Shown: positions 1 through 64,000 of the stretch, piece by piece
Position numbering within the stretch: position 1 is the stretch's first letter
Layout: each line of letters starts with the position of its first letter
Source: Strobilurus pachycystidiatus
Taxonomy: Eukaryota > Basidiomycota > Agaricomycetes > Agaricales > Physalacriaceae
Direction: 5' to 3'
Length of the DNA stretch: 64,000 bases
Assembly (NCBI GenBank): GCA_019915135.1
Contig: JAHLMK010000004.1
Span: 2,972,733-3,036,732, forward strand
The notes under the pieces: model-generated
What the model saw: the letters and a program-made list of their open reading frames with translations, nothing else
Told to the model about the DNA's origin: nothing
Databases searched by the model: none
Position numbers and translations under genes: made by a program

Positions 1-73
1 AATTTCCGAAAATTTCTGAAAATTTGTCCGCATTTTCACATCTAACCTCTTATAGGCATAAACACGGGTCCTA

Positions 74-405
74 TTCTGTGGCGTACATGTGACGACGGGC
101 GTCGAGTCGACAGTCATAATAGCCCGAGGACGGACAAATCGACGAAGTCAAGTCAGCTGCGAAGTTGGGTTAGTTCACGAATTCTGATAATCGGGCAGGA
201 CAATTCCGCGAATTCTGTGGCGTACATGTTGCGACGGGCGTCGAGTCGACAGTAATAGTAGCCCGAGGACGGACAAATCGACGAAGTCAAGTCAGCTGCG
301 AAGTCGGATTAGTTCACGAAGTCTGATAATCGGGCAGGACAAGTCCGCGAATTCTGTGGCGTACATGTTGCGACGGGCGTCGAGTCGACAGTGATAGTAG
401 CCCGA
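74..405. repeat. 139-bp tandem repeat, about 2.4 copies
   Basis: The phrase TTCTGTGGCGTACATGT starts at 74, 213 and 352, a constant 139-bp step. The intervening DNA (GACGGGCG..., AGCCCGAGGACGG..., TCAGCTGCGAAGT...) is repeated with few differences, and the third copy breaks off near 405. It lies just upstream of the first gene, so it may belong to that gene's promoter or to a minisatellite. No coding signal is visible in it. Confidence 0.85.
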
Positions 406-478
406 CGTGCCGACTGTGAGAGGAGACATACACTCTTTCTCGACTCCTCCCTCCCTTCCCTTGTCGGCGTCAGATTAG

Positions 479-3400
479 ATGGTGATGAAAGGAAGAAAGA
501 AAGACATACGAGGGTACTTGTGTTTCTCCACGTTCTGATGCCGTAATCTGATGCCAAGAACGTTGCCAGGCACGACGACTCTGATGATGACGAGGAGTTG
601 TCTGGCAATGACTCCGACTCGCTAGACGACAAGCCCAAGCCAGTCAATGGCGACAACAAGGACAACGACGACGAGGACGACGAGGACGACGACGAGGACG
701 ACGACGACGACTTACCGAAGCTCAAGCCTTTCTCGAAGGGCTGGCTGCAAGGAGCCGCCCTGGAATATCTGATTGATAACCACCGTTTGAAATTCCACGA
801 GCAAAACACACTCAATGGAAAACTGGGTTGTACTCAAGCGGTTGTCGCGGCCAACGACATGTTACGAGTCTTCGGGACGTTTGGTCCTTGGGGTGCAACG
901 TCAAAGCCGATCGACGAGAGAAGCGATTATGCCGCGTCGTCTGACGAGGAGGAGGAGCCGGAGAGTACCAGGCGGCGGGAGGGCGAAAGTGTGCAGGCGA
1001 GAACGGCGCGGTTACTCAAAGTTGCCGAGATCAAGCGATTTCGAACGGTGCGTCAAACATTCTCTTCTATTATTGTACCGTACTGACTATTTTGACAGAG
1101 CTTGACGCGCTTTTTGAAATACGAATACTCCCTCACGCATACTGGAGTCAAGAAAGAGAAGAAGAAGCGCAAGGGACACGCCTCCAGCGGCGAGTCGCCC
1201 AAATCTCTGGCCTCGCTCATGGTCCATGAACTTCTTGGAATCGGTCCGAACACCGCTCGGGTACCCCATCCCTTCCAGCTATACGCCAAAGATCAACCTG
1301 CCTCCTTTCGCAAGGATTTCCTGCGTCATTTCAAGACAACCGCCAAACCGGCCACAGATCGCGCAGGAGAGGAGATGGCTTGGTACGCGCGACAGTTTCG
1401 CTCGCAACCCGATGCCGTTTGCGAGGAGTACGAACAGAAGGCGGCGACGCTCAGAGAGGAAGCCGCAGTGCGACGGGAGAGGTTGAGTGAAAGACTGGAG
1501 GCTCGTCTCGATCCAGAGGACGCCGACCAGTACGTTACGTTCTCTCACTCGCTGGCTTTGCGATTTACTGACGTATCCGTCTCTGTCTAGGTTGCTTGAA
1601 GACCTGCCCTTTTTGCTCGACCCACTATTCGATGCCCTGAGCACTATGTTGAATGCGAAAATCAGTTTCCTGATGGGTGTTCCCCAACCGAGGGAAGACG
1701 GTAAATTGATTGTTAAAGCGTGCGTGCATTCTTGCCTTCTTTGTTTCGTCAGAGTTCGGACTAATCAAAATCACCAGTATCACGAAGGGGAAGAATCATC
1801 ATCCGATCCCTGCGAACTTGGCGAAGACAAAGCATTTCGGCACGCACGTCAAAGCATTTCAAGATTTCTTGAACGACAATGCGTACGGTACGTGTTTATT
1901 CTTCCCGTATCTATCCACCGGCGTGACTGACTTGGACAACAGAGAAGGCTGAGATGCGCGCTGCTGCTCTCCCTAATACTCGACCAGCGGGAAGAAATTC
2001 CGAATCGCCAAACAAGAATCAGGATCCTGACCGGATCGTCATCATCGTTCAATCCATGGAGATCCCTTCGAAACCGAGTGATGTCGATGACGATGTTGAA
2101 GAGGACGGGCGCGATATTCCTGCCGGGTTGGCTGGTCGCCTCCAACGCAGGAACGAGTGTGAGGCCAAGCGCAAGCGACGTGAGGAGGAGGGCAGCCCTC
2201 TGAAGCGCCCGAGAGGCCGCCCTCGGAAGGAACGGACGCAGAAGCGGGGAGGTGACGAAGACGAGGAAGAGACGGATGAGGGCGGGCCAGAGAGGGACGA
2301 GCCCGAGGAGAGACCTCGGAAGCGTCAGAAGAAAGCCTTTCCGGAGGACAAGGGAAAGTCGAAGTCGAAGAAGAACCGCGCCGAGTCCAAAACGACAGCC
2401 AGCCGACCTCAGGGCGATACCTCCATTGGTGACGCTACCACGAGCAGGGGCAAGGCGAAGGCGTCGTCCGGACCTACTAGGCTGCAGCTGCGTGCTTTAG
2501 CCGGTCTGGTCGAAGCCAAAGCCCACGGTCGTTCTCCTTCCCCACCAGCTCAGTCTTCCAACCCATCCAGCGCGACACCCACTCAACCGACTCGACGACG
2601 ACCCCGGCCCAAGCGCATCGCCTTTGCAGACGGTCCTCCGCGCTCTTCCCTGCCTCAACCTGCCAACGACGACTCTATGTCTGTTGACTCACCACCTCCA
2701 CAAGACGATGACTCCCCGTTGAGGAAGATCTCGAACCGAAGGCGGCCTTTGAGGATTATACCCGAAGAGGATGACGACGAAGATGGGCTTGACACGGATA
2801 AACACACAGACAGGTCCATGAATAGCAGTCACCCCGACGCTATCAGTGTTGGGCCCGCCTTTGACGTTGACATCGGTTTTGAGCAGGTTGACTTTGGTTT
2901 TGAACCGTACAATATGGACCCGGAGGACCAGATGGAGCTGGAGACGGCTGCTGCCCGCGCCGCCGCCGCTGACGCTCTTGCGCGCACACAAGCTTCTTCC
3001 TCTCACATGACCGCAACTCCTGCGCGCCGTGCTCCTTCGTCTCGTTTTACCCCAGCTCCTAAAGCGCGCACACAAGCTTCTTCCTCTCACATGACCGCAA
3101 CTCCTGCGCGCCGTGCTCCTTCGTCTCGTTTTACCCCAGCTCCTAAAGGCCGACAGCCTGCTCCTGCACCATCCTCTCGGAGTAGCGCTGCCGCTGCTCC
3201 GCACGCTTCTTCGGATCTCGGCAATCGGTTCAACAGGACGCAAGCACCCACCGCCGGTCCTTCCAAAATCGCCGCTCGTTCCACGTCGTCCCATGATGGA
3301 GTGAAGGGTCCGCCCGTTGCGTTGGTGACTAGAAAGCAACGTATTCCCCCCAACAGTGACGGTCGTGGGCGAACGCTTGGCCCAAGCGCACCGTCATCGG

Positions 3401-4068
3401 ATTCTTCTACGATTCACCCTCCTACTACTCGCGCATCTCCGGCGTCCACCAAACCTCCCTCTACTCGTGCAGCTGCAGCAGCGGCCAGAGCCTCAGCACC
3501 TCCTCCACAGCTACCTCCATTCAACCCTTTGGATCCCTCGCTTTGGACCGAATGGGTGAAGACTTGTCACGCGAATGTCAACAACCTCGACGTGTCGACA
3601 TATCAGGCGGTGCTCAACTTGTGGCTCCGAGTGGAAGGATCAAATAATTTCGAAGTAGGACGTCTGAATCTGCCATCTCTCCATCGACCGGTGCAGGTCG
3701 CGGGCTGGCAGAAGGCAAAGCGGAAAATCCTTCCGCCATTGGCTCGCAAGGATGTTCGATCGTTTGCTTCCCAGTTTTGGAGATGGTGGAAGTCGATGCA
3801 GCCATCATGGAGGTCGGTCTCCGACGTAGAGGGCCCGCTGTTGTCAGAACATCGTGCTGTCGAGTCCGATGAGCGTCAATGGGGGATTCTCCAGGACGCC
3901 AACGGGAGAAACGGTATTATCTCGGTGATCGCATGTCTTTATTGGTGGGGCCGACACCATCACCCGGGCACTGGTGCTTTGGCTGTCGGACTTCTGGAGG
4001 AGTGGGATGATGCCGTCGCAGAGGTGACATATGTCCTCGAAGGTATTCTCGCCTTCAAGAACCGTTAA
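479..4068 (+). CDS. Six-exon gene for 1,102-aa acidic, AT-hook, largely disordered protein; function unknown
   Basis: Hand-spliced exons: 479-513, 570-1047, 1099-1529, 1591-1719, 1778-1887, 1943-4068. All introns are 51-61 bp GT/AG with CTGAC/CTAAT-like branch points, and the exon sum is a whole number of codons. The short first exon is the least certain part. Order along the protein: an Asp/Glu tract (about residues 15-50); a compact block to about residue 390 that looks folded but that I do not recognise; a basic AT-hook-like RPRGRPRK near residue 482; a long Ser/Pro/Ala-rich region with an exact 28-residue tandem duplication (about 740-795); and a conserved-looking Trp-rich C-terminal domain (about 927-1102) with WKSMQPSW and ACLYWWG-type motifs. 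The AT-hook and acidic tract suggest a nuclear, DNA-associated protein (inference). I cannot name the family. Confidence 0.75.
2980..3147 (+). repeat. Exact 84-bp tandem duplication inside coding sequence
   Basis: The 84 bases starting GCGCGCACACAAG at 2980 recur without a visible difference from 3064 to 3147. This keeps frame and duplicates a 28-residue disordered segment. Perfect identity suggests a recent slippage or unequal-exchange event. Confidence 0.95.
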
Positions 4069-4867
4069 TTGCACCTGGCCCTCTCGCGACTCTTTCTCGG
4101 CTATCTGCTTTTCATTCAATGGTTTTTTTTATGTTCATGTTTATGTTGATGTTTATGAGATGATTTAATGCATGGTAGACTACATAATATTGTAACTCTC
4201 TCCAGCTATCAATTTAATTTCTTGACAGTAAATGGCCGAAATAGTGGAGAGTGGTCGGACTTGAAGACTTAGACTCTAGAGGGCTTTTGGCCCAGGTCCA
4301 ACATGCCGAGTGAGTGCCGGAGGCGAGTTCAGGTCTAGGCTTTCGGCGCGAGGTCCGAATGCGAGGGTTCAATTCACGCTACCTGCCAGCAAAGTATTGA
4401 AAAACAAAATCCTGTGAGTTTGACATTGATAAAAATCCAGTAAGCACACCCTGATTACAGTTCACTAGCATTCATCCAGCTATGATAGGTATTTCGGATA
4501 GAGGTGTAAGACCCGACCAGTGTCAAATGATTCAATTTTGCAAATTTCATGAATTTTGCAATAATATTAGCTGCGAATCATATATTGAAGTACGAGTCAA
4601 CAAGGTTATATTGAAGAACAAAGACAAAAGGGTTTTAAGGTAGAGCGCAGGAGCAAAAATATCATTTTTAATGGGGCAAGGAAATTTTGACAAATTGCTT
4701 GTCGGGTGACCCCCTGTCGGTCGAGGCAATTTTGGCAAATGGATCTGTGTAGGCCGACTGGCTATTTTGCCAAAAAAGGTATTTATGGGCTGGTAATATT
4801 GCTGTTGTTGCCTTCAATCTGGTTGGGCGCACTGGCATTCCCGTCACTCTCCAACTCTACTTGAGGC
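4069..4867. other. Gene-poor interval with a tRNA-like stretch
   Basis: I see no convincing ORF. 4291-4388 resembles a degraded tRNA-Leu-like sequence: an A-box-like TGCCGAGTGAG, a B-box-like GGTTCAATTC, and outer CAGGT/ACCTG that could pair. The T stem has mismatches and the length is too great. It could be a tRNA pseudogene or the head of a SINE. The rest is AT-rich and unassigned. Confidence 0.35.
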
Positions 4868-5321
4868 TTGCTTTTGTCGTACGTCACTGTTCTGCTGCTC
4901 ATCAACACTTCGTGCTCAAGTTACATCCAGCGCTGGCACCTGAAGCACTATCCAGATGTTGGCGACAAGAAGTTCTGGGCAACCGTCGATAATACTGCCT
5001 ACCGAGCCATCAAGCAGGGTGGGCTTACTCAGTACAATCTGTGCGCCGTCACTTCTGAATGCCGACTGCGTGCTGACCCTTAATTATAGCGCCCTCAACG
5101 TTGCCTATGAAGAGGACAAGTCGATATACGGAAACCCGGTTGGTCTAGCAGCAAAGTTTAGGGCAGTTGACATCAGCAGCTCCGAGGAAGACATTCCGAA
5201 GTGGGTCACTGTGCTGAACAAACACGTCGCCAAACTCAAGCCAGATGCTCTCACCACCGCTACACAAGGCAAGAAACGCAAGGTCGGATCTGTGGAGGAG
5301 GAGGAGGCCGAGGAGAGTTGA
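4868..5321 (+). CDS. Two-exon gene fragment, hypothetical protein (5' end unclear)
   Basis: Two ORFs join across a good intron, 5032-5089 (GTACAATC donor, TGCTGAC branch point, TTATAG acceptor). The joined frame reads from about 4931 (QRWHLKHYPDVG...) through ALNVAYEEDKSIYGNP to a basic/acidic tail (GKKRKVGSVEEEEAEES) and a stop at 5319-5321. A further upstream intron (about 4879-4930, GTACGTC...CATCCAG) is possible, so the true start is not fixed. The tail looks like a nuclear localisation signal followed by an acid patch. I do not recognise the product. It may be the remnant of a longer gene. Confidence 0.4.
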
Positions 5322-5856
5322 TACTGTAATGTCCATAATGAACGAGTGCCATAAATACATCATATTTTCTTCTAAACAATGGGGAGGCCCATCTGTCAGT
5401 AAGACCGTGGTAGCTTAGTAAGTGCACAGCCACTAGAATTAGTGACGCCCGCCGAGCATCTTTGTTCCGTACCATACTCTACATGATTCAGGCCCTATAA
5501 CGACAGACGTTCTGCTCACACATGCTATACCAATCATATTTACTTTCATCATGGCCCTAGTATGTGGATTCAGCAAGGCATGGACCGGTAAATATCTGCC
5601 ACTGCTGCCAGTCCAGCCTTAACGTGCTAGCTGTTCTTCAGGTCCGGCGTGCATTATATTATGCACCAAATACAATGCGAGTCATGCACATACATGCTCT
5701 AGGGCCGAATGGAGGCGAGCTCGCATCAAGACATTTCATTAAGAGGCGATCAACTTGGGTGTTTTGATCGCGCCTCAACGCGTCGCGTGTCCAATGATTA
5801 GAGGTGTGTATGCTATCTAACAGTGGGATGTAAGCTAATTCATTACACTAAGGTCT
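5322..5856. other. Intergenic interval, nothing recognised
   Basis: Only short ORFs with no plausible splice continuation or family resemblance. It separates the gene fragment ending at 5321 from the 3' end of the minus-strand gene at 5857. Confidence 0.5.
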
Positions 5857-8739
5857 TCACCACTCTGCTTCCGAGTCCGAGTCATACATCGCATCGTTCC
5901 CCATCGCCACATCACCATCATCATCAACCGGCTGCTTGTCCGCGACCTCCTGCGGCGTCTTGGGACGAGGATCGGTGACTCCGCGCAGCCGCATAGCGAC
6001 AACTGCTTTGATCAGGGCTGCGACACGCTCTGGCTTCCGTTTGAGATGTGACTTCATCGGGATCTCCTTGTCCTTGCCATAGACTCGGTGAATCTCCAGC
6101 TGAATACACACCTCGGCATTATTGAGACTGTCGATCTCGTCACTGTTGACTACCAGCTTCGCCTTCAGCAGAACGTCGTCCTTCTTCTTCTGCTTGACCT
6201 GCCGCTCCTTGATCTTGACATTGGCTGTGGCGATCTTTTTGACCTGAGCACCGACATGCTCTCGCTTCCGCTCCCGTTCAGCAACTCCAGTCAACCGCTT
6301 CTGCCCCTCAAGTCGGATATACCCATCGTCCTCGGCGGTGAGGTTCTTCCGTGCCCACTCTTCAGCATGGTTTCGCTGGTACATATGACGAGCACGATGC
6401 TGATGCTGCGACATGCTTGGATGACGCCGCGCTGCAACCTGAAATGATCCCAAGTCGCCCTCGCATGGATCATTGACAGAGATCATGTAGTAAGCCTTCT
6501 TCTCCGCATCAGAAAGACTGGCAATCAGACCATCCTTAGCGAACTCAGGCGTGAAACGTGTGAACGTTTCAAGAGCGCCCTTCATGAAGGCTACTAGAAC
6601 CTGGCGCAGATGAGGTACCTGGGGAACCAGCTCTTGGACTGCATCCCATGCGTCTCGGTTATGCCAGTCTCTACCATCGAGGACAGCTGTACGACTCGAC
6701 GCATCCGGAGACAGTAGTATGTCCGGATCATCAATGATCTTCTGGAGATGAACGCTGACACGGTCGTGCAAGGGTCCGAGATCCAGGTGGTTGGGAATGT
6801 TCCCATGCGTCCCACGAGCCTGAGACATATAGGGCTTCCCAATCGCCAGTGAGTACAGGACAAGGACACAGAACTCGGTGAGTGTTGGTAGGTCCTGGAT
6901 AGCTTTGAAGAAGTTCAATTCAATATTTGTGAAGCCGCGTTTGTCCTTTCCATCGCGGACATATTCCATGAAGGCGATGAACATGTGGCGATGAACCAGG
7001 ATGACTTCAGCCGCATCACAGTTCGACCCGTAGCGTGTACTGCTCATTCCCGGATACGCAAGGGGATATCCAAGCTGGTCTTCGAAGAACCAATTGAAGT
7101 CGTGCTGTTGGCCCTTTTTGTCGTCCTTGTTACGACAAATCAGTCCGCCAAGCTCGACCGCCTTGATAGCACCTCGTGTTGATGCTTTCTCAGCGTTCGC
7201 CGCTGCCTGTGAGCCGCGCTCATCCTCAATACCCAGCACCGCCGCGTTGTCCTTATTGGGGAGAAGAATAGGTGAGACACCAATCGCTGCCCATGCTGGA
7301 AGGAACTCCTTGACCGCTCCCTTGAGCATGTTCAGCTCTTTATGCATGCAGCACCCGCCTCGAATGAACATGGACATCTCGCGCTTCTTTGCCGCGGGAA
7401 GATGGCTGAAGACGTCCTGGCCCACCTCCTTTACTACCTCGAGCTCCATTTTCTGCTCGTACCCTCGCTGCTCTAGTACTTCGAGCCCGTTCCACACAGC
7501 CTGCCCTCCAAGCTTCTCTATCCTCGCTGCCTTCGCCCGAACAAGTAGTTCGATCAACTGAATTGTTGACAGTTTCCCCGCTTGGATATGCTCGCGGCCT
7601 AATCGTTCGTTCCTCTCCTCTGTCTTTCGCTCGTTTAACAGCCTTCCATGCTTCTGGACATCGGAGGCGTGATCACCGCCGGTGCCACGAACTTTCCAGA
7701 GGAGGTCGCGCGGCTGAGCACTGATCCCAGTTCGCTTGGATAGTGGGCTGTTCGAGAACGTACTCGTTACCCGCTTGGTGATCTTGTCGAGACCGGCAAG
7801 CTGTGTTTCAACTGTATGGTCCGAGGCCGATTCAACACCAAGACTCAGGAATTTGCGCCGTCCCTCGCTGTCAGTTACAGTGATGTGCCGAGATTTGTAA
7901 TTGGTGTGTTTGTGTGACGTTCCATCGCTGTTGTACATGATGTCTGACCTCCCGTCAGCTCAATGAAGCAGTAGAGTAGAGTTCTGCTTACTTTCAGCGG
8001 TGGCAATTGCATGCCCAACCTGCATATCCGCGATGACACCTCCCTCGGCAACGATCCGCTGCACCTGAGAGCGGCTTACGCGTTCAACAACCTTCACACC
8101 AAGTGCCCCGCCAACCTCCTGGATAATGGTTCCCACCTCACGTTCGCTGCATCCGGCCTGGATCATTCGACGGGTCAACGCGCGGACCTGGTTTTTATAG
8201 ATGCCCTTGGCCTTCAGCCTGCACGTTGACATCTGCCGACGCATCTTCTCCCGAGTCCGCTGGATAGCGCGAGCAAGCACAAGAGCATGCCTTCGCTGAC
8301 GCTTCAGGAGCTTCGCCTTCTCTCCCGTACAGGTGGCCAGCTTTTTCCGAAGGTATACAAGCTGTGCAGACCGATCCGAGACAATCGTCTGCAAGTGTAT
8401 GTGATCACTTTGTAGCCTAGCAAGAGAACCATTCAGAGCTGCAATTTCGCTTCGGAGGGCTGGAACCGTCTCCGTCTTGAGTACATATATCTCTTTCTTC
8501 AGCTTGGAGATCGTGACGTTCCTCCGCTGCACTTTTCTCGTAAGTGTTTTGTTTTTCGTCTCTAGTTTTGCCTTTGTAACCAATGGAGCAGGCTTCTTCT
8601 TCCTCTCAGAGGGTGAAGATTGCGTCCTAGGGTTGACGTTCTCCTTATCGGAGTCCGGTGACTGCAGCTCAGCCAGTTTGACACGTCCTTTAGCCAGTGC
8701 TGCCTCCTGAAGCGGTGACCGAGTTTTGCGCCTGCCCAT
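5857..8739 (-). CDS. Transposase-like (RNase H-fold?) 944-aa protein, two exons
   Basis: Exon 1 is 8739-7992 and exon 2 is 7943-5857, joined across a 48-bp intron (7991-7944, GTAAGC donor) in matching phase to give 945 codons including the stop. Residues 1-250 are basic with a KENVNP motif and a long coiled coil (about 60-170). Exon 2 starts near a D-containing motif (SDGTSHKHTNY) and has GGCCMHKELN about 210 residues on and NDPCEGDLGSF further down. This D...(D/H)...E spacing is what I associate with RNase H-fold transposase-like proteins of agaricomycetes, but I cannot align it to a named superfamily. The C-terminal 130 residues are basic and then acidic. No frameshift is visible and no terminal inverted repeats were found, so it may be either a young element or a domesticated gene. 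Confidence 0.6.
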
Positions 8740-9679
8740 CTACTGCCAAGCATTAGAGTATGTAGTCTCTATATAAAAAAACATTTACTGCGACTTTTGC
8801 GGGTACTTTGGCTGGAGGAGAGGCAAGAACGGTGCGTATCCGCGATGTGGCGTGTTTTTCAAAGCGGGCTGTCACATCTTGTCACACCTCGATCGTGAAC
8901 TTATGTGAACCGATCTGCGCATTGTAATTCAAGAACGAATATGCACTCAATCACTCTGAAATTCTACAGATGGGATACTAGGAGGTATTGCTACAAGATG
9001 TTAAAGTACAATACATTGCGAGAAGTGCCAAAGTACAAGATCTTATAAGTGCTACTGCAAGGATGACTTCTCTCGGTGAATCTGGCTTTAACAGAAGGTA
9101 TGTATATGATAAAAAACACAATCTGTAAGTTAATTCGAGGTAGCTAGGTTGCGGACAAGAAGTTATAAGGGGGTGTCATGTTTCGCGATCTGGTTATCGA
9201 GAACAAACATGTACAAAGGAACCCGCGTTTGGAGACAGATGGGCCTCCCCATAAACAACCCGGGTGCTTGCTTGACTTGACATGGAAACGGACACGTCTG
9301 GAGCTGGGATCAATGACAACACACAGTCGGGTCGGGTCCAGGCTGATCTACGGTCCGTGCGGCTGACACGTCGTGGCTGTGGAGATGAGACATCGTGGCT
9401 GTGGCGATGAGACGTTGCCGTTGTGATGGCAAGGTGCCGCGACTGCATTGGTGCGACATCACCCTGATATGTCAGAGCACCTTACGCTGTCCTCATGAGT
9501 GGAGCATGGGTTTCGGGTTTGGACGAGGAGACATCAGGTTGACATTCCACCTCAAACGGATAGAGGTCTGATTTAATTCACGGCATTTCTTGGACATGTC
9601 ATCGCTGCTGGGTCTACATCAAGTCATTTTTATTGAAACCACAAGTGAGGGTCCTCATTCCGACCTCTGACACCTTTTG
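8740..9679. other. Gene-poor interval
   Basis: No supported gene. The only structure I see is a short imperfect direct repeat (CGTGGCTGTGGMGATGAGAC, twice, about 9370-9412). Confidence 0.5.
8768..8781 (-). promoter_or_regulatory. TATA-like box of the minus-strand transposase-like gene
   Basis: On the minus strand the run TTTTTTATATAGAG lies about 30 bases before the ATG whose first base is 8739. It would be a close-set TATA box with a very short leader. Confidence 0.35.
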
Positions 9680-9849
9680 CGGTGTAGTAGGTACAAGTGT
9701 AATATGAACAACAAAAAAAAGGAATATAAATTACAGAGATAAATACTAAGAGAAAAGGTTACTGCACCACCAAACAAGAATGTCAAATATATCCTGCCGG
9801 CCACGCGATGGGCCTATAACCCATCCTGCCCTCCACACACACGACAGGC

Positions 9850-10900
9850 CAATCAAACATCGCTCATCAATCTCCACCCTCTACTCCCACGCCTTGGCAT
9901 CACCCACCGGCGCCTCGAGGTCCACCGGCTTAGCAGGCAAGACGCTCGGGCTCGCGCTGCACCCCGGTGAATGTCCCGTCCCCTTCCTCTCTCACTCGAC
10001 GCGGACGAAAAAGAGCGCTCACGAGAGCGTGACAGCTTCTCCCTCGACGGACTCCACATCGGCGCCCTCTCCAACTCTCTCTCCATTCTTGATCTGGAGC
10101 GCCTAGACCGCGCCTCCCGATGCGAATACTCCTCTTCCCGACTCGATGAGCGCTTCGCCCTCCCACGTCGCGATGGGATCTCCTCCTCCTCAGCCCCTGC
10201 AACCCCCACCTCCCACCTCCTCCCCACCTTCCTCTCCAAACACTTCCTTACCACCCTCCCCGTCCCTCCCCCCACCTGCGGGATATCCCCATGCCGGATC
10301 TTCAAGATCAGGCGCGGCTCAAACGCGTCGGCGAACGGCAGCCGGCCTTGAAGAAAATGACGCCGGCGGCTTTGAGGGCGTGGTAGTGGGGCCGGAGGAA
10401 GAGCTCCGGCGCGGCGTACGGGACGCTGCCCGGTGCGCAAGTGCAAGAGGGTGATGGAAGGTACGGGAAGGAGGGGGTGAGGGCGGGGGAGCTGGATGAG
10501 CGAGGAGTAGGGAGGGGGAGGGGCGTTGACGGCGTCCGAGGAGGGGGAGGGAGTGCGATGAGGTGGGAGGGAAAAGGCGTTGGTGACCCAGATTGGGAAA
10601 GTTGTCCTCTCGTCCTGCTGCCGACGCCGCGGAGTGTTTGAACTCTAAAGCCTACGGGAGTGCGACTGTTGTTCCTGCTTCCGTTCCTGCTGCCGCGTCC
10701 TTCGTTCCCGCGGCTGCCGTGTCCATGTCCATGTGAATGGGTGTCTGGTAGTTGGTTGGCGCGGTCTGTGGGTGCGAGTAGTATTGATGCCGCGGTGGAT
10801 GCTCGTGTGCGTGCGCCGGCGGGTTAGCGCGAGTCGTTGTAGTCGTGGTAGTAACCCAACCCACCCGCGATCCGATCACGCCGTACGTCGTGGAAAGTTG
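9850..10900 (-). pseudogene. Kinase-like C-lobe relic, copy A
   Basis: Read on the minus strand, the block encodes GRLPFADAFEPRLILKIRHG followed some 20 residues later by RKCLERKVGRRW. This matches the protein-kinase C-lobe pattern (G.LPF.... then a C-L.....RRW segment of subdomain XI). An Arg/Ser-rich tail follows. The reading frame breaks upstream of GRLPF and no HRD or DFG motif is present, so it cannot be an active kinase. The kinase assignment rests on these short motifs and is tentative. Confidence 0.4.
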
Positions 10901-12450
10901 ATAAACTCTCCGCGGCAGTCTACCGACAAAAGCCAGTGGTCATTTGCGCGTCTGCCGGCGTTCCTGCGTGCGGCGAGGATTGGAGGTTGGAATTGAGGTG
11001 GAGGGACTGATTGCGGTCTGCTTTGATCCAAGGCAAGACAGTCGTCCTCGTCGCGGCGTCGGCTGTTTGCAGTGAGGAGCGTTCCTGATTGGTGTGGACT
11101 GCGAGGAGGATGAGATCAGTATGTTGACGACGGGTAGGGAGTGGATGATTGGTGAAAAGACACTGCGACGCGAAAAGATGTACGCTACTCGGTAATAAGC
11201 AGCAAAAAAAAAGGTCGATGGTGAGAGCGTACGTAGAGAGGAATCAATATATATATATGCGTCGTCCCCGCCCACGCAAGAGACGCGATCAAATGCAAAT
11301 AAACGTATCCTCACGTACAGGTAGGTCTGAGCACATATCATAGCCTCAAAGTCTTGCCATCTCTGTCGCCTTTCCGTGCGTCCCGTCCTCGCATGCTAGT
11401 GCCCTGTAAAAATGACGTTCAAAAGGTGGTGGCGGTAAGAAAAAAGCAAACGTACGTCGCAAGACCCTCGCCAATCCCAATCCAAGCGCGTCGTTCCCAC
11501 ATCCGAACCTAGTTCCGGCGTATGACGCCTTCAATTCCCTCTGAGTGGGATGGCGGTGGGAGCGAATTTCACGACGAAGGCAAAGAAAGATAGTAGTCGG
11601 CGGCAGCGGGTTGTTGACCAAGGGGCAGTCATCCTAAGTCGCGCCGCCGTCAGGTGTTTGGTTGGAGGGCATTCGTTATGGGACCGGGGCTGGCTGTGGA
11701 GGATAAGGTCAGCACGCTGACGAGAGACTGGGAAGGAGAGGGGAGGAAAGGGGATTTAGGGACAGCGTACGCATAGACGCACGGACGTAAGTATGAGTCG
11801 CCTCCGTCCCAGAAACGAGACAGAATCAAAAATGAACGCACGCACCAGCACGGCCAGGTCTGGCTGGATCCAATCGCGGCTCTCATGCATCCATCGTCCC
11901 ATTCCGTGGGCATCTCTGGCGCCTGTCCGTGCGATTCGTCCCCAGGATGATACTATGCTATCGACGTCGCGTTAGCGACTGATATTGCAAGGGAAGAAGC
12001 GAACATACGTGTGCTTGGGCTCCCATTGTCGACGTGTGGTCTACAGTTTTGTACTCTGTGAATGCGATGGAAGGAGCCGTTGGGATTGGGCGAGTGGTTG
12101 TTTCGATTGGCCGTAGGCGAGGAGGTGGTGGTGAAGGTGGGTATGCGCACAAAGCGTGAGGCCGTCCTCGTTTCGCCGCTGCAGCGGGTGTTTGCTGCGG
12201 TGGAGCTCGGAAGGATATGAGATTATTATGGTGGGCTGTGGGAGCATGAAAACGGGCGTTAGCCTCTTGAGTCTTGAGTGAGGGATGAAAAATAGAGGAG
12301 TCGGCACGCGAAAGAAATGCGAGACGGATGAAGAATTGCACGGCGGTGGAGGGGATGGACAGAGGCGGCGGTGTGCAGCCATGCATCGTTCAGGCTGCAG
12401 GTTCCAAAAAGAACGAAAACAAACGAAATCACTCACCCACGTCAAGGTCT
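10901..12450 (-). pseudogene. Degenerate intron-rich relic, copy A
   Basis: The minus strand shows several GTGCGTG/GTACGTTTGC donor-like sites and GCTGAC...CAG acceptor-like sites bounding short exon-like pieces (for example one ending in DHTSTMGAQA). The same pieces occur in block B, in inverted form at 26,640-27,400, and partly at 39,450-40,235. Frames are interrupted in every copy. I do not recognise the product. It may be the 5' part of the kinase-like gene or a separate gene. Confidence 0.35.
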
Positions 12451-12581
12451 GCTCTGCTTCATATCGTCTCTGCTGCTTCCTTCCCGTCGTGGAGCGCGAT
12501 GCGTATCATGTCCCGGTTGGCGTCGCGTCCGAGCTCCATGCCGGATCGAAAGTGGTGGTTGTGGGAGGAAGCAAGCAAGCC

Positions 12582-12597
12582 GATCAGCGTGACATCA
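12582..12597 (+). promoter_or_regulatory. Relic of the shared NLR promoter motif
   Basis: GATCAGCGTGACATCA matches the motif 71 bp before the ATG of the NLR at 17,689. Here the downstream first-exon sequence is decayed (ACCACAGGACGACGGTATG in place of the ACCACAGCACAACCATGG form). Confidence 0.4.
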
Positions 12598-12959
12598 CGA
12601 GTTTCCGTTTCGACATACCTCGATTGATCTCTCACAACGACGACGACCACAGGACGACGGTATGCACAGTCGGCGCGATAGGTGCCTGTCGAATTCGTTT
12701 CCACGCCCGGAGTCGATACGGCTCCTTCTTTGAAATTCTCTCGTCGAGGGCATGGGCCAAGAAGACATTACAGTGTACTGACGAAGACTACAGCGAATCT
12801 TTCCGGATCTATACGCGTTCTCTTGCTTGTTACGGCCGACGTCCACATTCGCTGCTACCGTCGCGATCGCGCTGGCGGTCGTGGTTTCCCTTTGTCTGCC
12901 GAGTGAGTAGCCATACCCACATACCCATCCGTTTTCCAGTGCGCCCTCCTAGTGCGTAA

Positions 12960-14100
12960 CCATGGTCCACACTGCATTAGATATCAAGAGTACTAATGCC
13001 ATCGCAGTACGTCTTGACCTCCAGAACGCGCAAGGACCAAAGTGAGTGTTTTCTTTCCCTTGTTTCATTGACTTGGAACTGACATCTATGCTGGATAGCA
13101 TGTCTACCCTTATTTTTCAACGGAAGACTCGTTCTCATGCATGACGAGACAGTACTTCCGACAACTCGGGCATTCATCCCTGGCGGGATATGCTTCAACT
13201 TTTGGGTGAGCAATATATCTCGCTCCCTGTCCGCGGTTCCATTGATTTGATTCTAGGATTCGAAACGCATTACTAACGCGTTCATTTGGAGAGGACGTTC
13301 TCTTGTGGAATGGTGACATCTAATATGATCGTAAGTTCGACCAACGCTGCTCGTGAATTCTCTGTGGTCGAAATTTCGAAGGCAGGCCTGGCACCAGCAA
13401 ATGCACTGACTTGTATAGACGAAATCGGGCGCGGGATTTTCTCGAGAGCGGGCGTGGGCATCTCGCACGCCATTTCGGATGCGTTGAATGAGGTGGGTTT
13501 GAGATTGGACAAACCAGATCCCGTTCACTCATTCGGGGTTGTTCATAGACGTTCGTATTGCACGCGACGTACGCGTATGTTTGGAGCTTGGGTAGAAAGC
13601 CTGTCCCGGATCCTGGACTGAGCCATGCGTGGTCTCAAGTAAGCGCTACGCTATCGAGAAGGCCTGCTGATGGCGAGTAGGTATCTCCCTGTCTGTCTTT
13701 CGCGGGATGGTAATGTTACCTTCATCTTTCTGTGCAGGTCCGATAAATCTCGCGCTGTATCCTCCTCGTGGATCCTGAACCCAACGAGATAGAGATCTCG
13801 ACATGCAGAGGCGAATTTTGGGATAACGCGCTAGTAAAGGTGCGTCGTTTCCCTTCCCATTTTTGAATCTGAAAGATGTGGGCGTGTAGGAACATCGACG
13901 GTGCCCCGGATTATGAGACATATTGTGGTATGCATACGGCGCGGTATTCGAATCTGGTCGCGCATGTAGCTCATTTTCTCAGTAGGTCTCGAAGTCACGC
14001 CCCTCGTGGACCCGGCGGCGGACGGGCTCGAGGAGAGCAAACGCGTTGCGGCGAGTCTGGCTGTGTACCATCTGCGGTACCAGTCAAATAGTGAGAGCGA
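12960..14100 (+). pseudogene. MSH4: MSH4 (MutS-family) ATPase-domain pseudogene, copy A
   Basis: Plus-strand exon-like pieces appear in MSH4 order. A splice-joined GGACCAAA|CATGTCT (about 13034-13104) encodes GPNMS of the Walker A region. The next exon-like piece ends ATTCATCCCTGGCGGGATATGC, matching the VPAEYASF region of the copy at 29.6 kb. RIRNALLTR (about 13256) and CIDEIGRGIFSRAGVGISHA (about 13415, Walker B/signature) follow. Near 14000, PAADGLEESKRVAASLAVYH corresponds to the C-terminal helix-turn-helix side of MSH4. Lysine and threonine of the P-loop, several frames and splice sites are lost. MSH4 is a meiotic crossover factor; this copy cannot make it. Confidence 0.75.
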
Positions 14101-14237
14101 ATGGACTGGGGCGGAAGCTTAAAGTACGCCGTCATCGTTTATCACGCTTGTGTCTTCGCTCTGTTAGCGTGTGTTGGACTACACTAATCATACTGTGAAA
14201 TTTCCTTCCTCTGTATCTTCTCCTTCTCGTGTCGATG

Positions 14238-14256
14238 GTGCGATGGCGCATCGCAC
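14238..14256 (+). promoter_or_regulatory. 8-bp palindrome in NLR upstream region
   Basis: GTGCGATG-GCG-CATCGCAC is a perfect 8-bp inverted repeat about 230 bp upstream of the ATG at 14486. The paralogous upstream region near 17,420 retains it with one change. Confidence 0.3.
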
Positions 14257-14414
14257 TAATATTCCGAGGAACCAACGACCGTAACATTTGTGATGGCTCC
14301 CGCCGGGTCTGTTCGAGTTCATCTTTCTCATCTGCTTCGCGCATTCTTTCTCGGCGTCTCGTCCGTCCGAGACCGGAGGCAGTGCTGGTGGCTGAACGGT
14401 GGGAGAAACCCACA

Positions 14415-14427
14415 GATCAGTGTGACA
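14415..14427 (+). promoter_or_regulatory. Conserved NLR promoter motif GATCAGTGTGACA
   Basis: Identical in sequence and in distance (71 bp before the ATG) to the motif of the next NLR at 17,618. Part of a longer conserved upstream block shared by the duplicated genes. Confidence 0.5.
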
Positions 14428-14485
14428 CGACCGTAACATTTGATAGCACATCTTGACAGCAAACCACGACGACCACAGCACAACC

Positions 14486-15956
14486 ATGGATACGAATGCC
14501 GCTGAAAGCAAGCGCGGCGGGCGCGCTCGCTTCTCGTTGAATCGACTCACGCGGAGTCGAGCGGATGGCCCTGCTCCTCCCGCAGCGCCCTCCGACCGCC
14601 CCGCGGGTGACGAGATAGCCATCGTCACCGCTCCAACCAGACGGAAGGGAAGCGCGACAAGAAAAGTGCGTCTTTGATTGATTTCCTAGATATAATTCCT
14701 GAAGACCAGTCCAGCAACATCGTTTCTCTCCGTACCAATGCCGAAATGGCGCCGGTCGGACCGCTCATCTGGTTCTCACGCCGACAGCACGTCGTCTCCG
14801 ATTCCTCTGCCTCCCGCTGCACCACCGCCAATGTCGGGCAAGGCCAAAGCGCTGCTCCAGAGGCTGGCCAAGGCCACCAGTGGGGCCATCAACGCTAAGA
14901 ATGCCTCTGTCTGTGTGGACATTCTCAAGGAGGCCGCTGAAATTGCCGAGAATCTCCCTGTCATCAAAGCCGTGGCAGGCATTGTTACGCATCTCATCAA
15001 AGTTGTGGACGTACGTGGCTCGTTTATCCTTCGCATTCTTGTCTGTTTATCCGTATGACAGGAATATGACCAGTGCCGAGAGTCGTGGGCGCGTTTGATG
15101 ACAGCACTCGGGACGCTTTCCACATTCATGGCCGTGTTTGCAAACGAAGCCCAGATCCAGGACCTCCCACCAGACATATTTGCCGCATTCAAGCCGCTTG
15201 AAGACACACTTGTGGAGATCTTTCTCACCTGGAGCAAGTTCAACGACAAGAACTTCATTGCTGTCAGCTTGGATCGCGATGACCTCAAGCAGAGAGGTGA
15301 CGAACTTGCCAACAAGTTGTGGAAGACATTATATGTCCTCCAGGTAAGCATGCATTGGGCTTATGTTGCACATGAGTTGATTCTGAGGCCAGAGTAAACA
15401 AACTGTGTATCCGCGCATTGACATTGCACATAATCGAAAGGTACTTGCCAAAATGGATGGGGCACAGGACGAGCAGACCAAGATGATCCGCGACATACAT
15501 GCGTGGATTGGTACAACAGTGATTTCTCGACATACTACTCATCCGCTCGGCCTCCTTCCATGCCCATCTCCCTCAGAGTACTTTGAGGGGCGAGATGACA
15601 TGCTTCTGCGGCTCACGGCCATCTTTTCCTCGCGTGTGGTGGCGCTCATTGGAGGAGAGGCATCCTCCAGCCGTATGGAGTCTATTCTTAATATGTTTGT
15701 CCAGGATTCCGGAATGCGGTAAGCAGTATGTTCTTTGTCATGCTCTAAATCTCATTTTTTGTTATAGCTTCTCGGGTGTTCACTATGTGAATGCAAGCTC
15801 TAAAGAGCGTCTTGAAGCAGATCTCAAGCTGTTCAGTAATGCAGCTGAGCTTGGCCCCGCTTGCTCTGCTATTTGTTCAAGGCTTGGGCTTCTGCTCATT
15901 ATCACCAACATCATGGACAAGAATCTTGTTGCCTGTCTTCCTCGCTCTCTCAAGTT
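14486..15956 (+). pseudogene. Truncated NLR paralogue (NLR-1)
   Basis: Exons correspond one-to-one with the complete NLR at 17,689: 14486-14665, 14715-15010, 15062-15343, 15393-15718 and 15768-about 15956. Exon 1 is 180 nt where the paralogue has 181, so the first intron phase no longer matches the downstream frame, a one-base deletion. Homology stops abruptly inside exon 5, just after LPRSLK, where the sequence switches to MSH4-relic flanking DNA. The P-loop NB-ARC, winged-helix and TPR parts are all missing. What remains encodes the N-terminal helical bundle and the degenerate first NB-ARC module. It could still yield a short N-terminal protein from an internal start, but I regard it as a pseudogene. 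Confidence 0.8.
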
Positions 15957-17260
15957 GTCGAACAGGCATAGGTCCAGTTTGCTCCCAGACCGATTGCCGT
16001 TTGCGAATAGCGCGACATCCTCGCATTTGAAGGGTGAACCGTCACACTGATCAGCACCTACGCCCGGTTAACACTACTCTCGACGTTCTTGGACCCGATA
16101 AATATATCGATAGTCGTCCAATCCCACAAACCCATTTGATCTTAGTCTTACAGGATCCTCCAGTGCGTGTTCATGGTCCGCGCACATTTCTCCTCCTTAG
16201 ATACTCGTGCCACTGCAGTACGTCTCCACTTCACGACCATCTGGTGGGCCATCGAACATGAAATCTATCGGGATGTTGGTTGTATATTGCGATCACCCGC
16301 CGCGCCTCCAGAACGCGCAAGGACCAAAGTGAGTGTTTTGTTTACCTTGTTTCATTGACTGGGTACTGACGTGTTATGGTGGATAGCATGTCTACCTCTA
16401 TTTTCAACGGGAGTCTCGTTCCCTTGCATGACGAGACAGTCTCCTACAACTCGGGCGTTCTTCCCCGGCGGGATATGCTTCACCTTTGGGTGAGTAATAT
16501 ATCTCACTCCCTGTCCGCGGTTCCATTGATCTGATTCTAGGATTCGCAACGCATTACTAACGCGTACAACTGGAGAGGACGTTCTCTTGTGGGATGGTGA
16601 CATCTCTCATGATTGTGAGTTCGACCAACGCTGCTCGTGAATCCTCTCTGGTCGGATGTTTAATTCTGAAAGCAGGTCTGGCAACAGCTAATGCACTGAT
16701 TTGTTACGACGAAATCGGGCGCGGGATGTTCTCGAGAGCGGCGATCTCGCACGCCATATCGGCGGCGTTGATTCAGGTGGGTTTGACATTGGACAATCCA
16801 GATCTCGTTCACTCATCCGGGGTCTCACAGGCGTTCGTATGGTACGCGACGTACGAGTATACCTGAAGCTTAGCTGAAAGCGACCCATATCGTGACGCAG
16901 TCATACACGATGGGGACTTAGCGCTACGCTCTCTGGTGCATCCTTGTCTGTCTTTCACGGGATGGTAATGTCACATTTATCTTCTTGTGTAGGTCCGATG
17001 GATCTCGCGACTCTTGGATGCCCAACCCAACGAGATAGAAATTTCACATTGCAAGGCCAATTCTGGGATAACGCTCCAGGACAAGTCCGTCGTTTGCCTT
17101 CCCGCTTTTGGACGTGGAAAATATATCGACGGTGCCCCGGATTATGGGACACACTGCTCATCTGCACAGTGAATCTGCTGCTCGCGCGCTTCGTGGACCT
17201 GGAGGCGGACGGGCTCGAGGGGAGCGAACAAATCTAGGCGTGTAGCATGTGCGGCACCTG
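15957..17260 (+). pseudogene. MSH4: MSH4-derived pseudogene, copy A'
   Basis: A second plus-strand copy of the same exon series as 12,960-14,100: GACCAAA (about 16,322-16,330) | intron | CATGTCT (about 16,387), GGCGGGATATGCTTCACC, GCATTACTAACGCG, then CYDEIGRGMFSRA (about 16,705, lacking two residues after RA), and a decayed 3' part ending near YIDGAPDYGT. It starts exactly where NLR-1 is cut and precedes the complete NLR, so it marks a tandem duplication junction. Multiple frames are broken. Confidence 0.7.
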
Positions 17261-17617
17261 TCAAAGAGTGAGAGTGCATGCGCCCGGGCGGAGGGCGCTT
17301 ATCAAAGTACGCCTCTATCGTTTATCGCACTTGTGCCCTCGCTCTGTTAGTGTCTGTTGGACTGCGCTAATCATACTATGAAATTCTTTCCTCCGTCTCC
17401 TATCCTGCTCGTGTCGATGGTGCGATGGCGCATCGTACTAATATTCCGAGGCGTCAGCTGTGAACAGACCTGAACCAACAACCGTACCATTTGTGATAGC
17501 TCCCGCCGGGTCTGTTCGAGTTCATCTTTCTCATCTGCTTTGCGCATTCTTTCTCAGCGTCTCGTCCGTCCGAGACCGGAGGCAGTGATGGTGGCTGAAC
17601 GGTGGGAGAAAATCAGA

Positions 17618-17630
17618 GATCAGTGTGACA
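17618..17630 (+). promoter_or_regulatory. Conserved NLR promoter motif GATCAGTGTGACA
   Basis: Lies 71 bp upstream of the ATG at 17689 and is followed by CGACCGTAACATTTGA as in NLR-1. Its TGACA half resembles half of a CRE/ATF site. Function is inferred from conservation only. Confidence 0.5.
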
Positions 17631-17688
17631 CGACCGTAACATTTGACAGCACATCTTGACAGCAAACCACGACGACCACAGCACAACC

Positions 17689-20600
17689 ATGGATACAAAT
17701 GCCGCTGAAAGCAAGCGCGGTGGGCGCGCTCGCTTTTTGTTGAATCGGCTCACGCGGAGTCGCCCGGATAGCTCTGCTCCTCCCGCAGCGCCCGCCGACC
17801 GCCCCGCGGGTGACGAGATAGCCATCGTCACCCCTCCCAAGCAGACCGAAGGGAGGCAAGACAAGAAAAGTGCGTCTTCGATTGATAACCCGGCAATTGG
17901 TTTGACATTAGTCCAGCAAAATCGTTCCTCTCCGTACCAATGCCGAAATGGCGCCGGTCGGACCGCTCATCTGGTTCTCACGCCGACAGCACGTCGTCTC
18001 CGATTCCTCTGCCTCCCGCTGTACCACCGCCAATGTCGGGCAAGGCCAAAGCGCTGCTCCAGAAGCTGGCCAAGGCCACTAGCGGGGCCATCAACGCTAA
18101 GAACGCCTCTGTCTGCGTGGACATTCTCAAGGAGGCCGCAGAAATTGCCGAGAATCTACCCGTCATCAAGGCTGTGGCCGGCATTGTTGTGCATCTCATC
18201 AAAGTTGTGGACGTACGTGGCTCGTTTATCCTTCGCATTCTTGTCTGTTTATCCGTATGACAGGAATATGACCAGTGCCGAGAGTCGTGGGCGCGTTTGA
18301 TGACAGCGCTTGGGACGCTTTCTACATTCATGGCCGTGTTTGCAAACGAAGCCCAGATCCAGGACCTCCCACCCGACATGTTTGCCGCATTCAAGCCGCT
18401 TGAAGACACGCTTGTGGAGATCTTTCTTGCATGGAGCAAGTTCAACAACAAGAACTTTCTTGCCCTTGGCTTGGACCGCGATGACCTCAAGCAGAGAGGC
18501 GATGAGCTCGCAAACAAGTTGTGGAAGACATTGTATGTCCTCCAGGTAAGCATGCATTGGGCTTATTTTGCACATGAGTTGATTCTGAGGTCAGAGTGAC
18601 CAAACTGTGTATGCGCGCATTGATATTGCACATAATCGGAAGATACTTGTCAAGATTGATGGGGCACAGGATGAGCAGACCAAGATGATCCGCGACATAC
18701 ATGCATGGATTAGTACAGCAGTCATTCCTCGTCACACTACTCGACCGCTTGGCCTCCTTCTATGCCCATCTCCCTCAGAGTACTTTGAGGGGCGAGATGA
18801 CATGCTTCTGCGGCTCACGGCCATCTTTTCCTCGCGTGTGGTGGCGCTCATTGGAGGAGAGGCGTCCTCATCCCGTATGGAGTCTATTCTGAATATGTTT
18901 GTCCAGGATTCCGGAATGCGGTAAGCAGTATGTTCTTTGTCATGCTCAAAATCTCATTTTTTGTTATAGCTTCTCGGGTGTTCACTATGTGAATGCAAGC
19001 TCCAAGGAGCGTCTTGAGGCAGATCTCAAGCTGTTCAGTGGTGCAGCTGAACTTGGTCCTGCCTGCTCTGCTATTTGTTCAAGGCCTGGGCTTCTGCTCA
19101 TTGTTACCAACATCATGGATAAGAATCTTGTTGCATGTCTTCCTCGTTCTCTGGAGCTTTGCATGTTGTTATGTGGCACAGATCAGACTTTGGAGATGTT
19201 TGCATCACCGAGACAATCCTGGCTGTTGAATGATCTTGTTGATGAGATCATTATTGAAAGGGTGAGGGGAGCATTAGTGGAGCCAGTTGAGAAGAAGAGG
19301 CATGTGACAACACTGGTGGCAAAAGGTGGCACGGGGAAGACACAGATAGTGACAAAATTTGTAAAAGAGAATCAAGCAAGGTATGTATATATTTTCTTTC
19401 AATCAATGTTACAGCTAATGCCGCTTATATAGCTTCTCTGATGTTATCTTTCTCAATGCTAGCTCCAGTGAGAAACTTGCCCAGCAGGACAAGATTGTTG
19501 CAGAGAAACTTGGGCAATCTCTCCGGAGTCATTTAAATGGCACTTCAGAGAATTGGCTTGTCATCTTTGACAATGCAGATGATCCTGCACTTGATTTATC
19601 ACCCTTTCTCCCCTCTTCCAGCCATGGCAATGTGATCATTACAAGTCGCAATGCTGATATTCATCTACATGCATCTAAAGATTGTGCCATTTCTGTACAT
19701 GACCTTGAGCATGATGCTGCTATCACTATGCTACTTTCACGTGCTAAAGCCAATGTCGATGATTATGCAGCTGCCAGAAACATTGTTGATGCTTTTGCAT
19801 GTCATGCCTTACCAATTGCCATAGCTGGTGGTTATATTGCTTCTCACACCACTTGCTCTATTTCAAGCTATTTTGAGCGTTTCAAAAACCGTCGCAAAAG
19901 ACTTCTTAACTCTACAACACAGCAGAGTACAGACAGCTATCCACAAAGTGTTCTTGATGTATTTCTTCTTAGCTTTGAGCATCTTTCTGATGATGCAAAG
20001 CTCATTATGCAGTTGTGCTCTTTCTATCTCTATGCTGATATTCCCATTGCTATGCTCCGCAATGCTGCAGAGTACCCTTATGAGCTTGAACTTTTGGGTG
20101 ATGAAGCAGTCTCATCAATTGTGATGGATCTTTTGGAGAAGTTTGCTTTATGCTCTGTTGATGAAGCAGTTGATGAAATCATCAGGCTTTCTCTTGTTAC
20201 ATATACAAGTGAAAGTGAACTACTTTCATTTCATCCTGTCATTCATGAATGTGTGTCATATACTATAACTCTTCCTCGTCTTGAAGTGAAGCAGACAGCA
20301 CTTATTATACTTAGTTGTGGTATGCCTCGGGATGAGTCATCTATTTCATATGCTCTTTGGAGATATATTCTTCCACATGCCACACATAGTTGGGATGACA
20401 ATACCAGTTTGATATATACATGTGAAGCCTTGGCATTGCTTTATAAAAATGCAGGAGAATGGGCTGCAGAGGAATCACTACGACAACGGTTAAAAGATGT
20501 CCAAGTAAAAGTTTTGGGAGAAGATCACCCAAAAACACTTGATGCAAACCTTCATCTTGCAAATACATATTTTCATCAAGGCAAATATGCAGAGGCAGAG

Positions 20601-21782
20601 GTACTTAAGAGAGAGGTGCTTAAAGCACGCAAGGTAATTCTGGGAGAGCGTCACCCAGACACGCTTACTGCAATGGCCAATCTTGCACTCACATATTGTC
20701 ATCAAGGGAGATATGCAGAGGCAGAGATAATTGAAAGAGAGGTGCTTAAAGCACGCAAGGAGATTCTGGGAGGGCGTCATCCAGACACGCTGACTGCAAT
20801 GGCCAATCTTGCATCTACATATCGTCATCAAGGGAAATATGCAGAGGCAGAGATAATTGAAAGGGAGGTGCTTGAAGCACGCAAGGAGATTCTGGGAAGG
20901 CGTCATCCAGACACGCTGACTGCAATGAGCAATCTTGCAAGTACATATGGTCAGCAAAGAAGATATGCAGAGGCAGAAATACATGAGAGAGAGGTGCTTG
21001 AAGCACGCAAGGTGATTCTGGGAGAGCTTCACCCAGACACGCTTAGTGCAATGGCCAATCTTGCAAATACATATCGAGATCAAGGGAAATATGCAGAGAC
21101 AAAGGTACTTACAAGAGAGGTGCTTGAAACACGCAAAGTGATTCTGGGAGAGCGTCATCCAGACACACTGACTGCAATGGGCAATCTTGCATCTACATAT
21201 CGTCATCAAGGGAAATATGCAGAGGCAGAGGTACTTGATAAAGAGGTGCTTGATGCATGCAAGGTGATTCTGGGAGAGCGTCATCCACACACACTGACTG
21301 CAATGTCCGATCTTGCATCTACATATTGTCATCAAGGGAAATATGCAGAGGCAGAGGTACTTGGGAGAGAAGTGCTTGACACATGCAAGGTGATTCTGGG
21401 AGAGCGTCATCCAAACACGCTGACTGTAATGAGCAATCTTGCAGCTATATATTATTATCAAGAAAAATATGCAGAGACAGAAGTGCTTGTGAAAAAGGTG
21501 CTGGAAGGAAGAAAGGTGATTCTGGGAGAGCGTCACCCTGATACACTTAGGATAATGGCCAATCTTGCATTCACATACTATTGTCAAGAAAAATATGCAG
21601 AGGCAGAGATCCTTGAAAGGGAGGTGCTTGAAGGTAGAAAAATGAATTTGGGGGAGAATCACCCTGATACACTTGAGACAATGGCCAATCTTGCAGATAC
21701 ATACCGTCGTCTGGGAAAACATGTGGATGCAGAAATACTTGAAGCAAGGCAGAAGCTCTTACAGACAGATACCTCAGATTAG
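17689..21782 (+). CDS. NLR/STAND receptor: helical bundle, degenerate NB-ARC, NB-ARC, TPRs (1,281 aa)
   Basis: Six exons: 17689-17869, 17917-18212, 18264-18545, 18595-18920, 18970-19380, 19433-21782, all in phase, with 42-52-bp introns. Residues about 90-255 form an amphipathic helical bundle (ILKEAAEIAENLPVIKAVAG...) resembling fungal MLKL-NTD/HeLo-like cell-death domains (inference). YFEGRDD (317) opens a first NB-ARC-like module whose P-loop is replaced by IGGEASSSR and whose Walker B reads LIVTNIMD. A second module is intact: GGTGKT (481-486), LVIFDNADD, VIITSRN. Winged-helix-like helices follow to about residue 830, then ten kinesin-light-chain-type 42-residue TPRs and a partial eleventh. 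Such proteins sense ligands through the repeats and trigger cell death or signalling. Flanked by MSH4 relics upstream and a kinase-like relic downstream. Confidence 0.85.
20580..21713 (+). repeat. Nine near-identical 126-bp TPR-coding repeats
   Basis: Units of exactly 126 bp beginning GG(C/G)A(A/G)ATATGCAGAG encode GKYAEAE....EVLEARKVILGERHPDTLTAMANLASTYRHQ-type 42-mers. Substitutions cluster at a few codons, for example after AEAE and in the last four residues. The unit before this array is more diverged (ends KVLGEDHPKTLDA). Confidence 0.95.
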
Positions 21783-22569
21783 GAACAATTTGCAGTTAAG
21801 TATGTTGTAAATATATGTACTAGAGTTTGAATTTGTGCAATGTATTTATTGCTCACATTGGCTAAATGATACGTCAGACATTCTCTACAGGTATGTATAG
21901 TAAGTTCATTGTGAAAGGTAGGAATTAATACAGCTAACACTAATCAATTACTTATCTCAATGCTCAAAAACAATAACATGTGTCAACATCCTTGTTTGTC
22001 CGGCCATGCATCTATCCTTGGTGGGGTGCTGTAGGCTTACCAGTCCCTGACTGCAGTGTTTTCTTCCTCCCTGCATCCTTCAGGAGCTCATCCCCCGCTG
22101 CCAAAGCCCTGCCCTCCACATTCTAGCCAACTCCACATGCATCAGTCCGCCATGTCCCTCTTGCGCCTGGCTGCTTGTGTGTCTATGCATCACCCGGGTC
22201 TGGACCACAGTGCACACAATGGAAGTGTGGTGATTGTGGGCAAGTGGAGAATTCCCCATCCCCTGCCACCCTTTTCTGTCAAACGGGCTCTGCAGCATGG
22301 TACGGTGTATTGGGAGAGTAAAGAGGGATTCCAGTGTAGTTGATCTCACTGCACTACAATCTGTGCGCGCCCCCACCAAGGAGGTACTGGTCTCCCTGTG
22401 ACTCTTCCTCCTTGCCAGTATGCCGTAGAGTAGTCAGTAGTCGTCTATGTGCATATATTTTGACGTAGCCCATTTGTTGCGGGAGTGTAGCACATCCCAA
22501 CAAGCCTGTCACTGACTCAAACGTCCATGCCTCAAATCAGGCAGTTGTAAGGTTGTTATACAAAGAGTT
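21783..22569. other. 3' flank of NLR, no gene recognised
   Basis: The first about 270 bp (to about 22,045, TCCTTGTTTGTC...CTTACCAG) is homologous to the 3' flank of the NLR at 40,473 (45,104-45,352), so the duplication includes the terminator region. The rest holds only short ORFs on both strands. Confidence 0.6.
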
Positions 22570-22679
22570 GTGATAGTAGGTAAGTACAAATGTAATATGA
22601 ACAACAAAAAGGGAAAGGAAGGAATACAAGTTACTAAAAGAAAAAATTGGGCCACTGAACGAGACTGTCAAATATATCC

Positions 22680-23880
22680 CTGGGCCTATTACACATCCCG
22701 CCCATTCTCATTAATCTCCACCCTCTCCTCCCACGCCTTCCCATCAACCACGGCCTCGAGGTCTACCGGCGTAGCAGGAAGCACGCTCGGGCTCGCGCTG
22801 CGCAAGTACGTTGTGCCCCTGTGGATATCCCGCCCCCTTCACCTCTCGCTCGACGCGGCCAAAAATGATCGTTCAGAATCAGACGCGGACCGAGAGTATC
22901 GTTCGGAATCAGACGGCGAGAGGACTCGTTCGCGAGAGCGCGGCATTTGGCTGGGATCGTGCCTAGGACTCCACATTGGTGCCCTGTCCAGCTCTCTCTC
23001 CATTCTCGACCGCGAGCGCCTAGACAGCGCCTCCCAATGCGGGTACTTCTCCTCCCTACTCGGCGAGCGGGTCATCCGGCCGCGTCTCGCTGCAGGTAAA
23101 TCAGTAGTTAGCTCCTCACCCCCTGCAACCCCAACTCCAACCTCCCAACTCCTCTCACACACCTCCCGCACACCCCACCTCCTCCCCACATCCCTCTCCA
23201 AACACCTCCTCACCACCCTCCCCGTCCCCCTACTCCCTCCCCCCACCTGCGGGATATCCCCATGCCGGATATTCAAAATCAGGCACAGCTCAAACGCGTC
23301 GGCGAACGGGAGCCGGCCTTGAAGGATGACGCCGGCGGCTTCGAGGGCGTGGTGGTGGGGCGGGAGGAAGAGCTCCGGCGCGTGCGTAAGTGAAAGAGGG
23401 TGAGGGAAGGGAAGGGAAGGAGGGGGTGAGAGCGGGGGTGTTGATGAGCGAGGAGTAGGGAGGGGGGAGGGGCGTTGACGACGTCCGAGGAGGGGGAGGG
23501 AGTGCGATGAGGTGGGAGGGAAAAGGCGTTGGTGACCCAGATTGGGACGGTCGTCCTCTCGTCCTGCTGCCGACCCCGCGGCGTGTTTGAACTCTGAAGC
23601 GTACGGAAGGGCGACTGTTGTTCCTGGTCCCGTTCCTGCTGCCGCGTCCTTCGTTCCCGCGGCTGCCGTGTCCATGTCCATGTAGGTGACTGTCTGATAG
23701 TTGGTTGGGCGGAGTGCGAGTTGGATCGACGCCTCGGTGGATGCTTGTCTGAGTGCGCCGGCGGGGTAGCGCGGGTCGTCGTAGTCGCAGTAGTAACCCA
23801 ACCCACGATCTGATCCCGCCAAACGTCGTGGAAAGTCGATGAATTCTCCGCGTCTGTCTGCCAGGGAAAGTCATCTGTTC
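22680..23880 (-). pseudogene. Kinase-like C-lobe relic, copy B
   Basis: A 327-codon minus-strand frame (23,822-22,839) is still open and contains, in kinase order, APELF (like the APE motif of subdomain VIII), GRLPFADAFELCL, then RRCLERDVGRRWGVREV (like subdomain XI), followed by a Ser/Arg-rich tail. The stretch between APELF and GRLPF is only 18 residues, about half of what a kinase needs, and lacks the DVWSLG-type segment; no HRD/DFG is seen upstream. It is better preserved than copy A but looks like an internally deleted pseudogene. Confidence 0.5.
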
Positions 23881-25420
23881 GTTTGCCGGCTCCGTTTAGG
23901 TTTCCTGCTCCTGCGTGCTGCGTGCGGCGAGGATTAGAGGTTACAGTTGTGGTGGAGAGAATGAATGCGGATTGCTTTCAGTCCGAGGCGAGAAATTCGT
24001 CCTCGTCGCGGCGTCGGCTGTTTGCAGTGAGGGCGTTCCTGATTGGTGAGGCCTGCGAGGAGGATGAGATCAGTATGTTGACAACGGGTGAGGAGTGGAT
24101 GTTGGTCAAGGGACACTGCAAAGCGAGTGGATGTATGCTGATTGGTGAAGAGCAGCGAAGGGAAAGAATCGTTGAGCGTACGTATGAATGAGCGAATATA
24201 TGCGTCCGTCGTCCACGCCGCACGAGAAAAAAGAAACGAAAACAAATGCACGTACCCTCGCGTCCAGCTTTGTCTGGGCACATATCTCCACGCAATTGTC
24301 GTCTCAAAGCCTGTCGCCCTTCCGTGCGCTCGTCTTCGGATGACACTGTCCTGTTCAAATCACGTTCAAAAGTGATGGCGGTCAGAAAAAAAGCAAACGT
24401 ACGCTGCAAGACCCTCGCCAATCCAAATCCAAGCGGGGTCGTTTCCGAATCCGAACAGAATTCCGGCGTGCGAGGCCTTCAATTCCCTCTGAGTGGGATG
24501 GCGGTGGGAGAGAAATTTGCGACGAAGGCAGCGAAGGATAGTAGACGGCGATGGTGGTGGTGTCGGCTGGGGGACGGGAAAGTCGTCCTAGTCGCGCGCC
24601 CTCGTCGGGGTGTTTGGTTCGAAGCTGGGATCGGGGCTGGCTGTGGAGGATTAGGTCAGCACGCTGACGAGGAACTGAGAAGGAGAGGGGAGGAAAAGGG
24701 ATTTAGGGAAAGCGCATGCAGAGATGCACGGACATCGCCCCACGAACGAGACAAAATAAATCTGAATGCACGCACCAGTACGGCCAGGTTTGTCTGAGTT
24801 CATTCTCGTCTACCCCTGCGTCCATCGTCCCATTTCTTCGCCATCTCTGGCGCCTGTCCGCGCGTTTCGTCCCCAGTCGCGTCAACGACTGATGATGCAA
24901 GGGAATAAGCGAACATGCGACTGCTTGGGCTCCCATTCGCAACGTGTGGTCTACAGTTTTGTACTCTGTGAATGCGATGGAAGGAGCCGTTGGGATTGGG
25001 CGAGTGGTTGTTTCGATTGGGCGTAGGCGAGGAGGAGGTGGTGAAAGTGGGTATGAGGACAAAGCGGGAAAGCAGTCCTCGTCCCGCCGCCGGAGCAAGT
25101 GTCTGCGGTGGAGCTCGGAAGGGTATGCGATTATTATTGTTGGGCTGTGAGAAATTGAAAACGGGCGTCAGTGTCTTGTGAGAGAGATGGAGAATGCAGG
25201 AGTCGGCACTCGAAAGAGCTGCGGAGTGGACGCGCGGCAGCGGAGAGGACGGGGGGATGTGGTGAGCGTACGCGCCGTGCAGATACGCGTCGCTCACGCT
25301 GCAGGAAAGGAACGAAAAGAAAAGAAAATCACGCACCCCATGTCCGTCGTCACGGTCTGCTCTGCTTCATCTCGTCTCCGATCTCCTGCTCCCTGTCGTC
25401 AATTCCCCCGAATTGTCAAG
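23881..25420 (-). pseudogene. Degenerate intron-rich relic, copy B
   Basis: Minus-strand counterpart of 10,901-12,450 with recognisable splice-like boundaries, for example GTACGTTTGC at about 24,402 and GTGCGTGCATTC at about 24,778 (both antisense), and exon-like pieces such as one ending GDETRGQAPEMAKKWDDG. Frames do not connect. Product unknown. Confidence 0.35.
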
Positions 25421-25568
25421 TCTTGCTTGCGTACGCGTCCGAGCTCGATGTTAGACCCGAGCGCGGCGAACGCGAAATGTGCTGATTGTGGGAGGAAGCA
25501 AGGAACCCGGATCAGGGTAACATCAATTGCCCATTTTGCATGCTTCCAGCAACGCCCACAGGACAACC

Positions 25569-26640
25569 ATGAGTACACATCAACGCTGTTGGCGCTATCG
25601 TTTCCCGGAATTGACCGCAGACGCGGCGCTGTCGAACGCCGCCGTTTGGTTTGTAACCCTTCACGCCGCCGGCGGCCTAAAGGCAAGATTTCACCGAACC
25701 CTTCCGCTGCTGCTCTCAGACCCAATTGACGCTTGCGAATGGCGCGACCACTTTGCGAGTAAATGCGCACGATCACAGTGTATGTACGCTCTCTGTCTCT
25801 ACTCTCGATACTTCCTGGGACTAATACTCGCTAGTGGACATTCTGTGCACGGTTGTTTAGTATTTTCCATACCCATTCATTGCATTTGATCTTTTCCAGT
25901 GCGTATACAATGTTCGCATTCATTTCTCCTGGGTCTCGAGCTCACGAGGACCCTCGCCATTGAGGCGGTGCGCCGGTGGGGTGCTACACGATGTGTGCCA
26001 CGACGACTCGTCGTCCTCTCAGAACGCGCAAGCTTCTTTTTTCTTTTGTTTCACTGCCTGGGAACTGACATTCCTTGGTGGATAGCATGCCTTGCACGTA
26101 TCTCCTTGAAATACCTACTTACACACTCGCGTTTCTCGACGCGTCGTGTGAGCGTTTCGTCCCGGCGGACCATGCTATAAGCGTCGTGTGAGTGAAATAT
26201 TTCGCTCTCTGTCGATATTTTCATCGGTTTGAGTTCATTCTTAGGTTCAGGAGGCGGTTCAACAGTCTCTGATCTGAGACGCGTTCGCTAGTGAGACGGC
26301 TGCTGCTGCTCTGCTAATCGATTCCAGATATCTGTGTTCGGAGTTCGATTCTGAAGCAGGTCTGGCAACAGCGACTACACTGATTTGTATGGACGAAATC
26401 AGGCGCGGGATGTTCTCGATAGCGGCGCGGGCATCTCGCACGCCATTTCGGGGGCGTTGATTGAGGTGGGTTTGACATTGGACAAACCAGATCCCTTTTA
26501 CTCATTCGGGGTTGTTCATAGACGTTCGTATTGTACGCGACGTACGCGTACGTTTGAGACTTGGGCAGCGATCCTGTTCCGGATCCTGGACTCAGCCATC
26601 CATGATGGGCAATTACTAGCGCTACCGTCTGATGACGAGG
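25569..26640 (+). pseudogene. MSH4: NLR first-exon relic fused to MSH4-derived pseudogene, copy B
   Basis: 25,555-25,628 (CACAGGACAACCATGAGTAC...) matches the NLR start region and then decays. From about 25,920 the plus strand carries MSH4-like pieces: TRTLAIEA, a P-loop exon beginning GGATAG|CATGC with FVPADHA near its end (about 26,160), and Walker B remnants AGISHAISGALIEVG (about 26,420). The DExGRG core is damaged. The copy ends where inverted kinase-block sequence begins (about 26,640). Confidence 0.6.
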
Positions 26641-27400
26641 TAATGGGACGATGGAAGTAAGGAGAGACGAGAATGAACACAGGTAAACCTGGCCGTGTGG
26701 TGCGTGCATTCTAATTTACTTCCGTCTCGTTCGTATGGCGGGCGTGTGTCTTTCCTGAGCCCATCTCCTTCCCGATTCCTGTTTCTCCTGCATCTCGTCA
26801 ACATACTGACTTTATCCTTCGCAGCCAACACCGATCGCCATAGCGAGAGCGCTTCACATCAAACACTCCAAGGCGGCACGATGAGGACGACTTTCCCGTC
26901 CGGGCAGACCACCACCATCGCCCTTCTCGTCCTTCGCAGTAAGCTTTGCTCCCACCATTGTCAAACCTCCTTACACCGCATTCGCCGGCGTCAACACGCC
27001 GGAAGAAGGTTCGGATTCGTGATGCGACGCGCTCGGATTAGGATTGGCGAGTTGAAGGGATGCAAAACGTTCGTTTGCATTCTTTTTTTCTTTCCGCCCC
27101 CACATTCGAACGTGATTTTAACAGGAAAGTTTCATGCGCGGACGGAACGCACGGAAAAGCCCCTCGTGGAAAGGCGAGGGGCTTTGAGAGTAATGACAAG
27201 GAGAGATGTGCCCAGACGAACCTGGATGTGAGGGTATGTGCATTCACATTCGGCTTTCTTTTCTTTTCGTGTGCTGTGGGCGACGCATATATGCGTACGG
27301 CGCTCGCACCATCGTTCCGTTCTCTTAGCTGCTCTTCACCGAGTAGCGCATATGTACATTTGCATTACAGTTTCCCTTAACCAATTAGACATACACGGTT
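26640..27400 (+). repeat. Inverted copy of the block B relic
   Basis: Plus-strand sequence GGGACGATGGA...GACGAGAATGAAC...AAACCTGGCCGT matches the minus strand of 24,780-24,860. Following pieces (GAACGTGATTT.AACAGGA, ATGTGCCCAGAC.AA) match 24,380-24,230 in reverse. The block was therefore copied in the opposite orientation, creating an inverted arrangement around about 26.6 kb. Confidence 0.65.
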
Positions 27401-27839
27401 CATCGAGAGGATATTGTAAGCCCAATAGTAGTCCGTAGTTCTTTATCCGGTAGCAGCGAATGGTCAAGCACTTGGTTGAGGTCGGAAGACCAGTGATCCA
27501 AACAATCAAGCAGTCAACAAAGACGCGAGAGCACGATAAAGGTGTACCTTCAACAGCGCATTCCGCCTCAACGCAACCCAATTCAATCAATCAATCAATA
27601 CACGGCACGGACCCAAAGGATCGCCGGACGCAGCGTAGCATACAGAATTCTGTGTAAATTCCTAAACCACCTGCTCAACCTCAAACAGATCCGTCACAGC
27701 ACCGTCCCACGCTCGATGCCTCCGTCGCGCATAACGTGTACAGCCCCATCACACTGTAAGAAGGCAAAGAGAGGTAATCAGTACCCCCGTCGAACATACT
27801 CATTCTATTGTATGGACCCATGTAATGGCACATCGTAGA
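27401..27839. other. Unassigned interval
   Basis: No clear gene. It lies between the inverted relic and the 3' end of MSH4 pseudogene copy C. An NBS-like or TPR-like signal is absent. Confidence 0.4.
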
Positions 27840-29712
27840 AGATTTTAAGTAAGCTCTTACTATTCACCTCGTTCCGCGCATGCAGGGCCGCCAGGTTCAT
27901 CGCGACGTGTTTGCTCTCCTCGAGGACGTCCGCCGCCAAGTCCGCGAGGCGCGCGAGTTCGAGACCTAACGCAATATGAGCTATGCCAACGACAAGATTC
28001 GAGTACAGACCATAATGCGTCATATCATCAGAGGCGCTGTCGATGATTCTATACACCCGTAGCCTTCAGATCCGGATGAGAAGGAAGAGGGTAAACCGAC
28101 GCACTTGTACTGGAACATCATCCCGAAGTTCGCCTCAGTCGGTCAAGAGTTCTAGTCCGTCCCATCAGAAACAGAGCAAAGGTATCAGACCCGTGCACTG
28201 TGCAGAGAAATATGAAGGCTACAAATCCGGGCATGAACAGACCGCGAAAGACAGACAAGAAGACACCTACTTGACAACAGTAGGCCTCCTCGAAAGCGTA
28301 GTGATCAACTTCCCGAAATGTCTGGACGCAGGATCCATATTAGCTTCATCAGCATGTACATGAAACACCCGTACGTCGCAAAGAACACGAAAGCCTGCAC
28401 CTAACTCCTATCAGTGAACGGCATTGGGTCACTGCAGGCAGCCTCCCAACCAGGCGGTGGTGAGTGTTCTCTGAGTCTGTAGGGCGTAGATATATGTATT
28501 TGGTACCATCGAGAATCGAACTGGGGCACGGAGACTTCCGAATACACAGCCACTCAAACCTTAAGACACAACGAACACTCACCTAACCGCCTGGCAACAA
28601 ATGCCGCGTGGCTTATTTGGCACCAAAGCCATTGCCCTCATCACGCGCACCCGACACGCCTGCGACACGCCGACGCAAGTCCAATTTTGTCCATCAACCG
28701 CCTCCGCTTATGCCCTGCCTCAAAATCAAGCTCATTGAAATGCAGCTTGCGAGCCGGATCGACGAGGAGCTTGATCTCCCGGATGAGGGCATTCCTCACA
28801 GTGGTCAAGCACCAGATGAAGACACTGGATACGATGCCGAATGTCTCGAGGAAAAGGGTGCAGATCTGTGGTGCATCTTGCTGGACTTGATGTCGCAGGT
28901 GCTGGTTGATGGCAGAGGGAAATTTGAGAGAAAAGAGAGTCCGAAGATAGAGAAGTAAAGTTAGATTATTCTGTATCAATGCAGCCGTCACGTTGGAGGC
29001 GCGCTGCTCGATGTCGGCCACCATGGTGGCGGAAGGAGATAGGCGCCTGATGACGGCGACGCCTTCGGTGCCAAACAAGCCACGCGGCATTTGTTGCCAG
29101 GCGGTAGGGCGAGTGTTTGTGTTGGGATAAGGTTTAAGTGGCTGTGTAAAATCGGAGTCTGCCGTTCCACAGTTCAATTCCGCAACGTTACAGTTGTAAT
29201 AATATCTAAGAACACTCGCCCCCGCCTGGTTGGGAGGCTGCACTGCAGGACGAATTTCACTTTTTGTTTGATCAACGCCTCCGCAATCACATGCAAGATT
29301 CCACGCCCTCTCTCGGCGACATCCCGCGTCCGAGTTCATCTATGAGTATCAGTGTTTTCGGTGTTGCCAGACCTATGCCACATTCCGTCTTCCGAACACC
29401 AAGGTGGACAGGCAAACATCATTGCATTCGTCGCCATCTCAGTCGCAAACGTGCTCGTGCTCTACTCCAGACCGTCGTCGTTCGACAGACGCGTCAGCAA
29501 AGCGTCGTGGATTCTAGAGCCATGATGGTGAGACTCAGTCTGGAAGACGACAGACGAAACTCACCTGAAGCTAGCATATTCTGCCGGGACGAGACACCCA
29601 CACATGGCCATGACAGCGAGCAAACCGTCAGACTTGTCGCAGGTACGTGCTCTTCCCTGCATGTGAATGAGTCTTCAATATCAAGTCCCGAGCTAGGAGA
29701 CACGTACCAGAC
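27840..29712 (-). pseudogene. MSH4: MSH4 pseudogene copy C, 3' (ATPase) half
   Basis: Read on the minus strand from 29,712: an intron GTACGTG...CACATGCAG, then GKSTYLRQV and, one frame over, LLAVMAMCGCLVPAEYASF; RIHDALLTRLSNDDGLE; LILIDELGRGMSPREGV (Walker B/signature, about 29,330); an intron holding an 804-bp transposon; AFVFFATYG and FGKLITTLSRRPTVVK; and finally LELARLADLAADVLEESKHV (about 27,960). This is the canonical MSH4 order. At least two single-base frameshifts (after RQV, and within REGV-ISH) and a nonsense codon break it. It is the best preserved of the copies and continues at 38,395. Confidence 0.85.
28438..29241. mobile_element. 804-bp non-autonomous TIR transposon with 7-bp target duplication
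   Basis: The ends form long inverted repeats: 28,438-about 28,617 matches the reverse of 29,241-about 29,088 (GCAGCCTCCCAACCAGGCGG at each tip, ATGCCGCGTGGC at the inner edge). It is flanked by ACTGCAG at 28,431-28,437 and 29,242-29,248. Removing it plus one ACTGCAG restores a normal about 50-bp intron in the MSH4 relic. Each TIR is itself bounded by an inner inverted motif (CCAGGCGG...GTGAGTGTTC) and includes a B-box-like AGTTCGATTC. The core has a minus-strand frame of unknown meaning but no recognisable transposase. Confidence 0.85.
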
Positions 29713-30526
29713 TGTCATATCCATGCGTCATGACACAGGATCGGACCGGATTTCCGACTTACTCAGCCAGTCACGCGTCTCCTCGTGACCCCATTAATCA
29801 TCCATCCTCGCCAAGGCTTGCCAAGTCCAGCCGGGCCGCCCGGACCTCCGCACGTGATCCTTTACTCAGCATCTCTACCGCCAAACTTGCCATACCCTTG
29901 ACCCAGACCATGCTGCCCTTTGCCCAATACATGTGGACCTCCGCTTGTGATCTTACTTATCTCCTTATGCATCTACCTACTCAGTCCAGTATTTAAGCGC
30001 TTGTACTTTACCTATGTTTCCTCAGTTCGAATATCAACTTAGACGCTCCAGTCTAGTCTTCATCTCTTCTTCTTGTCTAAACTCAACTTGCGGAACTCCG
30101 CTCGTTGGCTAAGACTTACATTCTCCAACTCGCGTTGTCCTTACGGACCTCCGAGCTCATCTCTTGTCTCCTTCCTCCGGGTTTGCTCTTCCTTGGCGGA
30201 CCCCCGGATTCAAGGCTCGACTCAAGGGACCAACCTGCTGAACGCAGGCAGCCCTGGTTCCGGACCACCGACAATCCTCAAGACCGGGCCCCCTGCAACT
30301 CTCACCACAACCGAGGGATAGCCGGACTACCGCTTGACGGGGATCCATAGGGTTGCAGGTGTGGAAACACGTGCCAATACAGAATAGGTAAACCTTTTAC
30401 CTTTTCTTTCTTTTAAACACTTCTACGCTTATTCTTTCACAGGCTCGGAGCACCGCTTGTGCTGTGCTTACCGAGAAATCCGGTTTCGGACATCCGCTTG
30501 ACTTGGTCTGGGGCACGGTCTTAACA
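29713..30526 (+). repeat. 5' LTR of the chromovirus
   Basis: 814 bp, TG...CA ends. Contains a TATA-like TATTTAAG at 29,990-29,997. The expected transcription start (about 30,020) falls at CAGTTCGAATAT. Confidence 0.95.
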
Positions 30527-30539
30527 GTATATTCGAACT
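30024..30539 (+). promoter_or_regulatory. Putative self-priming pair (RNA 5' end and primer binding site)
   Basis: AGTTCGAATAT at 30,024-30,034, at the predicted start of the transcript, is perfectly complementary over 11 nt to ATATTCGAACT at 30,529-30,539, two bases after the LTR. No TGG-type tRNA primer site follows the LTR. This is the arrangement of Tf1-like self-primed chromoviruses. The match includes a palindromic TTCGAA core, so chance is not excluded. Confidence 0.6.
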
Positions 30540-30576
30540 CTTCCTTTGAGTCAACAAGATACTGCCGTTCTCAGCC

Positions 30577-32259
30577 ATGTCTGATCACAACATTCCCCCA
30601 CCCATCAATCCCTACTTCACCAACCACAGTGCCACAGACGAGGACCTGGCGCAAACATACCTATCTACTCTGGATACGGTTGCGCAACGACGCTCTCAGG
30701 ATGTCCTTCGTCGCAGGTCCATGGGTATCTCCCTCCATGCGCGGGTATCCGATATTGGTGCTATGACCCGCGCCACACCTTTCCAAGCTGCCCAAGAGTT
30801 GTTTCCCAGACAACCCCCTCTTGTCCAAGTTACGCAGCCTCCCTCTAATCCTATTCGCCCTGAAAATCCCTTTTCTCCAGAACGCTTGGCCCAGGCTGGT
30901 TTTATTTACCAGGCTACTCCTCGAGCCGCCGGAAGGGCCGCTTTCTCACCGCACACTCCTACTCGTGGTGCGGGTATCCCCTTGCCCGAATCTGAGGCAG
31001 GGGGTGAGGAAGAGGTATCTAGCAATCCCTTCGAAGATAAACCAGGGCCAAGTGGAGATCCGGGCGAACCCGAGGGAAACGAAGGTGGAGGTGGAGGTGA
31101 CGGACCACCAGGCGGTAGTCCACCAGGTGGTGGTGGAGGTGGTGGACTACCAGGCGGTGGTCCGCCAGGTGGTGCTGGTGGGGGTGGGGGTGGTGGTGGA
31201 CCTCCTGGCGGAGGGCCACCCAATGACCCCACTGAAGAGCCCATTGAAATTGGCCCTGATGAGCTTAAGCTCTTACGGCTGATGCGGCTCTTTAGTGATT
31301 CCATGGGTGCATCGATTGGCGCCGCAATAAAGCCTGCTAGCACCCAGCAGGTGCGGACAAAAGTTAGGGAACCCGATCCATTCAGTGGATCGGATCCCTC
31401 AAAGCTACGTGGATTCTTACTATCCTTAAGTCTCAATTTTCAAGACCGTCCTGCAGCATTCAAGACCCAGTTCAGCAAGATCAACTATGCGATCTCGTAT
31501 CTGACTGGGACTGCGCTGGGATGGTTTGAGCCGGATATCCTCCACCCAACTGCGGACCCCCCGTTGTGGACTCTATCCTATGATGTCTTTGTCAGGGAAC
31601 TCGAGGTCAACTTTGGACCTCATGATCCTACTGGCAGCGCTGAGGATGAACTGGAGACACTTCGGATGCGGGACTCCGACAGGATTCTCCATTATAACGT
31701 TAAGTTTAACAACTTAGCGTCAATAATTGGATGGGACACCAATGCGCTCACACACTCCTACTATCGCGGACTACCGCCGCGAATCAAGGATGCGTTGTCA
31801 CACCACGGTCGTCCCGACAATCTCAAAGACCTCCGCGCCAAATGTCAAGAAATTGACCATCGTTATTGGCAGCGGAAGGCCGAGCAACACAGGGAACAAA
31901 AGGCATCAACTCCTTCTGGCTCTGTTAGCTCGTCGGGTACCCCCAAACCCAAACCAGCTACGTCATCTTCCTCTTCGACTCCTGCCAAGGCTGACAACGC
32001 GAAAAAGGACTCGAATTCGGGCTCTGGTGGAGCTCCGAAGGCTGAGAGACCCTACGCGGACAAGCTTGGGCCCGATGGGAAGTTGACTCCCGCTGAGAAG
32101 GCTCGGCGGATAGCCAAGAAACTCTGCCTCTTCTGTGGACTCGGGGGCCACAAGGCAGAGGACTGTAACAAGCGGAAGGCCGCTCTCAAGGCACGTGGTG
32201 CTCAAACTTCAACTTCTAAAGCTGATGCACCATCGGACGCTGCGAGTTCGAAAAAATAG
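30577..32259 (+). CDS. gag: Chromovirus Gag (560 aa)
   Basis: ATG at 30,577, stop TAG at 32,257. A Pro/Gly-rich low-complexity tract (31,080-31,215, poly-Gly with GGGPPGG) precedes a helical capsid region (about residues 225-440, containing TKVREPDPFSGSDPSKLRGF and ending near LRAKCQEIDHRYWQR). A CCHC zinc knuckle CLFCGLGGHKAEDC lies near residue 517. It forms the virus-like particle and binds RNA. The pol frame (-1) is open from 32,226, so the two overlap by 34 bases. Confidence 0.93.
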   Translation: MSDHNIPPPINPYFTNHSATDEDLAQTYLSTLDTVAQRRSQDVLRRRSMGISLHARVSDIGAMTRATPFQAAQELFPRQPPLVQVTQPPSNPIRPENPFSPERLAQAGFIYQATPRAAGRAAFSPHTPTRGAGIPLPESEAGGEEEVSSNPFEDKPGPSGDPGEPEGNEGGGGGDGPPGGSPPGGGGGGGLPGGGPPGGAGGGGGGGGPPGGGPPNDPTEEPIEIGPDELKLLRLMRLFSDSMGASIGAAIKPASTQQVRTKVREPDPFSGSDPSKLRGFLLSLSLNFQDRPAAFKTQFSKINYAISYLTGTALGWFEPDILHPTADPPLWTLSYDVFVRELEVNFGPHDPTGSAEDELETLRMRDSDRILHYNVKFNNLASIIGWDTNALTHSYYRGLPPRIKDALSHHGRPDNLKDLRAKCQEIDHRYWQRKAEQHREQKASTPSGSVSSSGTPKPKPATSSSSSTPAKADNAKKDSNSGSGGAPKAERPYADKLGPDGKLTPAEKARRIAKKLCLFCGLGGHKAEDCNKRKAALKARGAQTSTSKADAPSDAASSKK

Positions 32260-35200
32260 AGAGTAGCTCCGATACCTTAGTGCACGATCGGAGCTACGTT
32301 GACTCCAGCAGCTGCACACACAAGGTTGTTACTCTCAACGCTGCCGCTCTTTCCACAACCCCTTCATCCCTCGTTCTCCCTCTTACGATTCCGGACCCCC
32401 GCACCAACCTTGCAAAGGTTCGCCTTTCTGCGTTGGTCGACTCTGGGTCATCCAACTGCTTTATCGACACTCGTTTTATTCTCAAACATCACATTCCCAC
32501 CTCGGATACTGCACCTGTGGAGCTCCGACTCTTGAACGGTTCATTTGGCTCTACTATCACTCAAACGGTTACTCTTACGGTTACCTTCCCCTCCGGAGAT
32601 CCTCTGTCTGTGACCTTCTATGTCACTCCCCTTGATTCTACCTGCGACGTTGTGCTCGGATATAACTGGCTCCACCGTTATAACCCGTTGGTTAATTGGT
32701 CGGAGAACAGTGTTGCCTTCCGGCACACCGCTACGGGTGAACCATCTGCTTTGCAAAGCTTTTATCCAGTTGATGATGCACTTTCCATAGACTCATCAGC
32801 GTCAGCGGAAGATCCGCTCTCCGCCGCTGACTTTTCCTTCGGAGATCCGCCCATACTGAGCGGTCGTCCGAAAACTCCCCCTCTTGCTCCTCCTCTTCGA
32901 AAATCTAGAAAAAAGCCATCTTTTCCCTTTGAACCAATCTACGAGTACCCTCCTGGCGATCATTTCATCATCTCTGCTTCACCCAAGGTCTCTGTTATAT
33001 CCGCTGCTGCGTACATCCGCGCTTGCAAAGAGCCTGGCTCTCACCAGTTCTCGATGCGACCTGATCCTGGTGCCTCTTTACGGGACGCCAAGGTTCAACC
33101 AGCAGACGTCTCGGATATCCCTCCGGAGTACCGAGACTACGCAGACGTCTTCAGCGACTCTCTTTCAGAAGTGCTTCCGGAACACCGTCCTTACGACCAC
33201 AAGATCAATCTTGAGGACGGGGCTCCGCTCCCCAAGCTAGGTCCCATTTATTCTCTCTCTGAAGTGGAACTCAAAGCCCTTCGAGAGTTTATAGATGAAA
33301 ACCTGGCGACTGGTTTCATCACTTCGTCGCAATCCTCCATCGGAGCCCCGGTTCTTTTTGTTCGCAAAAAGTCTGGGGATCTCCGACTCTGCGTGGACTT
33401 CCGAGGCCTTAACAAGATCACGAAGAAGGATCGCTATCCACTCCCTCTCATCACGGACCTCCTTGACACCGCTCGTTCTGCCAAGATCTATACAAAGATG
33501 GACATCCGACACGCCTATCATCTTATTCGGATAGCCGAAGGCGATGAATGGAAGACCTCTTTCCGTACCCGTTATGGATCTTTCGAGTGGAGAGTTATGC
33601 CCGAGGGGCTGACCAATGCACCAGCTACGTTTCAACGTTTTGTTAACGACATCTTCTCTGATATGCTCGATGTATCAGTCGTCGTCTACCTTGACGATAT
33701 CTTGGTTTACTCCGACAACATGGAGGACCACGTCAAGAACGTTCGAGAGGTGCTCAAGCGGCTCCGCGCTCATGGGCTTTTCCTCAAACTCTCCAAGTGC
33801 GAGTTTCACCAGGACACTGTCGAGTACCTTGGTTTCATCATGTCCCCGGAGGGCCTCCGGATGTCCGACGATAAAGTCAAAGCTATCGTCGACTGGCCGG
33901 AGCCCCGCAAAGTTAAGGACGTCCAGTCTTTTCTTGGTTTTGCCAACTTCTACCGACGCTTCATAGAGGGTTACTCCGAAATCGCTAGGCCGCTCACTCG
34001 CCTTACGAAAAAGGACCTCAAATGGAGTTTCGGAGATCCGGAACGCTCTGCCTTCATTGCTCTCAAGGAGGCTTTCACTCGGGCGCCCGTTCTCGCTCAT
34101 TGGCAACCTGGACGCCAACTTGTTGTTGAAACCGACGCCTCCGACTACGCCATTGCGGCTGTCCTATCCATCATCGGTGACGATGATGACCTTCATCCCA
34201 TTGCATTTCATTCTCGCAGTCTCACCCCTCCGGAGCTCAACTACGACGTTCACGATAAGGAACTCCTTTCCATCTTCGACTCTTTTCAAGAGTGGCGTCA
34301 CTATCTGGAGGGTCCGGCTTTCCCTGTTGACGTGGTAACAGACCACAAGAACCTGGAGTATTTCTCAACAACCAAGCTCCTCACTCGTCGCCAGGTTCGG
34401 TGGTCCGAGTACCTCTCCGCGTTCAACATGGTCATCCGTTTCCGGCCTGGTTCTAAAGGCGGGAAGCCGGATGCGCTCACTAGGCGTTGGGACGTTTACG
34501 CGCGAGATGACAGTTCATATGCAGCGGTGAATCCGCACAACTTCAGGCCAGTCTTCACCCAGGAGCAGTTATCCTCCTCACTGCGCGCCACCTATTTAGA
34601 ATACCCTGCCCTTCGGGCCTCCGTCATCATGGATCTGGAGTCTCTGCACTCCGATATCAAGAACTCCTACGACGAGGATCCGGAAGTCCAAGCGGGACTA
34701 GCCCTTGCAGGTGATCCCTCTAATTCTCGATGGACCTCCGATGATGCAGGTCTACTTAGGTTGGACGGCCGCATTTACGTTCCCAACTCCTCGGACCTCC
34801 GCTTGCGGGTCCTCCGTCTTCATCACGATCATATCCTTGCTGGCCACTTTGGTCAGAATCGCACCCTCGAGTTAATCCGGCGGGGTTACACTTGGCCCAA
34901 GATTCGTGAGTTTGTCCGCCACTACGTCAAGTCTTGTACTGTTTGTGGCAGGAACAAACCCACGCGTCATCGTCCTTATGGTTTGCTCAAACCGTTGCCC
35001 GTACCCCTGCGCCCTTGGGACTCCATCTCTCTGGACTTTATTGAAGAACTTCCTTCTTCAAACGGGTTCACCGCGATTCTGGTCATCGTCGATCGGGCCT
35101 CCAAGCAGGCTATCTTCATTCCCACTCATGACACCATCACTTCGGAGCAGCTAGCTCATCTCTTTGTCATCCATGTCTTTTCCAAGCACGGAGTCCCATC

Positions 35201-36110
35201 GCATGTCACTTCTGACCGGGGCTCCGAATTCGTTGCTCATTTCACCCGCGCTCTCGCTCAGGCTCTCAATATGGAGCTCCACTTCACCTCGGGGCACCAT
35301 CCTGAGGCGGATGGCCAAACCGAACGCGCCAACCAGACCTTGGAACAGTACCTTCGCATTTACTGTTCTTACCAGCAGGACAACTGGGATCAACTCTTGG
35401 CTCTTGCAGAGTTTGCGTACAACAACGCTCCCAACGCGTCTACTGGTATTTCCCCGTTCTTTGCCAACAAAGGATACCACCCTTCCATTACGGTGTATCC
35501 GGAACGGGATCTGGCCTCCGCTCGAGCACGCGATTTTGTGGTGAACTTGGACGAGTTGCATGCGATGCTTAGAGATGAGATTTCCCTCGCTCAATCCCGT
35601 TACAAGTTACAAGCTGACAAGAAACGGATAGCCGCTCCGGACTTCCGTATTGGTGATCGTGTCTACCTCCTGGCCAAGCACATCAACACTACTCGGCCAA
35701 CCCGAAAATTCTCGGAAACCCACCTTGGTCCGTTCCCAATCATTGCTCAACCCAGTTCTAACGCCTTCACATTGCGGCTACCCGACTACCTTCGTCTTGT
35801 TCATCCGGTGTTCCACGTGTCTCAACTGGAACCCTTCGAAGAGAACACCATTCCCAATCGTTCGGAGTCCCCACCTCCTCCCGTCGAAGTTGAAGGAGAA
35901 ATTCACTATGAAGTCTCTGAAATACTAGACGCCAAGTTGGATAGGAGATATCGGACCCCCCTTCGCTACTATGTGCGGTGGTCCGGTTATGAGGGCACGG
36001 ATGAGGAGTTCTCTTGGGTCGGCGCTGACGATATTGCTGCGGACGAGCTGGTTGCGGACTTCCACTCGCGTTACCCCAAGAAACCAAAACCCGAGGCTAC
36101 TACCGCGTAG
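32226..36110 (+). CDS. pol: Chromovirus Pol: protease, RT, RNase H, integrase, chromodomain
   Basis: Open in the -1 frame relative to gag from 32,226 to the stop at 36,108, with no convincing ATG near its start, so it is probably made by frameshifting. Numbering from 32,280: retropepsin LVDSGSS (D54), RT with YLDDILVYS (about 470), RNase H VVETDASDYA (about 620), integrase zinc finger H..H...C..C (about 850-890), catalytic D in SLDFIEE (about 918), TSDRGSEF (about 978) and E in GQTERANQTLE (about 1015), then a C-terminal chromodomain (about 1210-1268, YYVRWSGYEGTDEEFSWV). All catalytic motifs are present. The chromodomain places it among chromoviruses, which target chromatin marked by specific histone modifications. 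Confidence 0.95.
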   Translation, partial: CTIGRCEFEKIESSSDTLVHDRSYVDSSSCTHKVVTLNAAALSTTPSSLVLPLTIPDPRTNLAKVRLSALVDSGSSNCFIDTRFILKHHIPTSDTAPVELRLLNGSFGSTITQTVTLTVTFPSGDPLSVTFYVTPLDSTCDVVLGYNWLHRYNPLVNWSENSVAFRHTATGEPSALQSFYPVDDALSIDSSASAEDPLSAADFSFGDPPILSGRPKTPPLAPPLRKSRKKPSFPFEPIYEYPPGDHFIISASPKVSVISAAAYIRACKEPGSHQFSMRPDPGASLRDAKVQPADVSDIPPEYRDYADVFSDSLSEVLPEHRPYDHKINLEDGAPLPKLGPIYSLSEVELKALREFIDENLATGFITSSQSSIGAPVLFVRKKSGDLRLCVDFRGLNKITKKDRYPLPLITDLLDTARSAKIYTKMDIRHAYHLIRIAEGDEWKTSFRTRYGSFEWRVMPEGLTNAPATFQRFVNDIFSDMLDVSVVVYLDDILVYSDNMEDHVKNVREVLKRLRAHGLFLKLSKCEFHQDTVEYLGFIMSPEGLRMSDDKVKAIVDWPEPRKVKDVQSFLGFANFYRRFIEGYSEIARPLTRLTKKDLKWSFGDPERSAFIALKEAFTRAPVLAHWQPGRQLVVETDASDYAIAAVLSIIGDDDDLHPIAFHSRSLTPPELNYDVHDKELLSIFDSFQEWRHYLEGPAFPVDVVTDHKNLEYFSTTKLLTRRQVRWSEYLSAFNMVIRFRPGSKGGKPDALTRRWDVYARDDSSYAAVNPHNFRPVFTQEQLSSSLRATYLEYPALRASVIMDLESLHSDIKNSYDEDPEVQAGLALAGDPSNSRWTSDDAGLLRLDGRIYVPNSSDLRLRVLRLHHDHILAGHFGQNRTLELIRRGYTWPKIREFVRHYVKSCTVCGRNKPTRHRPYGLLKPLPVPLRPWDSISLDFIEELPSSNGFTAILVIVDRASKQAIFIPTHDTITSEQLAHLFVIHVFSKHGVPSHVTSDRGSEFVAHFTRALAQALNMELHFTSGHHPEADGQTERANQTLEQYLRIYCSYQQDNWDQLLALAEFAYNNAPNASTGISPFFANKGYHPSITVYPERDLASARARDFVVNLDELHAMLRDEISLAQSRYKLQADKKRIAAPDFRIGDRVYLLAKHINTTRPTRKFSETHLGPFPIIAQPSSNAFTLRLPDYLRLVHPVFHVSQLEPFEENTIPNRSESPPPPVEVEGEIHYEVSEILDAKLDRRYRTPLRYYVRWSGYEGTDEEFSWVGADDIAADELVADFHSRYPKKPKPEATTA

Positions 36111-36262
36111 TAAGCCCTTCCAAGGGAATTTTCTTACTGTCTGAGTTTTCCTTGCCTCACTCTGTTTTGCGGTGCTCCGCCGATTCGGCGGTCCACTTAG
36201 ATTTCCATCTCGCTTTCACACCAAGAAAAATCAAGAAAAAGAAAAACATATCATTTTTCTAT

Positions 36263-37324
36263 CTACTCCCCCTCTGCTTCCTCTTCATCCTCCTCTTGCT
36301 CCTCTTCCTCTTCTTCTCCCTCATCTTTCCCTGACGGACCTCCACTCGAGCCCTCTTCCCGCGCCCTTGCCTTCGCAATCTCCTCCGCGAATACGGTGCG
36401 GAGCTCCGTGCCCATATCCTTCGCCACCTCGGACACCATCCTGCTAATTCGCCTCATACGGGAGGCTTCGCGAGAGTCCAGCTCGTGGACGTCCATGTGG
36501 CGGGGCGGGAGTCCACACGCCCGTTTCGTCTTGATGCATTCGTCGCAGGATTTGGCCGGAGGCCCACCCCAGACGCAGGGCTCCTTGTCGTGGCTAATGC
36601 ATAGTTTGCATCCTGCGGGTCTCCGGTGAGCCATCGCCATGTCAAGAGAAAATAAAGACACTCACGGTGATCTCCAAACCGATGCGTGGACCCGGTGCGG
36701 GCCTCCACCGCCTTCGCCTTGCCCTTCCCCTTGGCCTTCTTCTTGGCGGGCCCCCGCTCCTCCTCGTCGCTGTCCTCCACTCTCGCCCTCCTCCGCGTCG
36801 ACGGACTCCCCGCTTTCTCCCTCCCCACCTCGCTCCTCGCTGTGTCCCACGAGCGGAGGACCGACCACCACTCCTCGTGTTCCTCCCAGAAAGCGGCAAG
36901 GTCGTCCTGGTATTTGGAGAACTCCAGGGCCCTCCGCGGGTGGTCCTCCGCCCTCCTCTCGAATTCTGCTAACTCCGCAGACCTCTGTTCGTCCGCGGCC
37001 TCCCGCAGCGTCTCGCATTCCTCCTCCCAATCAAGTCGGGCACGCTCCGCGGCCCTCCGCGCTTTCTTGTCGGCGTCTTCTGCTGCTTGCGCAGGCTCGG
37101 GCGGGAGTCCGACGTTGGGTGTGGCGGGCCGAACGGGCGGAGCCCCGGGATCGAATATGGCGTCGGGCATGCGAGGGGGCGGCCCACGTTCCGGATCCTC
37201 CGACAGGTACTGGAGGACTATGTTGCGGAGCTCCGGGTGCTCCGCGGGGGGCGAAATACGCAATATCGTCGATTGTGATCCACGCCGACGAGTCCGGGAT
37301 TTGGGGGAGCGATGGGGGCGCCAT
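36263..37324 (-). CDS. Antisense accessory ORF with six-cysteine motif, spliced, one frameshift
   Basis: Antisense to the element, between pol and the 3' LTR. ATG at 37,324 (MAPPSLPQIPDSSAW). The frame changes by one within a C6 run near 37,250, then continues through an Arg/Glu-rich coiled region. It splices across 36,665-36,613 (GTGAGTG...CCCGCAG) into a second exon with CKLCISHDKEPC and SCDECIKTKRAC (CX2CX7CX9CX2CX6C), ending in a Glu-rich tail with the stop at 36,263. The Cys pattern suggests zinc binding, loosely like fungal Zn2Cys6 domains. The single-base shift may inactivate this copy. Function unknown. Confidence 0.6.
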
Positions 37325-37566
37325 TTTTTGAATTTATCTCAGAGTTGAGTCTCTGCCTTTATACTTGCGAGCATCCGCTACTCTGTCATCAGGATTTGTG
37401 GACCTGCGCTTCTGCGCAGCCGGTTCTCCCCGATCTTGAGGGGACATCCGCAGATTTGTCAGCAAATAAGCTTTCCGATTTTTTCCGGTGACTCATGCGG
37501 ACCCGAACGGTGACTCATGCGGACCTGCACGGTGAGGGATTTTGGCCCCGGTGGAGGCCAGAACCT

Positions 37567-37580
37567 TGAAGGGGGGATAC
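37567..37580 (+). promoter_or_regulatory. Polypurine tract of the chromovirus
   Basis: TGAAGGGGGGATAC immediately precedes the 3' LTR, as expected for the plus-strand primer. Confidence 0.7.
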
Positions 37581-38394
37581 TGTCATATCCATGCGTCATG
37601 ACACAGGATCGGACCGGATTTCCGACTTACTCAGCCAGTCACGCGTCTCCTCGTGACCCCATTAATCATCCATCCTCGCCAAGGCTTGCCAAGTCCAGCC
37701 GGGCCGCCCGGACCTCCGCACGTGATCCTTTACTCAGCATCTCTACCGCCAAACTTGCCATACCCTTGACCCAGACCATGCTGCCCTTTGCCCAATACAT
37801 GTGGACCTCCGCTTGTGATCTTACTTATCTCCTTATGCATCTACCTACTCAGTCCAGTATTTAAGCGCTTGTACTTTACCTATGTTTCCTCAGTTCGAAT
37901 ATCAACTTAGACGCTCCAGTCTAGTCTTCATCTCTTCTTCTTGTCTAAACTCAACTTGCGGAACTCCGCTCGTTGGCTAAGACTTACATTCTCCAACTCG
38001 CGTTGTCCTTACGGACCTCCGAGCTCATCTCTTGTCTCCTTCCTCCGGGTTTGCTCTTCCTTGGCGGACCCCCGGATTCAAGGCTCGACTCAAGGGACCA
38101 ACCTGCTGAACGCAGGCAGCCCTGGTTCCGGACCACCGACAATCCTCAAGACCGGGCCCCCTGCAACTCTCACCACAACCGAGGGATAGCCGGACTACCG
38201 CTTGACGGGGATCCATAGGGTTGCAGGTGTGGAAACACGTGCCAATACAGAATAGGTAAACCTTTTACCTTTTCTTTCTTTTAAACACTTCTACGCTTAT
38301 TCTTTCACAGGCTCGGAGCACCGCTTGTGCTGTGCTTACCGAGAAATCCGGTTTCGGACATCCGCTTGACTTGGTCTGGGGCACGGTCTTAACA
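37581..38394 (+). repeat. 3' LTR of the chromovirus
   Basis: 814 bp, same ends and no visible difference from the 5' LTR. Followed by the CAGAC target duplication. Confidence 0.95.
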
Positions 38395-39215
38395 CAGACA
38401 TGCTATGCAACGAACCACGTCCGATCCCAATCGATGAAACAAAAGAAAAGAGATACTCACTTCAGCCCTTGCACAATCTGGAATGATGACGAGTCGTCGC
38501 AACACATATTCATTCGGCACCAACGTTCCCGCCGAGCTTACTTTCTCCAGAACAGAGAACAGGACGGCGCCCCGCTTTGATAGCGAGAATCCTCGTGAAT
38601 TCAGGTCGTACTGCGATGGTTTCAGTCTCCCGTGTTGGACGCATCGAGAACTCAGAGAAGTTAAAGACCATAGTTACGCACTAGTGCACGTGGGAGTGCA
38701 AGTCAGAAATATACATTGGAGGCGAGGAGACTAACCTCACTAATTGAGACACGCGAGATCGACCACAACATGTCTACCATTGCGAATTGTACCGAATGTC
38801 AGTCATACATGAAGAACGATTGGTAGGAAACGCACCGCCTCGGAAGCCGTACACAGCGCCCTGCCTCGTTCAAGATCTCCCCAACGGGGTCCGTCACGGT
38901 GATGATCCTAGAGTATTCTTCGATACCTTCCTTCATCCTCGCGTTCATCTTCCTCAACTCCATCGAGCTAAACTGCCACCGCCCCTTCTTCAGGCTCACA
39001 TTAAGAAACCCAGGCTCGGAAGCTCCCTCGGCGTCCGCCTTCTTCAGCGTAAACACAAATTCTCTCTGCTCCTCCGCAAGAGCGCGTTCAGTGCATAGAT
39101 ATCACCGACGCTTTCCTTGAAGGTCTCGCGGGCAACGTCAATCAGGCGACTGTAGTTGGCTTTGACTGCGTAGACGCGAGCGTTGACGGCGCCGATGCCA
39201 TACTGGAGACCATAC
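38395..39215 (-). pseudogene. MSH4: MSH4 pseudogene copy C, 5' (core domain) half
   Basis: Minus-strand reading from 39,215: QYGIGAVNARVYAVKANYSR, IDVARETFKESVGDIYALN, FVFTLKKADAEGASEPGFL, SLKKGRWQFSSMELRKMNAR (MutS core and lever region), then VRPEFTRILAIKAGRRP and VPNEYVLRRLVII, an intron (GTGAGTATC...GCATAG) and CATGTCTG of the Walker A motif, where the chromovirus sits. The order and motifs match MSH4 rather than other MutS homologues. A frameshift occurs between RRSRE and FVFTLKK. Together with 27,840-29,712 it was one gene before the insertion. Confidence 0.85.
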
Positions 39216-40235
39216 ATCAGTAAAGACCATAGTGATCAAGTGCAAGACGATACCTTGGTCAGAAGCGTCTCTCGTTCAAGCCCTATCCTATAAATTTGTC
39301 GATCCTCGTGAGCCGCTCATTCGAAAGCATCTACTTCCGTCAATGAGTATCCCAGTCAAAACGCAAGGCGAGAAGACAAATTTCGTGGACGATGACCAGA
39401 TCCGCGCAGGTCATAAGCCAGATTGTATTCTTGAAAGGCCCCTCGTTCCTGGGGAGGAGAATTAGAAAGAGGGTAGGGGAAGGGGAAGAACGGGGTGAGA
39501 ACGGGAGAGCTGGAAGCGAGGAGTAAGAGGCGAGGGACGTTGACGAGGTCTGAGGAGGGGAAGAGTGCGATGAGGGAAGAGGCGTTGGTGATGAGCCGGG
39601 AGAAAACAGGGAGAGAGGAGAGCGTCGAGCGAACGACGGAGATCAGACTGGCGATATGAGTCGCCTCCGCCCACGAATGAACAAATTCGAAGCAAACACA
39701 CGCACCCCATGCTTCCGGCGTCCATTGATTCGTGGCGCCATTTTGTATGCTTCGTATGTTCCGTCTCTCAGGTGTTATTCTGCTTTCGGGGTCGCGTTCG
39801 GAGAGGACGTAAAAAGGAAACAAGCAAACGCACATTGTGCGGCACCATTTCCGACGTCTCATGAGCTGGTTCGTGTTCTGTGATTGCGAGGGTAGCAGCT
39901 GTCGGAACCTGGGAGGCGTCTGCGAAAGTTGGTTCGATTGGGTGATCGTCGAGGAATGGTAGACGGCGGAAGAGGCAGCTTGCTGGGAAGACAGTCCTCG
40001 TCCTGCCGTCGCCGCGGACATTTGGGGTGATGCGCGGGAAAGATTGTAATTAGTGGTGGCCTGTGAGAGGAAGCGCATGGGCATTAGCGTGCTGTGTGTC
40101 AGGAAGCAAGGAAATATAAGATGGTGGATGAAGAAATCAGCATAAGGAAGGAGATATGCGCATGCGCCTCTACAGCGGAGAGGATTGGCGTATGCTGTGA
40201 GCGACAGCGCTGGGCAAATGGTATGCGTCACTCAC
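39216..40235 (-). pseudogene. Relic region C upstream of MSH4 copy C
   Basis: Minus-strand DNA partly homologous to the relics of blocks A and B. 39,470-39,600 matches 10,450-10,580 and 23,400-23,530, and the exon-like piece IEPTFADASQVPTAATLAIT (about 39,900) matches the piece near 12,080. Donor-like GTGCGTTTGC and GTGCGTGTGTT sites are present. Frames are interrupted and I cannot name the product. Confidence 0.4.
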
Positions 40236-40339
40236 GCCGCATGGAATGAACGAAGAGAAAACAAACTTATGCCCCTTGCAGCCTACCTGTGCATGATGAC
40301 GGCGAAAGCGGAGCGAAATGTGCCAATGGTGGAGGAAAG

Positions 40340-40352
40340 GATCAGTGTGACA
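40340..40352 (+). promoter_or_regulatory. Conserved NLR promoter motif GATCAGTGTGACA
   Basis: Same 13-mer as upstream of the other NLRs, here 133 bp before the ATG at 40,473 because about 60 bp are inserted between. Confidence 0.5.
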
Positions 40353-40472
40353 TCAACGTGTTACATTCTGTCAATCAGTCAATACACGGACCCAGGATTG
40401 CCGGAGACAGCGTGGAACAAACACACGTTTTGACACTCCTTGATACCGAACAGTCACCACCACAGAGCAACC

Positions 40473-43400
40473 ATGGACAGCAATACTGCAGAACGCAAGC
40501 GCGGTTGGCGCGATCGTCTCTCGTTGAATGTGCGGAGTCGATCGAAGAGCCCTGCTCCTTCCACAGCGCTTTCTGAACACCAATCGGACGATGTCGTCGT
40601 CCCTCCTGCTCAGGCCAATGGGGAGACAGATAAGAAAGGTTTGCCTCTCTCTCCGTCTTCCAGCAATTGCTGTCTGATATTCAATCAGCACCTTCTGTCT
40701 TCTCTCGCTTCAAATCGAAAATGAAGCGGCCAGCCCGCTCATCTCGCTCTACCAACCCGTCTCCATCTCCGTCGCCGTCTCCGTCTCACGGCGATTTGCC
40801 AGCCCCGTCTCCCAGTACTATGCCATCCACCTCTCTCATTCATATTCCGTCTCCGTCTCCCGGCCCCGTTCCATCTCCGTCTTCCAACCTTTCTTCTGTT
40901 ATCCCTATGCTGTCTCCGTCTCCCGCTTCGAGCCGTTCGCCTTCTCCGTCTCCCAACCCTATGCTATCTTTGTCTGTCAACCCTATGTTGCCCTCCCCTC
41001 CCAGCCTTTCACGATCTCCGTCTCTCGTCATCATGCCATCTCCGTCTCCCAACGTTATGTCTCCTCCCTCTTCCACTTCGTCGCCGGCTCCGATGTCCGG
41101 CCCCATGCCGTTCTCGTCTCCCATCCATTTGCCATCTGCTTCTCCCGCCGCCTCGCCTTCCCCGTCTCCGATCCTCCAACAGCAGACTCCGGGGGGCACA
41201 TTCGCTCCATTGATGCCCGCCTCGCTGTCTCCAGCATCTGCCACTCAATCGTTGCCATCGACCTCTCACCCGGCGCCATCGACCGCTCACCCGGCGTCAT
41301 CTACCGCTCTCCCGGTGCCGTCCACCACTCAACCGTCAGTGTCAGACAAAGCCAAAGCGATGCTCCAGAAGCTTGCTAAGGCAACCAGTGCCGTCATCAA
41401 TGCCAAGAATGCCGCCGTCTGCGTGGACATTCTCAAGGAGGTGGCTGAACTTGCCGAGAATCTCCCCGTTGTCAAGATAGTCGCAGGCATTGTTACGCAT
41501 CTCATCAAAGTTGTGGACGTACGTGGCTCGTTTATTCTTCGCATCGTTGCCTCTGATTCCGTATTAATTCATCTGCAGGAATACCAAGAGTGCCGAGAGT
41601 TGTGGGCGCGCTTGATGACGGCACTCGGGACGCTTTCTACATTCATGGCCGTGTTTGCACATGAAGCCCAGATCCAGGACCTCCCACCCGACACATTTGC
41701 CGCGTTCAAGCCGCTTGAGGACACACTCGTGGAGATCTTTCTTGCCTGGAGCGAGTTCAATGACAAGAACTTCATTGTCGTCGGCTTGGATTGCGATGAC
41801 CTCAAGCAGAGAGGTGACGAACTCACAAACAAGTTGTGGAAGACATTGTATGTCCTCCAGGTAAGCACATACCGGGTTTGCTTTGCACATGAGTTGATTT
41901 TGAGGCCAGAGTAACCAAACTGTGTACGCACGCATTGACAGTGCACATAACCGAAAGGTACTCACCAAGATGGATGGGGCGCAGGATGAGCAGACCAAGA
42001 TGATCCGTGACATACATGCGTGGATTAGTACAGCAGTCATTCCTCGTCATACTACTCAACCGCTTGGTGTCCTTTTGTGCCCATCTCCCTCAGAGTACTT
42101 TGAGGGGCGAGATGCCATGCTTCTGCAACTCACAGCCATCTTTTCCTCACGTGTGGTGGCGCTCATTGAAGGAGAGGCATCCTCCAGCCGTATGGAGTCT
42201 ATTCTTAACATATTTGTCAAGAATTGTGGAATGTGGTATGTATTGTATTCTTCTCAATGTGCCAAATCTCATTCTTCACTACTAGCTTTTCAGGTGTTCA
42301 CTATGTGAATGCAAGCTCCAAGGAGCGTCTTGAGGCAGATCTCAAGCTGTTCAGTGGTGCAGCTGAACTTGGGCCTGCTCGCTCTGCTATTTGTTCAAGG
42401 CCTGGGCTTCTGCTCATTGTTACCAACATCATGGACAAGAATCTTGTTGCCTGTCTTCCTCGCTCTCTTAAGCTTTGCATGTTGTTATGTGGCACAGATC
42501 AGACTTTGGAGATGTTTGTGTCACCAGGACAATCCTGGAAGTTGGATGAATCTGTTGATGATGAGGTTATCATTGAACGGGTGAAAGGAGCACTGGTGGA
42601 GCCTGTTGAGAAGAAAAGGCGTGTGGCAACATTGGTGGCAAAAGGTGGCACAGGGAAGACACAAATAGTGACAAAATTTGTAAAAGAGAATCAAGCAAGG
42701 TATGTATATAATTTTTTTTGCTCAATGATCTATAGTTAATTGTGTAATTATAGCTTCTCTGACATTATCTTTGTCAATGCTAGCTCAAGTGAAAAACTAG
42801 CACAGGACAACAAAACTGTTGAAGAAAAAGTTGGACAGTCTCTCCGCAATCATTTGAATAGCAATCTAGATAACTGGCTTGTCATCTTTGACAATGCTGA
42901 TGATCCTGCACTTGATTTATCACCCTTTCTCCCCTCTTCTAATCATGGCAATGTGATCATTACAAGTCGCAATGCTGAGGTTCATCTACATGCATCCAAG
43001 AACTGTGATATTTTTGTGCATGACCTTGAGCATGACGCTGCAGTCACTATGCTACTTTCACGTGCCAAAGCTAATATCAATGATTATGCAGCTGCCACAA
43101 TCATTGTTGATGCTTTTGCATGTCATGCCTTGCCAATTGCTATAGCTGGTGGCTATATTGTTTCCAACACCATGTGTTCAATTTCAAGCTATTTTGAGCG
43201 TTTTAAAAACCGTCGCAAAGAGCTTCTTGCCTCTAAAGCACCACAGAGTATTGACAGCTATCCAGAGAGTGTTCTTAGTGCATTTCTTCTTAGCTTTGAG
43301 AATCTTTCTGATGATGCAAAGCTCATTATGCAACTGTGCTCTTTTTATGTCTATGCTGATATTCCCATTGCTATGCTCCGCAATGCTGCAGAGAACTCTT

Positions 43401-45103
43401 CTGGACTTGAAATTTTGGGTGATGAAGCAGTCTCAACAATTGTGAAGGATCTTTTGAAGAAGTTTGCTCTATGCTCTGTTGATGAAGCAGTTGAGGAAAT
43501 CATAAGACTTTCTCTTGTTACATATGTAACTGAAAGTCAACTACTTTCATTTCATTCCGTCATTCATGAATGTGTGTCATACACTCTAACTTTTCCTCAT
43601 ATTGAAGTGAAGCGGACAGCACTTATTATACTGAGTTGTGGTATGCCTTGGGACAAGTCATCTACTTCATATGCTCTTCGGAGATATATTCTTCCACATG
43701 CCACATATAGTTGGGATGACAACATCAGTTTGATATATACATGTGAAGCCTTGGCATTGCTTTATGAAAATGCAGGAGAATGGGCTGCAGAGGAATCACT
43801 ACGACAACGGTTAAAAGATGTCCAAGTAAAAGTTTTGGGAGAAGATCACCCAAAAACACTTGATGCAAAAGGTTATCTTGCAACTACGTATTATCATCAA
43901 GGAAAATATGCAGAGGCAGAGGTACTTGGGAGAGAGGTGCTTGAAGCACGCAAGGGGATTCTGGGAGAGCGTCATTCAGATACGCTGACTGCAATGGCCA
44001 ATCTTGCAGTGACATATCATTCTCAAGGGAAATATGCAGAGGCAGAGGTACTTGAGAAAGAAGTGCTTGAAGCACGCAAGGTCATTCTGGAAGAGCGTCA
44101 CCCAGACACGCTGACTGCAATGGACAATCTTGCATCTACATATCGTCATCAAGTAAACTATTCAGAGGCAGAGGTACTTGAGAGTGAGGGGCTTGATGCA
44201 TGCAAGGTGATTCTGGGAGAGCGTCACCCAGACACGCTGACTGCAATGGGCAATCTTGCAGTGACATATTGTTATCAAGGGAAATATGCAGAAACAGAGA
44301 GACTTGAGAGAGAGGTGCTTGACGCACGCAAGGTCATTCTGGGTGAGCGTCATCCAGACACGCTGACTGCAATGGGCAATCTTGCAACTACATATTATTA
44401 TCAAGAAAAATATGCAGAGGCAGAGATACTTTACGAAGAGGTGCTTGATGCGAGGAAGGTGATTCTGGGACAAAATCATCCAGATACGCTTACTGCAATG
44501 ACAAATCTTTCAAATACATATCGTCATCAAGGGAAATATGCAGAGGCAGAGGTACTTGAGAGAGAGGTGCTTGAAAAACACAAGGTGATTTTGGGAGAGC
44601 GTCACCCAGACACACTGACTGTAATGGCCAATCTTGCAAGTACATATTGGGATCAAGGAAAATATGCAGAAACAGAGATACTTGAAAAAAAGGTGCTTGA
44701 AGCAAGGCAGGTGATTCTGGGAGTGCATCACCCAGACACATTTCTTGCAATGGGCAATCTTGCAGGTACATATCATCATCAAGGGAAATATGCAGAAACA
44801 GAGAGACTTGAGAGAGAGGTGCTTGACGCACGCAAGGTCATTCTGGGAGAGCGTCATCCAGACACGCTGAATGCAATGGGCAATCTTGCAACTTCATATT
44901 ATTGTCAAGAAAAATATGCAGAGGCAGAGATACTGAACAAAGAGGTGCTTGATGCGAGGAAGGTGATTCTGGGACAGAATCATCCAGATACGCTTAGAGT
45001 AATGGCCAATCTTGCAGCCACATACCGTTGTTTGGGAAAACATGTGGATGCAGAAATACTTGAAGCAGAGCAGAAGTCCTTAGAGATAGATACCTCAGAT
45101 TAG
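40473..45103 (+). CDS. NLR/STAND receptor with Ser/Pro linker, tandem NB-ARC and TPRs (1,455 aa)
   Basis: Exons 40473-40638, 40689-41518, 41579-41860, 41910-42235, 42286-42699, 42754-45103, all in phase, with intron positions identical to the paralogue at 17,689. After a basic N-terminus, residues about 70-290 are a Ser/Pro-rich low-complexity linker (SPSPSPSPSHG...) absent from the paralogue. Then come the helical bundle (ILKEVAELAENLPVVKIVAG), YFEGRDAM and a degenerate P-loop (IEGEASSSR), the intact NB-ARC with GGTGKT (about 655-660), LVIFDNADD and VIITSRN, a winged-helix-like region, and ten plus one TPR units. No inactivating change is visible. Predicted cytosolic receptor; ligand and outcome unknown. 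The 3' flank is shared with the paralogue to about 45,352. Confidence 0.87.
40740..41335 (+). repeat. Ser/Pro-coding low-complexity tract (TCTCC-rich)
   Basis: Many degenerate copies of (T/C)CGTCTCC(C/G) encode SPSPS-type sequence, inserted in exon 2 of this NLR only. Confidence 0.85.
43901..45034 (+). repeat. Nine 126-bp TPR-coding repeats
   Basis: Same 126-bp unit as in the paralogue. Units 4-5 and 8-9 of this array form nearly identical pairs (ETERLEREVLDARKVILGER then EKYAEAEIL...LGQNHPDTL), indicating a two-unit internal duplication or conversion. Confidence 0.95.
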
Positions 45104-45599
45104 GAACAATTTGCAATTTTGTTGTAAATATATGTATAGAAATTTGAATTTGTGCAATGTACTACTCACCGGTTATATAATAAGTCAGGCAATTTTCACA
45201 GGTATGTATCATATGATTAGGGTTAAAAGGTAAGACTAAATACAGCTAACACTAACCAATCACTTATCCCACTGCTCAAGAATAATAACATGTGTCTGTG
45301 TCCTTGTTTGTCTGGCCCATGCACTCACCCTCAGTTGGGTGCTGTGGGCTTACCAGAGTTGGCGTTATTCCGCCCCAAGCGCGTGGCATTTAAAACTCCG
45401 CAAAAGGCAACTCATACGCATAGAACCTGAAACCCATTGTATTAATTTGTCACTGTCGTCACAATAAATTTATATTCCCGAGGCCGCGTCATCACGTCGC
45501 GCCCGCTTGCTGGTACGGGACCTCTGAACATGATTCACTTGAAAAATCAGCTGGGCCATTTCTAAATTGATTGTGAGGATTGATGTTTGATTGTAAGTT
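45104..45599. other. 3' flank of NLR, then unassigned DNA
   Basis: Homology to 21,783-22,045 ends at CTTACCAG near 45,352. New sequence beginning AGTTGGCGTTATTCCGCC starts there and may be the 3' edge of the Mutator-like element, but I did not find its partner repeat. Confidence 0.45.
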
Positions 45600-47394
45600 C
45601 TAATTAAGAGGCTGTTGTGGTGTATAGTACTGGTAAGGCTGCATGTAAGGAGGGGGATAAGGGAAGTGTAACGGCTGGGGCTGTACATTTGGGGGAGGGT
45701 ATTGATATAGATATGGGTGAAGGTATGGGTTGAATGTGCTGGAGCTGCTGTTGAGGCGGGTGCCTCGAGACCCTCCAAAAGCCGTGCTATGAGAACATCC
45801 TTCACACCCGAGTAGGGCTTTCATTGCTTCTTGCAAAGGGCTGAGAGTTGTGCCACCTTGAGCCCGTAAAGAACGCGCGGATTTGATTGGTACTCAAATG
45901 TGTTGACGTTAAACTCTGCGTAGTCACATTCCCCGGGACGTGGAGGCGCAAAGGCAGTCGGCACTGAATCCGCTCCTTTTGAGGTTGCTTGCTGACAAGG
46001 CCTGAAAATAGGAAACATTGATTAGACAGTCACAAAGTAATAAAACTTTTAGCACGCACTTCAGCGCATCTGGTCTCGCTTTTTGACCGGATCTTTCACC
46101 ATCAGCGTATGGATCCTGATGTGTAGTCTTGCGCTTCTTGATCCTGGTAGCCGCCGCTCCCATGACAGCAGCGGTCTCCGTCCAAGAATGCTGATTTGGC
46201 GCAATCTTGCTTTTTGCTGGAAGAACAAAGTCGTCCGAGTACTTGAGCTCATTGTCAAGGGCAATGGTGTCCGTGTAGAAGGTGAGCAATCGGGGAGTTA
46301 CAGGTGTGGTTGGCGGGCACGCGTGTAAGGTGGTGGTAAGAGCAGAGAGCCTTCTGATGACATCGCTGAGTGATAGCATCTGTTTGTCATTTGTTGGCAG
46401 GTCATTCGAGTCCGAGTCTTTCTGCCGTATCTGAGACTTTGACACTGTTGTTGATGGACTCAGAACGGAATGAGGAACCTGAGGGCACGACTCTGGATAG
46501 ATCCGTTGCGCAAGGCACAGATGCTTGCAAAAGTTAATCGCTGGAAAGGATAGACACGTACATTCACCAGTGTCCAGATCCACGGTATACTCAACACTGC
46601 AATCAGACTGTGAGCAAACACGGCATGTACCAGACTCTGAATGAACGGGAGAAACCAAAGATACCGGAAGTGATGCAGCACGTTCTTCGATCTGACGCCA
46701 GCGTTTAGCCTCCAGATTCGGCCCCGCAAAGCCAATCCATTGCCGATGATGTCGTTCGATGAAGTATGGGATAGTTTTGTCAACCAGCACATGGAGAAGA
46801 TGATCCAGCCGACGATTACGCTTGCCCTCGAGGAACTTGCCCTTCAGAAGATGATGCCAAGCTTCGACAAGCATATTTGTGTTTGATAGATTATGAATGC
46901 TCCGATTCTGTCTGTAGACAGCGGACCAGAGCGTCTTCTCCGGCAGCCAATAGTCAGAAAGATAGATCCGAATGCTCTGTGGCGCAGTGGCCTGAATTTG
47001 GTCCCAGAGAGTATCAAACTCGGAAGACGTTATCGCGTGAAGCCATTTCTTCAGAAGCTCCCGGAGTTCTGGAAACTCGTTGATATTGAAGTGTTGCTGC
47101 CACGCGTGGAGAACATGCCACCAGCATAGAAGCAGAATGGATCGCGGGTAGCGTCGCTTGATTGAGTTCATTTGTGCGCAATCATGATCGGACATGAATA
47201 GAAAAGGAATGATGTTGGGAAATAGTGACACCATCGTCTGGAGGAAGAAGTCGACTAGGGTTTGAAAGTTCAGTTCAGTTGAGTTTTTTTCTAAGATTTT
47301 CAAAAAACCACAACTGAACTGTGATCTGACCTTACAGTTTTTCCTGCAACTCACAACTGAACTGCAGTTGCATAAGAGACCAGTTTTGAGACGG
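45600..47394 (-). pseudogene. Mutator-like (MULE) transposase with SWIM finger, 5'-truncated
   Basis: Minus-strand exon from about 47,250 shows the C-terminal half of a MULE transposase: FLFMSDHDCAQMNSIKRRYP, LLLCWWHVLHAW, then a SWIM zinc finger CTCLSFPAINFCKH (CxCx8CxH, about 46,530). An intron 46,059-46,002 joins it to a further exon (KPCQQATSKGADSV...). A Pro/Tyr/Gln-rich end follows in a different frame (to 45,600), so the last junction is uncertain. The catalytic N-terminal part is absent because the giant Gypsy begins at 47,395; the missing 5' part should lie beyond the right edge of the window. Confidence 0.75.
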
Positions 47395-49090
47395 TGATAT
47401 GCAAGTTTGAAATAGACCTCTAAAAAGGGACTTATGAAATCTATCCTATCTATCCTTATATCTCACTAATACTCCTTGTGGGAGCGAGGCTGGTGTAGTT
47501 GTTCAAAGGAACAAGTACTTTTGGTATTGGAACAATAGAGATGTATTCCGAACTTGCGTTCGAGTAGTTTTAGGGGGTGTAGGGAGATTGATTCACAAAG
47601 TCGAACAAGATAATCTGAAAGTCGTAGGCCAAAGTCACAACGTACGGAGACCTTAAACAGCGCGAGGCAATGTAGCTCCTTCTTATTGATCGTTCTTTTG
47701 TACAAGGTGATTGTCTTATGGCAGGCCGCTACCGTAGGTGTTTATGCTACTGGACTGCTACCAAGTAAGGCGATTTCCTCGTCCTTAAACCAAACTTCTA
47801 GTGTCTTGGACTGGGACCAAAGATTCCGTAAGGTGTTTCAGACGATAACAACACTCGTTCAAACTCAACTAAACTCCTCAAAGGCGAATACTTCACAACA
47901 GAGCGTGATTGCAAGGCAGAACTACTTGCAACCCGGCCTTCTAACGAACACAAGGGTCTAACGCCAAGTGGTGTCGTTTGGTATTGTCTTAGTGACTTGG
48001 AGGATAGGAACCTATGAGTTCTTCAAGGAGTTTGCTAACACCTGATATCGCCTAAATGGTTCTAAGGTCTTTTTGGGGCTTTCAAGGTCTTTTGGGTTCT
48101 CTCAAATTCAGAGTAAGTTGAGTCGAAACTCGAGTTAGATTCACTACAGCGACTGCGTATTACTAGCGGATACTGTGGGGGCACTAAGCTACCTATCTAC
48201 TGGCGCTTTCTGGCCTTTTATACTATTCCTACTATTCTGTACTGTAAGCGGGTTTACTACCTGTCGGGCCTCTCGGAGGTCGAGTCATTCTGTACTAGCG
48301 TCCTGATTGGCTATCCCTGTTCGAAACAGCCGACCCGGGAGAAGACTGAACACTTGGTCAGCGCCAAGTGCGCCACACCACCGATCTGGCTCTTCCTTAA
48401 GTCTATTTCTGTCTCCCGAGGTCCCGCTTGTCTTGGCAAAAACTCCTTAATGAGTTCTTTCGTGTCTTTAGGCGTTGGTTGGGTTTATCCTTAGCGCTTG
48501 GAAGGTGATTTGTTTTCGACAACTCAGTGACGCCACATCAATATGTGAGTTCCAGTGAGGTACAAGGTCCATGATCGGGCCTTTTAGCCAGGTCTATCTT
48601 TAGTGATCGGCGGCGGCGGATCGAAGTCCGTTTTCTTTGGTGCGGGGCGTCGGAGCGGAGATCACTATTCCGAAGGCGCCATGGCCCGGAAGAGAGATCT
48701 TCTCCTTGATCTATTCTTGGTCGCGCGAGTTCTGACTTAGCACGAGTAAACTCCTTGAGCCTTCTTGGTAGAGTATCTCCTGCCTGGTTACTTTCCGTAG
48801 TGCTATTTCTGGTAGGCACTTGTCGTTGCATGACCGACACGGTTGAATGAACTCCTGGTTTTAAGAGTACAACACTTGGATAATGATATTCGGAGTTAAG
48901 GAGTATGATCGGTCGATCATACCGCGTCCTAAAGGCGCGTATCCCTTAGTCCTGGAGACTTGCCTGCGTTAAGGTAGTTTCTCCGTGTGTCTCTCTGGTC
49001 GTTGTGCTGTGACTGGAAGTCCTGGCATAGACTCCTACAGGAATCGCAAAATTCCCTGGTTCTGGCACTAGGATTCTACAATGCGTATCA
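47395..49090 (-). repeat. 3' LTR of the giant Gypsy
   Basis: Direct repeat of 62,302-63,997 with no indels seen. ORFs inside it are not supported as genes. Confidence 0.95.
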
Positions 49091-49099
49091 TCTCCTCTT
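49091..49099 (-). promoter_or_regulatory. Polypurine tract of the giant Gypsy
   Basis: Minus-strand AAGAGGAGA directly precedes the 3' LTR. Confidence 0.55.
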
Positions 49100-49232
49100 G
49101 ACTTTTGAAATGTCGTCCCCAACATCCTAGTAGTATCGCGAAAACGCTTATTCCTTCTGCCTTGGTGCAAAGCCCCAGACCTTTTGCCGTTCTATCTTTA
49201 TCAAGGTCCTTGGCAATTTTCGCCTTGCTCGC

Positions 49233-49245
49233 CTATAAAAACGCC
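49233..49245 (+). promoter_or_regulatory. TATA box of antisense accessory gene 1 (CTATAAAAACGCC)
   Basis: Identical 13-mer to the one at 51,209-51,221 before accessory gene 2. It lies 43 bp before the ATG. Confidence 0.65.
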
Positions 49246-49287
49246 TGTTTTATCTCCTGGGCGTTTTCATCCTTACTTTCCTTCGAC

Positions 49288-50798
49288 ATGGCTCCCAAAT
49301 CCTGGACTTCCTGCGCTCGTCTTTTGCCTTCGGTCCCTTACCTTCCTTCCGCGAAGGAGATCGCCACTCACAAGGACGCTTCCGTCGCCGTCCTCGCCTA
49401 TTCCGTGGAATACGATCCTCCTGCGACCACCCCGGACACCTTTACGGTCCTTGGGCTTCGCATGTCGATGGCTCTCCCTCGCCTCAACCGTCTCGACATC
49501 AAAAAGGCCTGCCTCAACATGGAACTTTCCAAGCAGATCACCGAGCAGGTCGACAAAATCATGGAGGCGGTCTTGGTGTGTCCCTTTTATCCTTCGTTCA
49601 TGTCGTCGTTTCCTTAATTCCTCCTAGATGGCCAACACCGACATCAAGTCCGTTCCTTCCGACTCGAAGGTCCCATCCGACCTTGTCTTGTTCTTCCACA
49701 ACGTCAAGAACTACCTCGGATTGACGCTCCATCTCCTTGGCATTCATCCTCAAACGCCTTCGCACCACATCGCGCACATCTTCCAACCTTTGGTGAACAC
49801 CGCCAAGAAGATGTCGAACGCGCAGTTCCAGCCTTTGCCTACTGATCATCCCATGCATCCGACCAACGTCTTCGTTAAACCGGACCCCAAGGTCAAGGTT
49901 TGTCTTTCATACTTGTTCGTTAGGTCTTTCTTAACGCCTTACCTCTTCACAGGGAAAAAGCAAGAAATCTCCTGAAGTTATCACCGACGCTATGGAGAAA
50001 CAGGCGGAAGAAGACATCGACATGGATGCCGATGGCCGTGCGCGATTCTTCAAGCGCGAGTATTTTGATTGGGCTGACGATGTTGCAGAAGCCGACACCG
50101 ACGGTGAGGAGTCCGTGATTGTCGTTGGTGAGAACGTACGCTCAATTCCTTTATAGCCCTTCGCCTTCAGCTGGCTGATTTCTTCCAACAGATGTCCTTG
50201 TCCAACAACCTTTTCAAAAAGGCGGAAGCGGTGAGTCGTTTACTACTCTTGGTCTTTTTGCCTTTACTTGGTTCTGATTGGGATTCCCCTTTAGAGCACT
50301 TCTGTGCGTTATCTTCCTTTTGCTGCCCTACCCAAGATGGACGTTAACGCCCGTGTTTATCAGCGCGCCATGCAAACCTTGGGATCCCTCAACGGTCAGG
50401 AACTTCCTCCTAAGCGCAAGCTCCCCGACGACCTTTCTCGCCGCGCCGCTAAGGCTGCTCGTCCTTCGACCTTTATGATCGAGCCGGTCTTGCTCAAGCA
50501 ATTGGATGCGGGTACGTCCTGTTGCTTTGATCTGTCTTTCTCCTTTCTGACTTCTTGGATATTAGCACCCCAGTATATCAACGGTTTGCAGGCCGCCTTG
50601 ACGCAAGTTCACAAGCGCATGACCCGCTTGGCCGGTGTGGATGATCCCAATATTTCGCCGGGACTTCTCCAGTTGGAGCGTCAATACCGCCACGACATTA
50701 TCTCGTCTTACAATGAGATCCGGGGTCGTATTCAGTTCGTTTTGTCGACTCGGGATTTGTACATTTCCGCCTTAGACGGAGTGGACCAAGTCCAGTAG
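49288..50798 (+). CDS. Antisense accessory gene 1 of the giant Gypsy (409 aa, six exons)
   Basis: Exons 49288-49575, 49628-49897, 49953-50135, 50192-50230, 50295-50511, 50566-50798; every junction keeps phase and the total is 410 codons. Introns are 50-64 bp with good GT/AG sites. The predicted protein has an N-terminal region (MAPKSWTSCARLLPSVPYLP), a helical middle, an acidic patch (DAMEKQAEEDIDMDADG...), a basic KRKLPDDLSRRAAKAARP, and a helical C-terminus (INGLQAALTQVHKRMTRLAG). No signal peptide or known enzyme motif is visible. It is transcribed against gag-pol, so its introns survive retrotransposition. Function unknown; nuclear location is suggested by the basic patch. Confidence 0.75.
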
Positions 50799-51208
50799 TT
50801 TCCTAAAGGTGGTCTCAACCTCCTCCAAGTCTTAGCCAGTCGTCTAGCCCTTTCTCCTTTCATGTTTACACCGGCTTCGGATTTCGTTTTATCCCTTGTA
50901 GGTCCGGTAGCACTTTGTTTCCCGTAGCTACTTTAGTACACAGCCGTCTCAACACGACTACCCTTGTTTTTACCCTTTGGCGCGATCCGTTAGAACTCCG
51001 GCGATCCTTCTTAAGTCCAGTGATCGCCTTTAATCAAACTAAGTAAGTTTGATCGGGAATTCCCGATCACCTTCGTCGAATCGTTCATCCTAAATTTTTA
51101 CAGCGCCTAGGTCTTTTTAATGGTCTTTGGAGTAGCTTAAGCTTTATTCCTAGACTCGCTTAAGCTATTTCTTCCTTTGCCTTGGATCGTCACGGCGGTC
51201 CCGGCGCT
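50799..51208. other. Spacer between antisense accessory genes
   Basis: No ORF of note. It contains short inverted motifs (TAAGTTTGATCGGGAATTCCCGATCA near 51,043-51,068 has a GATCGGGAATTCCCGATC palindrome, 51,052-51,069) that could be a terminator or regulatory hairpin. Confidence 0.5.
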
Positions 51209-51221
51209 CTATAAAAACGCC
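51209..51221 (+). promoter_or_regulatory. TATA box of antisense accessory gene 2 (CTATAAAAACGCC)
   Basis: Same 13-mer as before accessory gene 1, here 30 bp before the ATG at 51,252. Confidence 0.65.
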
Positions 51222-51251
51222 AGAGTTGCTTCTGGTTTTGCCATAACCGCC

Positions 51252-52371
51252 ATGCCTATCCCGATTCTTCCTTCGTTCTCTGACACTCGCCTTCGCGGCA
51301 TCCCTTTGCACAACCAACCTGCTCCGGAGGAGCTCGAGGCCCTACTTGGCGAATTGGCCTTGACCAGCGCTTTAGAATTGTATACCTTCGCTCGGCGATT
51401 CAGCATCGTTATCCGCTATGACGACGGCACTCTCTCCACGGTTGACGATACCGCGGCGGTAGCTGCCTTAGAAGAGCCAGTACTTCATTTCGGTGAAGGG
51501 AAGCCTTTGGATGTCCCGTCCCTGCGGTATTTGTTGTATACCTTGGTGCGTACCAACGCCTTAGGCCCTTTATGCCTGCTTACTTCCACTCCAGTGTCGT
51601 CTGGCGTATATGTGGGATCCCGCCTTCTACGAAAACCCCGTCATTTACCTTGGCTTTCGCCGGTACTTCTTTCCTTTGTACTACGGAGCCGTGGAGCTCT
51701 GTAAGTCTTGGTTCCGAGCCGTCAATGGAAGGACCCTCGACGGTTTCGCCCTTGATAACTTCCTTGGGTTTGGTTTGCTGGACATCCCGGGCGTGCATCC
51801 CGACTTGATGCAGGACATTATTCCCCGGTTCATGGTGCGCAAACACCTTTTCCAGAACCGCCTTGTCTGATTATTTCTTCTAGGTGGAATCCACCTTTGG
51901 CGGCTACATGGGATTCGATTCCACTCTGCGCGAGTTGATTATCGACCCAAATGCCTTGCGAATCCTCCCTGTTCAATACGATCAAACGCCTCCGTCCATC
52001 GTAACCGTTATGAAGTGGTGGCCGGAGTTCCAGCGAGCGAATTCTGCCTTGTATGGTTTTCCTAAGTTGGGGGCCTTGATGCGACCTACTCGTCTTAGGC
52101 GTTTGGCTCCCCACGTTGAAGTTCCCTCGAACACCGTTCGTCAACTCCTTCCCGCGCTTCGCACACCTTGTAACTTCTGTGCTTGTAGCGAGCCGATGAG
52201 CATTTGTCTTTTGTCACTCCATCCTTCTGGGAAATAGACTGGTCAAACGCCTCCGCACTGGACTACGAACTCCTGGAGAACTATATCATGATTCTTGATG
52301 TTAGGTCTTCGGGTTTCTTCTACGAACGCTTAGCGCGTCTCCCAGTGGGTCCAGATTGGAATCGTTTTTAG
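51252..52371 (+). CDS. Antisense accessory gene 2 of the giant Gypsy (322 aa, four exons)
   Basis: Exons 51252-51545, 51595-51834, 51884-52135, 52189-52371; introns 49-53 bp; phases match and the total is 323 codons. The protein looks globular: N-terminus MPIPILPSFSDTRLRGIPL, a middle with MWDPAFYENPVIYLGFRRYF and DGFALDNFLGFGLLDIPG, and a C-terminus SFWEIDWSNASALDYELLEN...GPDWNRF. Aromatic-rich; no transmembrane run. I do not recognise a family. Shares its promoter box with accessory gene 1, suggesting coordinated expression. Confidence 0.72.
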
Positions 52372-52772
52372 TCTTCTTTCCTCATAGAAACTCCTTTACC
52401 TGTCTAAGATTGACCACCTTAGTCTATAAAAGACCTTAGTCGTTTAGTCTACTTAGCCAGGTCCTATAGAATTTCTCCTTAGTTCGCTTTTATACACGCT
52501 TGTATTTCCCCTTAGACCTTATTCGAAACTCCTCTTGACTTTTGAGAAGTTCGCCCTGCCTGGGCTTGGCCTTTAAGGCGTTTTTGCCTTAACACCTTAG
52601 GTCTCGAGGTCTTTTTCTTTCTTCTTAGAAAATCACACTTGTTTTTAATGAAAAGCGGATTTTTATTTTTGGCGGGCGGGTGCGTGCGGTAGAGGTACAT
52701 GTAAATATATTGTTCGTAAATTGTTCCAACAAAAACGGCGGCGGCGAAGGGGAAACTGTCCGCGACGAAGTC

Positions 52773-54845
52773 CTACTTCTTGCCAATGATCTCCCTGACT
52801 TTTTTCTGCGCGGTGGGCGGCAACGTGAAGTACCACGACAGGATCAGGTTGACCCGGTCGGTGACTTCTTGTTGATCCATCGAGGGGAGGAAGTCGCGCG
52901 CGGATGAGGTTGGCGCGACGGTGTGGCGCGAAGATCCTTCGCCTGCGTTGGCGGCCCTTTGCTTCTTGTCCTGCTCAGCCTTCTCTTTCTCCGTGACGAG
53001 GCGGAGGGGCGACATGAGAGAGACGCGACGCGTCGACTCTCGGCGTGCGCGCGGGGCTTCGATCTCCTCGAGTTCACCGTCGTCGTCGTCCTCCGGTACC
53101 GGGGTCGGGGCTCGTTTCGCCTTGGCCTTCCCCTTCTCCTTCTTCTTCGGGGGTTCGACCACCTCGACCTCGCTATCTTCCTCGACATCTCTCCGACGCT
53201 TCTTTGACTGCGCCGTTGCCTCTTTCTTCTCCTGCACTTCCGACTTGACGGCCGTTCCTCGACGCGCAGGGTAGACATAACGCGCGCTCGAGATCTTCTT
53301 GTCGCTGACCAGCGGCTGCGCCAGTTTCTGCAACTTGGCCCGAAGACGCCCATCGAGACTCATCCAAGTTGGTGCCTTTGGCTCCCGGTCCCAGACAAGA
53401 AGACAGGGACCGTAGATCCCGCGACTCAGGGAGCACTGGTCGCAACTGGTCTTGTTGCCGCGGTCACTCGAACGCATCCGGTTGAACGTGCAGACGACGC
53501 TACACTGCTCACAGGCGAGACAGTGCGCGTCGTCATCGTACAGGGGAACGCGCCTTGTCATTTTGCTGGAGGCTTCCGTCGTTCCTTCTTCGGCCTCGGT
53601 TTCTCCTTCGGCGTCCTCCTCGACCTCCGACGGTTCCTTGTCTCTCGGATCGACTTTGGCGATGGTCTTAGGTCTGGGGCGTCGTTTAGCTGGAAGCAAG
53701 GGAGCTATAAATTGCCGGACAACGTACTGGTTCGCTGTCTTGGGGCCGATTCCCTTCCCTTTTACCATGTGTCGCCTTGCCGGAACTTCCACCGCCTTCA
53801 TGGACTTGGCTGGCGAGTGGGGTTTCGGTTGTGGTCGGGGTCGCGGGGCCACCGGCGTGGGGGACTTGTCCGTCGCGAGCTCATCTTCCTCCGGCTCGCT
53901 GCCCGCCTCCTCTTCCACATCCTGCATTCTTCGCCGCGGCGTCTCTTCTCTATCGCCTGCCTCGTCCTGGTCGTCGTCCTTCTCGTCGCGTTCGGAGGTC
54001 TTGGGGGCAGGTTCCTCTGGCACAAAGAGCTGGAGTTGGCACTGCGACGCTGCTTCTTCGATCAGGAGGTCCAATACGTGGCTGAAGGAAAAGTATATGG
54101 GCTGGGAGGTGCGTGCTTTCTGGAGAACCGGGATCAGGCGGCCCCAGAACTCTTCAGCAACTTCCGTCTGCGGCACAAAGGTCCAGAGCTGCTCTGGCGC
54201 GAGGAAAGCGACTTGGGCATCGTCTTCCTCGAGCTGTAGGGCGATGTCTGGGCGAGCGAGGGGGTTGCCTAGAAAACACGGCACTGGCGGGTCGTTTTTC
54301 TTTGGGTCTAGTTCGACTTGTTCGAGGGCCCTAGTGAGGGCGGTCTCGACGCGTTCCAAGGGGGTGTTGTCGGCTGCGTCGAGCGCCTCGAGTACGTCCT
54401 GGAATTCTGTCCAGAAGACAGCGTCCGCGCGATACGTTTTGTATCTGTGCTCTTCCAGGAGCTTCCTGGTGCGTTCGGGTGCCGACGCCAACTTGTGCGC
54501 TAAGGACACGTCTAGTCCTGCGGCTCGTAGGCCCATCGGTACGCGGTTGTTCAAGAGGAATCCGCTATAGTCAAATGGCGGTCGTGCTTCTGGGAGTTCT
54601 TCGGGACGCGCGTCTCCAGCTGGTTCCTTCTTTTTGACGCGTTAGTCGTTTTTTCCGTTTTTCATTACTGCTCCTGGCTTACCTTGACAGGATTTTCAAC
54701 GCGTTCTGCCTCTGGCGAGGTCTCCTTTTCGTTTGCAGGGGCGGGCGACTTCTCCTTTAGGTAAGTTAGTTTGCTTCCCTGATGTTCGTTTTTGGTGGAG
54801 CCGTACTTTGTTTTCCGGGGCGACCTCTGGTGTTGGCGACGACAT
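52773..54845 (-). CDS. Sense-strand accessory gene of the giant Gypsy, Cys-motif protein (655 aa, three exons)
   Basis: Exons 54845-54807, 54754-54683, 54629-52773, with introns carrying CTAAC branch points; 656 codons in phase from an ATG at 54,845 (MSSPTPEVAPENK). It has a helical N-terminal third, two acidic/basic low-complexity tracts, a central Cys cluster CLACEQC..C then SCDQC......C (about residues 410-455), many Lys/Arg runs (KKKEKGKAKAK), and a short helical C-terminus (RVNLILSWYFTLPPTAQKKV). It sits where env would be in a retrovirus, but there is no signal peptide or membrane segment, so an envelope role is unlikely. The Cys layout recalls the antisense ORF of the chromovirus at 36,263. 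Confidence 0.72.
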
Positions 54846-55336
54846 GGTGGGTGCGGTTGAAGGTGCGTGGACTTGCCCAGGCTTCTTTTCTTCGCTTAGT
54901 GCATCACCTTCGTTGCTCATCACCTTTAAGCTTTCTCGTTCGTAGCCGGGCACAGCCCTGCCCGAGTCGTGCGTCATCTTCTCAAGGGGCTACGACCCTC
55001 TTTCTTTCCATTCCCATGTTACGAGACTCCCATGTACCGTATTTAGAGCTCCAAATTTAATTTTTATTGCAAAATTATAGCCTTTAGAATAAATGGGACC
55101 GTTGTCCCTCTATTCCCTTTTTACTTTTTCTGATGACGTCCCCGTCATCCTGCCAGAGCACTTGGATTATTTCGGACACTACTGGCTCAACGGTTGAGCG
55201 TCTCGTCTTGGACTTGGTTTCAATACCGAGCGCCGGTTCGAGTCCCTCTGCTGCCAGTCTTGCATCCTTAACTGTCAATTGCATCCAAATCTTTTTCGCA
55301 CAACTACTTTTCCATTGTTATCGTTTTTGATCCTTT
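54846..55336. other. Spacer between pol and sense accessory gene
   Basis: Short ORFs only; includes what should be the pol 3' untranslated region and the promoter of the accessory gene. Confidence 0.5.
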
Positions 55337-58300
55337 TTAAGTAGTTTTTGCAATTCTATCCAGTGCTTTTCCGACTCCGCGACTGATACGCCTAAGCCTA
55401 GAGAAGAATGTCTCTCCTAAAGCAATAGGATCCCTTCTGGCCACGAAGGGTATTACTCGAAATTGAGCAATCTTATCCCTCCAGATGGTGCCATCCAGCT
55501 CACATACCACATAATTCCCTGCGGATGTCCTGGAAACCACCGCAAAAGGTCCCATAAAGCGTTCTTTAAACTTGGCATTCATTTCGGCTTCAATCCGGGT
55601 GTTTCGTACTAACACTAATTCACCTGTTTTGAATACATAACGCGGAATGCTGTTGTTGAATTCCTCCATGAACTTCTCCGCTGCCTTCTGCTTGTTCAGA
55701 AGGACTTTAGACTTTAACCTTGCCGTATCACCTTTGTGTTTTATTAACTGCCTTGCTCGGAGTGCAACCAAATCCGAGTGCGATACAAGGTGATCTGGCA
55801 TGTCCACCAGCCAAGTAATCTCCACCAGGTCCATAGGCATTATAGGTTCACAGCCCGTTACGGCATGGAAGGGAGAAGTTCCTATACTCCTTTTGATAGT
55901 GATTCGTTCTGCCCATAGGACTTTGTGTAGATACTCCGGCCAATGTTCCGGATTTCCTTTACACACCTTAAAGAGTGACTGGCGAATATCCCAATGTCCT
56001 CTTTCGACTTTACCATTTGCCTGTTTGTTATAGGCGGTAATCAGGATACCCGTGATGCCATATTTCTCCTCTATGTGTCTAAGGGCTTTCTTGATAGCTG
56101 GACCATTGTCCGTTACAATCTCCTTGATGCAGCCCCAACGGCAGAGAATGTCCTCAAAGATCCATTCTCCTAGTGTTTCCGCTGTTTCATCTCGCAGAGC
56201 TTTGGCCTCTGGCCAACCTGTCAGACCACACCTTGCCACGGTAACAGCGTTGAATCCAGCCCACTTGGATGGTTGCTTCTTTTTGGCTGAATGTTCTCCG
56301 GCCTTGGGCATTCGGAAGGTGTCTATGTAGGCCCTCTCGAATATCCCAGGTGTAGAGGTGATGGTTGGCGCTATCTTTATGTTTCGTTTCTGTCTCTTTT
56401 GGCATATAAGGCAAGATCGCACATACCACCGTATGTCTACCTCCATCCCTGGCCACCAGAACCGTTTGGCAAGTAGCTGAAGCACCGAGTACTGACCTTT
56501 ATGACCAGCTCTGTCATGCATAGCTTTGCAAATCGGAATCCGTTCCTTCGGTAGGAGTACACGGCGGAGATTTCCATCTAAGTGAGACCTATATAGTTTC
56601 TCGTGTCTGATTGAAAAGTCCTGACTCCATTTTTCGAAGTCCTCATCCTCCTGGACTTTACTCCCGACCAAGTGTGGCTGGAGATCCGGCAACCTATTTT
56701 CCCAAAGGCGTTCTCGCTTGCTCTTTACTAAGCTAGGGAACTCCTCGATCTCCATCCACTCCTCAATGTCCTTGATACCAGTTAGCGCGGAGGTCCTGAT
56801 CGCCTTAGATACTTTCATATGCTTTGGCAAGGGACTTCTAGCTATTTCCTGACTGTAGCCTCCCCTAGTATCGATATCATATCTGAATGTCTCAAACTCC
56901 AGAGGTTTGTCTTCGGTCGGAAGGTCCTCAGGTTCTTGATATTCAAAGCTATTGATTCGATCGTCCTCATCCCCTTGAGTGGGTCTGGGTATTACTTCGT
57001 CGTTCTCCGAAGCAGGACGGCGGCTAAGACCGTCTGGACCATGGACTTTTCCTGGTACGTGTATAAGCTTGAAATGGTACATCAAAATCTCCTCTGCCCA
57101 TCTTTGTAGGTTGGCATTGGCTAGGGAGTCAATATTCGACAGCATCCCTTTGATGTACTTAGCATCTGTTTCAATCTCTAGTTTTCTACAACCTAGGAGA
57201 TAGTACTTACACGCGGACAATGCCCGGAACAGACCAAACAATTCCCTCTTCGCTTGGGAGTACCTGGCTTCTCGGTCGTTGAGCGTTAAGGACATGAACT
57301 TGGCATAGTATCTTTTCTTTGGGTCATCCGGATCTACTTGGGATAGGTAATATCCTACCGCTTGGTAAGAAGTATCTACCGACAAGGTGATCGGAGTTGA
57401 CCATTCGTAATTCAAGGGTTTTAGCATCGGACAAGTCCTAACTGCTTCCTTGAGGAGGTCCATACTAGCTTGTTCAATATCCGTCCATTGAAACTTCGTT
57501 ATGTCCTTAGTCAACCGGGTAAGAGGTAAGGCTTTCTTCGAGTAGTCTTTCACGAAGGCCCTGAAGATCCCCGCGGTCCCTAGGAAAGCTCTAACTTCGG
57601 TCAGTGCCTTACAAGGTGGCCAATCAGAAATCACCTTAACTCTTTCTTCTGCCGGTTTCCTTCCTTCATAAGTGCAGACATGTCCTACGACTACTATTTC
57701 TTCCGCACATATGATGGCTTTATGTCCAGAAAAGGTACCTCCGGCATATTTCATTCGTTGTATAATACGATTCATATTTAGAAGGTGTTCCCAGACAAAG
57801 CGCCTAACTTCTGGATGCCCCGGAAGCGTTTCATAACTTCCATCCGGCTGTACATATCTAGTGGCTGGACCACGGATAGGTACATCATCGATGTAAGGTC
57901 TTGTGAACGCCGGTATTTCATCCATTAGAATGGTTGTAACGTCGTCGTGAAATATCGGAACCAAATTGGTCCATCCCATAGGTAAAGTCTTTAATTGTAA
58001 AGCACCGTAAGGTGTTGAGAAGGTAGTCATATCGCGAGAGGCAGTGGCCAGTAGCCGTTCATCATACCCGACATACAAGTCCAGTGTACCTCCACAGGCT
58101 CTTCCTGCGAACGCTTCAGCTAACTCTTCTGTAGCAGGAGGCAACCCCGAATGTGCGATGGTTACCGCGTTAAGAGGTTCCAAGCTATGTACCAAACGGA
58201 GTTTCTTTCCATCCTTTTTCACTACACAGAACCACCTTGAGCGATATGAAGAGTTCGAAGGTTCATATACGCCTGAGTCTAGTTTGTGCTTGATTATCTT

Positions 58301-59248
58301 ACAGACTTCATTGTAGATTCCTGGGGGTATAGGTATGTTTCTTAACACCCACGGAGTATGTGGAATAACGGGTATATCGACAGGTGGAAAGTACTCTGGG
58401 TCAAAATGTCCTTTTTCCATTTCCTCCCAGGCGAATCCCGCATTCTGTCCACACATAAGTTGGTCTACAATTCGTCTTTCCACCGAAGTCAGAAAATCTC
58501 CAGGGTGGTCCGCTTGTAGTTGTTCACGTCTTTCCGCAGTATACCTTCCAGTTGGTACGAAGGGCGGGGGATCTGGACTGAGTTCAGGCATTCCTGCTAG
58601 AGGATCGCCTTTGATATGTCGTTTGATCCTGAATTCTTTGGGTAGAGTCCCCAGATGGGCTTTGGTTTTCAGCGCCATCGGTTTATACTTTTTCCCGGCG
58701 AACACGCCTCGTACTGGACGTTGACTTTCCAGCTCCAGGAACTTGTCCTGTGCTTCCGTCACATAATCTTTAGGTAGCGTCACTGAAAGTCCTGAGAATG
58801 ATTTGTGCAACTCTTGTGGTACCCCATAGAAGAGATTCATGGTCACTGTGGCGTGTGACTTAGTTCGTTCTTGGTCTTCGGCAATTCCCTTTATGTTAAA
58901 CACCTTTCGAAATCCTTGTACCTTGGTTGCGTTGATTTCTTTCAATAAACCCCGAGGCGTTACCAGGCTAGCTGGGACAGTTCCTGGCACCGTAGAGGCT
59001 TTCATAAAGGCATGTTGTTTCCTAAGGCTTTTTGCCGCCTTGTCTATGTACGCAGGAGATTTCTTCAGGTAGAGGGAGGTTAAGGCCCCTTCTCGGAAGT
59101 GTGCTTCATTTTCTCCTGGTACCCAGGTTTGCTTGACTTCTACATTACCATTAGGTGATCTTTCCAGGATCAACACCGCCTCTCCGTAGGCGTTTCCTAC
59201 TTCCTTGAGTCCAGGTGAAAACCCTGTTGCCCCGGTGGTAACATATGC
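55337..59248 (-). CDS. pol: Giant Gypsy Pol: RT, RNase H, integrase (1,279 aa from 59,176)
   Basis: Open from about 59,248 on the minus strand to the stop at 55,337; no ATG near its start, so expression probably needs a -1 shift from pro. Numbering from 59,176: RT with WFCVVKKDGKKLRLVHSLEP (about 315-334), YIDD (428-431), RNase H-like SVDTSYQAVGYYLSQ (about 585) and YSQAKRELFGLF, integrase zinc finger H...H...C..C (about 890-925), DDE core with AYIDTF, TDNGPAIKKAL and NGKVERGHWD, and a C-terminal GPF..VSRTSAG segment. No chromodomain. Catalytic residues are intact, so it appears capable of activity. Confidence 0.93.
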   Translation of the reverse strand, partial: AYVTTGATGFSPGLKEVGNAYGEAVLILERSPNGNVEVKQTWVPGENEAHFREGALTSLYLKKSPAYIDKAAKSLRKQHAFMKASTVPGTVPASLVTPRGLLKEINATKVQGFRKVFNIKGIAEDQERTKSHATVTMNLFYGVPQELHKSFSGLSVTLPKDYVTEAQDKFLELESQRPVRGVFAGKKYKPMALKTKAHLGTLPKEFRIKRHIKGDPLAGMPELSPDPPPFVPTGRYTAERREQLQADHPGDFLTSVERRIVDQLMCGQNAGFAWEEMEKGHFDPEYFPPVDIPVIPHTPWVLRNIPIPPGIYNEVCKIIKHKLDSGVYEPSNSSYRSRWFCVVKKDGKKLRLVHSLEPLNAVTIAHSGLPPATEELAEAFAGRACGGTLDLYVGYDERLLATASRDMTTFSTPYGALQLKTLPMGWTNLVPIFHDDVTTILMDEIPAFTRPYIDDVPIRGPATRYVQPDGSYETLPGHPEVRRFVWEHLLNMNRIIQRMKYAGGTFSGHKAIICAEEIVVVGHVCTYEGRKPAEERVKVISDWPPCKALTEVRAFLGTAGIFRAFVKDYSKKALPLTRLTKDITKFQWTDIEQASMDLLKEAVRTCPMLKPLNYEWSTPITLSVDTSYQAVGYYLSQVDPDDPKKRYYAKFMSLTLNDREARYSQAKRELFGLFRALSACKYYLLGCRKLEIETDAKYIKGMLSNIDSLANANLQRWAEEILMYHFKLIHVPGKVHGPDGLSRRPASENDEVIPRPTQGDEDDRINSFEYQEPEDLPTEDKPLEFETFRYDIDTRGGYSQEIARSPLPKHMKVSKAIRTSALTGIKDIEEWMEIEEFPSLVKSKRERLWENRLPDLQPHLVGSKVQEDEDFEKWSQDFSIRHEKLYRSHLDGNLRRVLLPKERIPICKAMHDRAGHKGQYSVLQLLAKRFWWPGMEVDIRWYVRSCLICQKRQKRNIKIAPTITSTPGIFERAYIDTFRMPKAGEHSAKKKQPSKWAGFNAVTVARCGLTGWPEAKALRDETAETLGEWIFEDILCRWGCIKEIVTDNGPAIKKALRHIEEKYGITGILITAYNKQANGKVERGHWDIRQSLFKVCKGNPEHWPEYLHKVLWAERITIKRSIGTSPFHAVTGCEPIMPMDLVEITWLVDMPDHLVSHSDLVALRARQLIKHKGDTARLKSKVLLNKQKAAEKFMEEFNNSIPRYVFKTGELVLVRNTRIEAEMNAKFKERFMGPFAVVSRTSAGNYVVCELDGTIWRDKIAQFRVIPFVARRDPIALGETFFSRLRRISRGVGKALDRIAKTT

Positions 59249-60372
59249 CTAGGTATTTGTCCTCGTCGGTACGACGGTATGGTCAACTTCTTGCCATTGG
59301 TATTATCTGTCAGAGTCCCCACGGCGTTTCCATTGGACAAGTTCGTAATTACCAGATTGGATACAATCTCGAATGGTCTACCTAATAGGACTTCATAGGC
59401 GGGGTCCTCCAGAACATGCAACTGGAGGTAGTACACAATCCCTTCGAAGTCGAAGGGTACATTGCGGGCTAACCCAAGTGTACTAGTCCGTCCTTTATCC
59501 GCGCTTTCCATGGTTATTTTGAAGTTGGGATCATAAGAAACCCCTAGTTCTAACGCAGCTTTCAGCGAGATTGAGGCGATTTGAGAACCCCCGTCAATGA
59601 GACTTTCCTTCTTTCCGTTGCGGTTTATCATAGGCCAGAAAGTCCTTAGATCAGCGTTCTCTGGTGCAATGTTTCCCGTAGTCATGTGGAATGGTCCAGT
59701 ATATTGCCCTCCAGTGAGGTTTATGAACTGTTCCACCGCATCGTGAACTACAATTCCTCCAATCGGCAAGTTGTCTCGTGCTTGTAAGTTAACTGAGTAT
59801 AACTTCGGTTGGTAGTCGTCTTGTACCGTTTCGGTCAATTCCTCCTGTTGGAGTACCGAAACCGGCGCATTTCGTTTTCTAATGAAGTCCGATATGCTTT
59901 GCTGCCACGGAGGATTCGTTGCTAAAAGAGCTTCCGGAAGTAAGAACTTCCATGCTTCTCTCCAGCTCGGGTTCTTGTGTAGCAATTCTTCCGCTAAGCT
60001 GCGGCGTTGGAAACTTTTGACCTTCTGCTGAGGGTGTAAGGTCTTCTGGTTCGTTGGTGTACTCGAAGGTAGAGTTGAATCTACCTTAGGCTGCACTGCA
60101 GGCGCAGGTTCTTCCATAGCCAGAATCTCCTCAAGAATTTCCTGATCCACAGGAGATATTTCTTGGGTGACTTCGGGTTTAGTGAAGGTTACCTTTGGCG
60201 ATACCGGGGCTTTAGGAGGTATTACCACGGAGACCCGGTCCCGAGGCCAAGGTATTTTTGTCTTTTCCGGTGTTGAAACCGGTTTGGAATGATTATCTTT
60301 ATTACTTTGTCGAGTTTGAACAGTCAACTGGCTCTCCGGAGGAGTCTGTGCACTAGGCACTCCTTCCTTCAT
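59197..60372 (-). CDS. Giant Gypsy protease ORF
   Basis: ATG at 60,372-60,370 overlaps the gag stop by one base (TGATG). The first about 200 residues are Pro/Glu/Thr-rich. A retropepsin-like SLIDGGSQIASISLKAALEL lies near residue 270, with a later LLGRPFEI. The ORF ends at TAG 59,199-59,197, and the pol frame overlaps its last about 50 bases. Confidence 0.85.
   Translation of the reverse strand: MKEGVPSAQTPPESQLTVQTRQSNKDNHSKPVSTPEKTKIPWPRDRVSVVIPPKAPVSPKVTFTKPEVTQEISPVDQEILEEILAMEEPAPAVQPKVDSTLPSSTPTNQKTLHPQQKVKSFQRRSLAEELLHKNPSWREAWKFLLPEALLATNPPWQQSISDFIRKRNAPVSVLQQEELTETVQDDYQPKLYSVNLQARDNLPIGGIVVHDAVEQFINLTGGQYTGPFHMTTGNIAPENADLRTFWPMINRNGKKESLIDGGSQIASISLKAALELGVSYDPNFKITMESADKGRTSTLGLARNVPFDFEGIVYYLQLHVLEDPAYEVLLGRPFEIVSNLVITNLSNGNAVGTLTDNTNGKKLTIPSYRRGQIPRHMLPPGQQGFHLDSRK
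59218..59224 (-). promoter_or_regulatory. Candidate -1 ribosomal slip site GGGTTTT (pro/pol)
   Basis: In the pro frame the codons are CA-G GGT TTT, an X XXY YYZ heptamer. Slipping back one base gives GGG TTT TCA, which is the pol frame, six codons before the pro stop. A small CGCCT/AGGCG hairpin follows at 59,192-59,177. Confidence 0.65.
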
Positions 60373-61733
60373 CAAGCCTTGCCGAAACCCGAAAATGGTT
60401 CACTACTGAACTCGCTTTCCTGGGGAGTCATTTGCATATATATCGAAGGATCCGGCGCGAATTCATCTTCTTGGGATTGGAACGCGGAGACCTTGGTTGC
60501 ATTTTCTTGCTGGTATTTCTGTACCTGTTCCCAAGGACTTAGCGGTTGCTTCGCATTGGTCCTTTGAATGGGCTGTCCATTTTGTAAGTGGTAGATGTTT
60601 GTCCCCCCTGGTTTGAATATATGACCTTGGGTTTCACACATTTCTTTCACCGGACAATTGGTGATTATATGCCCCACATCCCGGCAGAAATAACATCTTC
60701 CATCGTTTACTACAAACTTGTTGCCTGGAGGAATCGCACCTTGCGGAGTCTTATAGATCCCGTTAGGCAGATTGGTCGGAAGCGAGACGCCATTCATTGG
60801 AGTTTGTAAATACACACTAGGTGTTTCTTGTACATAGCCTTGTGAACGCAGACCTTGAATGTTGGTCCTCTGCAGACTCTCCAGGACTGCCGTCAAGAGT
60901 TTCTGATCATTCTTTCTAGATTCCTCTCGATCTTTCTCTCCTTTCTGGATAACGTCCTGGAGCGAGGCTATACGGTTCAGGTATTCGTCCAGTTCCTCGG
61001 TCTTGACCCGCGACGTTGGCATAGGGACTAAGTCCCTGGAAAACGCATTCGTGGTCGGGGGACCAGATACCCATTTGTCCGTGAGGAAGTAATTGGAGAC
61101 TGCCTTGGCTACTTGATCCAAGGTAAAATCATACGTTGGAGTAGTTCCAGCGACTGCTGTCTTCAACACTTCCTGCCTCAGATCTCCTAGGACATTGTGC
61201 CAGATTCCTTCCGTAAGGGAGGACTTTATATACTCAATAGCACCTTTGTTGGTTACCTCTCCACTCTGAATCAAAGCTTCCAGGATATGGAGAACTTCGC
61301 GCGAGAACGCTTCCCAATACTGTTTGTTATTAACAGGCCGGGCGATGTAAGGTTCCAAAGCGTCCTTGAGGTCACTGGGGACATACTCCGGATCGTTCTT
61401 ACCCTTCGAGTAGGAGGCTAAGATTGACTCCTTGAAGTCTGCCCAAACACCTTTTGCATAGTCTGCATGTCGGTGCCAGCGTTTCCTCTGTTCATGGCCT
61501 GCGTAGAAGGCAGCCATCTCCATTTTGGTTCCTTGTTCCTTGACGTTTGAGACATCGAAGATCCAGTCACAGGTCGCGAAGAATTCCCTAATATCTTCTC
61601 CAGTCTTGCCTTTACATTTGGGGGCGTTGTTGGAGAAAGGTATGGGAACCTTTTTGTCCTTGATTTCTGCTTTTGCCTCATCGCTGAGTTCGTCAGAAGG
61701 GATTAACTTTCTAACGGCAGCCATTGCGGGCAT
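60372..61733 (-). CDS. gag: Giant Gypsy Gag (453 aa or longer)
   Basis: ATG at 61,733; the same frame is open upstream to about 62,223 without an ATG and reads Ser/Pro-rich, so a longer or spliced form is possible. A capsid-like helical region (about residues 30-230, KGKTGEDIREFFATCDWIFD) is followed by a linker and a CCHC knuckle CYFCRDVGHIITNC (about 350). Stop TGA at 60,374-60,372. Confidence 0.88.
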   Translation of the reverse strand: MPAMAAVRKLIPSDELSDEAKAEIKDKKVPIPFSNNAPKCKGKTGEDIREFFATCDWIFDVSNVKEQGTKMEMAAFYAGHEQRKRWHRHADYAKGVWADFKESILASYSKGKNDPEYVPSDLKDALEPYIARPVNNKQYWEAFSREVLHILEALIQSGEVTNKGAIEYIKSSLTEGIWHNVLGDLRQEVLKTAVAGTTPTYDFTLDQVAKAVSNYFLTDKWVSGPPTTNAFSRDLVPMPTSRVKTEELDEYLNRIASLQDVIQKGEKDREESRKNDQKLLTAVLESLQRTNIQGLRSQGYVQETPSVYLQTPMNGVSLPTNLPNGIYKTPQGAIPPGNKFVVNDGRCYFCRDVGHIITNCPVKEMCETQGHIFKPGGTNIYHLQNGQPIQRTNAKQPLSPWEQVQKYQQENATKVSAFQSQEDEFAPDPSIYMQMTPQESEFSSEPFSGFGKA

Positions 61734-62279
61734 AGTGTTGGTTCGTGGGTTGGAGTTTCCGAAGTTAATAAACGTAGGAATTGGTGGTAAACTGTCGTCG
61801 TCTTCTAAACTAGTTAGAGGACTTCCAAAAGGTGTGGAGCTCGTAGAACTAGGCGAGATTTCGGAGGCTGAAGATCGCCTTTGGCTGGTAGTAGCTCGCG
61901 AAGGTGTTTCAGGATCCGAGGTGGCTCTTCTCCTAGTGGATGCTTGGGGCGTCGGTGGTACTTTCGTTCCACGTTTCGACTTTTTGGACTTTGGTGTTGA
62001 CGGGTTCGCTAAACGCCTTTGAGCTGCAGCAACTTCTTGGGGAGTTCCGTTGAAGAGAGATCCGGCTGTAGGTCGTTTTGTTCGAAGCCGACTTGCTATC
62101 CCAGAGTTTGTAGGACTTGATGATCCTGCAATGACTGGTTTTGCTTTTGGTGGTGGCGGGTTTGCTTGGTTCTGACTGTTGGTATAACGTTCAGAGTTCC
62201 TAGCGGCCAGGTCGTTGTTTGGAATTTAAGACTTCGCAGATGCCTTGGTAGGTTTCGTTGAAATCAAAATATATCACCC

Positions 62280-62296
62280 CCTCGCGGTGGGCTCCA
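62280..62296 (-). promoter_or_regulatory. Primer binding site of the giant Gypsy
   Basis: Minus-strand TGGAGCCCACCGCGAGG begins five bases after the 5' LTR and starts with TGG as a complement to a tRNA CCA end. The tRNA species is not identified. Confidence 0.65.
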
Positions 62297-62301
62297 AAAT
62301 A

Positions 62302-63997
62302 TGATATGCACGTTCGAAATAGACCTCTAAAAAGGGACTTATGAAATCTATCCTATCTATCCTTATATCTCACTAATACTCCTTGTGGGAGCGAGGCTGG
62401 TGTAGTTGTTCAAAGGAACAAGTACTTTTGGTATTGGAACAATAGAGATGTATTCCGAACTTGCGTTCGAGTAGTTTTAGGGGGTGTAGGGAGATTGATT
62501 CACAAAGTCGAACAAGATAATCTGAAAGTCGTAGGCCGAAGTCACAACGTACGGAGACCTTAAACAGCGCGAGGCAATGTAGCTCCTTCTTATTGATCGT
62601 TCTTTTGTACAAGGTGATTGTCTTATGGCAGGCCGCTACCGTAGGTGTTTATGCTACTGGACTGCTACCAAGTAAGGCGATTTCCTCGTCCTTAAACCAA
62701 ACTTCTAGTGTCTTGGACTGGGACCAAAGATTCCGTAAGGTGTTTCAGACGATAACAACACTCGTTCAAACTCAACTAAACTCCTCAAAGGCGAATACTT
62801 CACAACAGAGCGTGATTGCAAGGCAGAACTACTTGCAACCCGGCCTTCTAACGAACACAAGGGTCTAACGCCAAGTGGTGTCGTTTGGTATTGTCTTAGT
62901 GACTTGGAGGATAGGAACCTATGAGTTCTTCAAGGAATTTGCTAACACCTGATATCGCCTAAATGGTTCTAAGGTCTTTTTGGGGCTTTCAAGGTCTTTT
63001 GGGTTCTCTCAAATTCAGAGTAAGTTGAGTCGAAACTCGAGTTAGATTCACTACAGCGACTGCGTATTACTAGCGGATACTGTGGGGGCACTAAGCTACC
63101 TATCTACTGGCGCTTTCTGGCCTTTTATACTATTCCTACTATTCTGTACTGTAAGCGGGTTTACTACCTGTCGGGCCTCTCGGAGGTCGAGTCATTCTGT
63201 ACTAGCGTCCTGATTGGCTATCCCTGTTCGAAACAGCCGACCCGGGAGAAGACTGAACACTTGGTCAGCGCCAAGTGCGCCACACCACCGATCTGGCTCT
63301 TCCTTAAGTCTATTTCTGTCTCCCGAGGTCCCGCTTGTCTTGGCAAAAACTCCTTAATGAGTTCTTTCGTGTCTTTAGGCGTTGGTTGGGTTTATCCTTA
63401 GCGCTTGGAAGGTGATTTGTTTTCGACAACTCAGTGACGCCACATCAATATGTGAGTTCCAGTGAGGTACAAGGTCCATGATCGGGCCTTTTAGCCAGGT
63501 CTATCTTTAGTGATCGGCGGCGGCGGATCGAAGTCCGTTTTCTTTGGTGCGGGGCGTCGGAGCGGAGATCACTATTCCGAAGGCGCCATGGCCCGGAAGA
63601 GAGATCTTCTCCTTGATCTATTCTTGGTCGCGCGAGTTCTGACTTAGCACGAGTAAACTCCTTGAGCCTTCTTGGTAGAGTATCTCCTGCCTGGTTACTT
63701 TCCGTAGTGCTATTTCTGGTAGGCACTTGTCGTTGCATGACCGACACGGTTGAATGAACTCCTGGTTTTAAGAGTACAACGCTTGGATAATGATATTCGG
63801 AGTTAAGGAGTATGATCGGTCAATCATACCGCGTCCTAAAGGCGCGTATCCCTTAGTCCTGGAGACTTGCCTGCGTTAAGGTAGTTTCTCCGTGTGTCTC
63901 TCTGGTCGTTGTGCTGTGACTGGAAGTCCTGGCATAGACTCCTACAGGAATCGCAAAATTCCCTGGTTCTGGCACTAGGATTCTACAATGCGTATCA
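62302..63997 (-). repeat. 5' LTR of the giant Gypsy
   Basis: 1,696 bp, TGATACG...GCATATCA on the minus strand. Ends three bases before the window edge. Confidence 0.95.
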
Positions 63998-64000
63998 ACG

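Follow-up and report, generated by a model that had tools for sequence, protein, structure and literature searches.

The window, i.e., the whole stretch of 64,000 nucleotides from Strobilurus pachycystidiatus analysed here, contains a complete Ty3/Gypsy element (47395-63997, minus strand). We consider it rather likely that this element represents a Ty3/Gypsy lineage in which a three-gene accessory module is stably kept between pol and the 3' LTR, with products that regulate the element. LTR retrotransposons are commonly regarded as gag-pol machines. Here, a fungal lineage has three intron-containing genes on both strands that are under selection and present in dozens of copies. This makes two questions testable, i.e., the role of antisense extra genes and the survival of introns in the sense strand through reverse transcription.

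The initial annotation described a 16.6-kb Gypsy element carrying three spliced extra genes on both strands, which the LTRs and our splice models bear out (Table 1). Its orientation had to be mended: gag, PR and pol are located on the minus strand, such that the LTR on the right serves as the 5' LTR. This makes gene 1 and gene 2 antisense to gag-pol, while gene 3 is sense. With its paired LTRs, its pol domain order and its polypurine tract, the element is a Ty3/Gypsy LTR element autonomous in appearance. The two LTRs of the window copy differ by 6 mismatches over 1,696 bp and show TG...CA ends, and a TGG is found 5 nt inside the 5' LTR edge (primer-binding-site check). Since the contig ends 3 bp beyond the right LTR, which is also the window end, the target-site duplication of this copy is readable just as ACGG / ACG-end. 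Among four copies tried, three could be read at both ends and all three show 4-bp target-site duplications, i.e., they are real insertions. The gag and PR frames overlap by 4 nt. Within pol, the Pfam matches over cut-off are PF17917, PF17919 and PF17921; YIDD is found at residue 428, followed by RNase H (564-700), H2C2 (877-931) and the integrase D..D..E after H2C2. The 6.2 kb between the pol end (55337) and the LTR (49090) hold the three genes. The internal copy of the polypurine tract has a counterpart in the subfamily-B copy that was read (see below for subfamilies).

Table 1. Features of the element, given in window positions.
Feature	Position	Strand	Remarks
5' LTR	62302..63997	-	1,696 bp, TG...CA ends; 99.65% identity to other LTR
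gag	60372..61733	-	453 aa, CCHC knuckle; ORF; zf-CCHC E 0.0065, sub-threshold
PR-like frame	59197..60375	-	392 aa, DGGS at residue 261; gag-asp_proteas E 0.014, sub-threshold
pol	55337..59176	-	RT (YIDD), RNase H, integrase (H2C2, D..D..E)
tRNA-like stretch	55185..55270	+	A-box-like and B-box-like (Pol III); alignment, by eye
Two-hairpin box	55075..55149	-	conserved, located between pol and gene 3; z -4.83
Gene 3	52773..54845	-	Zn2Cys6-like motif; N-terminal part as if swapped among elements
Gene 3 exons	54845-54807, 54754-54683, 54629-52773	-	
Internal polypurine-tract copy	52529..52545	-	exact 17-nt match to LTR-side tract
Gene 2	51252..52371	+	322 aa; 3 introns of 49-53 nt
Gene 2 exons	51252-51545, 51595-51834, 51884-52135, 52189-52371	+	
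Putative TATA box, gene 2	51210..51221	+	TATAAAAACGCC; 42 nt upstream of ATG
Gene 1	49288..50798	+	409 aa; 5 introns of 52-64 nt
Gene 1 exons	49288-49575, 49628-49897, 49953-50135, 50192-50230, 50295-50511, 50566-50798	+	
Putative TATA box, gene 1	49234..49245	+	TATAAAAACGCC; 54 nt upstream of ATG
Polypurine tract	49091..49108	-	AAGTCAAGAGGAGA; directly adjoins 3' LTR
3' LTR	47395..49090	-	1,696 bp; paired with 5' LTR

To rebuild the gene models, the splice search was run for each of the three genes between the start and stop positions of the initial annotation. It yielded stop-free models for all three, in agreement with the earlier claim that they splice in phase. For genes 1 and 2, the models used are the top-ranked ones. 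All eight introns of these genes (8/8) are found at identical positions in one A and one B copy, where the subfamily-B boundaries were chosen by hand from its sequence; the B introns show GT...AG ends and leave the frames stop-free. Identity between the A and the B copy is 0.38-0.64 for introns and 0.49-0.72 for exons. This recurrence in a second subfamily supports the view that the models of genes 1 and 2 did not arise by chance. The putative TATA 12-mer occurs on the plus strand of the window only before gene 1 and gene 2, and a subfamily-B copy shows TATAAAAGG about 50 nt upstream of its gene-1 ATG.

The gene 3 model has two introns of 52-53 nt ahead of a 593-aa main frame. The top-ranked model from the splice search places a third intron within the main frame (score 2.01 vs 1.75 for two introns). 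We prefer the two-intron model since the main frame is open without the third intron. It fits 19/21 distinct copies (20/22 loci given) in an intron search that picks the best among many candidate site pairs; for the subfamily-B copies L045 and L050 this search picked a different 3' site for intron 1.

With regard to other copies, the three genes recur together and in the same order in dozens of elements of the same genome, which form two subfamilies (A and B) whose pol proteins differ by 17%. Among the matches listed, 56/58 gene-2 clusters have gene 3 at most 6 kb away on the opposite strand, in all 56 cases on the expected side, and at least 48 of the 58 also have a gene-1 match. Starting from pol, gene 3 is found within 8 kb downstream in 26/36 listed matches. 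Two of the 58 gene-2 clusters have no listed gene 3 and three of the 51 gene-1 clusters no listed gene 2 (again among the matches listed); of the latter, one adjoins pol, and the other two (C5, C15) are located at 5-9 kb from other parts of the module. Within this genome, the module is a property of the family, with fixed order and orientation and with introns kept in the copies compared.

We also compared one A with one B copy at the codon level. Gene 1 shows dN 0.289 and dS 1.51 (dN/dS 0.19), gene 2 shows pN 0.35 vs pS 0.79, and pol shows pN 0.11 vs pS 0.83. These codon statistics show protein-level purifying selection on genes 1 and 2 between the two copies. For gene 3, 9/12 full-length copies at 82% identity or more are without stop. 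The recurrence of the trio, the open frames and the purifying selection support the earlier proposal that the cargo is kept by selection on the element; within this genome, homologues do not occur only as stand-alone genes, and the frames of sister copies are mostly open. Two copies that are 98.1% alike (L046, L048) have a deletion in common that removes genes 2 and 3 together with two-thirds of gene 1 on its 3' side. Pol is open in both, which implies that the element can do without the module in cis, and the derivative without genes 2 and 3 has multiplied.

Searches for relatives gave little. No protein relatives of gene 2 were found among 5.8 billion sequences, a collection that includes basidiomycete proteins and in which pol has relatives of up to 84% (64-84% identity for P0001-P0006). 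None were found there for gene 3 among the 7,995 scored candidates sharing most words, a weak negative since scoring was restricted to these top candidates, among which low-complexity words probably caused crowding. In IMG/VR, relatives of pol, gene 2 and gene 1 were not confirmed, with peptide patterns only (6, 2 and 2, respectively). Sequence searches of the PDB gave nothing for gene 1, gene 2 or the zinc region of the divergent gene-3 allele and three matches at chance level for gene 3, and none of the three proteins has a Pfam relative over cut-off. AlphaFold models predicted without alignment were not usable (mean pLDDT 38 and 41). A literature search of open-licence PMC papers did not reveal any description of a comparable module of three spliced genes.

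The initial annotation had seen no nameable resemblance of the three proteins to gag, pol or env. This holds as far as convincing relatives are concerned, but gene 3 carries a sub-threshold Zn2Cys6-like motif of six cysteines, present in all aligned proteins (14/14) as well as in the single B protein that was read. Its spacing is 2-6-15/17-2-9, i.e., the middle gap is longer than in the Zn2Cys6 pattern, C-x2-C-x6-C-x5-12-C-x2-C-x6-9-C. The divergent allele has Zn_clus as the best Pfam match of its zinc region (E 0.0032, 18.0 bits vs a cut-off of 21), likewise sub-threshold, followed by DUF3716 (E 0.0043); the common A allele reaches Zn_clus with E 0.16 only. Judged by spacing together with a Zn_clus match over cut-off, gene 3 does not qualify as a fungal Zn2Cys6 regulator.

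The absence of Pfam relatives over cut-off and of PDB relatives beyond chance would also be expected if unknown host genes had been transduced, or a second mobile element inserted, with the cargo just riding along, and the existence of a cargo-less derivative points the same way. We nevertheless consider such a capture improbable given dozens of copies in two subfamilies with the same gene order, the introns and selection shared by the compared copies, and purifying selection that spans near-saturated synonymous divergence. Few module matches stand apart, as counted above, and a capture in recent times can already be considered unlikely. With their TATA-like sequences, the antisense genes could also act via double-stranded or small RNAs, the proteins being incidental, a role that is discussed for plant elements in the accessible text of PMC7264820. 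The proteins of genes 1 and 2 are under constraint and the introns of both genes are conserved in phase, which argues against this, and we give it little credence.

Protein selection as such leaves the beneficiary unspecified, i.e., the cargo might be a domesticated trait that benefits the host. The dozens of copies, the near-identical LTRs of the window copy and the stops in some copies fit an element function better, and we regard a host benefit as very improbable. That gene 3 is envelope-like is hardly credible, even though it is sense, downstream of pol and predicted to be spliced, as for a gene in the usual env position: its main frame has no strongly hydrophobic span, and it carries charged stretches and the zinc-cluster-like motif. 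No signal or transmembrane segment was found in the three proteins (highest 19-residue hydropathy 1.00-1.10, for gene 3 in the main frame only), and the envelope role was rejected on this hydropathy.

In the reading favoured here, genes 1 and 2 would be transcribed from their own putative TATA promoters, against gag-pol. Reverse transcription cannot remove their introns, since these are antisense to the genomic RNA. Gene 3 is sense and intron-bearing, thus the packaged and copied RNA would be unspliced there; judging from the gene models, it is probably this unspliced RNA that is copied, and the gene-3 protein would come from spliced or separately initiated RNA. By analogy with known systems, the products might act in trans within the nucleus to regulate expression of the element itself, at the level of transcription, by relieving silencing, or by exporting the intron-containing genomic RNA. 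The two-hairpin box is a possible cis site for RNA export, and gene 3, with its Zn2Cys6-like motif and exchangeable N-terminal part, would confer specificity. The same two hairpins are found in 3/3 subfamily-B copies folded, and the box is visible in the aligned L029 and L037, too. Between this box and pol, the tRNA-like stretch is seen in subfamily A only. Its reading follows the Pol III A-box/B-box consensus; a tRNA gene was not confirmed, with no match by ARAGORN or Rfam.

By analogy, the module is akin to plant Retand-type elements and to Boty/brtn of Botrytis, from which it differs in its gene set. Boty-like retrotransposons of Botrytis cinerea are fungal Gypsy elements that carry an additional antisense gene, brtn (PMC8365987). 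The likeness is one of gene orientation, and the accessible text names one antisense gene, while here two antisense genes and one sense gene are found, all with predicted introns. In Retand-lineage elements (Retand, Grande, RIRE2), the region from pol to the 3' LTR contains antisense ORFs that are suspected regulators (accessible parts of PMC11963269 and PMC7264820). Their pol-to-3'-LTR region is long as well (2,933-6,566 bp vs 6.2 kb here), and TRP28 is reported there for 97% of Retand clusters. Here, antisense coding regions are located between pol and 3' LTR and kept in most copies, while in the A copy and the B copy compared, neither of the two antisense proteins shows a Pfam match to TRP28 (PF04195). 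Retand elements furthermore differ in being from plants, and the word 'intron' is absent from the main text of both papers.

For gene 3, CERV of the C. elegans LTR element Cer1 offers a parallel. It is made from spliced mRNA and required for export of unspliced RNA (PMC10309623, accessible text, which does not mention antisense genes). Both cases combine an extra LTR-element protein with an intron-containing genomic RNA, here according to sequence models. VANC proteins of Arabidopsis VANDAL transposons are element-borne anti-silencing proteins that, like gene 3, have constant and variable parts, with differing targets in related elements (PMC5735166, as far as its accessible text goes). VANDALs are another kind of transposon, and the targets of VANC are short motifs packed densely into tandem repeats (same source). 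A simple motif test for such targets gave no clear excess in the window's subfamily: the top 6-/7-mers of the A LTR equal, and do not exceed, the shuffle maximum, and other non-coding A parts are below it. A B LTR piece shows an excess of AAGGAC (20 vs 14); pol coding sequence also shows an excess, of AGGACAT (16 vs 14).

The N-terminal part of gene 3 forms deeply diverged alleles among elements that are about 98-99% identical in pol, as if exchanged between elements. This hints at diversity selection on an element-borne protein. A tentative extension, which we think rather doubtful, is that gene 3 is a specificity gene whose ancient functional N-terminal alleles are swapped among near-identical elements, with their diversity selected. 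If so, gene 3 would distinguish element lineages, with genes 1 and 2 as constant partners, via self-directed anti-silencing, recognition of genomic RNA at the two-hairpin box, or the exclusion of competitors. Such a retrotransposon with a polymorphic regulatory system would resemble complex retroviruses. Accelerated evolution as the source of this variation was rejected for most alleles. Their differences are mainly at synonymous sites (e.g., pN 0.20 and pS 0.65 for residues 1-90 of the window copy vs L014), i.e., most alleles are old rather than fast. In the comparison of the window copy with L029, nonsynonymous and synonymous differences are both high (pN 0.49, pS 0.69).

The three-gene module belongs to the element family. 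Read along the element, gag, PR and pol are followed by gene 3 (sense), then by gene 2 and gene 1 (both antisense), and finally by the 3' LTR. A search of the same genome with gene 3 gave 112 match rows, including 12 full-length copies at 82-100% identity and a large set of distant matches, whose long N-terminal members are at 36-41%. Of the 36 pol matches listed, 12 are at 98-100% (subfamily A, which includes the window copy) and 24 at 83-84% (subfamily B); gene 3 lies downstream of 26 of the 36. Clusters were built from the listed rows, with mostly one row per copy for genes 1 and 2. Among the matches listed there are 66 clusters of gene 3 (some being pieces of one copy), at least 58 of gene 2 and at least 51 of gene 1; the gene-1 and gene-2 counts are lower bounds, since the listed rows are a part of the 210 gene-1 and 202 gene-2 matches found in total. 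In 56/58 listed gene-2 clusters, gene 3 is found within 6 kb on the opposite strand, with the correct order in 56/56, and a gene-1 match is listed beside 48/58.

Positions of the element, its module and other features in the window
Feature	Positions	Strand
Ty3/Gypsy element	47395-63997	minus
Gene 1	49288-50798	antisense to element
Gene 2	51252-52371	antisense to element
Gene 3	54845-52773	sense of element
Polypurine-tract sequence	49092-49108	
Exact repeat of it, between genes 2 and 3	52529-52545	
Two-hairpin box	55075-55149	minus
tRNA-like stretch	55185-55270	antisense to element
Pol comparison step	55754-55605	
Gene-3 comparison step	54704-54555	
Left flank of element	47391-47394	
Direct repeats	29711-30526 / 37579-38394	
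Integrase match between the repeats	near 35013	
ORF adjoining element	45924-47354	minus
Self-matches (126-bp multiples)	20512-21743 and 43833-45064	

Each LTR measures 1,696 bp, starts with TG and ends with CA, and the two differ at 6 sites. Since gag, PR and pol are on the minus strand, each in its own frame (three frames), the right-hand LTR is the 5' one; 3 bp separate it from the end of the contig. Pol carries RT (YIDD), RNase H and integrase (H2C2, D..D..E).

The initial annotation held that all three accessory genes splice in phase, and the splice search indeed gave in-phase models for each. Genes 1 and 2 have 5 and 3 predicted introns, respectively, and TATAAAAACGCC is located upstream of both (54 nt from the gene-1 ATG, 42 nt from the gene-2 ATG). 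All 8/8 intron positions are identical between one A copy and the B copy L051, while the intron sequences diverged; the B boundaries were chosen by hand from the L051 sequence, and both frames are stop-free with them. For gene 3 we kept a two-intron model, though it ranked under a model that adds a third intron to the main frame, which is open. When the best of many site pairs is taken by script, the two-intron model from the aligned ATG is stop-free in 20/22 loci (19/21 distinct copies); locus L021 fails because of a stop in the main frame, and in L030 the start pattern of the search matched nothing. For L045 and L050 the script selected another 3' site of intron 1. Unspliced, the frame from the aligned ATG reaches a stop after 27-101 codons. 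By eye, conservation in 13 aligned copies is higher at the 3' end of intron 1 than in the neighbouring coding sequence. Judged from these models, whose introns have the same sense as genomic RNA, the element RNA that is copied is probably unspliced at gene 3.

The window copy was also compared, in steps of 150 bp, with 13 further copies that have the A backbone. The pol step shows 99% identity in 13/13, while the gene-3 step shows 99% in 2/13, 67% in 4/13, 55% in 6/13 and 45% in 1/13; the final two-fifths of gene 3 are again 88-100% identical, except in L029, which carries a different version of the entire gene (33% identity to that of the window copy) between type A flanks. RT-RNase H identity to the window copy is 97.8-99.4% in 11 A copies. 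Allele differences are mainly synonymous, i.e., pN is 0.20 and pS 0.65 for residues 1-90 between the window and L014, with pS 0.05 for residues 391-480. The gene 3 of L022 resembles L014 at residues 1-180 and L016 at residues 261-300. Given such divergent, mainly synonymous differences on near-identical pol, old gene-3 alleles appear to have been recombined into a uniform backbone. The pol-gene 3 spacer is also variable and does not strictly track the allele (exceptions L022, L020).

Selection was assessed for one A copy vs. one B copy (L051, read through genes 2 and 1) within this single genome, using NG86 estimates on saturated sites. Protein identity is 63% for gene 1, 50% for gene 2 and 83% for pol. 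Nonsynonymous change (pN 0.24, 0.35 and 0.11, respectively) is far below synonymous change, which is at or near saturation (gene 1 dS 1.51, pS 0.65; gene 2 pS 0.79; pol pS 0.83).

Two sister copies on separate contigs, L046 and L048, have lost all of genes 3 and 2 together with two-thirds of gene 1, on its 3' side. They are 98.1% identical, share the deletion junction and have an open pol; the module is therefore dispensable in cis, and its products may act in trans. Up to 7 further pol matches, with neither gene 3 nor gene 2 among the matches listed nearby, are candidate derivatives; beside another one, genes 1 and 2 are listed and gene 3 is not.

The Pfam matches of gene 1 in the A copy are at chance level (E 0.14 and 0.23); gene 2 of the A copy and both genes of the B copy have none. 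The PDB sequence search returned nothing for genes 1 and 2, and a search of a large protein collection returned nothing for gene 2. Gene 3 carries the motif C-x2-C-x6-C-x15/17-C-x2-C-x9-C in 14/14 aligned proteins and one B protein. For the zinc region of a divergent allele, the top Pfam match is Zn_clus (E 0.0032, 18.0 bits, under the cut-off of 21), followed by DUF3716 (E 0.0043); the common A allele matches Zn_clus weakly (E 0.16).

A spliced accessory protein is already known from the Cer1 LTR element (PMC10309623). The likeness lies in an accessory protein made from spliced RNA in an LTR element, with splicing predicted from sequence in our case. The family described here combines two antisense genes (5 and 3 predicted introns, respectively), an intron-keeping sense gene, an apparently exchanged segment of gene 3 and a derivative without the module; within our limited coverage of the open-licence literature, we found no report of this full combination.

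The 75-bp box downstream of pol folds as two hairpins (z -4.83), which recur in 3/3 B copies tried. It is retained in both module-less copies read and matches no Rfam family. Covariation is unable to prove an RNA role, since the box is nearly invariant across the A and B alignment. The tRNA-like stretch is present in aligned A copies and absent from B copies. It contains GGTTCGAGTCC and TGGCTCAACGG, which are B-box-like and A-box-like, respectively; neither ARAGORN nor Rfam gives a match for it.

The 17-nt polypurine-tract sequence and its internal repeat are both exact, while shuffled controls (up to 3 mismatches) gave 0.12 matches on average and reached two in 1/100. In the B copy read, two base changes are common to both counterparts (CTCCCCTTGACTTA), as though each site were kept matched to the other. 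Our guess is that the internal copy would serve as a second plus-strand primer.

LTR edges were tried in 4 sister copies. The 3 with both ends readable have 4-bp target-site duplications (ACGC, CCGT, GCGG), and the fourth has a readable 3' flank only (GCGT). The window copy is flanked by ACGG on the left and by ACG, then the contig end, on the right. NCGN is seen at all 5 of these insertion sites (edges L052-L059 and the left flank of the window copy), and a CG preference at the target is possible.

Elsewhere in the window, the 816-bp direct repeats are 100% identical and surround an integrase match; this pair is probably another recent LTR element. The ORF adjoining the element has a MULE transposase match under the cut-off (E 0.0006). 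Finally, self-matches at offsets that are multiples of 126 bp occur in two related 4-kb stretches, i.e., a tandem array.
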